From NCBI RefSeq assembly GCF_008369445.1, contig NZ_VTWH01000001.1:248001-312000 (forward strand): a stretch of 64,000 nt of DNA. The letters run 5' to 3'. Source of the DNA: Aureimonas fodinaquatilis (GTDB taxonomy: Bacteria > Pseudomonadota > Alphaproteobacteria > Rhizobiales > Rhizobiaceae). The position numbers were made by a program, and so were the translations under genes. Each line of letters starts with the position of its first letter. Position 1 is the stretch's first letter. Of this stretch, positions 1 to 64,000 are shown piece after piece. The notes below the pieces were generated by a model. The model was not told the origin of the DNA. It worked only from the letters and a program-made list of their open reading frames with translations, and did no database searches.

Positions 1-1374
1 GGCCTCAATCATCTCCACATCGTAATTCACACGCTGTTCAAGACGCTGGGCCTCCAGCAGACGTCCGGCTCGGTTCAACTCCACAAGCCGGAGCCGCAGC
101 TCTTCCTTAATGGACTTCACCGCCTGTTGCAGCGTTGGGCGTGGCGTCACATAGTGCGAATTGGCATAGATCTTGACGCTTTTCAGCTCGTCCGTCTTCT
201 GGCCGGTCAGTGGATCGAACTCAACAATCCGCTCGATTTCATCACCAAACAGCGAAATTCTCCATGCCCGGTCCTCAAGGTGGGCGGGGAAAATTTCAAT
301 CGTATCACCGCGCACCCGAAACGAGCCGCGAATGAAATCCATATCGCGCCGCTTGTATTGCTGGGCCACCAGGTCGGCCAGCAACTGGCGCTGGTCCAGC
401 CTGTCGCCGAGACTCATCTGGAATGTCATGGCGGTGTAGGTTTCCACCGAGCCAATGCCGTAAATGCAGGATACGGAGGCAACGATGATCACGTCGTCGC
501 GCTCGATCAGCGCCCGTGTCGCGGCGTGGCGCATGCGGTCGATCTGCTCGTTGATCGAGCTTTCCTTTTCAATGAATGTGTCAGACCGCGGCACATAGGC
601 TTCGGGCTGGTAGTAATCGTAATAGGAAACAAAATATTCCACCGCATTGTCGGGGAAGAAATTTTTGAACTCGCCGTAAAGCTGGGCGGCAAGAGTTTTG
701 TTCGGAGCAAGTATCAGCGCTGGCCGCTGAGTCTTTTCAATAACATTGGCAACCGTAAACGTCTTGCCGGAGCCGGTAACGCCCAGCAGAACCTGCGTCT
801 GATCGTGATCGGAAATTCCCGCAACCAGATCTTCGATTGCCTGCGGCTGATCGCCTTTCGGGCTGTAGTCGGAAGCAATGCGAAACGCGACGCCGCCTTC
901 AGACTTGTCAGGCCGCGCCGGGCGGTGAGGCACCCAGACCTCACCATTCTTGATCAGCGGGTCACCTTCGGAAATCAGCTTGGTCAGCGCTTCTACAGTG
1001 GCCGTAACGCCACCTGACGGCAGCGCGGATGCGTCCTCCAGAGAAATATCCATGCCCGCAACCGGACTAAGGCCTGCTCGCGACCGGCTCTCCGGGTCGG
1101 TCGTGCCGCCCATGGATGTGCCGCGCGCGGTTTTGCTGGCTGTACCGGTCTTTTTGGCCGCCGTTTTGCGTTTTACGGCTGGCTTCTTTTCGTCATCAAC
1201 CTGTCCGGCAATCGCCTCTGCCCAGCCGGCAACAGGCCCGTCATAGGGCACACCCTCAAAAGGCGCCTGAGGTGATTCGCTGAAGCCGCCTTGCGGCGTT
1301 GCCGGCTCGGATGCATCGGAATAATCCAGCAGCGGAGAGCGGCGTTTCGGCGGGTTTTTTCGATTTTCAGCCAT
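1..1374 (-). CDS. uvrB: UvrABC excinuclease subunit B, N-terminal part (runs off window)
   Basis: UvrB is the damage-verifying helicase-like subunit of nucleotide excision repair and is loaded onto DNA by UvrA. The 458 codons present are in frame to base 1, so the 3' part of the gene lies outside the window. The ATG at 1374 opens a low-complexity leader of about 145 residues rich in Lys, Pro, Ala and Thr. The conserved UvrB core then begins ([17 protein letters not shown]), followed by Walker [14 protein letters not shown] and the damage-binding beta-hairpin motif [12 protein letters not shown]. The motif [15 protein letters not shown] follows. The long leader is in frame and has no stops. 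Extended N termini are, as far as I know, seen in rhizobial UvrB proteins, but an internal start cannot be fully excluded. The identification itself is secure. Confidence 0.97.
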
Positions 1375-1683
1375 GGTGACTATATGGGCTTTCAACACGA
1401 ACAGGAAAAGGGCTCGGTTTTGTTCACCTTTCGCTTACCAAAGGTGGCTTATGGTAACACTTGTCCGCTTGAGTTTGCGGTCTATATCGCCGCCCCGATT
1501 TGTATTGCGTACCGGGCGGTGGCTGACTGGGCTCGTCGTCGCGAGTTTTTGCGGCGACGGGCACGGCTGGCCTGAAAGCTTGCTTCTGGAACAGTCCTGG
1601 TCGAAACAAAATCGTTTCGACACTGCGACTGATCAAAGAGCTGGATCGTCTCCGGTGCTCGAAGACAACTTCTGACGAACTGA
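1375..1683. other. Intergenic region without a convincing gene
   Basis: About 310 bases lie between the uvrB start and the thioesterase stop. The short open frames here have no recognisable domain. They overlap each other on both strands. The uvrB promoter should lie in the left part. The only structure I see is a perfect 8-bp inverted repeat at 1600-1621. Confidence 0.5.
1600..1621. repeat. Inverted repeat, possible terminator stem
   Basis: GTCGAAAC and GTTTCGAC form a perfect 8-bp stem around a 6-nt loop, about 60 bases downstream of the thioesterase stop on the minus strand. No clear T-run follows, so a terminator role is only a guess. Confidence 0.35.
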
Positions 1684-2073
1684 CTAGGCGGGCACCGGTG
1701 TTGGCAGACCATTCTGGTCCAATGCCACCATGGTGAAGACCCCCTCTGTCACCTTGACATTATCACTTGTCAAATGCCGTTGCGCCCATGATTCCACCAG
1801 TATGCGGATGGATGAACGGCCAACATGTTCCACTGTGGTGTAAACGGACAATGTGTCGCCAATTTTGACCGGGCGTTTGAAAACCAGCCTGTCCACCGCA
1901 ATCGTGGCAACCCGGCCTTGCGCTCGCTCTGCACCTTTGATGCCAGCGGCAAGGTCCATCTGCGCCATCACCCATCCGCCGAAAATATCGCCCGCAGCAT
2001 TGGCGTCGGCCGGCATGGCAGGAACCCGCACGGTCAGATCTCCCAGCGGCGCCGCTTGTGTATCTTCAACCAT
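1684..2073 (-). CDS. Acyl-CoA thioesterase, hotdog fold (YciA/BFIT-like)
   Basis: This 129-residue protein has the single hotdog domain of the acyl-CoA hydrolases that cleave acyl-CoA to free acid and CoA. Typical features are the segment DANAAGDIFGGWVMAQMD, where the conserved Asn/Asp and GG lie at the start of the hot-dog helix, and the strand VDRLVFKRPVKIGD. I chose ATG 2073 (MVEDTQAAPLG). A longer frame to 2127 would overlap the upstream transporter gene and adds residues with no family similarity. The length fits the YciA group. It lies 8 bases downstream of the DMT transporter gene on the same strand, so co-transcription is likely. The substrate chain length cannot be read from the sequence. 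Confidence 0.88.
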   Translation of the reverse strand: MVEDTQAAPLGDLTVRVPAMPADANAAGDIFGGWVMAQMDLAAGIKGAERAQGRVATIAVDRLVFKRPVKIGDTLSVYTTVEHVGRSSIRILVESWAQRHLTSDNVKVTEGVFTMVALDQNGLPTPVPA

Positions 2074-2081
2074 TATCCACC

Positions 2082-2978
2082 TTACAATTCTGCCGCAGCC
2101 AGTCTCTGCCTTTGCCATACCGGCCACAATTCCACCAGCAGCATGGCGGTAAAAATCATCGCGCAGCCGATCAGGCCGTCCACGCCCAGTCTTTCGCCAA
2201 GCAGCAATGCGCCAAACAGGCCGGCAAACAGAGTTTCTGACGACAGCATGACCGCAGCCTGTGGCGCTGTGGTGTAGCGCTGGCCAATGACCTGAAGTGT
2301 AAAGCCCAAAGCCACGGAGAACAGGCCCGCATAGGCGATTTCAACCCATGCTCTCGCAAATTGGGCCAGGGTCGGCGCTTCCAGCACTGTTGCTCCGGCC
2401 AGGGACAATGCGGCAGCGACAAAAAACTGCACGCAGGACAGAGTGAAGGGCCGGCCCGTTCCGGGCGCCAGACGCCCGATGGTGATGAGTTGCAGCGCCC
2501 AGAAAAAGGCACCCGCTATGACCAGCAGATCACCATTGGCCAGCGGCCCCAAATGCCCGCCACCAGTCAGCACAATGCCAGCGAAGGCAAGCGGTGCGGC
2601 CACCCACACCACCCGGCTGACACGGCTGCGGAAAAGGACCAGCGTCAGTATGGGTGTTATGATGACATAAAGCCCGGTCAGGAATCCGGCATTTGTAACG
2701 CTGGTGGTCACCATGCCGATCTGCTGGAGAATTGAGCCGCCAAAGAGAAAAATGCCGATCAGCCCAAAGCCAAGCCATTGGTTCTGCCCCAAAGGTTCAC
2801 CACTGCGTTTCCCTTCACGCCGGGCCAGCGGCACCAGCACCATTCCGCCAATCAGAAACTTGATGCCGGTGTAAGCCCATGGCCCAAGGCTTTCCATTGC
2901 CGTGGACTGGGCAATGAAGCCCATTCCCCAGATTGCGCCGGCCAGCAAAAGCAGCAAATTGGCGGTTGCTCGGTTCAT
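2082..2978 (-). CDS. DMT-superfamily transporter with two EamA domains
   Basis: The 298-residue protein is almost entirely hydrophobic, with about ten predicted membrane segments arranged as two EamA repeats. The first begins at LLLLLAGAIWGMGFIAQ and the second near NGDLLVIAGAFFWALQLITIG. The end is the usual short cytoplasmic tail. Members export metabolites such as amino acids or purines, but the substrate here is unknown. The C-terminal repeat contains PQAAVMLSSETLFAGLFGALLLGE, the typical second-repeat EamA signature (P-x-x-A-x4-S-x-E-x2-F). The gene precedes the thioesterase on the same strand and follows a GST gene 15 bases upstream, giving a probable three-gene transcription unit. Confidence 0.9.
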   Translation of the reverse strand: MNRATANLLLLLAGAIWGMGFIAQSTAMESLGPWAYTGIKFLIGGMVLVPLARREGKRSGEPLGQNQWLGFGLIGIFLFGGSILQQIGMVTTSVTNAGFLTGLYVIITPILTLVLFRSRVSRVVWVAAPLAFAGIVLTGGGHLGPLANGDLLVIAGAFFWALQLITIGRLAPGTGRPFTLSCVQFFVAAALSLAGATVLEAPTLAQFARAWVEIAYAGLFSVALGFTLQVIGQRYTTAPQAAVMLSSETLFAGLFGALLLGERLGVDGLIGCAMIFTAMLLVELWPVWQRQRLAAAEL

Positions 2979-2993
2979 GCAGATGCTTCCCGT

Positions 2994-3608
2994 TCAGGCT
3001 GGGGTCCAGGTCTTGGGCTGATAACCTGGCAGGGCCTCAATGCGCGAGAGCCATTTGCCAATCGCCGGAAACTCCGTCAGGTCAAAGCCGCCTTCCGGTG
3101 CATCCTTTGTATAGGGATACAGCGCCAGATCTGCCAGGCTGGGCCGCTGACCGCCGAAGAACGGCATCTCTTCAAGGGCCTTCTGCATGATGGCCAATGC
3201 GCGGTTGCCATTGTCCAGAGTCAGGGCAAGGCGCTCCGGGGTGGCTACGCCCTTACGCTCTTCATACACTTTGAGCGAGCGTCGCACCGCCACTGACCCC
3301 TCATGGTGGTTTTGTTCAAAGAACATCCATTGCAGCATTCTGGCACGCTCAAATCTGTCGGTGGGCACAAAGTCCGTGCCTTCACCCAGATAGTTCAGAA
3401 TCGCACCCGATTCTGCCAGAAAGCGGCCGTCATCCAGTTCCAGCAATGGACACTGGCCTAGCGGATTTCGCGTCAGAAAGGCCTGTGTGCGCGTGGTGCC
3501 ATCCCGTGTGGAGGTTTCCACGTGCCGGAAAGTCTGTCCGGTCAAAGCCATCAGCAGGCGTGGCTTGTAACAGTTGCCGCTATCCAGCATTCCATAAATT
3601 GTCAGCAT
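2994..3608 (-). CDS. Glutathione S-transferase family protein
   Basis: The 204-residue length is typical of cytosolic GSTs. The N-terminal thioredoxin-like domain (about residues 1-80) contains LTIYGMLDSGNCYKPRLLMALTG, with a Ser/Cys pair where the glutathione-activating residue lies. The cis-Pro region GQCPLLELDDGRFLAESGAILNYL has the G-site Glu-Ser. The all-helical C-terminal domain contains PSLADLALYPYT, the N-capping box. Such enzymes conjugate or reduce electrophiles with glutathione in the cytoplasm. The substrate is not evident. It is the first gene of a likely GST, DMT transporter, thioesterase unit. Confidence 0.9.
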   Translation of the reverse strand: MLTIYGMLDSGNCYKPRLLMALTGQTFRHVETSTRDGTTRTQAFLTRNPLGQCPLLELDDGRFLAESGAILNYLGEGTDFVPTDRFERARMLQWMFFEQNHHEGSVAVRRSLKVYEERKGVATPERLALTLDNGNRALAIMQKALEEMPFFGGQRPSLADLALYPYTKDAPEGGFDLTEFPAIGKWLSRIEALPGYQPKTWTPA

Positions 3609-3703
3609 TGCGCATTTCTCCGGCCATCAGGACGGTCGTTTTTACAAAATGCCGCTCATTGCTTCCAATTCAAATACCGTTTTCCAGCTATCACTTTAAT
3701 TGA

Positions 3704-5023
<1,320 letters not shown>

Positions 5024-5134
5024 AATGACACAACAATCCGGCAGTGCGCTCATATAAGCGCTTTGCCGGAACAAGCCGCCAGGCAGTACGTCGCAGGAAA
5101 AACAGATCGCCTGTAACGCTTCGGAAATTTGGGC

Positions 5135-5164
5135 AAAAAAAAGCCGGGCTCTACGAACCCGGCT
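5135..5164 (-). terminator. Intrinsic terminator of the small RNA
   Basis: On the minus strand, AGCCGGG, a 9-nt loop and CCCGGCT form a GC-rich 7-bp stem that is immediately followed by eight T residues. On the plus strand the hairpin is followed by TAAAAAG, so it is not a good terminator for the aminotransferase. Confidence 0.85.
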
Positions 5165-5247
5165 AAAAAGTAAGGGCCTACAAAGGCAAACCCTTGGGAG
5201 GAAACAGTCAGGCGGGGGAATGGGAGGAGGTATTCCCCGGCACCAAC
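5135..5247 (-). ncRNA. Candidate trans-acting small RNA with CCUCCUCCC loop (alpha-r14/cuckoo-like)
   Basis: Read on the minus strand, a perfect 7-bp stem GGGGAAU/AUUCCCC (5215-5238) presents the 10-nt loop ACCUCCUCCC, an exact anti-Shine-Dalgarno sequence. A second CCUCCC follows at about 5196-5201, then a smaller stem with GCCU/AGGC arms. Last comes a strong intrinsic terminator (stem AGCCGGG/CCCGGCU at 5142-5164) followed by eight U residues. A possible promoter is TTTGGG, 16 nt, CATAAT (about 5278-5251), which puts the 5' end near 5247 and the length near 110 nt. Alphaproteobacterial sRNA families (alpha-r14 and the cuckoo RNAs) share this size and the CUCCUCCC loop, and are thought to pair with ribosome-binding sites of mRNAs. 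The 5' end and family assignment are inferred. Confidence 0.72.
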
Positions 5248-5392
5248 TGATTATGAAAATAGTGATTTATTCCCAAACGACCAGCGCGCATTGGTCATGT
5301 CAGCTATGCAAAAATGCATATCTTATCCATTTTGCAATTTCTGATGTCGAAAATGCCAAAGGATGTTTCGCGCTACGACGTTGATATATCTG

Positions 5393-6289
5393 CTAAAATG
5401 CCCAGGTGCGGGCTTTGGCAATCAGGAAATCTCGAAACACTTTGAGCTTTGCAGATTCTCGCAATTGTTCCGGATAGCAGAGATAAGTGTCGAAAGCCGG
5501 CATCTCCATTTCCGGCAGAACCTGAACCAGCTTTGAATCCTTGTCGATCATATAGTCTGGCAGAAGCGCCAGTCCAATACCGCGTTCAATTGCCGCTTTG
5601 ATGGCCAGGAGGTTGTTGATCTGCAGAATGGCCGAACGCGAGGCGCCATCCGGCAGGCCCACTGTTTCCAGCGTGTTGAGATTGCGCAGGTAAGGGGGGG
5701 CCGGCTCACCGAATGTGATGATACGGTGCCGGTCCAGGTCGGCAATGGTTTCCGGTCTGCCATAACGCTGCAAATAGCTGGGTGCAGCGTAGACATGCAG
5801 ATGCACCGTAAAGAGACGGCGCTGGATCAGATCCGGCTGTTGAGGCTGGCGCAGGCGAATGGCGCAGTCGGCCTTGCGCATGGTGAGGTCAATTTCCTCA
5901 TTATCGAAAACCAGTTGCAGCTCCAGATCCGGATACAGCTCCAGAAATTCCTGCGCGCGCTGGGTCAGCCAGCCGGAGCCGAGCCCGACGGTGGTGGTCA
6001 CACGCAGTTTTCCGGTTGGCTTTTCGCGCGTTTCCGTCAACTGCATGCGCACGGTTTCAAGCTGCTTCAGCACGTCTGTTGCTGTGCGAAACAGCAATTC
6101 GCCTTGCTCCGAAAGCACCAGGCCGCGGGCATGGCGATGGAACAGCGGCGCGCCGATCTCATGCTCCAGCGCGGCAACCTGACGGCTGATGGCAGATTGA
6201 CTCAGGTTCAGCGCATCCGCCGCATGGGTGAATGAGCCAGCCTCCGCTGCGGCGTGAAATATACGCAGCTTGTCCCAATCAAGCGCCAT
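5393..6289 (-). CDS. LysR-family transcriptional regulator
   Basis: This 298-residue protein has the N-terminal winged helix-turn-helix of LysR regulators (about residues 3-62: DKLRIFHAAAEAGSFTHAA, then LNLSQSAISRQVAALE). It ends with a two-lobed periplasmic-binding-like effector domain (about 90-295) that includes ELQLVFDNEEIDLTMRKADCAIRL. It lies 45 bases downstream of trxB on the same strand. The trxB-lysR pairing suggests co-transcription and possibly a redox-linked role, but neither effector nor targets are shown by the sequence. The last codon lies about 230 bases before the next terminator, the one ending the small RNA. Confidence 0.93.
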   Translation of the reverse strand: MALDWDKLRIFHAAAEAGSFTHAADALNLSQSAISRQVAALEHEIGAPLFHRHARGLVLSEQGELLFRTATDVLKQLETVRMQLTETREKPTGKLRVTTTVGLGSGWLTQRAQEFLELYPDLELQLVFDNEEIDLTMRKADCAIRLRQPQQPDLIQRRLFTVHLHVYAAPSYLQRYGRPETIADLDRHRIITFGEPAPPYLRNLNTLETVGLPDGASRSAILQINNLLAIKAAIERGIGLALLPDYMIDKDSKLVQVLPEMEMPAFDTYLCYPEQLRESAKLKVFRDFLIAKARTWAF

Positions 6290-6334
6290 CGTTCTCCTCC
6301 GCGTTACAGCCTGCTGTGATGACTATGGCCGATG

Positions 6335-7309
6335 TTACTCCGCCGCCTGTTGTGCGGTGCCGACAGTGACATTCGCGGCCAGAAAACGTTCGGCTTCCAG
6401 TGCGGCCATGCAGCCCAGCCCCGCCGCTGTTACAGCCTGCCGATAAACATCATCTGCCACGTCGCCAGCGGCATAGACACCCTCAATAGAGGTCTTGGTT
6501 GTGCCGGGTTCAACCCAGAGGTAGCCGCCGGGCTTCATTTCAAGCTGGCCGCCAAACAGTTCGGTCGCCGGTGCGTGACCAATGGCAACGAAAACACCAT
6601 CGGTTGCGTGTTGCGAAAGTGCGCCGGTGTGCCGGTCGCGAAGCGTGATGCCGGTCACAGAGCGCAAAGGATGGGTAACGCCGGTGATTTCCGCCACCTC
6701 GGCGTTCCAGACGACTGAGACATTTTCGCGCGCCAGCAAGCGGTCCTGCATGATTTTCTCGGCGCGAAACGAATCCCGCCGATGAACCACCGTTACCTTG
6801 CTGGCGATGTGTGAAAGATACAGCGCTTCTTCCACCGCGGTGTTGCCGCCGCCGATCACAAACACATGCTTGTTGCGATAGAAAAAGCCGTCGCAGGTGG
6901 CGCAGGCTGAAACGCCAAAGCCCTGAAACGCCGATTCCGAATCCAGCCCAAGCCAGCGGGCCTGCGCGCCGGTGGCAATAATCACCGCGTCAGCGGTGTA
7001 TACAGTGCCGCCATCACCGCGCAGGCGAAATGGTCGGGTGGAAAGGTCAGCTTCAACAATCAGGTCAGCCACCATCTCCGTGCCGACATTCAGCGCCTGC
7101 TGCTTCATCTGCTCCATCAGCCAGGGTCCCTGGACCGGGTCCGCAAAGCCGGGATAATTTTCCACGTCAGAGGTGATGGTCAGCTGACCACCTTCCTGCA
7201 AGCCGGCGACCAGCAATGGCTTCATCATGGCGCGTGCCGCATAAACGGCCGCCGTATATCCGGCAGGGCCGGAGCCTATGATCAGAATTTCAGCGTGGCG
7301 CTCGGTCAT
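6335..7309 (-). CDS. trxB: Thioredoxin-disulfide reductase
   Basis: TrxB passes electrons from NADPH via FAD and a redox disulfide to thioredoxin. The 324 residues show the FAD-binding GSGPAGYTAAVYAAR at the N terminus, the redox-active CATC in VSACATCDGFFYR, the NADPH-binding GGGNTAVEEALYL and the C-terminal FAD motif VYAAGDVADDVYRQAVTAAG. All catalytic positions are intact and the length is normal. ATG 7309 is chosen; an in-frame GTG at 7318 is the alternative. It is followed on the same strand by the LysR regulator. The cytoplasmic thioredoxin itself is not encoded in the window. Confidence 0.96.
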   Translation of the reverse strand: MTERHAEILIIGSGPAGYTAAVYAARAMMKPLLVAGLQEGGQLTITSDVENYPGFADPVQGPWLMEQMKQQALNVGTEMVADLIVEADLSTRPFRLRGDGGTVYTADAVIIATGAQARWLGLDSESAFQGFGVSACATCDGFFYRNKHVFVIGGGNTAVEEALYLSHIASKVTVVHRRDSFRAEKIMQDRLLARENVSVVWNAEVAEITGVTHPLRSVTGITLRDRHTGALSQHATDGVFVAIGHAPATELFGGQLEMKPGGYLWVEPGTTKTSIEGVYAAGDVADDVYRQAVTAAGLGCMAALEAERFLAANVTVGTAQQAAE

Positions 7310-7749
7310 CTCAGTCACTCATCATCTGGATTGTGCCATGCAGATGGCAGCTATTGCACCCTCATTCAATAGAGGAGGGGGCGGGCAGAGACAACAAGCG
7401 GTTGCTCGAAAGCCACAGCTCAATGCCCGGTTTCACTTATGCTTGACCGGATCAAAACTCTGTTGCTAGATTGGAGGCTGATTTTGCAGCATTGTCCTGG
7501 CGCTGAAGCGGGATATGCTCACTCTCATCTTTTTCTCGAAGCCAAAAGGGGGCGACTGGATGCACATTCCGAACTTTGTTCGTCCCTCGACGATCCAAGC
7601 CACGCCCGGCTTCCCGACCACGCGTTAACAGCGCCAATATTCGGGCCTGGCTTCACGCCGCTTCGTCCCCGGCACCTCACCGCTTCGTGACTCTACAAGC
7701 AGATTTATGATCTTTTCTGGGGGCAGTCCATTTTGGGCTGCGCATTTCA
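7310..7749. other. Intergenic region with one degenerate repeat
   Basis: About 440 bases separate the divergent trxB and ABC transporter genes. The short open frames have no recognisable domain and overlap on both strands. The region contains a half-deleted copy of the intergenic palindromic repeat at 7486-7520 and presumably both promoters. No clear operator is seen. Confidence 0.5.
7486..7520 (-). repeat. Degenerate copy of the intergenic palindromic repeat
   Basis: On the minus strand it reads GAGCATATCCCG, then CTTCAGCGCCAGGACAATGC. This matches the family edge GAGCATTTCCCG and tail CTTCAACGACAGGACAATGC, with one arm of the stem deleted. Confidence 0.6.
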
Positions 7750-9519
7750 ATGTCTCTGTTTTCCAGTGGGCGAGCCGGTGCTGTTGCGCGGGTTCTAGGC
7801 TTTACTATCAACAATTGGCGCACACAGAAGCGGCTGGTTGCCACTATTCTGGGGTGCATTACGCTGGCGACGGCTGCCGATATTTTCATGCCGGTCTATG
7901 CCGGCCGGCTGGTGGATGCTGTCAGCATGGACCGCGATGCCGGGCTGGCGCATGCCCTGCCTGCTCTGGGCATGATGGCGGTGCTTGGGCTGGCGTTTGT
8001 GGTGCTGCGTCACATTGCATGGTCGGCTGTTGTGCCGATGTCGCTGGCAATCATGTCCCAGGTTTCGCAAACCGGCTTTGCGCAGGTTCAGCGTTTTTCG
8101 GCTGACTGGCATGCCAATAATTTTTCCGGCTCAACTGTACGGCAGGTGACACGTGGCATGTGGGCGCTGGATACGCTGCATGATGTACTGCTGCTGACAT
8201 TGTGGCCCTCTCTGGTGGTGCTTGTGGGCAGCGTCCTTCTGCTTGGCTGGCACTGGCCGGTCATGGGCGTTGTCATGGGGCTGGGCGCAATTGGCTATAT
8301 CTGGCTGACACTTGCCCTTTCCATTCGCTGGCTGGTGCCAGCGGCCAAGGTTTCCAACCGGCTGGATACGCGGGTGGGCGGCGTTCTGGCCGATGCGCTG
8401 GCATGCAACGGCGTGGTCAAGGCCTTTGGCGCGGAAGCGCGGGAAGAGCAGCGCCTTGGCACTGCGCTGGCAGACTGGCAGGCAAAAACCCGCATCACAT
8501 GGATGCGTCACACATGGGCGGGAACCCTGCAATCCTGGTTGTTGTGGCTGATTCGTATCGGGCTGGCTTCGCTGGCGCTGTACATGTGGTGGCTGGGGCG
8601 GGCAACGCCGGGCGATGTCACCTATGTTCTGACGACCTACTTTGTTCTGCAGGGATATCTGCGCGACATTGGCATGCACATTCACAATCTGCAGCGGTCC
8701 ATCAACGAAATGGAAGAACTGGTCGGCCTGCATGACGCCGCCCCGCAGATCCGTGATGTTGACCATGCGCCGCAGCTGAAAGTTCCGCATGGCGAGATTG
8801 TCTATGACAGGGTCGACTTCCATTATGCAGGCCATCGCACTCCGCTCTATCAGGACTTGAGTGTGACCATTCCAGCAGGGCAACGCGTCGGGCTTGTCGG
8901 GCATTCCGGCTCTGGCAAAACCACCTTCGTCAAGCTGATCCAGCGTCTGCATGAAGTCACGGGCGGCAGCATCTGCATTGACGGGCAGAATGTAGCTGAA
9001 GTGACCCAGCAATCGCTGCGGCGCAATGTGGCCATTGTTCCGCAGGAATCCGTGTTGTTTCACCGGTCACTGGCAGAGAACATTTCTTATGCGCGGCCCG
9101 GTGCAACGCAGGCGGAGATCGAGCAGGCGGCGCGTCTTGCTTCTGCCCATGATTTCATAAGCCGTATGCCGCATGGCTATGACACCATGGTGGGTGAGCG
9201 GGGCGTCAAGCTTTCCGGTGGCGAACGGCAGCGCGTGGCACTGGCGCGCGCTTTTCTGGCAGACGCGCCATTGCTGATTCTGGATGAAGCAACATCGGCC
9301 CTGGATTCAGAATCCGAATTGCTGATTCAGCAGGCGATGGAACGGCTGATGGCAGGCCGAACGTCACTGGTCATTGCGCACCGGCTGTCCACTGTGCGTG
9401 CACTGGACCGCATTCTGGTGTTTGATCAGGGGCGCATTGTGGAAGACGGCAATCATGCCGAGTTGATCCGCCGGACGGGCGGCCTGTATCGCCGGTTGGC
9501 GGAGAGGCAGGCTGCTTGA
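7750..9519 (+). CDS. ABC exporter, fused permease and ATPase (MsbA/MDR type)
   Basis: The 589-residue half-transporter has an N-terminal six-helix ABC membrane domain (about residues 25-320) and a C-terminal ATPase (about 340-580). The ATPase has Walker A GHSGSGKTTFVK, the Q-loop region VPQESVLFHRSLAENI, the signature LSGGERQRVALARAFL, Walker B PLLILDEATSALDSES and the switch histidine in VIAHRLSTV. It should act as a homodimer in the inner membrane, exporting a lipid, drug or peptide. The substrate is not evident. The gene stands alone on the plus strand and is followed by a long inverted repeat. Confidence 0.92.
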   Translation: MSLFSSGRAGAVARVLGFTINNWRTQKRLVATILGCITLATAADIFMPVYAGRLVDAVSMDRDAGLAHALPALGMMAVLGLAFVVLRHIAWSAVVPMSLAIMSQVSQTGFAQVQRFSADWHANNFSGSTVRQVTRGMWALDTLHDVLLLTLWPSLVVLVGSVLLLGWHWPVMGVVMGLGAIGYIWLTLALSIRWLVPAAKVSNRLDTRVGGVLADALACNGVVKAFGAEAREEQRLGTALADWQAKTRITWMRHTWAGTLQSWLLWLIRIGLASLALYMWWLGRATPGDVTYVLTTYFVLQGYLRDIGMHIHNLQRSINEMEELVGLHDAAPQIRDVDHAPQLKVPHGEIVYDRVDFHYAGHRTPLYQDLSVTIPAGQRVGLVGHSGSGKTTFVKLIQRLHEVTGGSICIDGQNVAEVTQQSLRRNVAIVPQESVLFHRSLAENISYARPGATQAEIEQAARLASAHDFISRMPHGYDTMVGERGVKLSGGERQRVALARAFLADAPLLILDEATSALDSESELLIQQAMERLMAGRTSLVIAHRLSTVRALDRILVFDQGRIVEDGNHAELIRRTGGLYRRLAERQAA

Positions 9520-9538
9520 TACGCTGCTCTTCGAGAGG

Positions 9539-9576
9539 GGCCGTTTCATGTGCTGATGACATCATGTGAAACGGCC
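9539..9576 (+). terminator. Long inverted repeat after the ABC exporter gene
   Basis: GGCCGTTTCA and TGAAACGGCC form a perfect 10-bp stem, and the interior holds a second small palindrome (TGATG/CATCA). It lies 19 bases after the stop codon. There is no T-run, so transcript protection or Rho-assisted termination is as likely as intrinsic termination. Confidence 0.5.
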
Positions 9577-9631
9577 TGGCGGCGGATAGGTTTTCACAAT
9601 GAGACGGGTTAAAAGAAACTGACAGGGGCGA

Positions 9632-11098
9632 TTGCGCACAGGCAGGTTGCAGATTTTCAGGACCGTATCTCACGTTTCATCAATCTTCGGCCTGGCGCTT
9701 TCCGCCGCCATGCTGCTGCCTGCGCTGGTGGACTTTGCCTATAACAATGATGACTACCTCGTGTTCATCGGCTCAGCGGCGCTCTGCGCCGTTGTGTGCA
9801 GCCTGGTGGCGGTGGCCACGCAGGGCGTTCGCATTTCGCCATCGCCGCGGCTCGGCTTTGTGCTTGTCACGGGTGTCTGGCTGGTCAGTTGCATCGTTGC
9901 GGCGGTGCCGCTGTATCTGGCCTCGATCAATCTGACATTTGCCGATGCGTTTTTTGAATCGGTTTCCGGCCTGACGACCACGGGCGCAACCGTCATTTCG
10001 CACCTGGATGATCTTCCGCGAGGCATCCTGCTCTGGCGCTCTTTGCTCAACTGGCTGGGCGGTATCGGTATCGTCGGCATGGTGCTGTTGATTCTGCCGT
10101 CATTGCGGGTGGGTGGCCTGTCGCTTTTCCAGCTGGAAAGTTCAGACAAGTCGGACAAAATCCTGCCACGGGTGCAACAACTGGCCAGCGGCATCGTGGC
10201 GGTTTATCTGGTGCTGACCATCGCCTGTGCCGTGGCCTATGCCATGCTGGGCATGAGCAATTTTGACGCCGTCAACCATGCCATGTCCACTGTGGCGACA
10301 GGCGGGTTTTCAACGCATGATGCCAGCCTTGGCTATTTCAATAGCGACGGCATTTTGCTGGTTGCCATTGTTTTCATGATTCTGGGTGCGCTGCCCTTCG
10401 TGCTGTACATCCGCTTTTTCATGCCACGTCAGTTTCAACGGTGGGCAGATCCGCAGATCAAAATCTTTCTGGGGCTTTGTGTCGTTTTCTCGCTGATGCT
10501 GACTGCCATGCGCATGGTGCACAATGAGGTGGATTTTGGTGAGGCGCTGATCTCATCCACGTTCAACCTCGTGTCGATCATCACCACGACGGGGTTTATT
10601 TCCGAAGATTTTACCCGCTGGTCGCATGCCTCTGCCGGAGTGTTTTTCATCGCCATGTTCATTGGCGGTTGTGCAGGGTCCACTTCGGGCGGCATCAAGG
10701 TCAACCGCATCATCATCCTTTTCACCATGGTGCAGACGGTTTTCGGGCGGCTGCTGAAGCCGCATTCCGTGCAATCCTTGAAATATGGCCACCGCGATAT
10801 CTCCATCGAGGCAGCGCAAAGCGTGGCAATTTTCTTCTTTCTGTTCATGGCGCTTCTGCTTTTTGGCACTGGTGTTCTTGCCATGCTTGGGCTGGACTTT
10901 CTGACGGCATTTTCCGGCGCGCTGACGGCTGTTGCCAATAACGGCCCGGGCTTCGGCGAAATCATCGGGCCGGCTGGCAACTTCGCTGCCGTTGACGACT
11001 ATGCCTTGTGGGTGCTTTCCTTTCTGATGGTGGTTGGCCGTTTGGAAATTGTTACGGTATTGATCCTTCTTTCGCCGGTTTTCTGGAGAACCCGATGA
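9632..11098 (+). CDS. trkH: Trk-type potassium uptake membrane subunit
   Basis: TrkH forms the membrane K+ path of the Trk system and usually works with the NAD-binding subunit TrkA, which is not in this window. The 488-residue protein is highly hydrophobic with the repeated pore-loop architecture. Selectivity-filter-like segments include FESVSGLTTTGATVIS, MSTVATGGFSTHD, ISTTGFISE-like SIITTTGFISED and ALTAVANNGPGFGEI. The intramembrane GGCAGSTSGGIKV is a family hallmark. The start is TTG at 9632; the residues that follow fit the first helix of the family. The stop overlaps the start of the next gene (ATGA), so the two are translationally coupled. Confidence 0.92.
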   Translation: MRTGRLQIFRTVSHVSSIFGLALSAAMLLPALVDFAYNNDDYLVFIGSAALCAVVCSLVAVATQGVRISPSPRLGFVLVTGVWLVSCIVAAVPLYLASINLTFADAFFESVSGLTTTGATVISHLDDLPRGILLWRSLLNWLGGIGIVGMVLLILPSLRVGGLSLFQLESSDKSDKILPRVQQLASGIVAVYLVLTIACAVAYAMLGMSNFDAVNHAMSTVATGGFSTHDASLGYFNSDGILLVAIVFMILGALPFVLYIRFFMPRQFQRWADPQIKIFLGLCVVFSLMLTAMRMVHNEVDFGEALISSTFNLVSIITTTGFISEDFTRWSHASAGVFFIAMFIGGCAGSTSGGIKVNRIIILFTMVQTVFGRLLKPHSVQSLKYGHRDISIEAAQSVAIFFFLFMALLLFGTGVLAMLGLDFLTAFSGALTAVANNGPGFGEIIGPAGNFAAVDDYALWVLSFLMVVGRLEIVTVLILLSPVFWRTR

Positions 11099-11895
11099 TC
11101 CGTTCCGTCTTCATCAATCTGGATTCTGCCGTGGAACGGCGCGCCTATATGGAAGAGCAGGGGCGCAAAATCGGCCTGCCGCTGGAGCGGCTGCCCGCCG
11201 TGAAGGCTGACACCATTGCCCCCTCTCTCATGCAGGGACTTGGCCAGAGCTGGGAACGTCCACTCACTCCATCTGAGCTGGCATGCTTTCTGTCACATCG
11301 GGCGGCATGGTGGCAGGTTCTGGCGGAAAACCGCCCCATGCTGGTGTTGGAAGATGATGCAGTGCTTTCGTCGGAACTTCCCGCGGCCATTGCCGCTGCG
11401 GAAAATCTGAGCGGAATTGATTTTTTGAATTTTGAGGATTTTGACCGGCGGCGCTTTGTGCGCAGGGGCGGGGCAATGCCGCTGATGCCGGGCGTTAGTC
11501 TGGTCAGTTCTGCGCGGGATAAGGCGGGTTCCGCGGCTTACATGCTGTGGCCCAGCGGTGCGCGAAAGCTTCTGGCATTGTCAGAGCGCAGAGCCGCTCC
11601 GGCGGATGCGTTTCTGCATGCGGAGGCGCGGCTGGCATCCAGAATCAGTGAGCCGGCGCTGGCTGCGCAAATGCATGTTCTGGCCGCAAGAGGGCAGGAT
11701 TTCGGTGCGCATGCTGCATCATCCATTCAAGCGGTGCGGCACAAACTGCCATTCAGTCGCAAAAACCTGCATTTTTTCCGGCGGCGATTGATGACGCAAC
11801 TTCGGCTTGCGCCCTATCATCTCGGGCGGCTTGGGCCTTTAAGTTATCGGAAAATATTGTTCCAACCCTCTGCGGCTCCAGCCAAGACGTCATAA
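11095..11895 (+). CDS. Glycosyltransferase family 25 (LPS/LOS biosynthesis type)
   Basis: The 266-residue protein begins IRSVFINLDSAVERRAYM, the usual GT25 N terminus that binds the nucleotide sugar. The acidic metal-binding motif LVLEDDAVLSSELP follows at about residue 83, then FLNFEDFD. Such enzymes transfer galactose or a related sugar to lipopolysaccharide core. ATG 11095 overlaps the trkH stop by four bases. An in-frame start further upstream (11008) would lie deep in trkH and is rejected. Being coupled to a potassium transporter is unusual for this family. Residues 180-266 are basic and poorly conserved. Confidence 0.85.
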   Translation: MIRSVFINLDSAVERRAYMEEQGRKIGLPLERLPAVKADTIAPSLMQGLGQSWERPLTPSELACFLSHRAAWWQVLAENRPMLVLEDDAVLSSELPAAIAAAENLSGIDFLNFEDFDRRRFVRRGGAMPLMPGVSLVSSARDKAGSAAYMLWPSGARKLLALSERRAAPADAFLHAEARLASRISEPALAAQMHVLAARGQDFGAHAASSIQAVRHKLPFSRKNLHFFRRRLMTQLRLAPYHLGRLGPLSYRKILFQPSAAPAKTS

Positions 11896-12095
11896 ATATT
11901 TTCTCTGGAACGTTTCTCATGACACGCTCTAATACAGGCTGACAGACTTTGTGACCTTTGCGTGAGTGAGCAACTGTCTACTGCGACACAAAAATAGCTT
12001 ATTCTCAGGCGGGCGCGGTTTCGTGCAGAACGTAGAGTTGGAGCCCTTGGATGATCAGGAGATCATTTGGACGGTTCTGGTGCTGGAATGGGTCT

Positions 12096-12563
12096 ATGAC
12101 GCGATATGCATGGGTTGTGATTGGCGGCTGTATGGCAGGTTTGCTTGCCGCATGCTCGACTCCGCAAACGGTGCAGCCGTTTTCCGACTCGGCGCACTCA
12201 TTGCAAAGCTACGATTTTTCCCGGCTGACACCTTTTCCAAGGCAAACGCCCCGCGCGGAATATGGCGCTCCCTATGAATTGCGGGTTGATGAAATGGAAA
12301 GCGTGCTGGTTGGTGTCTCGCCACAGCTTTCCGATCCGGCATCCGCACGGTTGGTTCGGCTTCAGGCACGTCAGCGCGTGCAGGGGGCCGTGGAGATGTG
12401 CGGTCTTGCGCAATCGGCCAACCAGACTGGCGGTGACGCCCGCATGATGCTGTTTGCCGGGTACCTGACGCATGGCGCAGATGGCACAGCGCATTTTTCT
12501 CCGCTGACAGATGCGGACATGATCGGCAAGATGGAATTCTGCCGATCACGTGGACTGACCTAG
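12096..12563 (+). CDS. Small lipoprotein of unknown function
   Basis: The 155-residue protein has a lipoprotein signal: a hydrophobic stretch YAWVVIGGCMAGLLAAC with the lipobox LLAAC and the presumed lipidated Cys near residue 19. The mature part contains RAEYGAPYELRVDEMESVLVG and two further cysteines (MCGLAQ and MEFCRSRG) that could form a disulfide. I do not recognise the family. ATG 12096 places the signal correctly, whereas the in-frame start at 12051 adds 15 residues. The TAG stop is part of a TAGAGC repeat edge. It converges with the cco locus. Confidence 0.65.
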   Translation: MTRYAWVVIGGCMAGLLAACSTPQTVQPFSDSAHSLQSYDFSRLTPFPRQTPRAEYGAPYELRVDEMESVLVGVSPQLSDPASARLVRLQARQRVQGAVEMCGLAQSANQTGGDARMMLFAGYLTHGADGTAHFSPLTDADMIGKMEFCRSRGLT

Positions 12564-12648
12564 AGCGGTCAGCCGAAGCTGCATAGTTTCCTGTCTGTTC
12601 GCATCGTCCAGCCATTGAAACCCCATGGCTTAAACGAATAATGCCTCC
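12561..12648 (+). repeat. Intergenic palindromic repeat copy between lipoprotein gene and ccoS
   Basis: The core at 12598-12648 reads GCATCGTCC, then CATTGAAACC, then GGCTTAAACGAATAATGC, aligning with the copies at 28.1, 30.8 and 37.1 kb. The left edge TAGAGC supplies the stop codon of the lipoprotein gene, and the right edge ends two bases before the ccoS stop codon. Confidence 0.6.
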
Positions 12649-12649
12649 A

Positions 12650-12805
12650 TCATCGGTCTTTGCGGGGTTCATCATCAATCAGGATGCGCACGGCCGCACC
12701 GTCGAGATCGTCATACTGGCGGCTTTTGAGCGTCCATAAAAACGTGAACAGCCCGGCAATGCCAAAGACCAGGGCGACCGGAATCAGAAACATCAGAACA
12801 TTCAT
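12650..12805 (-). CDS. ccoS: cbb3-type cytochrome oxidase assembly protein CcoS
   Basis: This 51-residue protein is easy to miss because of its size. It starts MNVLMFLIPVALVFGIAGLF, a single membrane helix, followed by LWTLKSRQYDDLDGAAVRIL, the hallmark CcoS segment (F-x-W-x3-s-x-Q-y-D-D-l-d-g), and ends DDEPRKDR. CcoS is needed for heme and copper insertion into the cbb3 oxidase catalytic subunit. The start overlaps the ccoI stop by four bases, and it is the last gene of the ccoNOQPGHIS locus. Stop TGA at 12650-12652 lies just beyond the intergenic repeat. Confidence 0.93.
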   Translation of the reverse strand: MNVLMFLIPVALVFGIAGLFTFLWTLKSRQYDDLDGAAVRILIDDEPRKDR

Positions 12806-15030
12806 CTGCTTTGCTCCTTGAACCTGCGTTTTGCGGCGCGTCTGGCGCTGAGGTTCAACGTCAACGCATTCCCCACAACAATAATCGATGAGGCGGACAT
12901 GCTGACAGCGGCTATCAGCGGCGTTGCAAAGCCCAGTACGGCGATTGGAACCGCAATGACATTGTAGCCGATGGACAGTACAAAGTTCTGGTAAATCTTC
13001 CGCCTTGCCGCTTTCGCAGTCACGATGGCCTGCACCACAGGTTCTAGCTGCTCGCCGGTAAACACCAGATCGGCTGCTGCCTGCGTTATATCGGCACCGC
13101 TGGCTGGCGACATGGAAACATGCGCGGCGGCCAGAGCCGGGGCATCATTCAGCCCATCGCCAATCATCAGCACCTTATGGCCGTCCCGGGCCAGACGCTG
13201 CAGGGTCGCGACCTTATCGCCCGGAAGACATTCGGCAACAAAATGGTCAATGCCGGCCTCTGCGGCCACATGTTCTGCAACGCTCTGCGCATCTCCGGAA
13301 AGCAGCATGACCGGCATGCCCATCTTCTGCAATTGAGCCACCACCCTGGCAGCATCGGCGCGCAAAGCGTCGCTGAAGCCGAAGCTGGCGTTGAATTGCC
13401 CGTCAACCGAAAGCCAGACTTCGGTTCCACTGATTTGCAAAGGCTGATCCTCGTCCACAACCCAGCCGGGGCGGCCCAACCGGATCAGCCTGCCTTCATA
13501 GCGCGCTTCCACGCCATGGCCGGGAATTTCGACAAGGTCGTCCACTTGTGGCGCTGTGATTGCAAGGTTTATTGCCTGTTGCGAAAGGCACTGCGACAAA
13601 GGATGTCGGCTGCCGGTGGCCAGTGCTGCTGCCAACAACCAGCTTTCCGAATTTTGCGGCGGCGCCGAAACCACGACAGGACGCCCAGCGGTCAGGGTGC
13701 CGGTTTTGTCCAGAACCACAAAATCCACCTCAGACAGTTTTTCCAGGCCAGCACCGTCTTTCAGAATAATGCCCGCACCCAAAAGCCGCCCGGCGGCAAC
13801 AACCTGCACGGCAGGCACCGCCAGACCCAGGGCGCAGGGGCAGGTGATGATCAACACGGCAATTGCCGCTGTGAGGGAAGGATGAAAGGCATTGCCGAGC
13901 AGCAGCCAGCCGCACAGTGTGGCCAGTGCTGCGGCATGCACCACCGGCGTGTAGAGGCGTGAGGCGCGGTCGGCCATGCGCACAAACTTGCCATCCGGCC
14001 GCTCGACCTTCTCCATCAGGCGCACAATATCTGCCAGCAGCGTCTGGCTGCTCCGGGCGGTTGCACGGATGTCCAGCATGCCGGTCAGGTTCATCACACC
14101 GGCATGCACATTGCAGCCCGGTTGCACCGCCTCCGGCACGGATTCTCCCGTCAGAATGGCGCGGTCCACATCGCTGCTGCCATGCACCACTTCGCCATCA
14201 ATGGCGATGCGCTCGCCCGGCAAAGCGCGAATAACGTCGCCCGGTTGAATGGCGGTGATGCTGATATGGCGCAGGATGCCGCCCGGTTGCACCAATGTGG
14301 CAATGGATGGGGTAAGAGACAGCAGTCTGGCCGCGGAAGCATGGGCCATGGCGCGCATGCGATGGTCCAGAAGCCGCCCGACGAGCAGAAAGAACAACAG
14401 CATGACGCTGCCATCAAACCAGGCGTGACGCCCGCTGGTCGCAGTTTCATACAGGCTCAGCGCCGTAGCCCCCAGAACACCAATTGCAATTGGCACATCC
14501 ATATTGGTGCGGCCATGGCGCAGTGCCCGCCAGGCAGAGCTGAAGAAGGGCCGTCCGGAATAGGCAATTGTCGGCAAGGCAATCAGTGCCGATAACCAAT
14601 GGAACATATCCCGCGTGGCGCCTTCCGCCCCGGACCACACCGAAACAGACAGAAGCATAATGTTGGCCGAGGCAAAGCCGGCAACGGCCATGGCGCTGAC
14701 CAGTTGCCGGGTTTCCCGGTCCACCGGGTTATCGCGCAGGATTGCCGGATCAAATGGCCGGGCTTCGCGCCCGGCATCCAGCAATGCCGACAAAACCCGC
14801 TCTGGTGGAAAGCCGGGGCTGAGCGTCACGGAAAGCCGCCTTGTCGTCAGATTGGCACGTGCCGCCACAACGCCGTCAATTGATCGGGTGGTCCTTTCAA
14901 CCTTGGCTATGCAGCCAGCGCAGTGCATATCCGAAACGAGGAATTCGGCCAGCGTCTGCCCCTGTTCATTCTGCCGCAGCAGGGAAGGGTCAATGCCCTC
15001 ATGCACAAATGCGATGCTCTGGCTCATCAT
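12802..15030 (-). CDS. ccoI: Copper-transporting P1B-type ATPase CcoI/FixI
   Basis: CcoI supplies copper for the CuB centre of cbb3 oxidase. The 742-residue protein has an N-terminal heavy-metal domain with CAGC (FLVSDMHCAGCIAKVE), eight expected helices, the actuator TGES (AILTGESVPEAV), the CPC metal site in TCPCALGLAVP, the phosphorylation site DKTGTLTAG, the SRHPLSQ nucleotide-domain motif and GDGLNDAPALAAAHVS. All catalytic signatures are intact. The start at ATG 15030 (or the adjacent ATG 15027) overlaps nothing and sits 2 bases after ccoH. A longer frame to 15066 runs into ccoH. Confidence 0.95.
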   Translation of the reverse strand: MMSQSIAFVHEGIDPSLLRQNEQGQTLAEFLVSDMHCAGCIAKVERTTRSIDGVVAARANLTTRRLSVTLSPGFPPERVLSALLDAGREARPFDPAILRDNPVDRETRQLVSAMAVAGFASANIMLLSVSVWSGAEGATRDMFHWLSALIALPTIAYSGRPFFSSAWRALRHGRTNMDVPIAIGVLGATALSLYETATSGRHAWFDGSVMLLFFLLVGRLLDHRMRAMAHASAARLLSLTPSIATLVQPGGILRHISITAIQPGDVIRALPGERIAIDGEVVHGSSDVDRAILTGESVPEAVQPGCNVHAGVMNLTGMLDIRATARSSQTLLADIVRLMEKVERPDGKFVRMADRASRLYTPVVHAAALATLCGWLLLGNAFHPSLTAAIAVLIITCPCALGLAVPAVQVVAAGRLLGAGIILKDGAGLEKLSEVDFVVLDKTGTLTAGRPVVVSAPPQNSESWLLAAALATGSRHPLSQCLSQQAINLAITAPQVDDLVEIPGHGVEARYEGRLIRLGRPGWVVDEDQPLQISGTEVWLSVDGQFNASFGFSDALRADAARVVAQLQKMGMPVMLLSGDAQSVAEHVAAEAGIDHFVAECLPGDKVATLQRLARDGHKVLMIGDGLNDAPALAAAHVSMSPASGADITQAAADLVFTGEQLEPVVQAIVTAKAARRKIYQNFVLSIGYNVIAVPIAVLGFATPLIAAVSMSASSIIVVGNALTLNLSARRAAKRRFKEQSR

Positions 15031-15032
15031 CT

Positions 15033-15515
15033 TCAATCCACAACAATGGAGCGGGTGGAGCGCCACAACAATTCGTCATTGTCATGGGCCTCAATGCTGA
15101 CCAGCCAACGGCCACGCGGCAGGGCTTCCATCGCCGAAAATCCTTTCGCGGTCGCGGCAAAATCCAGGAGTTTGTCCTGCGAAGCACCCGCCGGGCGACC
15201 GACAAGGGCCGAAACCTCAAAACCGGACAGAAGCGCGCCGCTCCTCTCGCGCAGTTCCAGCAGCAACACGCCATCGGGCGCGGTCAGTCTGGCCTGCCAG
15301 CCCTGCGCCTCCTGCGCAGCCGCATCATCCAGCAGGCGGTTGTAGTTCTGGCTGGCCACATAGCTGTTTTTTGCATTCAGGCCCGGAAATGTGCTGATGG
15401 CGGAATAGGCCATGAACACATTGACCGAAATGATCGTGCCGAAAAAGGCAACGACCACCGCCAGCATGTGCCAGCCCGTAAAGCGGAAACCGGTTGCTTG
15501 ATATTGCGCGTTCAT
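15033..15515 (-). CDS. ccoH: cbb3 oxidase assembly protein CcoH/FixH
   Basis: The 160-residue protein has one N-terminal membrane anchor (about residues 16-38, FTGWHMLAVVVAFFGTIISVN) and a periplasmic FixH domain. The domain contains NSYVASQNYNRLLDDAAAQ, the most conserved part of the family, and ends with PRGRWLVSIEAHDNDELLWRS-type sequence. FixH/CcoH stays bound to the cbb3 complex during assembly and works with the copper pump CcoI. The ATG overlaps the ccoG stop by four bases, and the stop is followed within two bases by the ccoI start. Position and length leave little doubt. Confidence 0.93.
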   Translation of the reverse strand: MNAQYQATGFRFTGWHMLAVVVAFFGTIISVNVFMAYSAISTFPGLNAKNSYVASQNYNRLLDDAAAQEAQGWQARLTAPDGVLLLELRERSGALLSGFEVSALVGRPAGASQDKLLDFAATAKGFSAMEALPRGRWLVSIEAHDNDELLWRSTRSIVVD

Positions 15516-16990
15516 TGGCTTGCCTTTGCTTCAAAATGCGCTGCCACGCGGGTGGTTTCGCCGCTCTTCAGGTCCTGCACCGCAAAGCTGAAATCGGCCG
15601 GAAGAGCGTGCTGTTCCGGGCGGAGCAGAAACACACGGACATTGCTGACAGAATCCGCCTGCACACGCACTGTCAGTTCCCGTGCGGGTTCGCTGCGATT
15701 GTCGGCCAGCCACATGCCGGCATCGTCGATACCATCCAGTGAAATGCGGAACTCACGGCTTTCCAGCGCCTTGTTCAGCAGCTTCAACGTAAAGCCATTG
15801 CGCACACTGCCATCAGACAGGGTGACGTAGAGCGGTGCGCGATCCGGCAACACACTCATGTCTATCGATTGCCGGGTCAGCAGCGCATACAGCATGCCAA
15901 GGCCAATCACACCCAGAAGAGCGCTGTAAAGAACAGTGCGAGGCCTGAACAGAGTGGCCAGGGATTGCCGCTTGTGCATCCGGGTGGCGTTCGCGCGCCC
16001 GGTTTCTGCTGCGAGCACGGTGCTGTCTTCATAATCGCGCAGGTTGGAATAGGCTATCAGCCCCAGCGGCTTGCCAATTTTGCCCATGACATTGTCACAG
16101 GCATCAATGCACAACGCGCAGGTGATGCATTCAAGTTGCTGCCCGTCGCGAATGTCAATTCCAACCGGACACACGGCAACACAAGCATTGCAATCCACGC
16201 AATCGCCAACATCCGCCCCGCTGGCGGCGGCCTTTTTTGCATGGCGCGAACGCGGTTCTCCACGCCAGTCGTGATAGGTGACAATCAACGAGCGATCATC
16301 CAGCATTGCGCCCTGAATGCGCGGCCATGGGCACATGTAAGTGCAGACCTGCTCACGCATGAAACCGGCCAGCCAGAATGTTGTGCCGGTCAGAAATGCC
16401 ACGGTGAAATAGGCAACCGGCGCAGCCTGCAGTGTGAACAGGTCAACCAACAACGTGGGAGCGTCGGCAAAGTAAAACACCCATGCGCCGCCGGTGGACG
16501 CTGCAATCAGCAGCCACAAGGTCCAAACCGTCAGCCGTTTGCGCAGCTTTGTCGCGCTCCACGGCGCCGCATCCAGTTTGATGCGCGCATTGCGGTCGCC
16601 CTCAACGTAACGCTCCACCGCCATGAACAGGTCGGTCCATACGGTTTGCGGGCAGGCATAGCCACACCATGCGCGCCCTGCGATGGACGTGACGAGAAAC
16701 AGGCCAAGACCGGCCATGATCAGCAATCCGGCCACATAGTAAAATTCCTGTGGCCAGATTTCGATGGCGAACATGTAAAACCGGCGATGAGCCAGATCCA
16801 GCAGGATGGCCTGATCCGGCGCATTGGGTCCGCGATCCCAGCGTATCCACGGCGCAATCCAGTAGAAGCCGAGGCAGAGAAACAGGAGAATCCATTTCAG
16901 GCGGCGATAATAGCCCTGAACCGCTGACGGGTAGATTTTCTTGCGCGCAATATACAGTGCGTCATTGTCTGTTTCGATGTCTCCGGCCAT
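15512..16990 (-). CDS. ccoG: cbb3 oxidase accessory protein CcoG/FixG, ferredoxin-type
   Basis: The 492-residue inner-membrane protein carries two [4Fe-4S] cluster motifs, CVDCNACVAVCP and CITCALCIDACDNVM, between five predicted membrane segments and a C-terminal periplasmic IG-like domain. CcoG reduces Cu(II) for cbb3 maturation. NosR/NapH-type cysteines also occur in CGYACPQTVW and CTYMCPWPR. I use ATG 16990; a TTG at 16999 is an alternative. The gene begins just 6 bases beyond the ccoP stop and overlaps ccoH at its own end, consistent with a single transcript. Confidence 0.94.
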   Translation of the reverse strand: MAGDIETDNDALYIARKKIYPSAVQGYYRRLKWILLFLCLGFYWIAPWIRWDRGPNAPDQAILLDLAHRRFYMFAIEIWPQEFYYVAGLLIMAGLGLFLVTSIAGRAWCGYACPQTVWTDLFMAVERYVEGDRNARIKLDAAPWSATKLRKRLTVWTLWLLIAASTGGAWVFYFADAPTLLVDLFTLQAAPVAYFTVAFLTGTTFWLAGFMREQVCTYMCPWPRIQGAMLDDRSLIVTYHDWRGEPRSRHAKKAAASGADVGDCVDCNACVAVCPVGIDIRDGQQLECITCALCIDACDNVMGKIGKPLGLIAYSNLRDYEDSTVLAAETGRANATRMHKRQSLATLFRPRTVLYSALLGVIGLGMLYALLTRQSIDMSVLPDRAPLYVTLSDGSVRNGFTLKLLNKALESREFRISLDGIDDAGMWLADNRSEPARELTVRVQADSVSNVRVFLLRPEQHALPADFSFAVQDLKSGETTRVAAHFEAKASQ

Positions 16991-16995
16991 TGGTT

Positions 16996-17901
16996 TCAAT
17001 CACCCATCTCGCCGCCGCCAAGGCCGTGCACGTAAACGGCCAGTTCCTTAACCACCGTGTCGCTGAGCCGGCCGCCCCAGGCGGGCATGACACCATGTTT
17101 CGGATTGCGGATCTGCGCCTTGACCATCTGTGCCGTGCCGCCATACAGCCACACAGCGTCGTTCAGGCGCGGCGCGCCCATGGAGCGTTCACCCTCGCCG
17201 CTGCCGCCGTGGCAGGCAGCGCAATTGTTGGCATAGAGCTCTGCACCCTGTGGGCTGACCGCATCGGCATCGCCGCGGTGCATGGCCAGAACATATTGCG
17301 CCACCGCGTCAATTTCGGTGCTGTTCAATATGCCGCCAAAAGCCGGCATTTCAGAAATGTGGGTGTCATCATCTCCGTCAAACCGGATGCCATGGCGTAT
17401 GGATGTGTAAATTTCATCTAATGTGCCGCCCCACAGCCAGTCATCATCATTCAGGTTGGCATAGCCTGTGCTGCCGGCTGCATCTGCGCCGTGGCACTGC
17501 ACGCAATTGACCTTGAAAGCCGACGCGCCGCCGCGAAACGCGGCATTGCGCAACGTGTCGTCTGCCACAATTTCCTGCAAAGGCAGAGAGGCAATTTTCT
17601 GCAATGTGTCAGCGCGCGCCGCGGTTGCAGTGTCTATTTCCCGCGCAACCTCTGCACGGGAGTTCCAGTTCAAAAGGCCGGTTGGTGCACCGCCTGGCAA
17701 GGGCAGGGATGGGTAAAGAACGATGTAGGCCAGAGCCCAAACCTGCGTGGCATAGAAAATCCAAAGCCACCACCGCGGCAACGGCCGATTCAGTTCCTTG
17801 ATGCCATCCCACTCGTGGCCGGTGGTTGTATAGCCCGTCGCCTTGTCCACTTCATTATGGGCGTCGGCATTGGGGACGTCGTTATTGACGGGTTTGTGCA
17901 T
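16996..17901 (-). CDS. ccoP: cbb3-type cytochrome c oxidase subunit III (diheme)
   Basis: CcoP is the diheme electron-entry subunit of cbb3 oxidase. The 301-residue protein has an N-terminal membrane helix (WWLWIFYATQVWALAYIVLYP) and two CXXCH heme-binding sites, CVQCHG and CAACHG. Each is followed by its distal methionine region (HISEMPAFGG and HGVMPAWGG). The ATG at 17901 has the ribosome-binding sequence AAGGGTGG five bases upstream and lies inside the end of ccoQ (20-base overlap). Starts further upstream would overlap ccoQ over most of its length. Confidence 0.95.
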   Translation of the reverse strand: MHKPVNNDVPNADAHNEVDKATGYTTTGHEWDGIKELNRPLPRWWLWIFYATQVWALAYIVLYPSLPLPGGAPTGLLNWNSRAEVAREIDTATAARADTLQKIASLPLQEIVADDTLRNAAFRGGASAFKVNCVQCHGADAAGSTGYANLNDDDWLWGGTLDEIYTSIRHGIRFDGDDDTHISEMPAFGGILNSTEIDAVAQYVLAMHRGDADAVSPQGAELYANNCAACHGGSGEGERSMGAPRLNDAVWLYGGTAQMVKAQIRNPKHGVMPAWGGRLSDTVVKELAVYVHGLGGGEMGD

Positions 17902-18067
17902 CGTCGCCACCCTTGTCGTCATATTTGAACGGGATATCCGCCTGGCTTCGATAAATCTGTCGCGCGTTCGGACGGCTGACCCAGACAAGCACGGCCAAGA
18001 AATTAAGCACCAGCGCCAGAAGACCCCAGCTATCGGCAAAGTGTCGGAGCGTGTCGTAAAAGCTCAT
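17882..18067 (-). CDS. ccoQ: cbb3 oxidase small subunit CcoQ/FixQ
   Basis: This 61-residue single-helix protein (LALVLNFLAVLVWVSRPN) stabilises cbb3 oxidase or its interaction with CcoP. The family ending with a basic cytoplasmic tail after the helix is visible (RPNARQIYRSQADIPF). ATG 18067 has the ribosome-binding sequence GAGGTGA a few bases upstream; an in-frame GTG sits one codon earlier. It lies 3 bases after ccoO and overlaps the start of ccoP, as is usual for fixNOQP. Confidence 0.92.
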   Translation of the reverse strand: MSFYDTLRHFADSWGLLALVLNFLAVLVWVSRPNARQIYRSQADIPFKYDDKGGDDAQTRQ

Positions 18068-18070
18068 CAC

Positions 18071-18826
18071 TCACCTCAGATTTTCGTGGGACAGCGGCTC
18101 GTAATCGGTGAAATCCACCAATGTGCCCAGCATTTGCAGATAGGCGACCAGCGCATCCATTTCGGTGATCACATCCGGGCGGCCATCAAAATCGCGCGCC
18201 TGTGCCTTCGGGTAACGCTCCTGCAGGCCGCGCGCATCCGCCATGCCGGAAGCCTGCGTCAGCAGGTCGGCATAGGCATTGTCGATCATGTCCTGCGTGT
18301 AAGGCACGCCAATGCGCTCATTGGCCTTCAGATGCGCGGCAATATCGGTGGCCTTCAGCTCGTTACGGGCCAGATGGCCGTATTTCGGCATGATGGATTC
18401 CGGCACAACCGACTGGGGGTCAATCAGGTGCTGCACATGCCATGCATCGGAATAACGTGCGCCAACGCGGGCAAGGTCGGGGCCGGTGCGTTTGGAACCC
18501 CACTGAAACGGGTGGTCATACATGGACTCCGCCGCCAGCGAATAATGGCCATAACGCTCCACCTCGTCGCGCATCGGGCGGATCTGCTGTGAATGGCAGA
18601 CATAGCACCCTTCGGCGATGTAGATGTTGCGCCCCGCCAGTTCCAGCGGAGTGTAGGGGCGCATACCCTCGACCTTTTCAATGGTGTTGCTGATGTAGAA
18701 AAGCGGCACAATCTCAACAATGCCGCCCACGGCAACAACCAGCAGCGAAAGCACCATCAGAACGGTGACGTTGCGCTCCACCTTGTCGTGGTTGCGGAAG
18801 ATGAATTTGCTTAATGGATCCAGCAT
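18071..18826 (-). CDS. ccoO: cbb3-type cytochrome c oxidase subunit II (monoheme)
   Basis: CcoO is the monoheme c-type subunit that passes electrons from CcoP to the catalytic subunit. The 251-residue protein has an N-terminal membrane anchor ([20 protein letters not shown]) and the heme site [20 protein letters not shown], a family signature. The axial methionine region SIMPKYGHL follows. Length and motifs are normal. The start is 24 bases downstream of the ccoN stop. Confidence 0.96.
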
Positions 18827-18850
18827 GTCGGCTGTTCCCTGATATCTGGG

Positions 18851-20461
18851 TTATTCGGCGGGCTGGAGAGGTGTGGCACTGGTGGCCCGGCTGGCTGCCG
18901 GACCGCGTATGGTGCGCCACACATTGTAGGCCATCAGCAATCCACCAGCGAGGTAGAGCAGCCCACCCCCTGCACGGATGATGTAGAAGGGGTTCAGCGG
19001 TGCGACCGTCTCGACAAAGGAGTAGACCAGATAGCCTTCGCTATCATATTCGCGCCACATCAGGCCCTGCATGATGCCGGACACCCACATGGATGCGGCG
19101 TAGAGCACTATGCCGATGGTGGCGAGCCAGAAATGCCAGTTCACCAGACGCAGCGAGTAGAGAGAGTCGCGGTTCCACAGGCGCGGCACCAGAAAGTAGA
19201 TTGCGCCAAACGTGATCATGCCATTCCAGCCCAGTGCACCGGAATGCACGTGGCCAATTGTCCAGTCGGTGTAATGCGACAGCGAATTGACCGCCTTGAT
19301 GGACATGACCGGTCCTTCAAAGGTGGACATGCCGTAAAATGCGATGGCAATCACCATCATCCGCAGCACCGGGTCGGTGCGCAACTTGTCCCATGCGCCC
19401 GACAGCGTCATCAGACCGTTGATCATGCCGCCCCAGGAAGGCATCCACAGCATGATGGAAAACACCATGCCCAGTGTTTGTGCCCAGTCGGGCAAAGCGG
19501 TGTAGTGCAGATGGTGCGGGCCGGCCCAGATATACATGAAGATCAGCGACCAGAAGTGCACGATCGACAGGCGGTAGGAATAGATCGGGCGCTCGACCTG
19601 TTTGGGCAGGAAGTAATACATCATGCCCAGGAAACCGGCAGTCAGGAAAAAGCCGACTGCGTTGTGGCCATACCACCATTGCACCAGCGCATCCTGGACA
19701 CCGGAGAAAAGCGAATAGCTTTTGGAGCCAAGGAAAGACACGGGCATCGCCAGATTGTTGACAATGTGCAGCATGGCAATGGTGATGATGAAGGCAAGGT
19801 AGAACCAGTTGGCCACGTAAATATGCGGCTCCTTGCGCCGCAATATCGTGCCAAGAAACACGATCAGATAAGCCACCCAGACAATGGTCAGCCAGATGTC
19901 GATATACCATTCCGGTTCGGCATATTCCTTGCTTTGCGTCTGCCCCATCAAATAGCCGGTAGCCGCCAGCAGAATGAACAGCTGATAGCCCAGCATGACG
20001 AACCATGGCAGCTTTTCGCCGAACAACCGTGCACCGGTTGTACGCTGCACCACATAGAAGGATGTTGAAATCAGCGCAGTGCCGCCAAAGGCAAAAATAA
20101 CGGCCGAGGTGTGCAGCGGGCGCAGCCGGCTGAATGTCAGCATCGGCTCGAAGTTCAGCTGCGGAAAGGCCAGCTGCAATGCGATGACCAGACCGACCAG
20201 AAAGCCCACAATGCCCCAGACAACCGTAGCCGCTACGCCGAATCGGATAACATCATCTGCGTAACCGGATTGCGGTGTCGGCGCGGTTGCCGTGCGCACC
20301 TGTGAATAGTCGGTGTTGCGTATTCTCCAGAATGCGAATGCCACAGCCAGAACGGCAATCATGCCGGCATGAAAGGCAAATTGGGCATCTTTTGCGAAAG
20401 CAGCGGCGCTTACCGATGCAAGCGCGATGCAAAACAGAATCGCTGGCTGTAGAAGCTCCAT
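18851..20461 (-). CDS. ccoN: cbb3-type cytochrome c oxidase subunit I (catalytic)
   Basis: CcoN holds the low-spin heme b and the high-spin heme b3-CuB centre where oxygen is reduced with high affinity. The 536-residue protein shows the family histidines in [40 protein letters not shown] (CuB ligand and catalytic Tyr), [14 protein letters not shown] and [22 protein letters not shown] 20461 ([10 protein letters not shown]) is chosen because the extension to 20584 has no family similarity and would contain the FNR box. It is the first gene of ccoNOQPGHIS, and the box 58 bases upstream predicts induction at low oxygen. Confidence 0.96.
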
Positions 20462-20518
20462 GACGTCAGTCCCCGTGGTACTGCTTCGATGCTGTAGGCC
20501 GGTTTTCGGCAGCACGCT

Positions 20519-20532
20519 TTGATATGGATCAA
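20519..20532. promoter_or_regulatory. FNR/FixK box upstream of ccoN
   Basis: TTGATATGGATCAA is a perfect match to the anaerobox TTGAT-N4-ATCAA. Its centre is about 65 bases upstream of the ccoN start codon, compatible with an activator position near -41. Confidence 0.9.
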
Positions 20533-20619
20533 TTGGACGTGAGATTTTGTGATCGGTTTGGTGAGTTGCATCGCCCCGCCGCAAGGCTGCCGCAAAACCG
20601 CATCATTTTCCGATTGTTT

Positions 20620-21354
20620 TCAGGTGCTTGCTGCCATGTGCAGGCGCTTGGCATCCAGCACCACAAGCCGCCGCGCATTGGTGATTTCCAATATGCCTTC
20701 GCGTTTGAAGGCACTGAACTGTCGGCTCACTGTTTCAAGCGTCAGACCCAGAAAATCGGCGATTTCAGAGCGGCTCAGAGGCAGTTCAAGCTCTCCGCTG
20801 TGCAGCGGATATGCCTTTGCCAGCCCGGCAATGTGCAGAATGAAGGTGGCAACGCGCTCCCGGGAGGATTTGCGCCCGAGCGCCAGCAGCAAATCGCGCG
20901 CTTCATTGATTTCTTCCAGCGCACGGCAATAGAGAAACCGTTCCAGCGCACGATTTTCTTCAATCAGATTTTCCATGACCATTCGCGGTACAAGGCATAT
21001 TTCCACATCGGTAACGGCGCGAAATGACAGTTCCGCTTCATAGAAATAGGGCTGGCCAATCATGTCGGGATTGCTGCGCAATGCGACAATCTGCTGCCGC
21101 CCATCGCGCAGCAGTTTTGAAAGACGCACAATTCCGGAGTGGATCAAGGCAAAATGCTCACCCGCATTGACCGACGTCAACTCGCAGCCGCTTTCCATAC
21201 GCCGGCGCACGGCGGTTTCTGTCATGTGGCGCAACTGGCTGCGGTTCAAGGTCCGGCACAATCCGGTGCGGGTGGTGCAGAAGCGGCAGCTTCTTGGCAA
21301 ACCGTCATCCACAACCCTGTCGTCTGTTACGGCACTGTCGCCGCGGTTCTGCAT
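20620..21354 (-). CDS. Oxygen-responsive Crp/FNR-family regulator (FnrN/FixK-like)
   Basis: The 244-residue protein has an N-terminal cysteine cluster C23-x2-C26-x6-C33 plus C120 (DVEICLVP), as in FNR proteins that hold an oxygen-labile [4Fe-4S] cluster. A cyclic-nucleotide-like sensor domain follows. The C-terminal helix-turn-helix LSRSEIADFLGLTLETVSRQFSAF has the E-x2-S-R recognition pattern for TTGAT sites. ATG 21354 is preferred for its upstream AGGA with good spacing; longer frames (21411, 21477 TTG) lack one. It lies upstream of ccoN on the same strand and most probably activates it through the box at 20519. The x6 spacing differs from E. coli (x5) and from the x7 form I recall for alphaproteobacterial FnrL. 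Confidence 0.9.
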   Translation of the reverse strand: MQNRGDSAVTDDRVVDDGLPRSCRFCTTRTGLCRTLNRSQLRHMTETAVRRRMESGCELTSVNAGEHFALIHSGIVRLSKLLRDGRQQIVALRSNPDMIGQPYFYEAELSFRAVTDVEICLVPRMVMENLIEENRALERFLYCRALEEINEARDLLLALGRKSSRERVATFILHIAGLAKAYPLHSGELELPLSRSEIADFLGLTLETVSRQFSAFKREGILEITNARRLVVLDAKRLHMAAST

Positions 21355-21511
21355 GTTATTCCTGAATATGCTTGTCCGGGTACCGGTATCGCCGGCTTGC
21401 CTGGATTTCATATAGAAGGGGTGGGCGATCAAGATTTGGTCTCCAGCAACAAAAACTGGACCACTGATTGGTGCCAAAATGGCGAAAAACGACGATCCTG
21501 AGTTTAGGTTA

Positions 21512-21532
21512 GCGAAGGTTCCAAACCTTCGC
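21512..21532. repeat. Perfect 9-bp palindrome next to the FNR box of the fnr-type gene
   Basis: GCGAAGGTT, CCA, AACCTTCGC. It lies one base from the FNR box, between that box and the regulator gene, where the core promoter would be expected. It could be an operator or the terminator stem of the response-regulator gene; no T-run follows on the minus strand. Confidence 0.5.
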
Positions 21533-21533
21533 T

Positions 21534-21547
21534 TTGATCAAAATCAA
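21534..21547. promoter_or_regulatory. FNR/FixK box upstream of the fnr-type gene
   Basis: TTGATCAAAATCAA matches TTGAT-N4-ATCAA exactly. It lies between the response-regulator stop and the fnr-type gene, about 180 bases before ATG 21354, and predicts autoregulation with a leader of roughly 145 nt if activation occurs from -41. Confidence 0.82.
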
Positions 21548-21575
21548 TCGTTCGCTGATCAATAGTTCAACGCAA

Positions 21576-21953
21576 TCAAAGCGCGGCACGCAATGCGTTG
21601 ATCAAATCCTGAGAGGCATAGGGTTTGCGTATGGTCGGGGCTGAGCGCGCTTCCACGGGCAGGTCCGCATCTTCACCATATCCCGAGGCGAAGACGAACG
21701 GGATCCTGCGCTGGGTCAAAGATGGAACCAGGGCGAACGAGGTTTCAGCGCCAAGATTGATATCCAGAAGCGCAATATCAATGGCTGTGTTTTCGATGAT
21801 CTGAATGGCCTGAGCAACATTGGCAGCAGTAAAAACTGCGGCCATACCGCTTTCCAGCATCAACTGCTCTGTATCGAGCAGGATTGCCAGATTGTCCTCG
21901 ACAACCAGCCCGCGCAATCCGGTGAATTCCTGCCCCTCCGGCAAAGTCTCCAC
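21576..21953 (-). CDS. Single-domain response regulator (receiver only)
   Basis: The 125-residue protein consists only of a CheY-like receiver domain. The acidic pocket is seen as VVEDNLAIL, the phospho-acceptor Asp in DIALLDINLG, the conserved Ser/Thr position in PFVFASGYGED and the Lys in TIRKPYASQDL. There is no output domain. The start is GTG 21953 with GAGGGGG upstream. Such stand-alone receivers in Hyphomicrobiales often act in phosphorelays or as partners of HWE/HisKA2 kinases, but no kinase is adjacent here. It lies between the puuB-like gene and the fnr-type gene and may be its own transcription unit. Confidence 0.88.
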   Translation of the reverse strand: METLPEGQEFTGLRGLVVEDNLAILLDTEQLMLESGMAAVFTAANVAQAIQIIENTAIDIALLDINLGAETSFALVPSLTQRRIPFVFASGYGEDADLPVEARSAPTIRKPYASQDLINALRAAL

Positions 21954-22017
21954 GGTGATGCCCCCTCAGTGCCATAACCCATTTACAAAGTGTTACGATG
22001 CAGCCGAAAATTCAACC

Positions 22018-23307
22018 TTAAATGCGATCGCGCAGGGCAAACCAGGTCATCGCCAGAAACAGAAGGGGAGTGCGCAACCATTGGCCGCCTGGAAACGCCG
22101 GTATGTCCAGATCCTGCAAGACCTGCAACCGGTTTGGGCCGCCGGTGACCGTTTCAGCATAGAGCCGACCAAAAAAATTGGACAGCATGACCCCATGGCC
22201 GGAAAAGCCGCCAATATAAGTGATGCCGGAGCGTGTGGCAGAAACATAGGGCATGCGTGTCATGGTTATGCCCACCGAACCACCCCAGGCATGGGTGAAG
22301 CCGACATCTTTCAGGTGCGGATAGATGTCGCGAATCTGCTTGAGAATGGTTGCGCCAATGTTACCCGTTTCCGGCATATAGGCTTCGCGCCCGCCAAACA
22401 GCAGGCAATTGTCGGGAGATTTGCGAAAATAGCGCACCACGAAGCGAGAATCGTCTACCGATTCATTGCCGGGAATAATGCGGTGCGGCTCTGCAAGAGG
22501 CTCCGTTGCAACGATGAACGAACGGATGGGCATGACATGCGAGGCTGCTATGGCATCAATATCGCCGCCATGGGCATTGGTTGCCACCAGCACCCGCGCG
22601 GCCGTGACAGTACCATAGGGCGTCTGTGCAACGATCCTGCCGCCTTGCTCTGTGAGCGCAGTTACGGGCGTCTGTTCAAACAATCGAGCGCCCGCACTGC
22701 CTGCGACAGCGGCTGTTCCGGTCAAAAGCTTCAGCGGATTCAAATGGTAGGTGCCACTGTCTCTCAAACCGCCATAATAGCAGTCAGACCCCAGCAGATC
22801 CGCCATGCCCGCGCGGTCATGAAATGACACTTTGTCATAATTGAATCGCGTGGCCAGTATTTCGGCATGCTCCTGATAGGGTTTCAAAAAACGCCGCTTG
22901 TGCGCGACAGAAAGCTGCCCGGCCTGCAAATCTGCTTCTATGCCGTGGCGATTGGTAAAGTCGACAAGATGCTGCTTGGCGTCTTCCGCAATATCAAACA
23001 GCGCCTTTGCCCGTTCATAACCAAAACTGGCCTCCAGCTCTTCCGGCCAGAGGCGTTGGCCCGTTCCCATTTGTCCGCCATTGCGCCCGGACGCGCCATC
23101 GCCCAGCCGTGCACCTTCCAGCAGCACAGCATCCACACCGGCCATAGCCAGATGCGCTGCCGCCGAAACACCGGTGAAACCGCCGCCGACCACCAGAACG
23201 TCGCAGGAAATGCTGCCCGAAAGCTGCGGCCATCGGGGACGTATCAGGCTGTCTTCATACCAGGAGCGCCCTGGTGATATGGGCGATTGGTAAAGCGCAT
23301 CAGACAT
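22018..23307 (-). CDS. puuB: FAD-dependent amine oxidoreductase, gamma-glutamylputrescine oxidase-like
   Basis: The 429-residue DAO-family flavoprotein starts the dinucleotide fold at CDVLVVGGGFTGVSAAAHLA and has GARLGDGASGRNGGQMGTGQ, the covalent-flavin-like motif typical of PuuB/OrdL proteins. The C-terminal FAD contact is YIGGFSGHGVMLSNFFG. PuuB oxidises gamma-glutamylputrescine to its aldehyde. ATG 23307 overlaps the stop of the glutamine-synthetase-like gene upstream by 8 bases, so the two are coupled, matching PuuA then PuuB. The in-frame extension to 23439 lies within puuA. The substrate assignment rests on this pairing. Confidence 0.85.
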   Translation of the reverse strand: MSDALYQSPISPGRSWYEDSLIRPRWPQLSGSISCDVLVVGGGFTGVSAAAHLAMAGVDAVLLEGARLGDGASGRNGGQMGTGQRLWPEELEASFGYERAKALFDIAEDAKQHLVDFTNRHGIEADLQAGQLSVAHKRRFLKPYQEHAEILATRFNYDKVSFHDRAGMADLLGSDCYYGGLRDSGTYHLNPLKLLTGTAAVAGSAGARLFEQTPVTALTEQGGRIVAQTPYGTVTAARVLVATNAHGGDIDAIAASHVMPIRSFIVATEPLAEPHRIIPGNESVDDSRFVVRYFRKSPDNCLLFGGREAYMPETGNIGATILKQIRDIYPHLKDVGFTHAWGGSVGITMTRMPYVSATRSGITYIGGFSGHGVMLSNFFGRLYAETVTGGPNRLQVLQDLDIPAFPGGQWLRTPLLFLAMTWFALRDRI

Positions 23308-24793
23308 TGAGCAACAAAAACTCACGTTCCCACGGGCTGATAACCTGCATGAAGGTTTCAAATTCCCCGCGCTTGATACCGGCATAGGTGGCGACAAACT
23401 CGCTGCCGAGAACGTCCTGAAACGCTTCCTCCGCCTCAAAGGCGGCTACCGCTTCCAGAAGTCCGCGTGGCAGCGAAATAATTCCATCCTCGTTCACTGT
23501 CCTGTCGGTTGGCTGGTCCGGCTCGGTTTTGCGTGTCATGCCAAGCCAGCCACAGGCCAGTGAGGCAGCCAGCGCAAGATAAGGGTTGGCGTCTGATGAA
23601 GGCAGCCTGTTTTCAACCCTTCGCGCGGCTGCGTCTGATGCCGGAACGCGAAATGCCGTGGTGCGGTTGTCATAGCCCCAGGCATTGTTGGTCGGAGCAC
23701 TCATGCCATAGGTCAGGCGGCGATAGGAGTTCACATAGGGCGCCATCATCACCAGTGCGGCAGGCACATAACGCTGCATGCCGCCGATGAAGTGGTAAAA
23801 CAGCTGCGATGGCGTGCCATCGGCCTTTGAAAAGACGTTGCGGCCGGTTTTCTTGTCGATCACCGACTGGTGGATATGCATGGCCGAACCCGGCTGACCC
23901 TGAATTGGCTTGGCCATGAAGGTGGCATAGATATCGTGCTTGAGCGCAGCTTCGCGGATGGTGCGCTTGAACATGAAAACCTGATCGGCCAACTCGATCG
24001 GATTGCCATGGCGCAGGTTGATTTCCAGTTGGGCTGCACCGTCTTCATGAATCAGCGTGTCAATCTCCAGCCCCTGCTGGTCGGAGAAGTGATAAATATC
24101 GTCAATCAGCTCATCGAATTCGTTGATGCCGCCAATGGAGTAGCTTTGACCGGCCTGAATTTGCCTGCCGGATCGACCGACGGGCGGCGTCAGCGGATAA
24201 TCCGGATCGACATTCTTGGACACCAGATAGAATTCAATTTCCGGTGCAACGATCGGCTGCCAGCCTTTCTGGTCATAAAGTTCCAGCACACGCTTGAGCA
24301 CATTGCGCGGCGTATATCCGACGGCATTGCCCGACGTATCCACCAGATCGCAAATCACTGCGGCTGTCGGGTCTGATTCCCAGGGCACTTCTGCCAGAGT
24401 TGAAAAATCCGGCACCAGTTTCAAATCGCCATCATTGGGCGAGTAACGAAAATTGCCGGTTTCTTCCGGGTAGTCGCCGGAGATCGTGTGCATGAAAAGC
24501 GCGGATGGCAGAGCCAGCGAAGTGTTTCCGGTGAATTTCTTTGCCGGCATCATTTTGCCGCGCGCCACTCCGGCCAGATCGGGTGTGATGCATTCAATGT
24601 CATCAATGTGCCGGGCCGCCAGCCACTCGCGTGCCTCGTCCATGGAAGAAACGCCGCGGCGAGAGGCCAGAAATGGCGCAGGATCCGGAGGGGGAGGCGT
24701 AGCACCTGCATCCTTGCGCGGCGCTCTTACCCGCTTTGGTTTTGGCATTGGCGCAAGCGCCTTCGATTTCGCAGTCTTCGGACGTTTGGCCAT
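23300..24793 (-). CDS. puuA: Glutamine-synthetase family enzyme, gamma-glutamylputrescine synthetase-like
   Basis: The 497-residue protein has the GS catalytic domain with the ATP and metal motifs EIEFYLVSKNVDPDYPL, GAAQLEINLRHGNP, the QGQPGSAMHIHQS segment and NAWGYDNRTTAFRVP. GS-like PuuA joins glutamate to putrescine using ATP. An N-terminal leader of about 40 residues is unusually basic and Pro/Ala-rich (KRPKTAKSKALAPMPKPKRV) before the core begins near FLASRRGVSS. ATG 24793 has AAGGA upstream. The overlap with a PuuB-type oxidase and the nearby potFGHI importer support a polyamine role over nitrogen assimilation. Confidence 0.85.
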   Translation of the reverse strand: MAKRPKTAKSKALAPMPKPKRVRAPRKDAGATPPPPDPAPFLASRRGVSSMDEAREWLAARHIDDIECITPDLAGVARGKMMPAKKFTGNTSLALPSALFMHTISGDYPEETGNFRYSPNDGDLKLVPDFSTLAEVPWESDPTAAVICDLVDTSGNAVGYTPRNVLKRVLELYDQKGWQPIVAPEIEFYLVSKNVDPDYPLTPPVGRSGRQIQAGQSYSIGGINEFDELIDDIYHFSDQQGLEIDTLIHEDGAAQLEINLRHGNPIELADQVFMFKRTIREAALKHDIYATFMAKPIQGQPGSAMHIHQSVIDKKTGRNVFSKADGTPSQLFYHFIGGMQRYVPAALVMMAPYVNSYRRLTYGMSAPTNNAWGYDNRTTAFRVPASDAAARRVENRLPSSDANPYLALAASLACGWLGMTRKTEPDQPTDRTVNEDGIISLPRGLLEAVAAFEAEEAFQDVLGSEFVATYAGIKRGEFETFMQVISPWEREFLLLNV

Positions 24794-24876
24794 ACAATCC
24801 TTCGCCGGCATCTGTGATGCCGGCGATCTTATCCTTTCCCTGTGCTTCGGGAAAGCGCTGTTGTGCCAGGTGCCGC

Positions 24877-25134
24877 TTACCGCTCGGTTTTGACAATCAC
24901 CGGCACGAGCAGGTCTCCCCAGCAGCCATTGCCCGAATGGTGGCGGGAAGATCGGACCAACTCTACCGATAAGCCCTCTTCAACCGCCTTCATTACCGAC
25001 TGATTCAGACGATGCAGGTCGTTGGCCAAAGACCGGATGACGGCCTGCTGGTCACTGTCCATGCTGGCTGCCTGTTCTTCTGCTCTTTCGCGTACACGTG
25101 TGCGCGGACGTTTTTCTTCCAATGTGAGGGTCAT
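24877..25134 (-). CDS. Small conserved-looking protein downstream of aceA, unknown function
   Basis: The 85-residue protein is charged and largely helical in the middle (EEQAASMDSDQQAVIRSLAN, then LHRLNQSVMKAVEEGLSVEL). A Gly/His-rich patch SSRHHSGNGCWGD follows. It has no signal or membrane segment. It starts 26 bases after the isocitrate lyase stop on the same strand, so it is probably co-transcribed. The frame sits in its own gap and does not shadow another gene. I do not recognise the family. Confidence 0.6.
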   Translation of the reverse strand: MTLTLEEKRPRTRVRERAEEQAASMDSDQQAVIRSLANDLHRLNQSVMKAVEEGLSVELVRSSRHHSGNGCWGDLLVPVIVKTER

Positions 25135-25159
25135 GATTCCTGCCTCCTGTTGGCCGGAT

Positions 25160-26455
25160 TTACTCGGCTGCCTCGTGAATGGGTTTGAACTGATCGCTTT
25201 CGGTGGAATCTCCCATCGCTGTGGTCGAAGATTCGCCGCCGGTGATTGCCATGCTCACCGCGTCAAAATATCCGGTGCCGACCTCGCGCTGATGCTTGGT
25301 CGCGGTGTAACCCGTTGCCTCGGCGGCGAATTCGGCTTCCTGCAGTTCGGAATAGGCTGCCATTTGCCGCTCTTTGTAACCGCGTGCCAATTCGAACATG
25401 CCGAAGTTGAGCTGGTGGAAACCTGCCAGCGTGATGAACTGGAATTTGTAACCCATTGCCCCCAGTTCACGCTGGAATCTGGCAATCGTTGCCTCGTCCA
25501 GGTTTTTGCGCCAGTTGAAGGAGGGCGAACAGTTATAGGCCAGCATCTGGTGCGGATATTCGCGCTTGACCGCCTCTGCGAAACGACGGGCCTGATCCAG
25601 ATCGGGCTTTGAGGTTTCGCACCAGATCAGGTCGGCATAAGGCGCATAGGCCAGTGCGCGGGAGATGCAGGGCTCCAGCCCGCTCCGCACCCGGTAGAAG
25701 CCTTCTGCCGTGCGGCCCGCTTCATAATCCACATACGGCTTGTCGCGGTCATCAATATCTGACGTCACCAGCTTTGCCGCTTCTGCATCAGTGCGGGCGA
25801 TAACAAGCGAAGGCACACCCATGACATCGGCTGCCAGACGCGCCGCGGTCAGGTTGCGGATATGCGCCGCCGTTGGAATGAGAACTTTACCACCCAGATG
25901 GCCGCATTTCTTTTCCGAGGCCAGCTGGTCCTCGTAATGCACGCCGGCCGCGCCTGCTTCGATGAATGCTTTCATGATTTCAAAAGCGTTCAGCGGCCCG
26001 CCAAACCCGGCTTCGGCGTCGGCAACTATTGGCGCAAACCAGTCTGCCACCGTGTGCTTGCCTTCGGACTGCTCAATCTGGTCGGCCCGCTGCAAAGTGC
26101 GGTTGATACGGCGGCACAGTTCCGGCGCTGCGTTGGCAGGGTACAGCGACTGGTCTGGATACATGGCCGATGCGGTGTTGGCATCCGCGGCAACCTGCCA
26201 GCCGGAAAGGTAGATCGCCTGCAAGCCAGCGCGCACCATCTGCATGGCTTGATTGCCGGTCATGGCGCCCAGGGCATTAACGTAATCTTCCGAATGCAGG
26301 CTCTGCCACAACCGGTTGGCCCCATGCTCTGCCAAAGTATAGCGGATCTGCAACGAGCCACGCAGACGTTTCACATCCTCGGCCGTATAGGTGCGCTTCA
26401 CGTGATCGAAACGACCTTTCGGTGCGCTGGGGACGAGGTTGTCAAAATCTGTCAT
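25160..26455 (-). CDS. aceA: Isocitrate lyase
   Basis: Isocitrate lyase splits isocitrate into glyoxylate and succinate in the glyoxylate bypass, needed for growth on acetate or fatty acids. The 431-residue protein carries the catalytic loop [11 protein letters not shown], with the active-site Cys. Other conserved segments are [40 protein letters not shown] and [18 protein letters not shown] 26455 ([14 protein letters not shown]) is the family start, and the extension to 26536 has none of the family features. It is transcribed divergently from a ScfR/RamB-type regulator, a common arrangement for control by acyl-CoA or acetate status. Confidence 0.97.
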
Positions 26456-26654
26456 TGTCTTTTTCTCCAGAACGCGGGTTTCGCCAATCCGCTGGTTTGC
26501 TCCGGAGTGAAATTGACAATGCGCTGCAACATTCACCAGAAAAAACTATCATTTCCCGTGGTTCTTCGCGTCGAGATGTGCGTGAATTGACAAAAATCCC
26601 CGGTCATGATGTAAATTTTGTAACAGTTCTGGTTCTGTAAAGATCGGTCACATC
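26456..26654. promoter_or_regulatory. aceA / regulator divergent promoter region
   Basis: About 200 bases separate the divergent start codons. The sequence AATTGACAA occurs twice as a direct repeat (26511-26519 and 26585-26593), and the right part is A/T-rich with TGTAA motifs (TGTAAATTTTGTAAC, 26610-26624; CTGTAAAG at the right end). These are candidate operators for the adjacent regulator, proposed from repetition alone. Confidence 0.4.
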
Positions 26655-28067
26655 TTGGCGGACAATAAGATTTTTGCCGGTCCTCGTGTCCGGCGCCTGC
26701 GCTCTGAACTCAAGCTGACGCAAAGCGCCATGGCGGCGGAGCTTGGCATTTCGCCCTCTTACCTTAATCTTGTAGAGCGAAGCCAAAGGCCGCTGACAGT
26801 GCAACTTCTGTTGAAGCTGGCACAAACCTATCAAGTCGATCTGGCGGCATTTCAGGTGGGTGGTCGTGAGGCCATGCTTGGCGATTTGAAGGCGGTGTTT
26901 TCCGATCCGTTGCTGGTTGGCGAGGTGCCCGGTCCGCAGGAGGTGCTGGAGGTTGTGGAAGCCGCTCCCAATGCCGCAACGGGGGTTATCAAGCTTTACC
27001 GCGCATATAAAGAACTGGAAACGCGCCTTTCCGACCTGTCGGGGCTGTTGGCCGAGCGGGGAAAAATAACGGAGTCGGTTGGCTCGCGCCGGCCCATTGA
27101 TGAAGTGCGGGAGGTGTTCGAAGGCCGGGGCAACCACTATCCTGCGCTGGACAGTGCGGCAGAAGCGCTGCACGCGCAATTGCCGGCCGGGGACGATTTG
27201 CGCGGCGCGCTGCGGCTGTGGCTGCGCCAGACACATGAAGTTGCCGTGCGCATTCTGCCGGTGGACACAATGCCAAACTGGCGCCGGCGCTTTGACAGGC
27301 ACTCTCGCCGTCTGTTTCTATCCGAGCGGCTGTTGCCGGCAGATGCCTTGCGTGAAATTGCCATGGAGGTTGTGGGCCTGCATATGGCCGACGCGTTGGA
27401 GGCGGAGGTGCAAAGCTTTGGCTTCTCCAGCGCGGAGGCGCGGCGGCTGGCACGCTTTGAGCTGACACGCTATTGCGCGCATGCCTTGATGATGCCCTAT
27501 GCGGCGTTTCAATCTGCGGCAGAGAAAAATGCTTACGATATCGATGTTCTGGCGGCGCGGTTCCAGGTGTCGTTTGAGCAGGCGGCCAACCGGCTGACGA
27601 CATTGCAGCGGCAGTCTGCCCCAGGCGTTCCTTTTTTCATGATGGAGGTTGATCAGGCGGGCAACCGTTTTCGCCGCGCCGGTGCGCAAGGGTTTCCGGC
27701 GCGGCGTTTTGGAGGAGGCTGCACAAAGCTTTCAGTGCACGCGGCCTTTCTGGAGTCTGGCAGAGTGCTGGTGGAAACGGTTGAGCTGCCCGATGGCGGG
27801 CAATTTCTGACGATCGCACGCACGCTGGAAGGGCTGCGCGCCGGTTTTGCGGAACGTCCGCGGCGCACGGCAGTGCTTTTGGCGTGTGATGTCAGCTACA
27901 AGGACAGGCTGGTTTATGGCGCATTGGCTGCTGCACCCCCGGTTTTGATCGGCCCGGCGTGCAAGGTGTGTGAACGGCAGGCGTGTCTGGCACGGGCAGA
28001 GCCGCCGCTGACCCGGCCACTGGGGTTGGATAGCTGGGTGAGTGGCCTTTCGGCCTTTGATTTCTGA
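26655..28067 (+). CDS. XRE-type regulator with ScfR/RamB architecture
   Basis: The 470-residue protein has an N-terminal helix-turn-helix (VRRLRSELKLTQSAMAAELG then SPSYLNLVERSQRPLT). A central metallopeptidase-like segment follows (LPADALREIAMEVVGLHMAD and ARRLARFELTRYCAHALMMPYAAF; the HExxH motif is degenerate). The C-terminal DUF2083-type domain is cysteine-bearing (GPACKVCERQACLARAEPPL). RamB/ScfR proteins sense acyl-CoA or short-chain fatty acid metabolism and control glyoxylate-bypass genes. It is divergent from aceA, its likely target. The start TTG 26655 gives the family N terminus. Its TGA stop falls at the edge of the first tandem repeat. Confidence 0.9.
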   Translation: MADNKIFAGPRVRRLRSELKLTQSAMAAELGISPSYLNLVERSQRPLTVQLLLKLAQTYQVDLAAFQVGGREAMLGDLKAVFSDPLLVGEVPGPQEVLEVVEAAPNAATGVIKLYRAYKELETRLSDLSGLLAERGKITESVGSRRPIDEVREVFEGRGNHYPALDSAAEALHAQLPAGDDLRGALRLWLRQTHEVAVRILPVDTMPNWRRRFDRHSRRLFLSERLLPADALREIAMEVVGLHMADALEAEVQSFGFSSAEARRLARFELTRYCAHALMMPYAAFQSAAEKNAYDIDVLAARFQVSFEQAANRLTTLQRQSAPGVPFFMMEVDQAGNRFRRAGAQGFPARRFGGGCTKLSVHAAFLESGRVLVETVELPDGGQFLTIARTLEGLRAGFAERPRRTAVLLACDVSYKDRLVYGALAAAPPVLIGPACKVCERQACLARAEPPLTRPLGLDSWVSGLSAFDF

Positions 28068-28232
28068 GCATTTCCCGTTGAAGCGTTGTCGCTTCAACGA
28101 CAGGACAATGCGACAGACAGAAAGTTGCATTTCCCGTTGAAGCGTTGTCGCTTCAACGACAGGACAATGCGACAAGATAAAGAGTTTTCGCATTTCCCGT
28201 TGAAGCGGCAACGATTCAACGACAAGATTATG
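28066..28232 (-). repeat. Three tandem copies of the intergenic palindromic repeat
   Basis: Copies start at 28066, 28127 and 28190. The first two share 48 identical bases (28068-28115 and 28127-28174). Each has a perfect stem GTTGAAGCG, TTGT, CGCTTCAAC followed by GACAGGACAATGCGACA. The third is diverged and truncated (GTTGAAGCG/CGATTCAAC). The first copy begins GAGCATTTCCC, overlapping the stop codon of the upstream regulator gene. The unrelated linkers are 11-15 bases. Confidence 0.9.
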
Positions 28233-28249
28233 GATTGGAGTGGACGCTT

Positions 28250-29041
28250 ATGGCACCGGAAGCAAAGCAGAAAATTCGCACAGAGGGCTTGGAAGATACA
28301 ATGAGCCGCGGCGGGCTGATTGCCCGCACGGTGCAAAAGCTGGTCGATGGTGCAGAAGCACTGAACCTTCGTTATTCCGCTGCCGGAAACCCGGCAGTTT
28401 ACGACAATGCAGATTTCCCGTGGGCAGGCGAAGTGGAGGCGGAATGGCAGACCATCCGCGCCGAGCTGGACAAGGTGCTGGTTCGCAAGGGTGATTTGCC
28501 CGCATTTCACGAAATTTCGTCCGAGGTTCGTTCGATCTCGTCTGACCGCAACTGGAAAACCTTTTTCCTCTGCGGTTATGGCATCAAATCTGATGCGGCT
28601 ATCGCGCAGTGCCCGGAAACCTGGCGGATCCTGCAGAAAATTCCGGGATTGAAGTCAGCCATGTTTTCAATTTTCGAACCGGGCAAGCATCTGCCGCCGC
28701 ATCGCGGTCCTTATAATGGTGTTCTGCGCTTTCACCTTGGGCTTATCGTGCCGGATCAACCGGACAAGATCGGCATTCGTGTCGATGATCAGACCTGCCA
28801 TTGGCAGGAGGGCAGGGCGCTGATTTTCGACGATGCTTATGAGCATGAGGCATGGAATCACTCAGACTCCGTCAGGGTTGTGCTGTTTGTTGATTTTGAG
28901 AAGCCGTTGAAATTTCCAGCCAGCCTGACCAATCGCGCGGTGCTGAACATGGCCGTATTTACGCCCTTTGTTCAGGAAGGTTACAAGGCGCACAAGGCAT
29001 GGGAAAAGATGTTTTACGGTGCCGGGCAGAAACACAGGTAA
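28250..29041 (+). CDS. Aspartyl/asparaginyl beta-hydroxylase family (LpxO-like)
   Basis: The 263-residue protein is a Fe(II)/2-oxoglutarate dioxygenase of the Asp/Asn hydroxylase family. The iron and 2-oxoglutarate sites appear as PPHRGPYNGVLRFHLGLIVP, with the first His and the Arg, and FDDAYEHEAWNHSDSVRVVLFVDF, with the second His. Members hydroxylate protein side chains or the secondary acyl chain of lipid A; the lipid A type is the more likely in this clade. ATG 28250 has GGAG upstream. ATG 28301, with GGAAG six bases before it, is an equally plausible start and would remove 17 residues. It lies right after the triple tandem repeat. Confidence 0.85.
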   Translation: MAPEAKQKIRTEGLEDTMSRGGLIARTVQKLVDGAEALNLRYSAAGNPAVYDNADFPWAGEVEAEWQTIRAELDKVLVRKGDLPAFHEISSEVRSISSDRNWKTFFLCGYGIKSDAAIAQCPETWRILQKIPGLKSAMFSIFEPGKHLPPHRGPYNGVLRFHLGLIVPDQPDKIGIRVDDQTCHWQEGRALIFDDAYEHEAWNHSDSVRVVLFVDFEKPLKFPASLTNRAVLNMAVFTPFVQEGYKAHKAWEKMFYGAGQKHR

Positions 29042-29045
29042 TTCA

Positions 29046-29552
29046 ATGACAGCTTCTTTGTGGCGGCAGATGACCGGGGCAGATGTGCCCGGCGTTCTGG
29101 ATCTTGCGGCGCGTGTACACCCCGGTTTGCCCGAGAGGGCAGAGGTGTTTTTGAATCGCATTGCGCTGTACGGGCAAGGCTGTCTGGTGCTTGCGCCAGA
29201 TGCGCAGGTGCAAGGTTACGCGGTAGCGCATCCCATCATGCAGATGCAGCCGCCGCCGCTGGATATTGTGTTGAGCCACCTGCCGGAAAAGCCAGACGCC
29301 TTTTACATCCATGATGTTGTCGTCTCTCCCGATGTGCGGGGAACAGGGGCTGCGCGGGTTGTGATTGACCACCTGTTGCGCAAGGCCGACGCATATCCTG
29401 TCACATGCCTGATATCTGTTTATGGAACGGGTCCTTTCTGGTCGCGTTTCGGCTTTGCACCAATGTCGGGGAAAACTATAGAGGACAAGCTTGCACCATA
29501 TGGTCCCGATGCAGTTTATATGTTGCGACAAAATGGAAACGCGGCTTTTTGA
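29046..29552 (+). CDS. GNAT-family N-acetyltransferase
   Basis: The 168-residue protein shows the GNAT fold: the core strand and pyrophosphate-binding loop are in FYIHDVVVSPDVRGTGAARVVIDHLL, with a V-x2-R-G-x-G-x-A acetyl-CoA motif, and the C-terminal strand is FWSRFGFAP. ATG 29046 lies 4 bases after the beta-hydroxylase stop, so the two are probably co-transcribed; a longer in-frame start at 28968 would overlap that gene. The acyl acceptor is unknown. Confidence 0.88.
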   Translation: MTASLWRQMTGADVPGVLDLAARVHPGLPERAEVFLNRIALYGQGCLVLAPDAQVQGYAVAHPIMQMQPPPLDIVLSHLPEKPDAFYIHDVVVSPDVRGTGAARVVIDHLLRKADAYPVTCLISVYGTGPFWSRFGFAPMSGKTIEDKLAPYGPDAVYMLRQNGNAAF

Positions 29553-29627
29553 ATCTGGGCCTACACAAAAGGCCGACACTGTAGAATAGTCGCGATCTTC
29601 GTCCGTACCACCCGGGAGTCATCTATC

Positions 29628-30716
29628 TTGATCCAACGCAGTTTCGCAGGATTTGCCGCCCTTCTCCTTCTTTCCACAAGTGCTCTCGCGCAGGAAAAAC
29701 AGCTCAATATCTACAATTGGTCCGACTATATCGAGCCTTCGATACTGGACGACTTCACCCGCGAAACCGGCATCAAGGTGGTCTATGACACCTATGATTC
29801 GAACGAGATACTGGAAACTCGCCTGCTGGCGGGTGGTAGCGGTTACGACGTCGTTGTGCCTTCAGCAGAATACATGGCTCGGCAGATTGAAGCCGGGGTT
29901 TACCAGAAGCTGGATCAATCGAAGCTGCCAAATCTTGGCAATATGTGGCCGTTGATCCAGGAACGTGTTGAGGCGTTTGACCCGGGCAACGAATACTCGG
30001 TCAATTACATGTGGGGAACCACAGCAATTGGCTATAACAAAAACAAGGTGGCCGAACTGCTGCCGGATGCACCGCTGGACAGCTGGGCTCTGGTTTTTGA
30101 TCCGCAATATGCAGAGGTTCTCAGCAAATGCGGCATCGACATGCTGGATTCTCCGGGCGAAATCATTCCAGCCGCGCTGAACTATCTGGGCGTAAACCCT
30201 GATGCCGCATCACCGGAAGATATTCAGAAAGCAACCGACCTGTTGCTGGCGGTGAGGCCATATATCCGCAAATTCCATTCGTCGGAATATATCAACGCTT
30301 TGGCCAATGGCGATATCTGCGTGGCAGTGGGCTTTTCCGGCGATATTTTTCAGGCGCGTGACCGGGCGGAAGAAGCTGGCGGTGGCGTTGAGATTGGCTA
30401 CACCATTCCCAAGGAAGGGGCGATGATGTGGTTTGATCAGTTCGCCATTCCGGCGGATGCCAGACATGTGGAAGAGGCTCATATCTTCATCAACTACATG
30501 ATGCGGCCTGAAGTCATCGCCAAGGCAACGGATTATGTCGTTTATGCCAATGGCAATCTGGCATCGAAAGAGCTGATTGACGAGGATATCTTCAACGATC
30601 CTGCGGTTTATCCGACCGATGAAACGTTGGAGAAGCTGTATATCAAACTGCCTTATGATGCGCGGGCCCAGCGTCTGGTCACACGCGCTTTCACCACCGT
30701 TCGCACAGGCCAGTAA
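29628..30716 (+). CDS. potF: Polyamine ABC transporter substrate-binding protein
   Basis: The 362-residue periplasmic protein has a signal peptide (FAGFAALLLLSTSALAQ) and then the PotF/PotD fold starting KQLNIYNWSDYIEPSILDDF, with the family segment TGIKVVYDTYDSNEILETRL and the ligand-pocket stretch YMWGTTAIGYNKNKV. It delivers putrescine-type polyamines to the PotGHI importer. The start is TTG 29628 with GGGAG upstream; the signal peptide needs this start. The gene is separated from potG by about 160 bases containing an intergenic repeat, which may lower downstream expression relative to the binding protein. Confidence 0.94.
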   Translation: MIQRSFAGFAALLLLSTSALAQEKQLNIYNWSDYIEPSILDDFTRETGIKVVYDTYDSNEILETRLLAGGSGYDVVVPSAEYMARQIEAGVYQKLDQSKLPNLGNMWPLIQERVEAFDPGNEYSVNYMWGTTAIGYNKNKVAELLPDAPLDSWALVFDPQYAEVLSKCGIDMLDSPGEIIPAALNYLGVNPDAASPEDIQKATDLLLAVRPYIRKFHSSEYINALANGDICVAVGFSGDIFQARDRAEEAGGGVEIGYTIPKEGAMMWFDQFAIPADARHVEEAHIFINYMMRPEVIAKATDYVVYANGNLASKELIDEDIFNDPAVYPTDETLEKLYIKLPYDARAQRLVTRAFTTVRTGQ

Positions 30717-30815
30717 TCGGGCGCTGCAAAGGGTTGACCAAGGGGCCGGGTTTTGACATCCGGTCCTTCACATATGCGGTCTTCCGGGCACCTGAAACGC
30801 TCTGACTCTCTGGTT

Positions 30816-30869
30816 TGTCGCATTGTCCTGTCGTTGAAACTTAACTGCTTAAACGAGAATTGCTCTAGA
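30816..30869 (+). repeat. Intergenic palindromic repeat copy between potF and potG
   Basis: It reads TGTCGCATTGTCCTGTCGTT, then GAAAC, then GCTTAAACGAGAATTGCTCTAG. This is the same family as the copies at 12.6, 28.1 and 37.1 kb. Its right edge CTAGAG runs into AGAGGTGG, the ribosome-binding site of potG. Confidence 0.8.
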
Positions 30870-30876
30870 GGTGGCG

Positions 30877-32028
30877 ATGGCAACGGCTTTGAAATCACTC
30901 GGCAATATCCGCCGCAATTTCGATCCATGGAATGATCCTTCGGCTCAGCCGTTGATCGAGTTTGATCATGTCATCAAAACGTTTGGTGACTTCAATGCTG
31001 TCGACGATCTGTCACTGAACATTTTCACGCGTGAGTTTTTTACGCTGCTCGGCCCATCTGGCTGCGGCAAATCTACACTTCTGCGGATGCTCGGCGGTTT
31101 CGAACAGCCGACATCGGGCGATATTCGGCTGGGTGGCAAAAGCCTGAAAGGCGTGCCGCCTTACCGCCGCCCGCTCAACATGATGTTCCAGTCCTATGCG
31201 CTGTTTCCGCATATGAGTGTCGAAAAGAACATCGCCTTCGGCCTGAAACAGGATGGCATGGCGCGCAGCGAAATTTCCGACCGGGTGGCGGAAATGCTGA
31301 AACTGGTGAAGCTGACGCAATACGCCAAGCGAAAGCCGCAACAACTTTCAGGCGGGCAGCAGCAGCGTGTTGCGCTGGCGCGTTCGCTGGCAAAAAAGCC
31401 AAAGGTTCTGTTGCTGGATGAACCTTTGGGTGCGCTTGATAAAAAGCTGCGGGAAGAAACACAGTTCGAGCTGATGGACCTGCAACAGGAGCTTGGCCTG
31501 ACATTTGTTATCGTGACACATGATCAGGAAGAAGCGATGACAATGTCGGACCGGATTGCCGTCATGCAATCGGGTAAGATCAAGCAGGTGGCCACACCTG
31601 CAATCATGTATGAAGCGCCCGCCACTCGCTATGTGGCAGACTTTATCGGCAATATATCCATTCTCGAAGGCGAGGTCGAAACCTCTTCCGGTGAAAGATT
31701 GCGCCTTTCCAGTGAGGGCGCAATTCTGGAAGTTGCACATGCCCCTGCAATGGCGCCCGGTGACAAGGCAGCTTTTGCCGTCCGTCCGGAGAAGGTCCGG
31801 CTTTCCCGGCACAAACCATTGGATGCATCGGTCAACGCGCTGCAGGGTGTGGTTTGGGACATTGCCTATCTGGGCGATGTGACGCTGTTCAACGTCAAGC
31901 TGAAAAGCGGCACGATTGTGCGCGCCACTGTCATCAATTCAGCGCGGGTTGCGCCTGAGCAGATCGGTTGGGAAGAAGAGGTCTGGCTCAGCTTTCCCGC
32001 CGATGCCGGCGTTATCCTCAAGGATTGA
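30877..32028 (+). CDS. potG: Polyamine ABC transporter ATP-binding protein
   Basis: The 383-residue ATPase carries Walker A GPSGCGKSTLLRML, the signature LSGGQQQRVALARSLA, Walker B KVLLLDEPLGALD, the switch histidine in VIVTHDQEEAMTMSD and a C-terminal TOBE-type domain. It powers polyamine uptake with PotH and PotI. ATG 30877 is preferred over GTG 30871 because AGAGGTGG is correctly spaced from it. The start region overlaps the edge of an intergenic repeat. Confidence 0.94.
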   Translation: MATALKSLGNIRRNFDPWNDPSAQPLIEFDHVIKTFGDFNAVDDLSLNIFTREFFTLLGPSGCGKSTLLRMLGGFEQPTSGDIRLGGKSLKGVPPYRRPLNMMFQSYALFPHMSVEKNIAFGLKQDGMARSEISDRVAEMLKLVKLTQYAKRKPQQLSGGQQQRVALARSLAKKPKVLLLDEPLGALDKKLREETQFELMDLQQELGLTFVIVTHDQEEAMTMSDRIAVMQSGKIKQVATPAIMYEAPATRYVADFIGNISILEGEVETSSGERLRLSSEGAILEVAHAPAMAPGDKAAFAVRPEKVRLSRHKPLDASVNALQGVVWDIAYLGDVTLFNVKLKSGTIVRATVINSARVAPEQIGWEEEVWLSFPADAGVILKD

Positions 32029-32045
32029 TGGCGGAAGGGGCGAAC

Positions 32046-32954
32046 ATGGCCGGCAACAACACTTCAGAAAGCCATTGGTTCAGACGTTCGGTCATAGGCA
32101 TTCCCTATGTCTGGCTGCTGGCACTTTTTCTGGTGCCATTTCTGATCGTCTTCAAAATATCGCTGTCAGAAACGGCCATTGCACAGCCGCCTTACCTGCC
32201 AACCTTCGATCTGTCAGATCTGCAGAGCATCTGGCAGGGTGTTCGCGACTTCTCGACGGACAATTACCTCTGGCTGGCGGGTGATCCCCTCTACATCAGG
32301 GCCTATCTTTCCAGTCTGCGCATTGCACTCATTTCCACTTTTCTGGCTTTGTTGATTGGTTACCCTCTGGCCTATGCCATGGCCAAATCGTCGACGGCGC
32401 TGCGGCCCGTGCTGCTAATGCTCATCATCCTGCCTTTCTGGACGAGTTTTCTGATCCGGGTTTACGCCTGGATCGGCATTTTACGGGGTGAGGGCTATCT
32501 CAACCAGTTTCTGCTCTGGACCGGCGTCATTTCGCAGCCGCTGACCATTCTGAACACCGAGTTGGCGGTCTATATCGGCATTGTCTATTCATATCTGCCG
32601 TTCATGGTGCTGCCGATTTACGCAGGGCTGGAGCGCATGGACCACCGGCTGGTGGAAGCTGCCAATGATCTGGGTTGTCCACCTTTCATGGCCTTCTGGA
32701 AAATTACATTTCCACTGTCATTGCCGGGCGTTCTGGCTGGCAGTTTCCTCGTTTTCATTCCGGCAGTGGGCGAGTTTGTCATTCCGGACCTTCTGGGCGG
32801 CTCTCAAACGCTGATGATCGGCAAGGTCTTGTGGGACGAATTCTTCATCAATCGTGACTGGCCCGTGGCCTCTGCGGTAGCGGTTCTCTTGTTGCTGGTG
32901 CTGGTTGTGCCGATTGTCATTTTCCAACGCTTGCAGGCGAGATCAGCATCATGA
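32046..32954 (+). CDS. potH: Polyamine ABC transporter permease
   Basis: The 302-residue inner-membrane protein has six predicted helices and the permease EAA loop LVEAANDLGCPPFMAFWKITFPLSLPG, which docks onto the ATPase. It is a PotH/PotB-type permease that forms the channel with PotI. ATG 32046 has the strong ribosome-binding sequence GGAAGGGG five bases before it. ATG 32028, overlapping the potG stop, would add six residues. It overlaps potI at its own end (ATGA). Confidence 0.93.
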   Translation: MAGNNTSESHWFRRSVIGIPYVWLLALFLVPFLIVFKISLSETAIAQPPYLPTFDLSDLQSIWQGVRDFSTDNYLWLAGDPLYIRAYLSSLRIALISTFLALLIGYPLAYAMAKSSTALRPVLLMLIILPFWTSFLIRVYAWIGILRGEGYLNQFLLWTGVISQPLTILNTELAVYIGIVYSYLPFMVLPIYAGLERMDHRLVEAANDLGCPPFMAFWKITFPLSLPGVLAGSFLVFIPAVGEFVIPDLLGGSQTLMIGKVLWDEFFINRDWPVASAVAVLLLLVLVVPIVIFQRLQARSAS

Positions 32955-33796
32955 ATTCGCGTCTCTCGCCGTTCAACATCGTCTCGCTTGTACTGGGTTT
33001 CTCGTTTCTGTATCTGCCCATTGTGCTGCTGGTTGTTTATTCGTTCAACGCTTCGCAGCTCGTCACCGTGTGGGGCGGTTTTTCAACCAAATGGTACACG
33101 GCGCTGGCGGGGAACCGGCTGTTTCTGGATGCCGCCTTCATCACGCTTCGCGTCGGGCTTTTGTCGGCAACCCTCGCCACGGTTCTGGGCACTCTGGCAG
33201 CGCTTGCGCTTGTGCGTTACGGCAATTTTCGTGGGCGGCTGCTGTTTTCCGGAATGGTGTTTGCGCCACTGGTCATGCCAGAGGTGATCACCGGCCTGTC
33301 GTTGCTGCTGCTGTTTGTTGCCATTGGTTTCGATCGTGGCTTCTGGACCGTGTCTCTGGCTCATACCACCTTTGCCATGTGCTTTGTCGCAGTTGTCGTG
33401 CAGTCCCGACTGGTAAGTTTTGACCGTTCACTGGAAGAAGCCGCACAGGATCTTGGCTGCACCCCGCTCAAGGCATTTCTGAGTGTAACCCTGCCCGTGA
33501 TCTGGCCGGCGGTGGCGGCTGGCTGGATGCTGGCCTTCACCCTGTCTCTGGATGATCTGGTCATTGCCAGCTTCACCTCCGGTCCCGGCGCAACAACGCT
33601 GCCAATGCGGATTTACAGCCAGGTGCGCTTGGGCGTCACCCCAGAAATCAACGCCATCTCCACGATATTGATTGGCGTTGTGACCACCGGCGTGTTGATT
33701 TCGTCCATCATTTTCAAGCGGCAGGAAGTTCGCCGCCTGCGCGATGAAAGATTGGCGGCCGAGGCTGAAAAGGCCGAAGCAGCCTTGACGCGTTAG
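32951..33796 (+). CDS. potI: Polyamine ABC transporter permease
   Basis: The 281-residue PotI/PotC-type permease has six predicted helices and the EAA loop SLEEAAQDLGCTPLKAFLSVTLPV. The C terminus is a charged cytoplasmic helix (RRLRDERLAAEAEKAEAALT). The ATG overlaps the potH stop by four bases, completing potFGHI. Its TAG stop is the first base pairs of the repeat at 33795-33854. Confidence 0.93.
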   Translation: MNSRLSPFNIVSLVLGFSFLYLPIVLLVVYSFNASQLVTVWGGFSTKWYTALAGNRLFLDAAFITLRVGLLSATLATVLGTLAALALVRYGNFRGRLLFSGMVFAPLVMPEVITGLSLLLLFVAIGFDRGFWTVSLAHTTFAMCFVAVVVQSRLVSFDRSLEEAAQDLGCTPLKAFLSVTLPVIWPAVAAGWMLAFTLSLDDLVIASFTSGPGATTLPMRIYSQVRLGVTPEINAISTILIGVVTTGVLISSIIFKRQEVRRLRDERLAAEAEKAEAALTR

Positions 33797-33854
33797 AGCA
33801 TCTTTCACTGAAAAGAATCATCCAAGGTGATTGGATGATCACCTTGAACGCTCT
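33795..33854. repeat. Intergenic repeat with 9-bp palindrome between convergent genes
   Basis: The edges are AGAGC and GCTCT. Inside, CAAGGTGAT, TGGATG, ATCACCTTG form a perfect 9-bp stem (33823-33846). It holds the potI stop at its left edge and the stop of the convergent unknown gene (33839-33841) inside the stem. The core sequence differs from the other repeat family. Confidence 0.75.
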
Positions 33855-34975
33855 GACGCCTCGGCCTGCCGGGTCGCACAATCGCATGCCTTTGCATAGG
33901 CCTGTTCAATGGCGTCGAATGTTTCTGCAAAAGCCGTGCCCAGCGGGTCCGGCTTGACATCTCTGGCCACCATCAGCGTGTCCAGCATTTCCAGGTCCGC
34001 AAGTGCGGCCAGCAGCGCCGGACGCGCCCGGGCATCACGAACCTGACCTGCGCCGTTCTGCAAGAGCGGCGCCACTGTGGCGATGTAGTCGACAGCCCCT
34101 TGCAGGCCGAAGGTGCCGGCCGGGTCGGCCTGCACGCTGGTCATGTTGGCACGACGCGCTGTGTTGACCAGACGCCGGGCCAGATGGTCCAGATCGTGCC
34201 GGTCATGCATAACGATCCGATAGGGTTTGCGACGTGGTGCCAGATCTTCATTGGCCTTGGCATCGTTGACAATGCCTGCTCCCCTGCTGCTGTTGGCAAC
34301 ACGCGTCAGCAGCGTCGCTTCCGGTTCGTCTGCCACATCCAGGGCTGTGACCATCTCATGCGCGGCAAAACGCCCATCCGGCCGGTCTGCAGGGGCATGG
34401 CGGGGCAGTGGTGGTGGGCGCATGGCATCCAGCGCAGCAGTGGTCTGCGCCTTCAACGCCGTCTGCAACGTGGCTATCGCCAGATCAATCTGCGCGGTGG
34501 AAATCGCAACCTGTGCGGCGTGATTGCGCAGCAGGGTCAGATAGGCTGGCACCCCGCTGCACATGAAAGGGGTGTATTCCTGCCCAAGATAATCGCCCAG
34601 TTCCATCTGCAGACGTTCGGCAACCCATCGCGAAGATGCGTTGGCCGGTAGGGCGGTGTTGCCACCTTGCGCGGCAATTTTGCGTGCCAGCTGGCGCGCC
34701 TGCTGCAGCTCTTTGGAAGCCGAACCTTTTGGCGCTGCAATGCTGAGCTTGCCGGGATGTGAGATGTGGGCCACAGGTTGCGACGGCAGTTTGCCAGACC
34801 GCACCTCGCGCAAAGTCTGGTAGGGGCCGTCTTTCACCGTTGACAGGCTGGAATGAAATGCCTGCGCACACTCTGCGGGATTGGCCTGTGCTGACTGCAC
34901 GGCAACAATACAGGCGCCCAAAGACAAGGAAATGGCAAGAAACCGGAAAAATCTGCGGCCAGGAGCACGTTTCAT
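33839..34975 (-). CDS. Secreted protein of unknown function
   Basis: The 378-residue protein begins with a signal peptide (RFFRFLAISLSLGACIVAVQSAQA, cleavage expected after AQA). It has few cysteines (AECAQA, FMCSGVP, ACDCATRQ), which may pair in the periplasm. The middle is alanine- and arginine-rich with a Pro-rich linker (DAMRPPPLPRHAPADRPDGR), suggesting two small domains. I do not recognise the family. It lies 46 bases downstream of the AsmA-like gene and may share its transcript. The last residues (SERSR) are encoded by the repeat, so the original C terminus may have been altered. Confidence 0.65.
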   Translation of the reverse strand: MKRAPGRRFFRFLAISLSLGACIVAVQSAQANPAECAQAFHSSLSTVKDGPYQTLREVRSGKLPSQPVAHISHPGKLSIAAPKGSASKELQQARQLARKIAAQGGNTALPANASSRWVAERLQMELGDYLGQEYTPFMCSGVPAYLTLLRNHAAQVAISTAQIDLAIATLQTALKAQTTAALDAMRPPPLPRHAPADRPDGRFAAHEMVTALDVADEPEATLLTRVANSSRGAGIVNDAKANEDLAPRRKPYRIVMHDRHDLDHLARRLVNTARRANMTSVQADPAGTFGLQGAVDYIATVAPLLQNGAGQVRDARARPALLAALADLEMLDTLMVARDVKPDPLGTAFAETFDAIEQAYAKACDCATRQAEASERSR

Positions 34976-35021
34976 CAGCAGATACCCAAGGAGTGAAAGG
35001 GCAAACCCTTTCCAGTCGCGG

Positions 35022-36893
35022 TTACATCGGCGTCGACCGGGGGGCGATTTTCAGCTCCGGCGTGGGCCACTTGCCCTGTATGTTAAACTCGATGGGTTTC
35101 GATGAAGTGAACGCGGCGGATGTATCGCTCACCTGATTTGGCTCGGGCCAAAAGGCTCCGTCGAGCAGAATGCTCTCATCGCCCATGGTTGCCACGCCAT
35201 TCATGTCAAATCGGCCAGTGGCGGTTTCAACGCGCAGTGCGTCTATCCACGTGGCTGTTCCGGCATTTGTCAGCCGTGCTTCCAGCTTTTCGAACGAAAC
35301 GGGAGAGCTGTTCTGCTGCAAGGCAATTTCTTGCGAATTGTTTTCCACCGGAACGATGGCAGGCAAGCCGCCCGCTGCTCCCGCAACGATTGTCATGTCG
35401 ATGGTGGCGCTGTTACCCTGAACAATGCTTTGCCAGTCTGTCACCGGAATTTCCACATCGGCCACAAGTCCGGTAATACCGGAAAGCCGCATTGCGCCAT
35501 TGCTCAAAGTGTTGGACAGAACGGATGCGTCCACCCCCTGAAAATTCACCTTGCCTTTCAGCACTGGCGGAAAGCTTTCTGTCGGCAGAGTGAAGCGCGC
35601 TTGCGCCCGACCACCCGCCAGAACGGCATCACCAAGGTCCAGAATAGCCGTTCCATTGGCAAATTTGACTGTGGCTGCCAGATCCTGCAATTGCAGCTCG
35701 GCAATGCTGACCGTGCGGGCAGAAAGGCGCAAATCCATATTCAGAGCCTGCACAAAGCTCCAGTTGATGCGCCGTTGCAGGTTCAGAATATTGGTTGGCA
35801 GAGGGGCAATTGCGTTGCCCACGGCGGCCAGATCCAATTCTTCAAAAGCGATTGTGCCAGTCAACTCGGTCTTTGCATCTTCATGAAAGCGCAACTCGAT
35901 TGCGCCGCGGCCGGGGGTCTGGCCCAGATTGACTTTCGCTTCTTCAAGCTTTGCACGGTTTTCGGCAAAGTTGAGGTTGGTTTCAAACTGCAGTGCGCCT
36001 AGTTCGGGCATCGGGCCGGAAGTCAGGTCCAGCCAGCGCGCCGCGCGAGTGGGTGAGGGGGTGGAAACCCGCAAACGACCTTCCAGGGTGGCCGAATTGC
36101 CGTAAGCACCATTGCCGTTGAAGCCTATATCCAGCAGGGGGCTGCTCATAGTCATTCGCAGGGGGCTGGTCTGCCCTTCCAGAAACTTTGCCGGATCGCT
36201 GACTTGCAGGTTCAGCTCGGCTGACTGGCCATTCCAGACAAATGAACCCGCAAGTTCAGCCGTGCGGTCTTTTCCTGGCCAGTCCAGGTCGATGTTCACA
36301 CTGGAAAGAGTATGACCGCCAGTTTGAAAACGAAACAGGCCATCGCGCAGCTCAACCCTGCGAATGCCATCAAAGCGTTCAAAGAAAGAGCGCAGATAGC
36401 TGGTCAGCATGTCGCTGGTTTCGTTGACCTGGGCCTGTTCAGGCAGTGTATCCTGTCCTCCAGGCCCTTCGGAAGGTGCGGCGACCGGGGTTTGCCTGGT
36501 GTCCAGCTCTGGCCGTATCAATGTCAGGCGGGAAACCTCACTGCGCCCGACAAGTGCGTCCAGCAGATTGAACTGCGCCACAACCTGAGTGACAGTCATG
36601 GCGCGCTTGTCGTCCGCGCTGCCGATGCGCACGTCACTCAATCGAACGACAGGCCGGGGCAATAGCTCAAAGCTGGTTTCCCCGGCGACAGACACAGCCT
36701 GCCCGGTCAATTGCTGCAACTGCAATTCAAGGTTGGATCTGGCTTTGTCGACATTCAAGGACAGACTGGAATTGGCCAGAACAAGCAAAGCAGCCAGGCC
36801 TGCCAGCAAACACAGCCCCACACCCAGCGCAAACAGACGCCTTTTACGCCATGGGCGTTGTGTCTGCGAAGAAGAGGGGAAGTCAGGCAGCAA
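35022..36893 (-). CDS. AsmA-family protein
   Basis: The 623-residue protein has an N-terminal membrane anchor (LFALGVGLCLLAGLAALLVLAN) followed by the AsmA core, beginning NLELQLQQLTGQAVSVAGET and including FELLPRPVVRLSDVRIG. The rest is beta-rich repeats of the bridge-like lipid-transport family (GSFVWNGQSAELNLQVSD, then GRLRVSTPSPTRAARWLDL). Members span the periplasm and are linked to outer-membrane assembly and phospholipid transport. It is followed on the same strand by the secreted unknown. The kinase gene downstream on the map (37109-39835) is upstream in transcription, separated by about 215 bases. Confidence 0.88.
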   Translation of the reverse strand: MLPDFPSSSQTQRPWRKRRLFALGVGLCLLAGLAALLVLANSSLSLNVDKARSNLELQLQQLTGQAVSVAGETSFELLPRPVVRLSDVRIGSADDKRAMTVTQVVAQFNLLDALVGRSEVSRLTLIRPELDTRQTPVAAPSEGPGGQDTLPEQAQVNETSDMLTSYLRSFFERFDGIRRVELRDGLFRFQTGGHTLSSVNIDLDWPGKDRTAELAGSFVWNGQSAELNLQVSDPAKFLEGQTSPLRMTMSSPLLDIGFNGNGAYGNSATLEGRLRVSTPSPTRAARWLDLTSGPMPELGALQFETNLNFAENRAKLEEAKVNLGQTPGRGAIELRFHEDAKTELTGTIAFEELDLAAVGNAIAPLPTNILNLQRRINWSFVQALNMDLRLSARTVSIAELQLQDLAATVKFANGTAILDLGDAVLAGGRAQARFTLPTESFPPVLKGKVNFQGVDASVLSNTLSNGAMRLSGITGLVADVEIPVTDWQSIVQGNSATIDMTIVAGAAGGLPAIVPVENNSQEIALQQNSSPVSFEKLEARLTNAGTATWIDALRVETATGRFDMNGVATMGDESILLDGAFWPEPNQVSDTSAAFTSSKPIEFNIQGKWPTPELKIAPRSTPM

Positions 36894-37059
36894 GTGCTTT
36901 CCGTTCTATTCTATCGTTTCCCAGCAGAATGGCGTGGGGTTTCTGGGCCGGGAATTGCTGTAAACCTTGCGATTATGGCAGAAACATAGTGAACAAACAC
37001 TGAATAACAGTGTTCGCTTCCTGTGAATTCGCCACGCTTTGGTGCTTCAGCTCATGGTC

Positions 37060-37112
37060 TGCCGCATTGCCCTGCCGTTGAAACGATTCCGCTTCGGCAA
37101 GAAACGCTCTAG
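37060..37112 (+). repeat. Intergenic palindromic repeat copy after the kinase gene
   Basis: It reads TGCCGCATTGCCCTGCCGTT, then GAAACG, then GCTTCGGCAAGAAACGCTCTAG. The family core is clear although diverged. On the minus strand its CTAGAGC edge supplies the TAG stop of the histidine kinase (37109-37111). Confidence 0.75.
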
Positions 37113-39835
37113 CGCGTTAATACACGCTGTGGTGGAAATGTCACCTCTACGAGAGTGCCTTCGCCTGGAACTGAATGAATGGTAAAACTGGCAGAATTGG
37201 CCTCCACCAGCGCCTTGGTCAGTGAAAGGCCCAGGCCTGTACCATCACCTCGCTCGCGCGATGTGGTATTGACCTGTTGAAACGGCGTCATCGCCTGCAC
37301 AATCTCATCGCTGTTCATGCCAATTCCGGTATCGCGGAACCGCAACGAAATCTCGCCCGAATTCCCCTGGCTGACAGACACCAGAACCTGGCCGCCCGAT
37401 GGCGTGAAACGAATGGCATTCGACAGGACATTGAGTGCAATCTGTTTGATTGAGCGCTGATCGGCGACCACCTCTGGCAGAGATGCCGGAAGATTGGTGC
37501 GCAATATGACCTTTGCACGTCCTGCCTGTGTCTGCATCAGCGCCACAGCGTCGGAAATTACGCTGGCAATTGATACAGGCTGAAAGTCCAGATGGGCCTT
37601 GCCTGCTTCAATTTTGGAAATGTCGAGAAGGTCATTCACCAGATCCAGAAGGTGATGACCGGATTTCTTGATGTCGTGCAGATATTGCACATAGCGCGGA
37701 TTGCCAATCGGCCCGAAGCTTTCTGAAGCCATGACATCGGCAAAACCGATAATAGCGTTCAAGGGAGTGCGCAGTTCATGACTCATATTGGTCAGGAAGC
37801 GGCTTTTCAAAAGGCTGGCATCTTCCGCCTTGCCCCGCTCTGCTATCAATTCTTCTTCAATGCGTTTCCAGTGACCAATATCGCGGATGACAACGCACCA
37901 GCCGCGTCCGGCACCCAGCCGGCCAATGGTGATGAACAAAGATAACAGGCCCCCTTGGGCAACCTGTCCCATGACTTCCCGCCCATCATTCATCAAGCCG
38001 GGAAAGCCGCCATCGCGCAACAAGGACAGGTAGTCATTCACAGTCTGCCGGCTTTCCTGCGCCATCAGATCGGTCAGCGGCTTGCCCAGACATTGCCCGG
38101 CTGCCACATCAAAAAGCGCTTCTGCAGAGCCATTCATGCTGCGAACCAGGCCGTCTTCGGAAAGCAGCAGAATGCCATCCGCGGCGGTGTCCAGCACCGC
38201 GCGCAACTCTCCGGCATCTTCTGCATCCGCTTCAATCTGAACCGGTTTCTGAAACAGAAACGCAAGGTAGGACTGGCCGTCCAGTTGCAGCCTCTGCATC
38301 TGGCAGGATGCCCGGGCAAGGCTGCCATCGGCCCGCTGTATCCTGATGTGCTGCAAATCATCGGGAATCTGATCAGGCTCGGCCATCAGATATTCCAGCC
38401 CGCCGCTTTCGGTCAGGTGTTCTACACTGTCGAATGCTGCAAGCTTCAGAAAACTGTGATTGGCAAAGACGAGCTGGTCCCGCAATTGCAGAAGAACTGC
38501 CACTGGCATGGCTTCCAGCAATAGACGGATTTCATCAGGCAGCGCCGGTTGCGGCGGCGCCTCGATCCGCAGATGCGCGCCAATGCTGGCAAAGGCTTCA
38601 GCTTCAGCGTCGCTGAGCGCCTTTTCCTCAAATGCCGGGCTGTGCGGGTCTTCAACAATTTCAGACCGAATGGTGCCGAAGCCGCGAACGCCCTCAAACT
38701 CAGCGCCCTTGCCGAACACCGGTAAAGCGGCCAATTCCACAACGGCTTTGCGGTCTGTTCCTCCAATGGGCCAATGAACAATTCGTCCCGACCATGTGGT
38801 TCGCGCTGCGAGAAGTTGCGCAATCTCGGCTTTCGGGTCGAGGTTCAGCTGATCAGCTACCTCGCTGAATGGCCGCCCTTCCAACCCTTCGGCTGAAGCG
38901 CCAACAACCTGCGCCAGTTCGGAGCCAACCGATTCAAAGCGATAATCAGCATCAATTTTCCACGCAAAGCGCACAGGCCCATCTGCCAGCTTGTGCGTTG
39001 AAGCCGGGGGCAAGGGGATTTCGGAGGCTGGTTGTCGGGGCGGTTGCGATGACGGGACGGCCCTGGCTGAGCGAACAAGCTTTTCGCGCGATTCAGCGGC
39101 CATCTCACGCAGAATATCTGCCCGCTCAGACAAGCGTTCATGCCATCTCTGCACCAGATGCCCCATCGGCGTCACATGTGCATCGGGGTCAGGCGCTGAA
39201 GCCTGTTTGGCTAGCGGCGGCTGTTCTGCCGGCAAGGGCGGTTGCGACGCCTCACGGTAGCAAACCAGAGCGTGGCTGCTGCTCAGGCGGGCAAAGGCCA
39301 GAAGCTGATCCTGATCGGCAATTTCCAGATAAGCGTCATGTCCGGCCAGAAACTCCTGACCTGCCGCGGCCAGTTCTTCAGCGCGGTCTGCGGGCAGACT
39401 TTCGGTTTGCACCACAGTGCCGTTTGCATCGGCTATCAGCGCGGGCTTACCGGCAATGCCCGCCTCGCGCAGAAGCCTGCGGGCCAGAAATGGCCCTTGA
39501 TCGGGTGCTTTAACAGGGTGCAGACTGGACAACAAAGCAAACAACTGGCCCGACTGGGTCACTGCCAAAGCCAGCCGCACCGTGACGTGGGCAGTGCCGT
39601 TGCGCAAATCGCCGGGAAGGCGCAGCTTTACTTCGCCATCACGAGACAGGGCCGGCGCAAATTCGCGCAGCAGTGCCAATGGGTCATGCCCGCGTTCCGG
39701 TTCCGTCAGCAAGGGGGCAGCCGCTTCGTTCAGCCAGGAAATACGGTCCAGTTCCGGAGTCAGCACGGCAACGGCACAGCCGGTTTCACCAGCCAGCCGC
39801 ACTTCTTCCCAGGCCATGATCTCCAGTGGATTCAC
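37109..39835 (-). CDS. Multi-PAS sensor histidine kinase (PleC/PdhS-like)
   Basis: The 908-residue protein has no obvious membrane helix. An N-terminal region with PAS-like folds runs to about residue 240. A PAS domain lies near 290-400 (FAWKIDADYRFESVGSELAQ), another near 430-520 and a third near 530-640 (LDTAADGILLLSEDGLVRSM). The kinase core has the phospho-His in MSHELRTPLNAIIGFADVM, the N box NVLSNAIRFTPSGG, and G boxes DTGIGM and GTGLGLSL. The HELRTPLNAIIGF form and order resemble alphaproteobacterial cell-cycle kinases of the PleC/DivJ/PdhS group, which act on DivK. The specific partner cannot be read here. Its TAG stop lies in the repeat. Confidence 0.9.
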   Translation of the reverse strand: MNPLEIMAWEEVRLAGETGCAVAVLTPELDRISWLNEAAAPLLTEPERGHDPLALLREFAPALSRDGEVKLRLPGDLRNGTAHVTVRLALAVTQSGQLFALLSSLHPVKAPDQGPFLARRLLREAGIAGKPALIADANGTVVQTESLPADRAEELAAAGQEFLAGHDAYLEIADQDQLLAFARLSSSHALVCYREASQPPLPAEQPPLAKQASAPDPDAHVTPMGHLVQRWHERLSERADILREMAAESREKLVRSARAVPSSQPPRQPASEIPLPPASTHKLADGPVRFAWKIDADYRFESVGSELAQVVGASAEGLEGRPFSEVADQLNLDPKAEIAQLLAARTTWSGRIVHWPIGGTDRKAVVELAALPVFGKGAEFEGVRGFGTIRSEIVEDPHSPAFEEKALSDAEAEAFASIGAHLRIEAPPQPALPDEIRLLLEAMPVAVLLQLRDQLVFANHSFLKLAAFDSVEHLTESGGLEYLMAEPDQIPDDLQHIRIQRADGSLARASCQMQRLQLDGQSYLAFLFQKPVQIEADAEDAGELRAVLDTAADGILLLSEDGLVRSMNGSAEALFDVAAGQCLGKPLTDLMAQESRQTVNDYLSLLRDGGFPGLMNDGREVMGQVAQGGLLSLFITIGRLGAGRGWCVVIRDIGHWKRIEEELIAERGKAEDASLLKSRFLTNMSHELRTPLNAIIGFADVMASESFGPIGNPRYVQYLHDIKKSGHHLLDLVNDLLDISKIEAGKAHLDFQPVSIASVISDAVALMQTQAGRAKVILRTNLPASLPEVVADQRSIKQIALNVLSNAIRFTPSGGQVLVSVSQGNSGEISLRFRDTGIGMNSDEIVQAMTPFQQVNTTSRERGDGTGLGLSLTKALVEANSASFTIHSVPGEGTLVEVTFPPQRVLTR

Positions 39836-39976
39836 AATGGTGCCAGATCCCTTGTTATCAGTGACGATTGATCCAGATGGTTGATATTCTGTTAATAATC
39901 TTTTGTACCGGGCAAATCCATTGCCCGCAGCATCAATCGCATCGCAAGGTTAATGTCGGTAACGAGGGAAGCGAAA

Positions 39977-40498
39977 ATGGCAGACAAGCAAAAACCCACA
40001 GCAGCCGATGCCTCATCCAGGGCTTTTGGCGATATGGAAGACACGTTCAAAGAGGTGCTGGAGCCTGAAAGCATCGCCAGGGCACAGGCAGCAATGGGGC
40101 TGGATCCCGAAAAGTTTCAGGAAATGGTGAGCAACCTTGCCGAGCGCGCGGTTGCGCAGTCAAGGCAGGCCTATCAGGTGCTCAAGGCAAATTCCGATGA
40201 AGCCACCCGTGCGGTGGAATCAACGTTGGAGAATGTTCATAGCGGCTCACTTTCGCTGTCCAAACAGGCAATTGAGGCTTTGCGCACCAATGCCGATCTG
40301 GGCTTTGCCCATCTGGAAAAACTGGGCCGGGTCAAATCCGTTGCGGAACTGGTGGAGCTGCAAACCAGCTATTTCCGGCAGCAGACGGAATTGCTGAACG
40401 GTCAGTTGCAAAATCTGCAGAGTTTGTCGCGCACGGTTGCTCAGGAAGTTGTGCGCCCGGGAAAAGAGGCGGTGGAGCGGGCTGGAAAGCCAAAATAG
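39977..40498 (+). CDS. Phasin family protein
   Basis: The 173-residue protein is nearly all helical and amphipathic, with no signal peptide. The phasin_2-type segment is AVAQSRQAYQVLKANSDEAT and the heptad-like region runs through SVAELVELQTSYFRQQTELL. Phasins coat polyhydroxyalkanoate granules, but phasin-like proteins also have other roles, and no PHA synthase is in this window. ATG 39977 has GAGGGA upstream; 39953 is an in-frame alternative. It has no co-transcribed neighbour and is followed by a stem-loop and tRNA-His. Confidence 0.88.
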   Translation: MADKQKPTAADASSRAFGDMEDTFKEVLEPESIARAQAAMGLDPEKFQEMVSNLAERAVAQSRQAYQVLKANSDEATRAVESTLENVHSGSLSLSKQAIEALRTNADLGFAHLEKLGRVKSVAELVELQTSYFRQQTELLNGQLQNLQSLSRTVAQEVVRPGKEAVERAGKPK

Positions 40499-40529
40499 GC
40501 TTGTCAGAACAGCAATTGCCGGTGCAAAA

Positions 40530-40551
40530 ATCGCGCCCATTCGGGCGCGAT
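40530..40551. terminator. Stem-loop after the phasin gene
   Basis: ATCGCGCCC, ATTC, GGGCGCGAT form a perfect 9-bp stem 31 bases after the phasin stop. On the plus strand no T-run follows; on the minus strand five T residues follow. A terminator role in the phasin direction is therefore uncertain. Confidence 0.5.
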
Positions 40552-40639
40552 GGCGGTGCTTTACCAGAATTTGCGCGTTGAATGGCTTGCGTCCTGCGAC
40601 GAATGAATTTATGTGGACGTCATGGCATTGCCATGGTGT

Positions 40640-40716
40640 GCGGTTGTAGCTCAGTTGGTTAGAGCGTTGGATTGTGGCTCCAGAGGTCGGTGGTTCGAAC
40701 CCACTCAACCGTACCA
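40640..40716 (+). tRNA. tRNA-His (GTG anticodon), A73 type without encoded G-1
   Basis: The 77-base gene folds fully: acceptor GCGGTTG pairs with CAACCGT (including one G-T end pair), the D-arm starts TAGCTCAG, the anticodon loop TTGTGGC has GTG, the T-loop is TTCGAAC, and CCA is encoded. Position 73 (40713) is A, and the base before position 1 is T, so there is no encoded G-1. Most bacterial tRNA-His have G-1 and C73. The A73, G-1-less form is known from a large group of Alphaproteobacteria with a matching divergent histidyl-tRNA synthetase. Confidence 0.97.
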
Positions 40717-40896
40717 TTAAAATTATCATTAAAATCAAAAGCTTGAATTTTTCGCTGACGATGTGGCCCAGCGCGACCGTTGTTGATAGAGCAGCGCGGG
40801 CCGTAAGGCATGAGGCAGGCCGACCCTCTTTCGCCGTGTGGCGATCAACATTGAGCCTGTGAGTGTTACAGAGCTATCGTATCCGACTCCCGGATG

Positions 40897-41613
40897 TCAT
40901 GCTTCCTCGGGCTTTACGAGGACTCTGCGCCGAGCTTTTCTGTCAATTTCATCTGAATCACTCCCGCTGGTGGCCAGCGCTTTCTCTTCGCTGATACGCC
41001 GATATGTCGCGCGGGAGCTGAACAGATGTGCTGCCATGGCAGCTTCGGCCCAATCCCCGTCATCTGCAGCGAAGGCTGACACCAGATCATCATGCTGACG
41101 ATTGCTGCGGATCAGCTCTTCCCGTGTCCAACTGTTGAAGGTTGGGCTGACCACAGGGTTGCGTGCGACCAGATTGACCAGATTGGCGAAGATGGTATTG
41201 CCGCCCTGTTTCCATATCCGTCGGTGAAACTGTGCATTCAAGTCTCGGTAACTGCGGCGGTCCGGGTCTGGCAGGTGGATGGCGTGATCCATCCGGCTAT
41301 GAAAGTCGCGCAGGCTGTCGACAAATTCCGCATCCGATTTCGCCACGGCCATGCCGGTGGCAACCGGTTCCAATGCGGCGCGGGCGGTGAAGATATGGAT
41401 GACCTCGTTCGGGTCTATCTCCACCACGACCGCGCGGCGATAGGCTTCGCGCTGGATAACGCCCTCGGCCTGAAGTCGCCGCATGGCCTCGCGGATAGGC
41501 GTGCGGCTGACGCCCAGCCGGGCGGCAAGCTCGCTTTCCGGGATCGTGTCGCCGCCGATATAGACCCCCTCGGCAATGAGGGCACGGATCTTTGAATAAA
41601 TGTCGTCTGCCAT
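40897..41613 (-). CDS. GntR-family regulator, FCD subfamily
   Basis: The 238-residue protein has the N-terminal winged helix (IYSKIRALIAEGVYIGGDTI, then PESELAARLGVSRTPIREAM), with the GntR recognition helix, and an all-helical FCD domain. The metal-binding positions of the domain are suggested by the Asp/His pattern in DLNAQFHRRIWK and the C-terminal AAMAAHLFSSRATYRR. Such regulators usually repress catabolic genes until a carboxylate ligand binds. It is the last gene of the importer operon, 25 bases after the hydrolase stop, and probably controls the divergent promoter at 48.7 kb. The extension to 41670 would overlap the hydrolase. Confidence 0.9.
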   Translation of the reverse strand: MADDIYSKIRALIAEGVYIGGDTIPESELAARLGVSRTPIREAMRRLQAEGVIQREAYRRAVVVEIDPNEVIHIFTARAALEPVATGMAVAKSDAEFVDSLRDFHSRMDHAIHLPDPDRRSYRDLNAQFHRRIWKQGGNTIFANLVNLVARNPVVSPTFNSWTREELIRSNRQHDDLVSAFAADDGDWAEAAMAAHLFSSRATYRRISEEKALATSGSDSDEIDRKARRRVLVKPEEA

Positions 41614-41638
41614 ATTGCGTCTCTGTTGCGCTTGCCTC

Positions 41639-42805
41639 TTATCCGAAATTTCGGGATGCCAGCCAATCACAAATCAGCTTGACCGCAGCCGCCAGATTGG
41701 CAGGCTGGTTGACGAAGTAATGATTGGCCTCGGGTACAACCTGCATGTCCTTGTCGCGAGAGGCGACGGCGGCAAATATCCGGGCGGTATGAGGTTGCGG
41801 CACCGCATCATCGGCGCCGCATTCCACCGCCAGAAAAGGCACGCTCACATCCCGCGCCGTCACCAGCGAATCCGCCCGCGTGTGTTGGTGCGACCATTGT
41901 GACAGCCAACTGCGCAGCGTAGACACCCGCCCCAGCCCGACCGGGCCGCTGTTCACGGTTTCCGGCGCTCCCAGATAAGTCCAGCCGGGTTTGCGGCCAT
42001 TGGGATCAATGGTGGGGTCGAGAAAGCGCGGATCGGCCATGGTGCGGTGGGTGACAAAGACCCGCTCCATCTCCTTGCCGCCCCGGCGTTTCAGATCTTC
42101 CAGCGTTTGCAGAACGCGAGCGTCGATGCCTGCCATCCGCGCTTTTTGTGCAAGGCGATAGGTGGCCAGAAAATCCGCAGAATAGGGTTCGCTGCGCTGC
42201 TCATATCCCGGATGATAGAGGTCAAGTGCCTCGTTGCGCCAGTCGGGGTTCAGCTCGTCTGTGACCGAAGGGTCCAGCCATTCGCTGAGCAAAAGCGCGC
42301 GAGAGGAATGGGCAGCAAGGCTCAGAACCGCATCGGCGGCGGGCAGCGCTGCACCGGCGATATCCACCGGATCGCCAGCCGGCGTCGTGGTGATCGTCGG
42401 ACGCTCCGCCTGTGATTGATAGAGCATGGTCAGCGAGCCGCCTCCGCTCCAGCCACAGAGCACCACTTTGTCGTAACCCCAGTCGCTGCGGGCGGCATGG
42501 ACCCATGCGCCCAGATCCAGCAGCACATTTTCCATGATCAGGCTTGTGTCGTTGCGTTGATAGCGGCTGCCTGCGCACAGCACATGATATCCTGCCCGCG
42601 CCATCGCCTGAGGCAATGGCAGCAGTTGCAACGTCGATGCCGGGTGCATGAAGATCAGCAGCGTCCGCGATGGGCGTTCCGATGGGCAGATCAACAGGCC
42701 TTCGACATTGGTCAGCCCCTGCGAGCCATTGAAGCCATAGGTTTCGGTAAAGGCCTGCCCAGAAGCAAAGGAAAGATGTTTCCAGTGAAAATTCAGTTCG
42801 GTCAT
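41639..42805 (-). CDS. Alpha/beta-fold hydrolase in the importer operon
   Basis: The 388-residue protein has the alpha/beta hydrolase fold with the nucleophile elbow GWSGGGS (VVLCGWSGGGSLTMLYQ). A preceding oxyanion region TLLIFMHPASTLQL fits the fold. A late acidic residue (VECGADDAVPQPHT) and a terminal His (VVPEANHYFVNQPAN) complete a Ser-Asp-His triad. It has no signal peptide, so it acts in the cytoplasm on an imported ester, amide or thioester. It overlaps the dppF-like ATPase by four bases and is co-transcribed with the importer. Its place suggests that it unmasks the substrate of the divergent catabolic genes. Confidence 0.87.
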   Translation of the reverse strand: MTELNFHWKHLSFASGQAFTETYGFNGSQGLTNVEGLLICPSERPSRTLLIFMHPASTLQLLPLPQAMARAGYHVLCAGSRYQRNDTSLIMENVLLDLGAWVHAARSDWGYDKVVLCGWSGGGSLTMLYQSQAERPTITTTPAGDPVDIAGAALPAADAVLSLAAHSSRALLLSEWLDPSVTDELNPDWRNEALDLYHPGYEQRSEPYSADFLATYRLAQKARMAGIDARVLQTLEDLKRRGGKEMERVFVTHRTMADPRFLDPTIDPNGRKPGWTYLGAPETVNSGPVGLGRVSTLRSWLSQWSHQHTRADSLVTARDVSVPFLAVECGADDAVPQPHTARIFAAVASRDKDMQVVPEANHYFVNQPANLAAAVKLICDWLASRNFG

Positions 42806-43917
42806 CCGGCGTGATCCAACGTTTCGGCAAGAATGCCGGCATCTGCGGTTTCGGTTACATGGCCCGCGCGCGGTGGCGTCAGGTCGGGATGAGCGCGCGC
42901 GGCGCTGTCGTCATGGATATGGCAGCGCACCCGCTGACCGCCCGGCTGCTCTGAAAGGCCCGGTTCCACCGCCTCGCATAGTGCGGTGGTATAGGGGCAG
43001 CGTGACGAAAACCGGCAGCCCGGCGGCACTGCCATCGGCGAGGGCACATCGCCGCGCAGTTCCACCCGTTCCGGGGTTTCGCCCGGTTCCATCCGCGGGA
43101 TCGAGGCCATCAGGCGCTGAGTATACGGGTGCAGCGGGCTGGCCAATATATCCTCGGCCCGGCCTTCTTCGACAATGCGGCCCAGATACATCACGGCGAC
43201 ATGATTGCAGATATAACCCACCGTCGCGATATCATGCGAGATGTACAGGACGGCGAGGCCCAGATCGCGCGACAATTCATCCAGCAGTTCCAGCACGCTG
43301 GCCTGAATCGACACATCCAGCATCGACACCGGCTCATCCGCCACGATGAACTTCGGCTCCAGAACCAATGCGCGGGCGATGGCGATGCGCTGCCGTTGCC
43401 CGCCCGAAAGATCGGATGGGTAGCGGTCCATATTGTCGGCGGCGGGGATGCGCACCAGCTCCATCGCCTTGATCACCTTCTGGCGTCGCTCGGCAGCGTT
43501 GCCGATGCCGTGGATGATCAGCGGCTCCTCAATCACCTGCCCGATGGTCAGGCGCGGGTTCAACGAGGAATAGGGGTCCTGAAAAATGATCTGAGCTTGA
43601 CGGCGATAGTCTTTCAGCCGCCGTCCTTCGGCTTTGGTTATGTCGTCACCGCGATAGAGGATCTGGCCGTCGGTCGGATGATACATCCGCACCAGCGACA
43701 TACCGAGGGTGGATTTGCCGCAACCGCTTTCGCCGACAAGGCCGACGATTTCGCGCTCACGAATGCGAAGATCCACACCGTCCAGCGCGCGGGCAGTGGC
43801 AGGCTTCACCCCGGCGAGTGCGCTGAAAATGCCGGTTCGGCCTTGGAAATGGGTCTTCAGATCGCGCGCCTCGATCACGGCAGGTGCATCGGCGGCGATG
43901 CTCGGGCGGTCGGTCAT
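42802..43917 (-). CDS. Oligopeptide/dipeptide-type ABC transporter ATPase (DppF/OppF-like)
   Basis: The 371-residue ATPase contains Walker A GESGCGKSTLGMSLV, the signature LSGGQRQRIAIARALV and Walker B FIVADEPVSMLDVS. The C-terminal region has the oligo/dipeptide-type cysteine cluster (CRFSSRCPYTTALC), which may bind an iron-sulfur cluster. It pairs with the neighbouring OppD-like ATPase. The start overlaps that gene's stop by four bases, and its own stop overlaps the hydrolase start. Confidence 0.93.
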   Translation of the reverse strand: MTDRPSIAADAPAVIEARDLKTHFQGRTGIFSALAGVKPATARALDGVDLRIREREIVGLVGESGCGKSTLGMSLVRMYHPTDGQILYRGDDITKAEGRRLKDYRRQAQIIFQDPYSSLNPRLTIGQVIEEPLIIHGIGNAAERRQKVIKAMELVRIPAADNMDRYPSDLSGGQRQRIAIARALVLEPKFIVADEPVSMLDVSIQASVLELLDELSRDLGLAVLYISHDIATVGYICNHVAVMYLGRIVEEGRAEDILASPLHPYTQRLMASIPRMEPGETPERVELRGDVPSPMAVPPGCRFSSRCPYTTALCEAVEPGLSEQPGGQRVRCHIHDDSAARAHPDLTPPRAGHVTETADAGILAETLDHAG

Positions 43918-45047
43918 GCAGCACCCCTCATGTTATGCGCCATATTCCGCCATGTTTCGGGACGGGCAGCGACCTCACGAAACTCTGCCGCGCAGTGGGT
44001 AAAATGGCAGGCGGCGGATTGCGCACCATGGCGGACCACCGGCGGTGCAGCGGTGCGGCACAGATCGGTGGCAAAGGGGCAGCGGCTGGCAAAGCGGCAG
44101 CCCGGCGGTGGCAGCAAGAGGTTTGGCACCACCCCGGGGATAGAGATCAGCGGCTGGCGCGGTGCGCCCGGCACCGGCAGGCGCGGAAAGGCATTCTGCA
44201 ACCCCATGGTGTAGGGGTGCAGCGGGTGTTTCAGCACGTCGGCCGTCGGTCCGCTTTCGGCCATTTTGCCGGCATACATCACCACGGTGTTCTCGCAGGT
44301 CTCGGCGACCACGGCGATGTCATGGGTCACAAGTATCATCGAGCGGCGCATATGGGCATGGATGCCCCGGATGCGGGTCATGATCTGCGATTGCATGATC
44401 GGGTCCAGCGCGGTTGTAGGCTCATCCGCCAGCAGCATCCCGGCATTGAGCGCCAGCGCCATTGCGATGACGGCACGCTGCCGCATCCCGCCGGAAAACT
44501 GATGCGGAAATTCGTAAAGCCGCCCGGCGGGCAAACCGACAAGCGCGAACATCTCCTCCGCGCGAGCCCAAGCAACCGCCTTGCTGACGCGCTCATGCGC
44601 ACGGATCGCTTCACAGATCTGGTCGCCGATAGTGTAGACGGGGTCAAGCGAGTTCATCGCGCTTTGGGTGATCAGGGAAATGCGTTTCCAGCGGATATCG
44701 CGCAGCGCATCGTCATTTAGGCCGAGAATATTCTGCCCGTCGAGCAGCGCCTGGCCCGCAATATAAGTGCCGGCGGGTTGCAGGCCCATCAGCGCCTTGA
44801 CCACGGTGCTTTTGCCGCAGCCGCTTTCGCCGACAAGGCCCAGATTGGTGCCTGCGGGCACTTCAAAGCTGATATCTTCAACCGCGTGAAACCTGCCGCG
44901 CAGCGTGGAATAGCCGATCGACAGCCCTTCCACCTGAAGCCGGGCGGCAGGCTTGGTGGCAAGCCGCCGGTTCAACTGCTCCAGCTCGGCCAGTGTGGCG
45001 GCAGTGGCGGGCCGGGTGCCGGCGCGCGGGGTAGCAACGGTTGCCAT
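43914..45047 (-). CDS. Oligopeptide/dipeptide-type ABC transporter ATPase (DppD/OppD-like)
   Basis: The 377-residue ATPase has Walker A GESGCGKSTVVKALM, the signature FSGGMRQRAVIAMALALNAGM, Walker B LLADEPTTALDPIM and the C-terminal cysteine cluster CRFASRCPFATDLC. An N-terminal extension of about 35 residues (ATPRAGTRPATAATLAELEQ) precedes the usual start. With the DppF-like partner it forms the motor of the importer. The overlapping starts and stops show it is part of one tightly coupled operon. Confidence 0.93.
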   Translation of the reverse strand: MATVATPRAGTRPATAATLAELEQLNRRLATKPAARLQVEGLSIGYSTLRGRFHAVEDISFEVPAGTNLGLVGESGCGKSTVVKALMGLQPAGTYIAGQALLDGQNILGLNDDALRDIRWKRISLITQSAMNSLDPVYTIGDQICEAIRAHERVSKAVAWARAEEMFALVGLPAGRLYEFPHQFSGGMRQRAVIAMALALNAGMLLADEPTTALDPIMQSQIMTRIRGIHAHMRRSMILVTHDIAVVAETCENTVVMYAGKMAESGPTADVLKHPLHPYTMGLQNAFPRLPVPGAPRQPLISIPGVVPNLLLPPPGCRFASRCPFATDLCRTAAPPVVRHGAQSAACHFTHCAAEFREVAARPETWRNMAHNMRGAA

Positions 45048-45961
45048 CAGCGCCTCCTCAGGCGGGGGTTGGTCTGTTCCTCATAGGCGCGGCCGATCAG
45101 GTAGAGAGCCGAAACCAGCATCACGAGAGCAAGGGAAGGCGGGACCACCCACCACCATGCGGTGCGCAGATTGCCGCTGGTGAAGGCCGTGTTCAGCATC
45201 TGGCCCCAGCTGATCACGGTGGGGTCTCCAAGGCCAAGGAAGGCAAGGCTCGCCTCGGTGAGGATGGCGAAGGCCACCGACATCGTCACCCAGAGAAAGA
45301 TCACCCGCACGATATTGGGCAGAATATGCCGCATGATGATGTGAAAATGCGACGCCCCGGCGGCGCGTGCCCATTTGACATAGATCCGCTCGCGCTCGGT
45401 CAGCACGGCGGAGCGGATAATCCGCGCGCCGTTGCGCCAGAACAGTATGGTGATCACGAGAATGATATTCTCGACACTCGGCCCCAGCAGAGCCACAGCG
45501 ACGATTGCGAAGGGCAGAGTGGGGATCGACAGCGCGACGTCGGTAATCCGCATCAGCACATCATCGACCCAGCCGCCAAAATAACCCGACAGCACACCGA
45601 ACACGGTTGAGATGAAACCGACGGCGATGGCTGCGACAAGGCCCACCAGCAGCGCCACGCGAAAGCCGTACAGGAACTGGCTCAGCACATCATTGCCGAA
45701 GGCGGTGGTGCCCATCAGATACTCGGCCGAGGGCGGGCGCAGGCGGGCCAGACGACCGGTTTCCGTCATCATTGCCTTGAAAGGATCGAACGGGGCCAGC
45801 AGCGGTGCCGTCAGCGCGATGATGATGAACAATATCAGGATCGCGACGCCGACAACGGCAAAACTGTCCTGCATCACCAGGCGAAGCGAGTTCCAGGCGG
45901 CACGCCACGGGCTGCGGCCCTGAATAGCGGCGGGTGTGACGGAGGTTTGAATGTTGTTCAT
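45047..45961 (-). CDS. Dipeptide-type ABC transporter permease (DppC-like)
   Basis: The 304-residue inner-membrane protein has an N-terminal DppC/OppC-type start (AAWNSLRLVMQDSFAVVGVA) and six predicted helices, with the coupling loop KWARAAGASHFHIIMRHILPN for the ATPase. The periplasmic insert holds the sequence SAEYLMGTTAFGNDVLSQFL, characteristic of OppC/DppC proteins. It forms the pore with the DppB-like permease and overlaps it by four bases. Confidence 0.93.
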   Translation of the reverse strand: MNNIQTSVTPAAIQGRSPWRAAWNSLRLVMQDSFAVVGVAILILFIIIALTAPLLAPFDPFKAMMTETGRLARLRPPSAEYLMGTTAFGNDVLSQFLYGFRVALLVGLVAAIAVGFISTVFGVLSGYFGGWVDDVLMRITDVALSIPTLPFAIVAVALLGPSVENIILVITILFWRNGARIIRSAVLTERERIYVKWARAAGASHFHIIMRHILPNIVRVIFLWVTMSVAFAILTEASLAFLGLGDPTVISWGQMLNTAFTSGNLRTAWWWVVPPSLALVMLVSALYLIGRAYEEQTNPRLRRR

Positions 45962-46923
45962 TTATAGACCACCCGCGGATCGAGTTTGCCATACACAAGG
46001 TCAGCAGCAAGGTTTGCCAGCACGATCATCACCGCCAGCAGGAAAAAGGCCGCCTGCGCCACCGGATAATCCTGCCGCGTCACCGCCAGCACCAGTTCGC
46101 GCCCGACGCCGGGCCAGGAGAAGACGATCTCGATCACCACAATGCCTGCGATGGTTTCAGCGAGTGCCGGAAACAGCCAGGTGATCAATGGCAGCATGGA
46201 ATTGCGTGCGGCATGCCAGGCGACGCGGTGTTGCGGTACGCCTTTGGCGCGGACCAGCTCGATATAGTCCTCGGTTCGGTTCTCAACCACGCCGGAGCGC
46301 ATGAGCAGCAGGTTTTCCGGCATGAAATAGATGATGACGGCAATGAGCGGCAGCGCCAGGTGGTGCAGGAAATCCAGCGTCATGTAGCGGGCAAAGCCGG
46401 TCGTCTGGCCGGGATCGCCCATTCCAAAGCCGGGAAACCAGCCCAGCGTGCTGGAGAACACGGTCAGCAGCGCGATGCCGATCACGAAATTGGGCACGCC
46501 TCGAATGACGGTTGCCATGAAGATGCCGGAGCGCTCCAGCTTGCCGCCGCGTTTGGCCCAGCCGACAGCGGTGCCGATGGCCGCGCCCAGAGCCGCGCCA
46601 AGCAGCAAGCCCGGAACTGCAATCCACAGCGTATTCACGATCAGCGGTGTCAGCACCTCCCACACCGGCTTGCGGTAGAGGAAGGACGATCCGAAATTGC
46701 CAGTCAGGATATTGCCCAGATAGGCAACATACTGGTCCCAGAGGGTGCCAGTCAGTCCCCATTGCTCCAGCAGGGCCTGACGGGCCTCTTCGGTCAGGCC
46801 GCGTTCAAGGAGAAGGGCCGTCGGATCGGCAGGCATCACGCGGAACATGAAAAACATGATCGTGGTGACTGCCCAGACGACAAGCACACTCTGTGCCAGG
46901 CGGCGGAGGATATAGGCGCGCAT
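45958..46923 (-). CDS. Dipeptide-type ABC transporter permease (DppB-like)
   Basis: The 321-residue protein begins RAYILRRLAQSVLVVWAVTT, the standard DppB/OppB N terminus, followed by the typical MFFMFRVMPADPTALLLERG. It has six predicted helices and the ATPase-docking loop YIELVRAKGVPQHRVAWHAA. It is the first permease gene, about 110 bases after the substrate-binding protein gene on the same strand. Confidence 0.93.
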   Translation of the reverse strand: MRAYILRRLAQSVLVVWAVTTIMFFMFRVMPADPTALLLERGLTEEARQALLEQWGLTGTLWDQYVAYLGNILTGNFGSSFLYRKPVWEVLTPLIVNTLWIAVPGLLLGAALGAAIGTAVGWAKRGGKLERSGIFMATVIRGVPNFVIGIALLTVFSSTLGWFPGFGMGDPGQTTGFARYMTLDFLHHLALPLIAVIIYFMPENLLLMRSGVVENRTEDYIELVRAKGVPQHRVAWHAARNSMLPLITWLFPALAETIAGIVVIEIVFSWPGVGRELVLAVTRQDYPVAQAAFFLLAVMIVLANLAADLVYGKLDPRVVYK

Positions 46924-47032
46924 GAGGTTCTCTGGCTGGCTCGAAATTGCTGGCTGTGGCCTGCCCTCAGACAGGCCCGGCGACGCGGCGTTCCGGCTCC
47001 GTACAACGGAGCCGGAACTCAGGGTTCAGCAG

Positions 47033-48652
47033 TTACTTCTTGGGGTAGTGCAGGCGACCCTGCGCATCCCAGCCAAAGCCGGCTTCCGTCAATGCAGCGC
47101 GGGCGGCTTCGATGTCGAACGCAATTTCCGGCAGGTCCTTGTTGTACCACATCGTCAGTTGCTTCGGCACCGGGCCTTCGCCAGCAGGAACGGCAAAGCC
47201 CAGCCAGCCCTCAATCGCGGCGCGGTCCTTGGCGGTTGCCATGCGCAGCGCCTTGCGGAAGGCCTCATTGGTGAACGGCTCTTTTGAATTGTTGAGCCAG
47301 ACGAGCATGGTGCCATGCGACGGAATCTCGAGGAAATCGAGCTGCTCGTTCTGCTCTGCCAGATCGCTCATCGCGGCGACAGGCAGCACCATGGTTGCAA
47401 TATCGCCAGTGCCCGACAGCATGGCCGAACGGATAGCATCGGCCTGACCCAGAGCCAGACGGCGCACGCCATCATAGCCAGGGGCATGGAAGTGGTCGGG
47501 GTTCGCATCCAGTTCGTGGACCTCGTTTACACGCCATGTCTTGAACTTGAATGGGCCGCTGCCGATAGCCACGCCATCCGCCACCACATCACGCGCCACC
47601 ATATCGCCGCTATAGTCCGCCCACAAATGTTCCGGCAGGATGAATGCATAGGGCAGAACTGTCGCTATGAACGATGCATCCGGGGTCTTCAGCTTCACGT
47701 TGAAGGTCAGGTCATCGACCTTTTCCGCCGAGGCGATATTGGCAATGCGCGACGACATTGCAGGGGGTTGCAGCTCCACCACCTTGTTAAGGGTGAACAC
47801 TGCGTCGTCTGCCGTCACCGCTTCGCCGTCGTGGAACTTCATCCCCTCGCGCAGAGTGATTTTCAACGTTGTCGGGTCGGTGAATTCCCATGCGCTTGCG
47901 GCCCACGGAATTGTCTCCCCTTCGGCATTGTTCTTGGCGAATGTGTCATAGACAAAGCGCAGCCAGCCCACAGCGCCCTCTTCGGCAAGAGGGTTATAGG
48001 TCGTGACATCTTCGTAATGCGCCCAGTCGAGCCAGCGGTCATCGGTCAACGGCTTTGCCGAAAGCCACGGGTCAATCAGCCCCTCATGTGCAGCAACGGG
48101 CGCGGGAGAGGTGATGTTTTCCCATTTCTGGCTGTTCCAAAGAATGCCATAGACAGTATTGGTCGCGGGCCACCATGGCATCGTGTCATAGAAATGTTGC
48201 TGTGCCGCGTGGGTGGCGGCAATGCGCTCATCCTGATTGATCAGCTCGCGCTGGTCCTTGACCATCTCGGTATAGGCTTCATCGCACCATTTTGCGCCAT
48301 TGCGCCGCGCGCCGCAGGCACCCAGATCATGCAGCCAATAGGTCGGGTCTACCCGGTCCGGGTCAGCGCCGACGGTGAACACGGCCATATCTTCCAGTCC
48401 GCCGCCCACCATGATGTTCGAGATGAAGGTGCTGAACTGTACCGGTTGCATCTGGAACGTCAGGCCAAGCTTGGCCCATTCTTCCGAAAGCACACGGGCC
48501 GATTGTTCATACATCGGCCCCATATCGGCGGCGTAATAGGCAATTTTCAGTTCCGGTACCGGCTCGCCCAGATCCTGGGCGAAAGCGGGCGCAGCTAAAG
48601 TGACAAGTCCTGTGGCAAGCCAAAGCGGCAGCCTCCTGACGGTGGCAGTCAT
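47033..48652 (-). CDS. Family-5 solute-binding protein, apparently circularly permuted
   Basis: The 539-residue protein has a signal peptide (LPLWLATGLVTLAAPAFA). Unusually, residues 34-180 match what is normally the C-terminal part of family-5 binding proteins: LKIAYYAADMGPMYEQSARV, then LSEEWAKLGLTFQMQPVQFS, then NQDERIAATHAAQQHFYDTM. Residues 222-539 match the normal N-terminal part: GWLRFVYDTFAK and LREGMKFHDGEAVTADDAVF near 234-285, NEAFRKALRMATAKDRAAI near 460, and an end at EAGFGWDAQGRLHYPKK, just where the displaced lobe would start. It feeds the DppBCDF-like importer. ATG 48652 gives the signal peptide; the extension to 48700 does not. The ligand is unknown. Confidence 0.88.
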   Translation of the reverse strand: MTATVRRLPLWLATGLVTLAAPAFAQDLGEPVPELKIAYYAADMGPMYEQSARVLSEEWAKLGLTFQMQPVQFSTFISNIMVGGGLEDMAVFTVGADPDRVDPTYWLHDLGACGARRNGAKWCDEAYTEMVKDQRELINQDERIAATHAAQQHFYDTMPWWPATNTVYGILWNSQKWENITSPAPVAAHEGLIDPWLSAKPLTDDRWLDWAHYEDVTTYNPLAEEGAVGWLRFVYDTFAKNNAEGETIPWAASAWEFTDPTTLKITLREGMKFHDGEAVTADDAVFTLNKVVELQPPAMSSRIANIASAEKVDDLTFNVKLKTPDASFIATVLPYAFILPEHLWADYSGDMVARDVVADGVAIGSGPFKFKTWRVNEVHELDANPDHFHAPGYDGVRRLALGQADAIRSAMLSGTGDIATMVLPVAAMSDLAEQNEQLDFLEIPSHGTMLVWLNNSKEPFTNEAFRKALRMATAKDRAAIEGWLGFAVPAGEGPVPKQLTMWYNKDLPEIAFDIEAARAALTEAGFGWDAQGRLHYPKK

Positions 48653-48908
48653 CGTTTTCTCCTCCCAAAGCACCGAGCCTGTCCACGGGCTGCACGGCAC
48701 TCCTCTGCCGCCTCGCCAATTCTCTTTTTGGTCGGTACGAGGTAAAAGTGTATACGATTTTCAACGTAGTCAATCATTTTTTGCTTGATTTCAGGATTAA
48801 ATTGTAAAAATTGAATGCAGTTTGGCTGTGCAGGCGAAAACGTCGCTCGCCGATAGGTCATGTGGAAATCGAGTCCGCGGGGCCAGACAAAAGCTCGGGA
48901 GGGTTTGC
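48653..48908. promoter_or_regulatory. Divergent promoter of the importer and FAH operons
   Basis: The region is A/T-rich and holds the presumed promoters of both operons. The near-palindrome GTGTATACGAT (48748-48758) resembles FCD/GntR operators built around GTATAC. A candidate region for binding by the GntR regulator at 40897-41613. Confidence 0.55.
48748..48758. promoter_or_regulatory. Candidate FCD/GntR operator
   Basis: GTGTATACGAT is centred on GTATAC and is a near-perfect palindrome with imperfect flanks (left G, right G). Many FadR/VanR-subgroup GntR proteins bind TGTATACA-type sites. Only one clear copy is seen. Confidence 0.45.
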
Positions 48909-50177
48909 GTGAAACATTCATGGATCGACGGGGCACAGGCTCCGGAGTGCGATTTTCCACTGGCGAATCTGCCCTATGGCGTTTTCTCGACGGCGGGGCA
49001 TGGCCCGCGCTGCGGTGTGGCCATTGGCGATCACGTGCTGGATCTGGCCGCACTGGCAGCGGGCGGGTTGTTGCCGGCTGGCGATCACGGTTTTGACCAG
49101 CCTTCGCTGAACCGGTTCATGGCCTCGGGGCCAGAGGCATGGGCCGCGCTGCGCGCAAGGCTGACGGATCTGCTGGCTGAAGGGGGCAGCCCTGATCTGC
49201 GGGAAAATGCTGCCTTGCGCGCCCGCGCTGTGCTGCCGCTGGCGGCAGTGCAGATGCATCTGCCGGTGGAGGTGAAGGGATATACGGATTTTTATGCCGG
49301 GCGGCAGCACGCCTTCAATTCGGGCTCGATCCTGCGCGGGCCGGAAAATGCGCTGACGCCGAACTGGTCACATATGCCCATCGGCTATAATGGCCGGGTA
49401 TCGACCGTGGTGGTCTCCGGCACGCCGGTGCGCCGTCCTCTCGGGCAGGTCATGGGCGAGGGTGCGCCAACATTCGGCCCGTCGAAGCGGCTGGATATCG
49501 AGGTGGAATTCGGAGCAATCGTCGCCCTGCCGACCGAGCTTGGCCAGACCCTGACGGTGGCCGAGGCGTGGGAGCATCTGTTTGGATTCGTGCTGCTGAA
49601 TGACTGGTCGGCGCGCGACATCCAGCGGTGGGAGGGGCAGCCTCTTGGCCCGTTCCAGTCCAAGGCCTTCGCCACCACGATCAGTCCCTGGGTGGTGACC
49701 CGCGCTGCGTTGGAACAATGCCGCCGCTCCGGCCCTGCCCGCGATACTGCACTGCTGCCCTATTTGCAGGAGGAGGCAGATTACTTTTTTGATGTGAAGC
49801 TGGAGGCGCATCTGGCGCCCCAAGGGGCCGCGCAGGCGAGCCGTATAGTGCAAACCAATACCGCGCATCTCTATTATTCCGCGCCGCAGCTTTTGGCGCA
49901 CCACGCAGTCTGTGGCTGCCGGATGCAGACCGGCGACCTGCTCGGCTCCGGAACCATTTCCGGGCCGGAGCGCGGCAATTTTGGCTGCCTCATGGAGCAA
50001 AGCTGGGGTGGGCGCGATGAGATTGCGCTGGAGCATGGCGGCAGCCGGATCTTCCTTGAAGATGGCGACAGCGTGACCCTGACCGGTTGGGGGGAAGTGA
50101 ATGGCCAGCGGATCGGCTTTGGCCGCTGCGAAGGGCAGATTCTGCCCGCGGCAACCGCTGTTGGAAAGGCATTCTGA
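48909..50177 (+). CDS. fahA: Fumarylacetoacetase
   Basis: Fumarylacetoacetase cleaves fumarylacetoacetate to fumarate and acetoacetate, the last step of homogentisate breakdown. The 422-residue protein has the catalytic region GYTDFYAGRQHAFNSG (metal Asp and catalytic His), the metal carboxylates in RLDIEVEFGAIV and NDWSARDIQRWEGQPLGPFQ, and the family motif GSGTISGPERGNFGCLMEQSW with its Glu. All active-site residues known from the mammalian enzyme are in place. The GTG start at 48909 has GGGAGGG five bases upstream. It is the first gene of the divergent plus-strand operon and is coupled to the next gene by TGATG. Confidence 0.93.
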   Translation: MKHSWIDGAQAPECDFPLANLPYGVFSTAGHGPRCGVAIGDHVLDLAALAAGGLLPAGDHGFDQPSLNRFMASGPEAWAALRARLTDLLAEGGSPDLRENAALRARAVLPLAAVQMHLPVEVKGYTDFYAGRQHAFNSGSILRGPENALTPNWSHMPIGYNGRVSTVVVSGTPVRRPLGQVMGEGAPTFGPSKRLDIEVEFGAIVALPTELGQTLTVAEAWEHLFGFVLLNDWSARDIQRWEGQPLGPFQSKAFATTISPWVVTRAALEQCRRSGPARDTALLPYLQEEADYFFDVKLEAHLAPQGAAQASRIVQTNTAHLYYSAPQLLAHHAVCGCRMQTGDLLGSGTISGPERGNFGCLMEQSWGGRDEIALEHGGSRIFLEDGDSVTLTGWGEVNGQRIGFGRCEGQILPAATAVGKAF

Positions 50178-51040
50178 TGCGTCTGTGCAGATTTGATGAC
50201 AATCGTTTGGGTGTGGTCCGTGGTGCGCCAGATGCACTGGTGGTTCACGATGTGACCGGCATTCTGGAGGCGCTGCCTGCGTTTCGCTACCCGCTGCCCG
50301 ACCATGACCCGTTGATCGCGGCACTGCCCGACCTGCGTAGCAGGATCGAAGCGATGGCCGATGCGGCCACCGCGATACCACTGGCAGGCCTGCGCTTGCT
50401 GCCGCCCGTCGCCTCGCCGCGCAAGATTGTGGCTGCCCCGGTGAATTATCGTCTGCACCATGAGGAGGCGCTGGCCGATGACACGATTCACCATAGCACC
50501 AATATTCTGCCGATCGACAAGGCAGGGCTGTTTCTCAAGGCCACAAGCTCGCTGATCGGCGCGTCGGATCCGGTGGTGATCCGCTTCCCCGAGGCGCGCA
50601 ATGACCACGAGATTGAACTGGTCGCGGTGATCGGTGCCCGCGCAAACCGGGTGTCGCGGCATGAGGCACTGTCTTACGTAGCGGGCTATGCCATCGGACT
50701 TGATATGACCGTACGCGGCACACAGGAGCGCAGCATGCGCAAATCCTGCGACAGCTACACCGTGCTTGGCCCCTGGCTGGTGACTGCGGATGAAATCCCC
50801 AACCCCTCGGCTCTGGATCTGCATCTTTTGGTCAATGGCGAAACCCGTCAACAGACATCGACTGCCAATTTGCTTCGCGATGTGGCGGAGCTGATCGAAA
50901 AGGCCTCGGCCTTCTACACGCTGATGCCGGGCGATCTGCTGTTTACCGGCACCCCCGAAGGCGTCGCACCGGTGAAACCCGGCGATGTGATGACCGCGCG
51001 GATCACGGGCATCGGACAAATGGAAATCGCGGTTCGCTGA
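50177..51040 (+). CDS. FAH-family hydrolase/hydratase, second copy
   Basis: The 287-residue protein has the FAH/MhpD fold: PVNYRLHHEEAL (catalytic His), the metal carboxylates in RNDHEIELVAVIG and, after GYAIGLDMTVRGTQERSMRK, CDSYTVLGPWLV. The C-terminal motif is MPGDLLFTGTPEGVAPVKPG. This clade acts on acyl-pyruvate or related diketo acids, but the exact substrate is unclear. The ATG overlaps the fumarylacetoacetase stop by one base (TGATG). Having a second FAH-family enzyme beside fumarylacetoacetase and a third after it is unusual. Confidence 0.85.
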   Translation: MRLCRFDDNRLGVVRGAPDALVVHDVTGILEALPAFRYPLPDHDPLIAALPDLRSRIEAMADAATAIPLAGLRLLPPVASPRKIVAAPVNYRLHHEEALADDTIHHSTNILPIDKAGLFLKATSSLIGASDPVVIRFPEARNDHEIELVAVIGARANRVSRHEALSYVAGYAIGLDMTVRGTQERSMRKSCDSYTVLGPWLVTADEIPNPSALDLHLLVNGETRQQTSTANLLRDVAELIEKASAFYTLMPGDLLFTGTPEGVAPVKPGDVMTARITGIGQMEIAVR

Positions 51041-51057
51041 CCGCAGGGAGAACTATA

Positions 51058-51753
51058 ATGGATTACATTTTCGCACCGCTTCCGGTTCAGAGTCTTCCCG
51101 TCGTTGGTGTAGACAGTCTTTTTGCGCTGCGCCGCATTTTCTGCGTTGGCCGCAACTATGCAGACCATATCCGCGAAATGGGTTTTCAGCCGGAGCGGGA
51201 GGCGCCGTTCTTCTTCACCAAGCCGATTGATGCGCTGGTGCACGATGGCGAAACAGTCGCCTATCCGCCATTGACCGAGAACTTCCACCACGAGGCGGAG
51301 CTGGTGATTGCCATCGGCAAGGCGGGGGCGGATATCGCGGTCGAAAACGCGCTTGACCATGTTTACGGCTACGCCGTCGGCAATGACCTGACCCGGCGTG
51401 ATATGCAATTTGCGTTGCGCGACAGGGGGCGGCCATGGGACTGGAGCAAGGCCTTCGACCGCTCTGCCGTGGTGGGGCCGATCACTCCGATGCCGGGGCA
51501 GGCGCTGTCGGGATCAACGCGGATCTCCCTGACGGTCAATGACGAAACACGTCAGGATGCCACGCTTGATACAATGATCTGGAACGTGCCGGAGATCATC
51601 GCGGCATTGTCCTCCTCGGTCACGATACAGCCCGGGGATCTGGTCTTCACCGGCACCCCGGCAGGTGTGGGGCCGATGCATCCGGGCGACCGCTGCACGG
51701 TTGCCATCGAGGGGCTGACGCCGGTTACTACGCAGATCGGCCCGAGAGCATGA
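51058..51753 (+). CDS. FAH-family enzyme, fumarylpyruvate hydrolase-like
   Basis: The 231-residue single-domain FAH protein contains FCVGRNYADHIREMG, FFFTKPIDALVHDGETVAYP, the metal site in NFHHEAELVIAIG, and NDLTRRDMQFALRDRGRPWD. The C-terminal motif is IQPGDLVFTGTPAGVGPMHP. The RRDMQ and FFFTKP patterns match fumarylpyruvate hydrolases of the gentisate pathway, which yield fumarate and pyruvate. ATG 51058 has GGGAG upstream and starts 17 bases after the preceding gene. The stop overlaps the isomerase gene by four bases. Confidence 0.87.
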   Translation: MDYIFAPLPVQSLPVVGVDSLFALRRIFCVGRNYADHIREMGFQPEREAPFFFTKPIDALVHDGETVAYPPLTENFHHEAELVIAIGKAGADIAVENALDHVYGYAVGNDLTRRDMQFALRDRGRPWDWSKAFDRSAVVGPITPMPGQALSGSTRISLTVNDETRQDATLDTMIWNVPEIIAALSSSVTIQPGDLVFTGTPAGVGPMHPGDRCTVAIEGLTPVTTQIGPRA

Positions 51754-52397
51754 GTGAAATCCGCCTGCACAGCTACTTCCGTTCTTCCACCTCTGTGCGG
51801 GTGCGGGTGGCGCTGGCGATGAAGGGCCTCGACTACGATTATGTCGCCTGGAACCTGCGGGCGGCAGAGCAGCGCTCTTCCGACTTTCTGGCGATCAATC
51901 CGCAGGGCCTTGTGCCGGCACTCGAAGTTGACGGCCTGATCCTTCGCCAATCGCTACCAATCATCGAATATCTGGACGAACGCTTTCCACAGCCTGCACT
52001 TTTGCCCTCCGATAGTGCGGGGCGGGCGCGGGTGCGGGCACTTGCCGCCATGATTGCGTGCGAGGTCCATCCGTTGAACAACCTGCGGGTTCTGCGCTAT
52101 CTGCAAAGCACGTTTGCCGCGGATACAGAAGCACAGGCCGCATGGTTCTGCCATTGGACTCGTGCGACCCTCGACCCACTGGAGTCGATCGTCGCATCTG
52201 CACCGGAAACCGGCGTGTTCTGTCATGGCGACCAGCCCGGCCTGGCGGATATCTGCGTGTTTGCGCAGTTTCTCAACAACCGCCGGTTCGGATTGGCGGA
52301 CAGCGAATGGCCGGTGCTGGCTCGCATCCACGCAGCATGCATGGAAATCGCGGCGTTTCGCGCTGCCGAACCTGACATGCAGCCCGACGCCAAATAG
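51750..52397 (+). CDS. maiA: Zeta-class GST: maleylacetoacetate/maleylpyruvate isomerase
   Basis: The 215-residue protein is a zeta-class GST with the N-terminal active-site motif HSYFRSSTSVRVRVALAMKG (the SSxSxRVR catalytic loop). The cis-Pro segment is PQGLVPALEVDGLILRQSLP, and the C-terminal domain contains GLADICVFAQFLNNRRFG. It isomerises the cis ring-cleavage product (maleylacetoacetate or maleylpyruvate) with glutathione so that FAH-type hydrolases can cleave it. The specificity cannot be separated by sequence alone; both hydrolase types are in this operon. The ATG overlaps the previous stop by four bases. Confidence 0.9.
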   Translation: MSEIRLHSYFRSSTSVRVRVALAMKGLDYDYVAWNLRAAEQRSSDFLAINPQGLVPALEVDGLILRQSLPIIEYLDERFPQPALLPSDSAGRARVRALAAMIACEVHPLNNLRVLRYLQSTFAADTEAQAAWFCHWTRATLDPLESIVASAPETGVFCHGDQPGLADICVFAQFLNNRRFGLADSEWPVLARIHAACMEIAAFRAAEPDMQPDAK

Positions 52398-52473
52398 CCG
52401 AATGCTGAAACCAGGCCCGCAGACCTTGCGGGCGGATGCGGTTTGAAGCTCGTGGTCAGCGAGGGAAGGTGAC

Positions 52474-52995
52474 ATGACGATAAGGATAGAGACGGATCGC
52501 CTTGTCCTGACCGCTCCTGTCATTGACGATTTTGACTGCAGCGTTGTTATGCACCATGGCGAGACCATGGCTCGTTACACTGGCGGAAAGCTTTTAAACC
52601 GCGAAGATGTGTGGAGGAAACTGCTGCAGCGAATGGGCCATTGGACGGCTTTTGGATATGGCGTCTTCACAGTGCGCCGAAGTGCGGACAACATCTTCAT
52701 TGGCGAAGTGGGTCTGGCACATTTTTGTCGCGGCTTTGGCGAGGCGTTCGATGGTTTTCCGGAAGCGGCCTGGATGATCACTGCGCACGCGCACGGCAAA
52801 GGCTACGCACAAGAGGCTGTTCAGGAGGCGCACCGTTGGATGACATCCCGGCATGCGATGAGACGTTCAGTGTGCATCATTCATCCTGAAAATGTCGCCT
52901 CGCTCCATGTCGCGCGGAACGTGGGATATGAGCAGACCGGTGAGGTTCATTACCGTGATGCCACGCCCTTGATGTTTGAGCGCTTCGCATCGTGA
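52474..52995 (+). CDS. GNAT-family N-acetyltransferase (RimJ/RimL-like)
   Basis: The 173-residue protein follows the RimJ/RimL type: TIRIETDRLVLTAPVIDDFD at the start, the core strand AWMITAHAHGKGYAQEAVQE with the acetyl-CoA loop, and NVASLHVARNVGYEQTGEVHYRD at the end. The acceptor is unknown. It starts 77 bases after the isomerase gene, so it could be on the same transcript, but nothing else ties it to that pathway. Confidence 0.87.
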   Translation: MTIRIETDRLVLTAPVIDDFDCSVVMHHGETMARYTGGKLLNREDVWRKLLQRMGHWTAFGYGVFTVRRSADNIFIGEVGLAHFCRGFGEAFDGFPEAAWMITAHAHGKGYAQEAVQEAHRWMTSRHAMRRSVCIIHPENVASLHVARNVGYEQTGEVHYRDATPLMFERFAS

Positions 52996-53126
52996 GGTAA
53001 AGAGCCGAGCTGACTTGTGTCTCGGAGCTTTTCCGCAAATCAGGCCCGGGCATCCAGTTCGTCGCAGTTTGGGAACCTGAATGCTGAATGGCACTTTACC
53101 TTGTTCAGCGAAACAAGGAGGCCAGC

Positions 53127-53393
53127 ATGTCCAAAACGAGCAATGTGGGTGACAATCCGAACGATAAACTGCCTGACGGCAAGCCGTTGAAGCGGGATGA
53201 GGTGGTGTCGGATGATGATGCCAGCTCAGCCGGGATGGAGCGGGAGGTCGAGGAAGACCTTGACGAGATGGATGAACGCGGCGACGCTGAGGACATCGAC
53301 GAGAGCAGCGCCGGCGGCTTGAAATATCCGCACGAGGATGACGGTCTGGGTCCGGTCGACGAGGATGAGGACCAGCCGGGCCTGCCGCGTTAA
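53127..53393 (+). CDS. Small very acidic protein, unknown function
   Basis: The 88-residue protein is dominated by Asp, Glu and Gly (SDDDASSAGMEREVEEDLDE, then EDIDESSAG) with no hydrophobic core or signal peptide, so it is likely disordered. ATG 53127 is preceded by AAGGAGG at ideal spacing, a strong sign of a real gene. It is bounded by gaps of about 130 and 150 bases. I do not recognise a family. Confidence 0.7.
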   Translation: MSKTSNVGDNPNDKLPDGKPLKRDEVVSDDDASSAGMEREVEEDLDEMDERGDAEDIDESSAGGLKYPHEDDGLGPVDEDEDQPGLPR

Positions 53394-53542
53394 CGACTGC
53401 CGAGGATTGAAGAGAGGCTCGCTTTTGGCGGGCCTGTTTTCATTCACGACCTTGCGATCACGTCGTTTTTTGCTTGCTGCATCTTCAGCGACCAAGGTCT
53501 TGTGCATCCGGTCCGTCTCATCCTTAGAACAAGGAGAAAACC

Positions 53543-53920
53543 ATGCTGAAACCTGTCGTTGTCATCCTGGCTCTGGCCACGCTGCCGTTTGGTGCGACCG
53601 CCGCCGTCGCACAGGATGTTTTTGTTCCATCCGTTACAACAGCCAGTCCTGGATATCTGTTTCCCAATGATCAGTACCAGCGCAACCGTCAGGGTTCGGG
53701 CAGCGCGAAATCTCGGAAAAGTGCGCCGGCCGCCCAGGTACAGCTTGATGCCGCCGCACAGGCAAGGGTGCGGGCAGCGGTTCAGGCGCTGGTGCCGGAA
53801 TACAACGCGCGTGCAAAGCGCAATGGTGAGAACAGCGCCAATCAATGGATACGTCAGAAAGCTTTCGAGCTGGGGCAGCAGGAAGCTGAACTGATGAAGC
53901 GTCGGCAGGGCCGGAATTAG
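53543..53920 (+). CDS. Small secreted protein, unknown function
   Basis: The 125-residue protein has a signal peptide (LKPVVVILALATLPFGATAA, then VAQ). The mature part has a basic Gly/Ser/Lys region (RQGSGSAKSRKSAP) and a helical end (AAQARVRAAVQALVPEYNAR). No cysteines are seen. AAGGAG precedes the ATG. It is followed 5 bases later by the next gene, and the three genes to 55196 are closely spaced, suggesting one transcript. Confidence 0.65.
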   Translation: MLKPVVVILALATLPFGATAAVAQDVFVPSVTTASPGYLFPNDQYQRNRQGSGSAKSRKSAPAAQVQLDAAAQARVRAAVQALVPEYNARAKRNGENSANQWIRQKAFELGQQEAELMKRRQGRN

Positions 53921-53925
53921 CGGTT

Positions 53926-54639
53926 ATGCAAACTCTGCTGTCGGCAGTGTTGGGTTTCCTGAGCTGGAATTTCTACGTCACAACCCTGATAGTGGTTGCA
54001 GTGTCATATCTGGTTGGCCGGCTGGCCTGTTCAGGAAATGACAAAGGCAGGACAAGCCGGGTTCTGGTTGGCGGCTTCGCTCTGGGCGTTGTCGCTGCCA
54101 TTGCCATGCCTCATCTCAATGCCGCTTTTCTGAAAGCCGTCGGAATTCAACGATCTGCCATCATTCATGAGATCACGCCCTATCATGTGTTCAACATTGG
54201 CAGGGCTACGCAACTTGGCGAAAATGTCAGATTTGATCTGATGGTCGAGGCGGAAGATGGCAGCCATCGGCCTGCTTATGTTCTTCGCAAGACCGGGCTG
54301 TTGGGTCCGACCCAGCTTGTCGGCGGCAGGGAAGCAAGCGGCGACGCGGTCACGGTGGCTTTTGTCGAAGCTATGCCGTCCAATCTCACAATCGTGACGG
54401 AAAAATCCGATGCTGTCTGGCAGTCCAGGGCGCGCAGTCTTGACGCTGCGTGGGAAATCACTCCCCCGGATCAGAACTGGGTAAGCCATAAAATGCATCG
54501 TGATCGGATAGAAGACTTCCTTGCCAATTACGGCCATGTGGCAGATGGCGGCACTGTTGCGCGGCTGGAAGGCCGGCTTGAACAGTTGACCGAAATGCCG
54601 CCCGCCGAATTTTCCACTGAAGCGGGGCCACGGCAATGA
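53926..54639 (+). CDS. Membrane-anchored protein, unknown function
   Basis: The 237-residue protein has two predicted N-terminal helices (WNFYVTTLIVVAVSYLVGRL, then VLVGGFALGVVAAIAMPHL). The remaining part is a soluble domain with a beta-like start (HVFNIGRATQLGENVRFDLM) and a charged helical end. I do not recognise it. The stop overlaps the next gene by four bases (ATGA), so the pair is translationally coupled and may form a complex. Confidence 0.65.
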   Translation: MQTLLSAVLGFLSWNFYVTTLIVVAVSYLVGRLACSGNDKGRTSRVLVGGFALGVVAAIAMPHLNAAFLKAVGIQRSAIIHEITPYHVFNIGRATQLGENVRFDLMVEAEDGSHRPAYVLRKTGLLGPTQLVGGREASGDAVTVAFVEAMPSNLTIVTEKSDAVWQSRARSLDAAWEITPPDQNWVSHKMHRDRIEDFLANYGHVADGGTVARLEGRLEQLTEMPPAEFSTEAGPRQ

Positions 54640-55196
54640 GGCGGTTTCAAACGCAGGGGCAGCACCGGCAAAAACCTGAAGCTGACACAGTGCGGCACTT
54701 TCTGCCGTTGCAGCGGCGGCTGACCGCCTTTGTCTTTCCGGTGCTTATCATCGTGCCGGCCGCATTGACCACGCCGACATTCATAGAAGCGGGCCTGGCG
54801 TGGTGGCCCTTGTTTATATTCGGTCTGCCAATGGTGCTGGCCATTCTTATCTGCGTGGAATACTGGAACGCTTCCATCCAGATTGACGGCAATATGCTGC
54901 GCTATCAAAGCGTTGGTTATCAACTTGACGCGACATGGCGCCAGGTTTCGGTAACAAACAAGAACGGCAAGGTCACGCTCCGAGTCAGCGAGGCCGAACC
55001 GCGACTCCATTTGTGGCTGGCCCCTATGCAGCGCATTCTGATGCTCTTCATACCGAGGCGTGCGCTATTTGCGCAAGGTTTGATGGCGAGCATTCCGCTC
55101 TGGTATTTCTCCACTGCGTCAGACGATGCTGTGATGGCGGAGTTTTATCACCATTCGAACAACGGTGTGGACGCGGGGTCAATTTCAAGCGACTGA
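54636..55196 (+). CDS. Membrane protein with possible PH-like domain, unknown function
   Basis: The 186-residue protein has two membrane segments near the N terminus (LTAFVFPVLIIVPAALTTPT, then WWPLFIFGLPMVLAILICVE). A soluble part with IQIDGNMLRYQSVGYQLDATW follows and resembles bacterial PH-like modules; this is a weak fold guess. It overlaps the previous gene by four bases. It probably acts at the inner membrane with that protein. Confidence 0.6.
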   Translation: MRRFQTQGQHRQKPEADTVRHFLPLQRRLTAFVFPVLIIVPAALTTPTFIEAGLAWWPLFIFGLPMVLAILICVEYWNASIQIDGNMLRYQSVGYQLDATWRQVSVTNKNGKVTLRVSEAEPRLHLWLAPMQRILMLFIPRRALFAQGLMASIPLWYFSTASDDAVMAEFYHHSNNGVDAGSISSD

Positions 55197-55265
55197 CAGC
55201 ATCGGCTTGCGGCGCAGAAGTGTCGCGTTGCGCCCGCATTTACAAGCTTGAACAATGAGGGTGTC

Positions 55266-55703
55266 ATGCACGGCAGCAACGGTTCCGGAATGGGAAAACG
55301 GGCAATATCTGGAGTGATCGTGTTATGGCTGATTTCACTGGCAGCGCCCTCGTTTGCCATGCAAAACAACCACGACCAATGCATGGAAGCAGCAGGCGGG
55401 GTTACAGTCGATATGCTCGATTGCACCAGCACGGCGCTTCAACAGGCCGAGGAAGATCTCAGCGCTCAATACGAACGCACGATCCAGGAAATTGAGCCTG
55501 AAACAGGCACGAGGCTTGGCATTTCCCGGCAGCATTGGATGGCATATCGGGAGAGCACATGCGACGCGGAGGCTGCTGCTGCCAGCGGTGGCAGCTTTTC
55601 AAGCGTCGCTCGTCTCGACTGTCTTCTACGGCTGACGCGCGACAGGTTGCAGTGGCTGAAAATCGCGTTCACCAACCCTGATATTCAGCGGGATCAACGC
55701 TGA
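55266..55703 (+). CDS. LprI-type (DUF1311) secreted protein
   Basis: The 145-residue protein has a signal peptide (RAISGVIVLWLISLAAPSFA) and the DUF1311/LprI pattern of paired cysteines: QCMEAA, MLDCTSTALQQAEEDLSAQY, STCDAEAAAASGGSFSSVAR and LDCLLRLTRDRLQWL. Some members of this family inhibit lysozyme; whether this one does is not shown. ATG 55266 has GAGGGTG upstream; a TTG at 55248 is the alternative. The gene is convergent with the small 67-residue gene. Confidence 0.83.
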   Translation: MHGSNGSGMGKRAISGVIVLWLISLAAPSFAMQNNHDQCMEAAGGVTVDMLDCTSTALQQAEEDLSAQYERTIQEIEPETGTRLGISRQHWMAYRESTCDAEAAAASGGSFSSVARLDCLLRLTRDRLQWLKIAFTNPDIQRDQR

Positions 55704-55745
55704 TTGCCAAGTGTATGCCTCGGCAGCAATCGGTGATCAGATACT

Positions 55746-55949
55746 TCATGGTGCATCTTGGCAGCGATTGATGCGGACCGAAAATTTTTCTGTCTCCGCA
55801 TCAAGCGTATCAACGAAGGTCTTTGCCGTAGCGGAAAATTCGCTGGCAATGTCATCAGGAACGACAATATCCTGTCCCTGGACCGACGTGGCGAAAGGCA
55901 ACAAACCAGCCAATATGAGAATGATGCCTGCCATGGCTTGCTTGCGCAT
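55746..55949 (-). CDS. Small secreted protein, unknown function
   Basis: The 67-residue protein has a convincing signal peptide (AMAGIILILAGLLPFATSVQ, cleavage near QGQ), leaving about 40 residues with one cysteine near the end (RINRCQDAP). It lies 53 bases downstream of the DUF2059-like gene on the same strand. The short length and lack of a known family make this tentative. Confidence 0.5.
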   Translation of the reverse strand: MRKQAMAGIILILAGLLPFATSVQGQDIVVPDDIASEFSATAKTFVDTLDAETEKFSVRINRCQDAP

Positions 55950-56002
55950 TTGCTATCTTCCTCACTGTCGCATTATCAAGGTGAATTGGCGGTATTCAGT
56001 CG

Positions 56003-56791
56003 TCAGCCGCGCGGTTGATACGCATCTTCCAGCCGGTCCACAGCTGCATTCAGCGCTTCAAAAATCGCTGCCGTCGATTGTTCGTTATAGGCTTGCATTT
56101 CAGAAGTCCGGAGCACATCCACCAACTCCGCCAGCTTTGCAGTTGGCAGAGGGCCATAGATGAAAACACTGGTCAGGAAATAATCCTCGACATAAACCGG
56201 GGTCAGCTCAGCCGCACTTGCCTTCCACTGTTCAGCCAGTTTTGCCCCGAACACCGGCTTGGCGGCGATAACCATAGCGCGAAAATAAACCTCCATGACT
56301 CCCTTGGCGCGCTGCGGCCCATCTTGCGCCTCAAACAGGGCGACAAGGCTGGAGTTCTGCTCGGTTGAGGCTTCTTGCACCAGACGTCGTGCATCGTCCA
56401 GATAGCCTTCCACTTTGAGGGGCTGCGATTGCTCGACGAGCTCATACATCTCCTTGCCAAGCGGCGATGTGTCGAAGGTCAGCGCCGCCTCGCGGGCATC
56501 ATCGGTCAACGTCCCGTCGAAAGCTTCAAAAAAATCGACCTCCAGCAGCGTTGGGGCAAAGGCCGTGTCTATGGCGGTATGCCAGTGGTCGGCGTCGGCT
56601 TTCGTGAATCCATCCTGCGGGGTCACAATCGTCTTCATCTGTTCACCCAGGGAAACAAGGCCCTTCACCGCTCGAAGATTTTCTGCAAGGAGCCGGGTCG
56701 TGTCATCGCTGGCATGGGCTGGCATCGTGACCAGCAGCGCTGCGGCAATTGTGGCTGATTTGATTGCTTTGAAGCCGGCGCTGATTTTCAT
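56003..56791 (-). CDS. Secreted all-helical protein, DUF2059-like
   Basis: The 262-residue protein has a signal peptide (SATIAAALLVTMPAHAS) and a mature region that looks all-helical. It contains DTSPLGKEMYELVEQSQPLK near the middle and EMQAYNEQSTAAIFEALNAA near the end. The DUF2059-type match is by general pattern only. It is divergent from the next plus-strand gene and leads a likely two-gene unit with the 67-residue gene. Confidence 0.6.
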   Translation of the reverse strand: MKISAGFKAIKSATIAAALLVTMPAHASDDTTRLLAENLRAVKGLVSLGEQMKTIVTPQDGFTKADADHWHTAIDTAFAPTLLEVDFFEAFDGTLTDDAREAALTFDTSPLGKEMYELVEQSQPLKVEGYLDDARRLVQEASTEQNSSLVALFEAQDGPQRAKGVMEVYFRAMVIAAKPVFGAKLAEQWKASAAELTPVYVEDYFLTSVFIYGPLPTAKLAELVDVLRTSEMQAYNEQSTAAIFEALNAAVDRLEDAYQPRG

Positions 56792-56933
56792 AACTGATCT
56801 CTATGAAGCCTGTTGAACTCTGAAGATGAGACGGTTCGTGCCAGCCAATCCTTGGCCCAAAAACATATGCGGTCTGCCTAAGGTTACCGCTGCCGGGAAC
56901 GTCGTATTTGAAAGACGTGAAGGAGAGAGTTTG

Positions 56934-57416
56934 ATGAATGTGCGGTGGTTGACCGGAATCATCTCCATGGTTTTGCTCGGTGCGAGCATTCTTGGAGGGT
57001 ATTTTTTCTGGTTTTATGAGGAGCCCCGCGCAATAGGTCCGCTTGCGCAGGAAATGATAGAGCAATTCGAGCCTTCAACCAGAGATCAGGAATTCAACGC
57101 TGTCGTTGATGCTTACATCACCCCTGAGATGCGGATTGCCGAACGGCAGAAAATTTTCAATGCCAATGGATTTGATTGCTTCATCCGCCCGGCCGGCGTG
57201 GTTGGCAGCGAGGTTCTGGCCTGCCGCAGACCGATTGAAGGTCGTCGTCACTGTGATCGACTGATCTATTATGCCTATCAGACGTCTTCTGGCGAAGTCA
57301 TCGAAAGTCTGGCAGTCGGCTCAAGCGTTAAAGCTCGCGACCGGGCTTTCGGGCGATGCCCATACAATCCATTCCCGGACAATGAGGAAATGGTGCGGTT
57401 TCCTCATAATGGATAG
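56934..57416 (+). CDS. Membrane-anchored protein, unknown function
   Basis: The 160-residue protein has a single N-terminal anchor (WLTGIISMVLLGASILGGYF) and a soluble domain with four cysteines (FDCFIRP, VLACRRP, HCDRL, GRCPYNPF) that may form two disulfides. ATG 56934 has AAGGAGAGAG upstream, which decides the start over in-frame codons from 56826. It converges with the next secreted gene, with only 15 bases between the stops. I do not recognise the family. Confidence 0.65.
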   Translation: MNVRWLTGIISMVLLGASILGGYFFWFYEEPRAIGPLAQEMIEQFEPSTRDQEFNAVVDAYITPEMRIAERQKIFNANGFDCFIRPAGVVGSEVLACRRPIEGRRHCDRLIYYAYQTSSGEVIESLAVGSSVKARDRAFGRCPYNPFPDNEEMVRFPHNG

Positions 57417-57431
57417 AGCTTTCAGCCGAAG

Positions 57432-57959
57432 TCATTTGTCGTCACACCGAACGAACAGGTCAAAGCCGGTGCGGGTCGTGATCAGAAGCACATTCTCGTC
57501 AGGCCGGATCACTGTCACCCGTCCGCTGTTCCGCTCATTGGTTGCAATCACATCCTCGCTGGGCGGTTTTTCCTTGCTGTAGCCCAAGGCCGCATAGAAA
57601 ACGTCCGGGTCCACACTTTGCGTATAGGCGCCAGACCTGTCACGCCGGTACTGCCAATGCAGCCCAGGTGGTGAACTGATAAGTCTGATGTTGAAGCCAT
57701 CGTCAACCGCCTCAATTGCCATGACGGGCGAACGGTCCTCCGGGCAGAACTGCGCCATTTTCCCCTTCAGTGCGTCGCCGTCGGGTGCCTTGAGATCAAT
57801 CACCGCTACCATGTTGGCCCAGATCCAGCGCCCGGCGATGCCATCAATGTCGCCAAATGTGCTTAATGTCTGGACAGCATCATCAACGGCACTTTGTGCC
57901 AGCGCCGGGGATGCAGAGGTGGCCAGTAAGGCTGCGAAAAGGACACGGCTGAGGGTCAT
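57432..57959 (-). CDS. Secreted protein, unknown function, paralogue of the next gene
   Basis: The 175-residue protein has a signal peptide (SRVLFAALLATSASPALAQ). The core includes FGDIDGIAGRWIWANMVAVI, a cysteine region (AQFCPEDRSPVMAIE), SVDPDVFYAAL and a C-terminal end FDLFVRCDDK. The order of a signal, FG-x-I, a Cys, an FDP/VDP-type motif and a terminal RC resembles the gene at 58063-58605. ATG 57959 has GGAGA upstream. No known family. Confidence 0.65.
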   Translation of the reverse strand: MTLSRVLFAALLATSASPALAQSAVDDAVQTLSTFGDIDGIAGRWIWANMVAVIDLKAPDGDALKGKMAQFCPEDRSPVMAIEAVDDGFNIRLISSPPGLHWQYRRDRSGAYTQSVDPDVFYAALGYSKEKPPSEDVIATNERNSGRVTVIRPDENVLLITTRTGFDLFVRCDDK

Positions 57960-58062
57960 CACGATCTCCAGTGGAAGGCCAGGGGAATGTCAGAGCGAGC
58001 AGGGGTGTTGGCAAGCCGTCGAACGCTTGCCAACACCACCAGCTTCCATGCAGTTCAACACA

Positions 58063-58605
58063 TCAATTCGGACAACGACCGAAGATTTCGACACGCTGCG
58101 GCGTGGCCATGGCCAGCAAGTCTGGCGACACTCGGTACAAGTCGACCAGACTGGTGCTGGCTTCAAGAGCGCGAGCCCGCATCTCAACGCCTTTTTCGCC
58201 CTCGATGGTGTCAAACTTGCGCACACGGAACAATGTCTCGGGATCGAAGCTGCGATGAAACTGAGCTCCGCCAAGCCAGTCGAAACGATAGACCAGTTCT
58301 CCGCCGGTATTTGGCGCGGCCATCGTAAAGCTTGCCTGATCTATTCCCTCAATCACGGCACCACGAACGGTGTCGTTGCCACAAATCCGTTCGAGATAGC
58401 TGGCGACCAGACCCGGATCCGGATCGGCGCCATTCAGATTTGACAGGGTGCTGAGCGGAAGCCATTCGCCTTCGATATCATCAACAACACTGGCTGCGGA
58501 TATCTGGCCGAATATCCGGTTGGCCTTGGCGAAATCTTCGTCAATCTGGGCGGAGGCCGGGCCGACGATTGCAAGGGCCAAGGCGAGAGAGAATGTAAAG
58601 CGCAT
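58063..58605 (-). CDS. Secreted protein, unknown function, paralogue of the previous gene
   Basis: The 180-residue protein starts with a signal peptide (FTFSLALALAIVGPASAQ). It contains RIFGQISAASVVDDIEGEWL, a cysteine (ERICGNDTVRGAVIE), SFDPETLFRVR and ends RVEIFGRCPN. The pattern matches the neighbour at 57432-57959: FG-x-I, a Cys pair, an xDP motif and a terminal RC. Identity is low but the order is the same. It lies about 100 bases upstream of the paralogue on the same strand. Confidence 0.65.
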   Translation of the reverse strand: MRFTFSLALALAIVGPASAQIDEDFAKANRIFGQISAASVVDDIEGEWLPLSTLSNLNGADPDPGLVASYLERICGNDTVRGAVIEGIDQASFTMAAPNTGGELVYRFDWLGGAQFHRSFDPETLFRVRKFDTIEGEKGVEMRARALEASTSLVDLYRVSPDLLAMATPQRVEIFGRCPN

Positions 58606-58709
58606 ATCTGTCCTCTTGAATGTTTGCAGATAAGACGCCTGTGACCCGCGATACCTTGGCCAGTAATTTCGCCTTGCAATCGTCTGTCAGGACGCAAGGC
58701 ACAATTGTG

Positions 58710-60374
58710 CTACCAGTCGCTCAGTCGCGACCCGTTCAAGAGGCCCGCTGCTGCAACAACAGGATAACCCGCAGACGCAATATGCGAATTGATGCGGTGC
58801 AGGTCACGGATCAGATCCACGAACAGAGCACTGCCGCGAGCAGTTCGCTTTCTACCCAGAGTTTCGACCAGATGCTGCTGGACGATCGCTTGTTCTATTT
58901 CGCGAAACTTGTCTTTTTGCGCGGCCAGACGCGCGGAAGCTTTTACATCACTGGTTGAAAGCGCGGCAGGAAGCAGGCGCAACGAGGCATAAACAACGGC
59001 GCTGAGGTCCTGAAGCTGCTCAAGCTCATCATCGGAGAATTCTATGCCGCTTTTGATCCGGCTTTTCATCCGCGCTGCCAGATTGAGTTTGATGACGTCT
59101 CCGGCATGTTCGAGATTGCTGGCGCAAAGGGTGATCGCAAATACGCGCTGCGCTTCGGACTGGGCAAGATCGCCATCGTAAATTCGACCGATATATTTGT
59201 GCACCGATTTCATATATGCGCCAAGGGTGGCATCCAGTTGCGGAATTTCCTTCAGCGGTTCCAGTTTTTTCGATTCCAGCGCGGCGAGAACTGTGGAAAG
59301 CATCCGCTCCAGAATTTCGCCCATGCGCAGGGTTTCAACCGCGGCATTTGCCAGAGCTGCGTCGGGGGAACTCAATGCGTCGCGATCCAGATAACGCGGG
59401 GCGCCGAACCTGCTGGATTCATTTGTGACATCAGGAACCAGTGTTTCGACAAACCGGATGACAAGGGGAGCAAACGGCAGGAATATGGCCGCCGCCAGAA
59501 GATTGAACCCGACATGCAATGATATTGCGGCATAGGCTGGCGGCACTGCCACCATTGCCACCAGCCACCCGATTGGTTTTAGGGCCACAAAACAAACCAG
59601 TGCCAGCGAACCACGGCAAAACAGGTTGGCAAGAGGCAGCCGCCGCGCCACAGCGGGCTGATCGAAGGTTGCTGCAACAGCCGGCAGGCCACCGCCAAGG
59701 TTAAGGCCGAGAATGAAGGGCAAAACATAGGCAGGCTCAAGGCTTCCGCTGACCAGAAACGACGTGATCAGCAGCACAACGGCGAGCGTGGAATGAAACA
59801 TCCATGCCAGAATTGCGCCAATGAGCAATGCCAGAAATGGCTCGCTCGCAACCGCTTCAAGGCTTTGATGAAACAGAGTGGCGTCTCGCAGCGGGCTGGT
59901 TGCTCCGATCACCATGCGCAGGGCCAGAAACATCAGACCCAGACCCAGAATGACCCGTCCCAGGTTGCGCGGTCGAAACTCCCGCGAAAGGGAAAAGACA
60001 AGGTAGCCTGAGGCGATCAGCACGGGCGCAAGTTCAGACGCAAGTGAAGAGCCCGCCGCAAATACGCCGGCAACCAGCGCCGAGCCGACATCTGCACCCA
60101 GCAGCAGGGTTAACCCGGTCAGGGCGTTGAGCGCGCCACTTGAGGCGAGGCCTGCAACTATAAGGGCCATGGCAGTCGAACTGCCAAGTATGGCAGTGGC
60201 GACCAGGCCGCCGGAAAAGGCTTTGAACCGGCCATCCAGACGCTGTTCGAGAAAGCTGTTCAACCTTTCGCCGAATGCCCGGATAATGCCGGTGCGAACC
60301 ATGCGCACGCCCCACAGAAGGAGCGCTATTCCACCAAGCAGCTCAAGCAGTACAAATGTACCAGAGGGGGCCAT
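58710..60374 (-). CDS. Na/Pi-cotransporter family protein with PhoU-like C terminus
   Basis: The 554-residue protein has an N-terminal NptA/PNaS transport domain with two inverted repeats, each with a characteristic motif: GGLVATAILGSSTAMALIVA and LNLGGGLPAVAATFDQPAVA. The C-terminal third (about 340-554) is helical and PhoU-like. The transport core is shared with Na+-dependent phosphate uptake proteins. Bacterial members may export phosphate, and the direction is not shown here. It stands alone between the paralogous secreted genes and the phosphatase gene. Confidence 0.88.
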   Translation of the reverse strand: MAPSGTFVLLELLGGIALLLWGVRMVRTGIIRAFGERLNSFLEQRLDGRFKAFSGGLVATAILGSSTAMALIVAGLASSGALNALTGLTLLLGADVGSALVAGVFAAGSSLASELAPVLIASGYLVFSLSREFRPRNLGRVILGLGLMFLALRMVIGATSPLRDATLFHQSLEAVASEPFLALLIGAILAWMFHSTLAVVLLITSFLVSGSLEPAYVLPFILGLNLGGGLPAVAATFDQPAVARRLPLANLFCRGSLALVCFVALKPIGWLVAMVAVPPAYAAISLHVGFNLLAAAIFLPFAPLVIRFVETLVPDVTNESSRFGAPRYLDRDALSSPDAALANAAVETLRMGEILERMLSTVLAALESKKLEPLKEIPQLDATLGAYMKSVHKYIGRIYDGDLAQSEAQRVFAITLCASNLEHAGDVIKLNLAARMKSRIKSGIEFSDDELEQLQDLSAVVYASLRLLPAALSTSDVKASARLAAQKDKFREIEQAIVQQHLVETLGRKRTARGSALFVDLIRDLHRINSHIASAGYPVVAAAGLLNGSRLSDW

Positions 60375-60410
60375 AAGCCATTTCCTGTCTAAAATGTAAA
60401 AAAGGCAACC

Positions 60411-61016
60411 TCAATCGGAAACAGTTTCATCTGGAGCAACGGCACCAATGTTGTAGCCCTCCAGTTTTGCCTCCAGACCTGCGCGGTTCTCAAAATTCAA
60501 AACTGCGGCCGCGCCGGGCGTGGTGGGTATGATCCTGGCAGGCGGAATGCCGAGAAACTCGGAAAAAGCCGCGCGGATAACGCCACTGTGCACCACGGCC
60601 AGAACGTCTCCCTCGGCCTGCGACAGCCAATGGCGCACACCCTGCGCCACGCGGCTGCAGAATCCGGCCCATGCTTCGCCATTGCGGGGGGTATACTGGC
60701 CCGCCCGCCATGCATTGTAGTCGTCGGTATGGTTGGCAATAAGCTCCGGTTTGCTGCGACCGGTCCATTCGCCCATATTCAGTTCTCGAAAGCGCTTGTC
60801 GCAGACCACGTCTTCGTAACCGAGCAAACGTGCCGTTTCCTTTGTACGCCCCAGATCGGAAGCAACGACAAGTGCCGGCTGAAAAGCCGAAGCATATTTT
60901 GCAAAACGCAGAGCTTGCTCGCGACCCCGATCCGACAGCTCCGAGTTTTCGTGCCCCTGCAGCCGCTGCTCGATATTCCACAGCGTCTCGCCATGCCTCA
61001 ACAGAATAAATCTCAC
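60411..61016 (-). CDS. Histidine phosphatase (phosphoglycerate-mutase family)
   Basis: The 201-residue protein has the RHG motif LLRHGETLWNIEQRLQGHEN with the phospho-His, then LSDRGREQAL, the catalytic Arg/Glu in RFRELNMGEWTGRS, and the second His in VLAVVHSGVIRAAF. It is a cytoplasmic phosphomonoesterase. The substrate is unknown. The GTG start overlaps the iron-type ABC ATPase stop by four bases, so it is the last gene of that operon. The link to iron uptake is unusual. Confidence 0.88.
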   Translation of the reverse strand: MRFILLRHGETLWNIEQRLQGHENSELSDRGREQALRFAKYASAFQPALVVASDLGRTKETARLLGYEDVVCDKRFRELNMGEWTGRSKPELIANHTDDYNAWRAGQYTPRNGEAWAGFCSRVAQGVRHWLSQAEGDVLAVVHSGVIRAAFSEFLGIPPARIIPTTPGAAAVLNFENRAGLEAKLEGYNIGAVAPDETVSD

Positions 61017-62131
61017 AGAACGATCCTCTGGCCAGCCTCATTGAAGATGCCGTCAGGCTCGCGCAGCAAGGACATTGTGATGTCCGAGCCTGGAACGGCT
61101 GTAAAGTATCCGTCTGTCATGCCTGTAACACGCATGTCTCCGACGATTGCTGTCACCATGGACTGACCTGCAATAGGCGCCGCCTCGGCAAATTTTCCGA
61201 AGATTTGCGGCCGGCCTTCAATAGCCCCGACCCCGATATCCTGAGCGCGATAAAGCAGTTTCACCGACTTTTCGGAAAAATTGACTGGAATGCGGGCTAT
61301 GGGCTGGCCCTCGTAAACGAAAGCGCCGCTCTGCTGAGTAGCCGGGATCAGGTTTGCCGCGGGCGTCCCCAGAAATGTGGCAACAAAGGTCGTCTGCGGG
61401 TTTTGCAGCAACTCTACCGGCGGCCCAAACTGCTCCACCCGTCCTTTGTTCAGCACTGCCACATGCGACGCCATTGTCATGGCCTCTACCTGGTCATGTG
61501 TTACGTAAACAGAAGTGGCCCCTGTCGCCCTGTGAATTCGCATGAGCTCGCTGCGCATTTCAACGCGCAACTTGGCATCGAGATTTGAAAGCGGTTCGTC
61601 GAGCAGCAGAATAGACGGGCGCGGCCCGATGGTGCGTGCGATGGCAACGCGTTGCTGCTGTCCACCTGAAATCTCTGCCGGGTAGCGGTCGCGCAGTTCG
61701 GATATGTTGAGAAGGCCCAACACCTCGTCCACACGTGCAGCACGTTCGGCCTTGGACCATTTGGCCACTTTGAGCGGCCATTCCACATTTGCAGCTACAG
61801 TCATATGCGGCCACAAAGCATAGCTCTGGAACACCAGCCCGGCATTGCGCGATGCGCTGTCACGCAACGTGCCGTCCGTGCCGCTTGAGACAACTTTCCC
61901 ATCGAAAACAATTTCGCCTTCGGTCGGGCTTTCCAACCCGGCAAGCATTCGCAGCAAGGTCGACTTGCCACATCCGGATGGGCCAACGAGAACCAGAAAC
62001 GATCCCGATGGCACGCTGATGCTGATATTGTTGACGGCTTTGAATGCGCCGAACTGTTTGACCAGCTGGTGTATGACGAGCGCGTCGTTGCGCTCTGATC
62101 CAAAAGATTGAGGGTTCAATTGCTTTTCCAC
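61013..62131 (-). CDS. ABC importer ATPase, ferric-iron type (FbpC-like)
   Basis: The 372-residue ATPase has Walker A GPSGCGKSTLLRMLAG, the signature ISGGQQQRVAIARTIG, Walker B ILLLDEPLSNLDAKLR, the switch His in VYVTHDQVEAMTMA and a TOBE-type C terminus. It pairs with the double permease upstream. The GTG start overlaps the permease stop by 16 bases. The specificity (Fe3+, or another anion or sugar phosphate) is inferred from the fused permease; closely related transporters take up other substrates. Confidence 0.9.
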   Translation of the reverse strand: MEKQLNPQSFGSERNDALVIHQLVKQFGAFKAVNNISISVPSGSFLVLVGPSGCGKSTLLRMLAGLESPTEGEIVFDGKVVSSGTDGTLRDSASRNAGLVFQSYALWPHMTVAANVEWPLKVAKWSKAERAARVDEVLGLLNISELRDRYPAEISGGQQQRVAIARTIGPRPSILLLDEPLSNLDAKLRVEMRSELMRIHRATGATSVYVTHDQVEAMTMASHVAVLNKGRVEQFGPPVELLQNPQTTFVATFLGTPAANLIPATQQSGAFVYEGQPIARIPVNFSEKSVKLLYRAQDIGVGAIEGRPQIFGKFAEAAPIAGQSMVTAIVGDMRVTGMTDGYFTAVPGSDITMSLLREPDGIFNEAGQRIVL

Positions 62132-63861
62132 TTCTGGACATGGTTTTGCAGAATGTGCACCGCAAGTGATGCCATGAGGCAGATCACAAGGATGACCAGC
62201 GTGATTGCATTTGCGAACTGCGGAAAGCCGAGGCCCGTATAGGTGTAGGCCATCATGCTGAGGACCGGTGTGGTGGCCGTGAACAGCAGTACAACCAGAG
62301 AAAGGTCACGTACGATCTTGATGAAGACGAGAATGCCGCCTGCCAGCAATCCTCTGATGGCCAATGGAAAGATGATGTAGACCATTCGCGTCAGCGTGCT
62401 GGCACCCGTGAGCCTGGCGCTCTCTTCGATATCTGCCGAAACCTGACTGAGCACCGAGCGCCCGGATTGCACTGCGTAGGGCATCAGGTTGGCGGTGGCC
62501 GCCAGAACCAGCAGCAGAAATGTTCCATAAAGCGCAGGGAAGGGGCCGATTGGGGCACCATAGAGTGCGATATACGCAGCGGCCAGGGCAATGCTGGGTA
62601 TGAACAAAGGCACATAGGCTAGCTGGCTGAGAATATTGGCCAGCACCGAACCTTTGTATTTGACGATGGTGTGAGCAAGCCCCAGCCCAAGCACCATTGT
62701 GGTAAGCGCAACGGTAAAGCCAAGTTTGAGAGTTGTGCTCAGTGCCTCAAGAAACATGGGGTTGCGCAATATACCGGCCTGCCCCTGTGCCAGCGCCGTG
62801 CCGGCTTCCCCGATCCAGTAATGCAGGGTCCAGTTGGAAAACAGAGCACTGCTTTGCGGGGCAAAACTTGAGGCAAACAGCACCAGCACAGGCACAATTG
62901 TCGTTACCACGCCGATCAGCGTTGCAAAGACAAACAATGGCCAGCGCCAGACACCAAGGGAAAATCGCTTGGTTCGAGAACCCTTGCCCGTAACTGTGGT
63001 GAAAGCCCGGCGACCGGACACCATCCGATCGGAGGCCCATAGCAGAGCCGCTGAAACGAGAATGAGCATCAGCGCGATCACAAATCCACGCTCGTTCTCA
63101 CCCGTTTGAATCATGCCATAGAGCCGGGTCGAAAGTGTTTGCATGCGCACGGGAATGCCAAGCAGCGCAGGTGCTGCAAAATTGGAAACACCACCAGCGA
63201 AAGTCAGCATCGCACCGGAGACCAGAGCGGGGGTGACGACCGGCAGAATGATCCCGAAGAAAATCCTGGGACGTTTTGCTCCAGTCATCTGTGCGGATTC
63301 AATCAGATCCGCGCCAACTGAACTGAGCCCAGCGGCAATGATCGTGTAGGCAAGCGAGTAATAATGCGCGATCAGCACAATCAGGGTGGGGATAAGACCC
63401 CAGGCAAGCCAGTCGGGAACACTGACGCCCAGCCCTTCGAGAAAACCGACCTGACCGCCCAGACGATTGTTGCGAAACAGAGTGCTCCACGCCAGCGCGG
63501 CTGCGAAGCTGGGGATCATGAATGGCAGTATGGACATGATGCCGAGAAAGCGGCGAAAGGGCACGTCTGTCAGTATGACCAGCCACGCCAGAAAACCACC
63601 GATCAAAAGGCAACCTGTTGCGACACCCGCGCCCAGCAGCATGGTGTTGATAAGCGGTCGCCACCACAAGTTCCAGGACAATGGACTGTTCAGGACGGTT
63701 TTCCAGGCTGCCAATCCCTCGGGTGTCAGCGTAGCAAACACCACGCGCAAAAGGGGAGCGAGCACAAGAATGGCGGCTATGAGGATGAGAATGAGCGGCA
63801 GCCCATTTTCAGCGCGCAGCAAGCGTCTGCTTACACGCGGAAGCATTCCTAGCGTTGTCAT
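62116..63861 (-). CDS. Fused ABC importer permease, ferric-iron type (FbpB-like)
   Basis: The 581-residue protein contains two BPD-type permease modules of about six helices each. The first EAA loop is LIESAQMTGAKRPRIFFGII and the second is IEESARLTGASTLTRMVYII. Such fused permeases are found in FbpB/AfuB iron importers. ATG 63861 is used; ATG 63891 would add ten residues and neither has a strong ribosome-binding site. It lies 59 bases downstream of the binding-protein stop at 63921. Confidence 0.9.
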   Translation of the reverse strand: MTTLGMLPRVSRRLLRAENGLPLILILIAAILVLAPLLRVVFATLTPEGLAAWKTVLNSPLSWNLWWRPLINTMLLGAGVATGCLLIGGFLAWLVILTDVPFRRFLGIMSILPFMIPSFAAALAWSTLFRNNRLGGQVGFLEGLGVSVPDWLAWGLIPTLIVLIAHYYSLAYTIIAAGLSSVGADLIESAQMTGAKRPRIFFGIILPVVTPALVSGAMLTFAGGVSNFAAPALLGIPVRMQTLSTRLYGMIQTGENERGFVIALMLILVSAALLWASDRMVSGRRAFTTVTGKGSRTKRFSLGVWRWPLFVFATLIGVVTTIVPVLVLFASSFAPQSSALFSNWTLHYWIGEAGTALAQGQAGILRNPMFLEALSTTLKLGFTVALTTMVLGLGLAHTIVKYKGSVLANILSQLAYVPLFIPSIALAAAYIALYGAPIGPFPALYGTFLLLVLAATANLMPYAVQSGRSVLSQVSADIEESARLTGASTLTRMVYIIFPLAIRGLLAGGILVFIKIVRDLSLVVLLFTATTPVLSMMAYTYTGLGFPQFANAITLVILVICLMASLAVHILQNHVQKWKSN

Positions 63862-63920
63862 GGCGATCTTGTCCAATTGGCGGCGCGCCATTTTTGACGC
63901 GCCCGCGAATTATGGATGGT

Positions 63921-64000
63921 CTACTGGAGCATGATGACCAGATCGAGAATTTCAGCGCGCGCCGCGGCTGTCTTTTCCGGATCAATCTGCCAGAGGTTGA
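63921..64000 (-). CDS. Solute-binding protein of the iron-type ABC importer, C-terminal end (partial)
   Basis: The last 26 codons of a gene running off the right edge read NLWQIDPEKTAAARAEIL, then DLVIMLQ, ending at TAG. It is the C terminus of a protein on the same strand as the permease and ATPase, followed by 59 bases before the permease start, so it is probably the binding protein (FbpA-type). The fragment is too short to identify by itself. Confidence 0.6.
   Translation of the reverse strand, partial: NLWQIDPEKTAAARAEILDLVIMLQ

Follow-up and report, generated by a model that had tools for sequence, protein, structure and literature searches.

The product of the gene at 47033-48652 of the window, a 64,000-nucleotide stretch of Aureimonas fodinaquatilis DNA, is very probably a periplasmic solute-binding protein of family 5 (DppA/OppA/NikA-type) that has undergone circular permutation in nature. 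Its segment order, which we call type A, is given below together with the coordinates of the parts of the chain. The reading frame begins with an ATG at 48652 and ends with a stop codon at 47033-47035 of the minus strand.

47033-48652, minus strand: type-A family-5 solute-binding protein, very probably circularly permuted, 539 aa (Pfam, 18-row alignment, A1 profile against the PDB)
48578-48652, minus strand: Sec-type signal peptide, residues 1-25, at the new N-terminus (cleavage site placed by eye)
48113-48553, minus strand: residues 34-180, the C-terminal segment in canonical proteins (Pfam 289-359 for residues 36-107; 1XOC 367-496)
48035-48112, minus strand: residues 181-206, junction of the old C-terminus with the old N-terminus (alignment, junction comparison)
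47036-48034, minus strand: residues 207-539, the N-terminal and middle segment in canonical proteins (Pfam 2-284; 1XOC 36-345)

The whole protein matched PF00496 in two stretches with a score of 179.4 bits (E 1.5e-52), which places it in the family by the gathering cut-off of 32.4 bits. In this whole-protein scan residues 247-532 were aligned with positions 2-284 of the 368 profile positions. When residues 194-539 were scanned alone the match was again to positions 2-284 (E 3.5e-49), and when residues 26-206 were scanned alone residues 36-107 matched positions 289-359 (E 0.024, 14.2 bits, the Pfam cut-off being 32.4). The segment order is not co-linear with PF00496, as positions 289-359 precede positions 2-284. 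The two matches thus cover the matched profile once, in rotated order, with the cut falling between positions 284 and 289. The same genome contains 19 PF00496 matches; the 18 others extend to positions 330-365 and the window copy ends at 288.

The score of 14.2 bits is low and would fit a conventional co-linear binding protein whose N-terminus had been extended by divergent sequence, in which case residues 34-180 would resemble the canonical C-terminal segment by chance. We regard this explanation as very improbable, because a profile made from the window protein and 17 relatives (the A1 profile) put the moved segment in the swapped position of 1XOC. Model positions 217-527 matched 1XOC residues 36-345 (i-E 9.1e-46), whereas model positions 41-172 matched residues 367-496 with an i-E of 5.4e-8, well above chance. 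Moreover, the A1-profile matches found in canonical loci were often in two swapped pieces, and the window protein stops where the canonical C-terminal segment would start, such that this segment would otherwise be missing. The A1 profile matched 103 PDB sequences at E 1e-10 or better. In the best 60 of these the best stretch started at model position 194 or later, and none was co-linear with the permutant.

A swapped segment order in a family-5 binding protein had been proposed in an initial annotation made from the sequence of the gene, and both the Pfam pieces and the two-piece 1XOC match bear this out. The single co-linear match that the annotation had named beforehand as contrary to its proposal was sought with the profile and was absent. 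The annotation was right that a canonical N-terminal part is present, but the part begins at about residues 205-217 by the 1XOC match rather than near residue 230. Likewise, a piece of the C-terminal lobe is indeed displaced, but probably not the whole lobe, since the cut at Pfam 284/289 would, going by the lobe boundaries of OppA, lie inside the second lobe. We take the first half of that lobe to remain at the new C-terminus, which ends GRLHYPKK. The leader (MTATVRR...APAFA, with cleavage before Q) reads by eye as a Sec-type signal peptide, in keeping with the normal signal peptide described earlier for the protein.

The permuted order was shared by many relatives. A scan of a genome collection gave 33 related loci: 17 of type A (the homologues of the same order for which the annotation had advised a search), 8 canonical, one (L017) truncated by a contig end and 7 in which the C segment was not recognised and the order was not typed. 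The 17 same-order relatives are 26-93% identical to the window protein. Ten are from Alphaproteobacteria (77-93% identity) and have also kept the core neighbours of the gene; the other seven (26-29% identity) are from Tissierellia MAGs, Mesobacillus, SAR324, a Deltaproteobacteria MAG and alphaproteobacterial MAGs. Invariant residues in the 18-sequence alignment extend from G63 to P537. A tblastn search of plasmid records gave 20 records, all with query cover of at least 80% and 19 of them with the match in one piece. These include Haladaptatus, Natrononativus and Halalkalicoccus at 90-99%, and five haloarchaeal plasmid matches at the level of genera were co-linear with the permutant. Upon typing of all the material, 36 distinct type-A genes (37 rows, the window gene occurring twice) had each segment once, in rotated order.

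Comparison with close relatives gave dN/dS ratios of 0.046-0.095 overall and of 0.021-0.065 across the junction (residues 175-225) in six pairs, values that are rough because dS exceeded 1 in five of the six. The scans, the plasmid records and these ratios show a permuted form that is inherited in independent genomes and is under purifying selection. An assembly rearrangement, which the annotation had named as the other finding that would overturn its reading, or a frameshifted or otherwise disrupted gene, seems to us vanishingly improbable. There was no sign of a rearrangement: the order and the core neighbours are common to the ten homologues of 77-93% identity, which come from separate genomes, and the frame is open with the low dN/dS ratios given above. 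The purifying selection, which includes the junction, the full-length relatives in several phyla and the conserved importer linkage described below all favour the earlier suggestion that the protein functions. Judged from sequence comparisons, the protein is a real and inherited permutant, and probably a functional one.

An AlphaFold model was obtained with a 32-row alignment (pLDDT 86.0, pTM 0.85). Note that these scores come from an alignment that included canonical fragments placed in the permuted register, which favours the expected fold, and in which a few tail residues from canonical C-segment rows remained misplaced. The weak blocks were residues 181-190 (pLDDT 59), 191-200 (pLDDT 66) and 221-230 (pLDDT 69), and residues 1-24 were the only segment of three or more residues with pLDDT below 50. 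The single-sequence prediction (pLDDT 33.8) was useless and the alignment-based model was used instead. Foldseek returned 173 matches at E 0.001, the best 50 of which were aligned over 337-395 columns and were AppA-, NikA-, DppA-, OppA-type and similar proteins; none of these 50 covers the permuted chain co-linearly. Foldseek is a sequential aligner, so such partial alignments are expected of a permutant, and the permutation is not demonstrable by Foldseek alone. The chain would probably adopt the ordinary two-lobed clam shell. The canonical PF00496 proteins (AppA 1XOC, DppA 1DPP, NikA and OppA) share with the permutant the homologous segments, an export signal, a DppBCDF-type operon and, according to the model, a similar fold, but have the segments in the reverse order. 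In family-5 proteins the two termini are neighbours in the first domain, and domain III of OppA spans about residues 271-486.

The distribution of the permuted form was surveyed with a junction-region query (A2) at E 1e-20. Matches were found in at least 11 of 151 genomes of the family of the window genome, at least 11 of 337 genomes of its class, at least 1 of 299 in the sample of its phylum (only its own genome) and at least 30 of 299 genomes of the Mesobacillus phylum, all of these figures being lower bounds because the first look scored no more than 8-18 candidates in each genome. The region covered by A2 is contiguous in type A and also in a second permuted form, type B, and the matches were typed afterwards. 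The 15 matches in the family and the 12 in the class were all type A, whereas the 39 matches in the Mesobacillus phylum comprised 10 of type A, 24 of type B and 3 canonical, together with a fragment (G703) and a match whose order was not typed (G791). The family sample includes a second genome from the window's genus, G079, which gave no match with 18 of its 20 candidates scored, so type A may be unevenly distributed even among close relatives. The fragment, on contig 27 of G703 (L085, also recorded as L151), is a type-A piece covering A1 model positions 59-260 with one in-frame TGA; it could be a decayed copy or reflect a different genetic code. On these sequence matches type A appears to extend through Pseudomonadota, Bacillota, SAR324 and haloarchaea, and type B so far through genomes of the Mesobacillus phylum.

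Type B is represented by 24 genes from 20 genomes of the Mesobacillus phylum (L092 and L117-L138). The chain of these proteins opens with the sequence that comes after the NPxYW strand and closes with the strand itself. In the representative examined, residues 44-267 matched PF00496 positions 146-361 and the later part matched positions 4-143, giving a cut at 143/146, which by the domain boundaries of OppA-type proteins is presumably inside domain I. Against 5U4O the type-B profile aligned as three rotated pieces (i-E 3.2e-25, 1.9e-4 and 6.1e-4), and in the order to which G724 belongs 8 of 13 genomes gave a near-full co-linear match to the type-B model. In 19 of 22 type-B loci, genes similar to the permease B, permease C and ATPase genes of the window were present no more than 6.5 kb away on the strand of the permutant gene, although those counted for L125 may belong to an adjoining canonical operon. 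Two type-B matches (G1063 and G1060) carry one TGA each. Types A and B are thus alike in being permuted family-5 proteins that are mostly linked to importer genes, but differ in the cut (Pfam 284/289 versus 143/146) and fall into separate clades.

This separation was seen upon phylogenetic analysis. From 107 typed rows, 75 were taken for a quick tree (18 untyped rows, rows of less than 80% coverage and ten near-duplicate loci were left out), and 55 of the 75 (18 of type A, 13 of type B and 24 canonical), with the segments put into one order, were used for a more careful tree. In the careful tree type A formed one clade (100/99) and type B another (100/100). The two were not sisters, and the canonical rows required two changes in all 200 of 200 bootstrap trees. 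The AU test (p 0.21) did not reject a tree with A and B forced together, which cost 15.7 log-likelihood units. In the quick tree of 75 rows type A, type B and three canonical rows made up a trio with unresolved branching, and the nearest canonical rows in two quicker trees were L082 and the canonical genes of L125 and L137. Two separate chain openings are needed whether or not A and B are sisters. We lean, by a modest margin of confidence, towards family 5 having been permuted at least twice, by opening of two different loops, to give two widespread working architectures.

The sites of joining and of opening could be compared with canonical sequences by eye. Canonical L082 has ...GGIGNLWSICMVKPKQI at its C-terminus and ...KKDGTILKIGIAEEPRTLN at its N-terminus, and the A and B junctions resemble these ends joined with little or no added sequence, as in L012 (GEGIGSLWSDLNVSVKKGDGYIRTGQTSPLKNLNP). 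We had considered the likeness of the A and B junctions as proof of a single fusion event and dropped this argument, as the canonical L082 ends carry similar motifs. At the other site, the two new ends of type A, G-x-L-x-Y-P at the C-terminus and G-x-x-V at the mature N-terminus, have their counterparts side by side in the canonical L125 sequence ...GLIMPNGKKMPSFEF..., so the cut looks clean. A likely route would be that a canonical gene was duplicated in tandem or fused and that the two outer pieces were then lost. The old C-terminus would thereby be connected to the old N-terminus by a short stretch (about residues 181-206), new termini would be opened in the loop at Pfam 284/289 and an export signal would stand at the new N-terminus. 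Alternatively, a deletion could have joined the C part of one binding-protein gene to the N part of a different neighbouring one, giving a chimera whose architecture would be the same. Tandem binding-protein genes do occur in related loci (type-B genes are paired in L124 and L125), and sequence cannot distinguish such an origin from duplication of a single gene. However, the C-terminal GIGNLW and the N-terminal TILKIG...LN of L082 resemble by eye the flanks of the junctions in both types, as would fit an end-to-end fusion inside a single lineage, and we consider a chimera unlikely, at about the level of a serious minority view. Duplication or fusion of one gene is the origin that we prefer.

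The genes that surround the permutant in the window are as follows.

40897-41670, minus strand: GntR/FCD regulator (in ten of ten close relatives)
41639-42805, minus strand: alpha/beta hydrolase (Peptidase_S9 and Hydrolase_4 above the Pfam cut-off; in ten of ten close relatives)
42802-43917, minus strand: DppF/OppF-type ATPase (below equivalog cut-offs)
43914-45047, minus strand: OppD/DppD-type ATPase (below equivalog cut-offs)
45047-45961, minus strand: Dpp/Opp-type permease C subunit (NCBIfam Opp4C/DppC relatives, below equivalog cut-offs)
45958-46923, minus strand: Dpp/Opp-type permease B subunit (NCBIfam Opp2B/Opp4B/DppB relatives, below equivalog cut-offs)
48822-50177, plus strand: divergent fumarylacetoacetase, start codon uncertain (TIGR01266, 486.9 bits, cut-off 375.3)
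50087-51040, plus strand: FAA-hydrolase family protein, start uncertain (PF01557)
51058-51753, plus strand: FAA-hydrolase family protein (PF01557)
51750-52397, plus strand: maleylacetoacetate isomerase, MaiA (TIGR01262, 243.4 bits, cut-off 171.05)

Both permeases, the two ATPases, the alpha/beta hydrolase and the GntR/FCD regulator lie directly downstream of the permutant gene, which is thus linked to the genes of a DppBCDF/OppBCDF-type importer, and the annotation's description of an intact importer beside the gene holds. In the 6-kb flanks of the ten close relatives homologues of the hydrolase, the GntR regulator, FAH1 and FAH2 were found in all ten, FAH3 in six and MaiA in five. Among the 36 type-A loci (the window included) 32 have, no more than 6.5 kb away and in the orientation of the permutant gene, counterparts of the window's permease B, permease C and ATPase genes, as recognised by similarity. 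A full adjoining importer is missing in the other 4 of 36, two of which are cut by contig ends. A crude and permissive test found an export-like leader in all 36 type-A genes.

From these sequence features the most likely role is ordinary solute capture and delivery to the adjacent importer: the permutant would bind a small solute in the periplasm and hand it over to the DppBCDF-type importer encoded next to it. A non-transport role, for example as the ligand-binding protein of a sensor or chemoreceptor, would accord with L016, a locus in which no importer gene was detected, and with L109, which has none on the same strand. Since importer genes follow the permutant gene immediately in the window and share its strand in 32 of the 36 type-A loci, such a role is improbable and transport remains the favoured reading. 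The solute may perhaps be a compound that is handled by the products of the divergent fumarylacetoacetase, FAA-hydrolase and MaiA genes together with the alpha/beta hydrolase. The fumarylacetoacetase beside the permutant gene is the only one above cut-off in its genome, and no match to homogentisate dioxygenase (TIGR01015) was found in that genome, whereas the enzyme was found in the Caulobacter control. A plain tyrosine/homogentisate reading of the substrate was dropped for this reason. The region 48822-52397 contains a fumarylacetoacetase, two FAA hydrolases and MaiA in a genome without a homogentisate dioxygenase match. Elsewhere in the window, by reading only, 22018-33796 looks like a putrescine-type uptake and breakdown cluster (glutamine-synthetase-like protein, oxidoreductase, binding protein, ATPase and two permeases) with isocitrate lyase between, and 12802-21477 like the genes for a cbb3-type oxidase, its assembly and a copper ATPase, beside an Fnr-like regulator.

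Circular permutation has precedents among binding proteins. According to the passages available from PMC4990184, TpMglB-2 (Tp0684) is a circularly permuted cluster-B glucose-binding protein of 387 residues for which ligand binding was shown, the permutation also occurs in other treponemes and in Gram-positive bacteria, and a subclass "Type Ic / Cluster Bc" was proposed. Going by that part of the paper, TpMglB-2 is, like type A, a natural permutant of an ABC binding protein, but its fold cluster and its cut differ. The window protein does not belong to Cluster Bc (cluster-B, type I fold), as its sequence and fold matches go to family-5 proteins. The same passages give membrane tethering as a possible cause of the TpMglB-2 permutation (PMC4990184). 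A lipobox was detected by a crude test in only 5 of the 36 type-A leaders, the others being Sec- or Tat-like, and hence tethering alone is unlikely to explain type A. In the available text of PMC2395249, glycine-betaine binding proteins found with CPSARST are related by circular permutation, on the basis of structure and at less than 24% sequence identity, to molybdate-binding proteins and CysB. As far as that text goes, this is again a permutation within a binding-protein fold, as in type A, but not in family 5. In the parts of PMC2588589 available, SBP_bac_5 appears in a table and circular permutation only in the reference list, and the relevant passages of PMC2861598 and PMC9732360 contain nothing on permuted binding proteins. 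Among the papers listed in searches of the open-access literature, none was by its title or start of abstract about a permuted family-5 protein, in agreement with the annotation, which knew of no such family. Natural permutation as such had already been described for ABC binding proteins.

Family-5 proteins are common, as the 19 matches in this one genome illustrate, yet the permuted forms carry a generic name: in 15 of the 20 plasmid records the name is only "ABC transporter substrate-binding protein", the other five being without annotation there. Profiles read the permuted forms as partial or two-piece matches, and pipelines for domain calling or structure search will misinterpret them where co-linearity is assumed. 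The two cuts within one family provide natural material for the relation of chain order to folding, lobe closing, tethering and importer docking.
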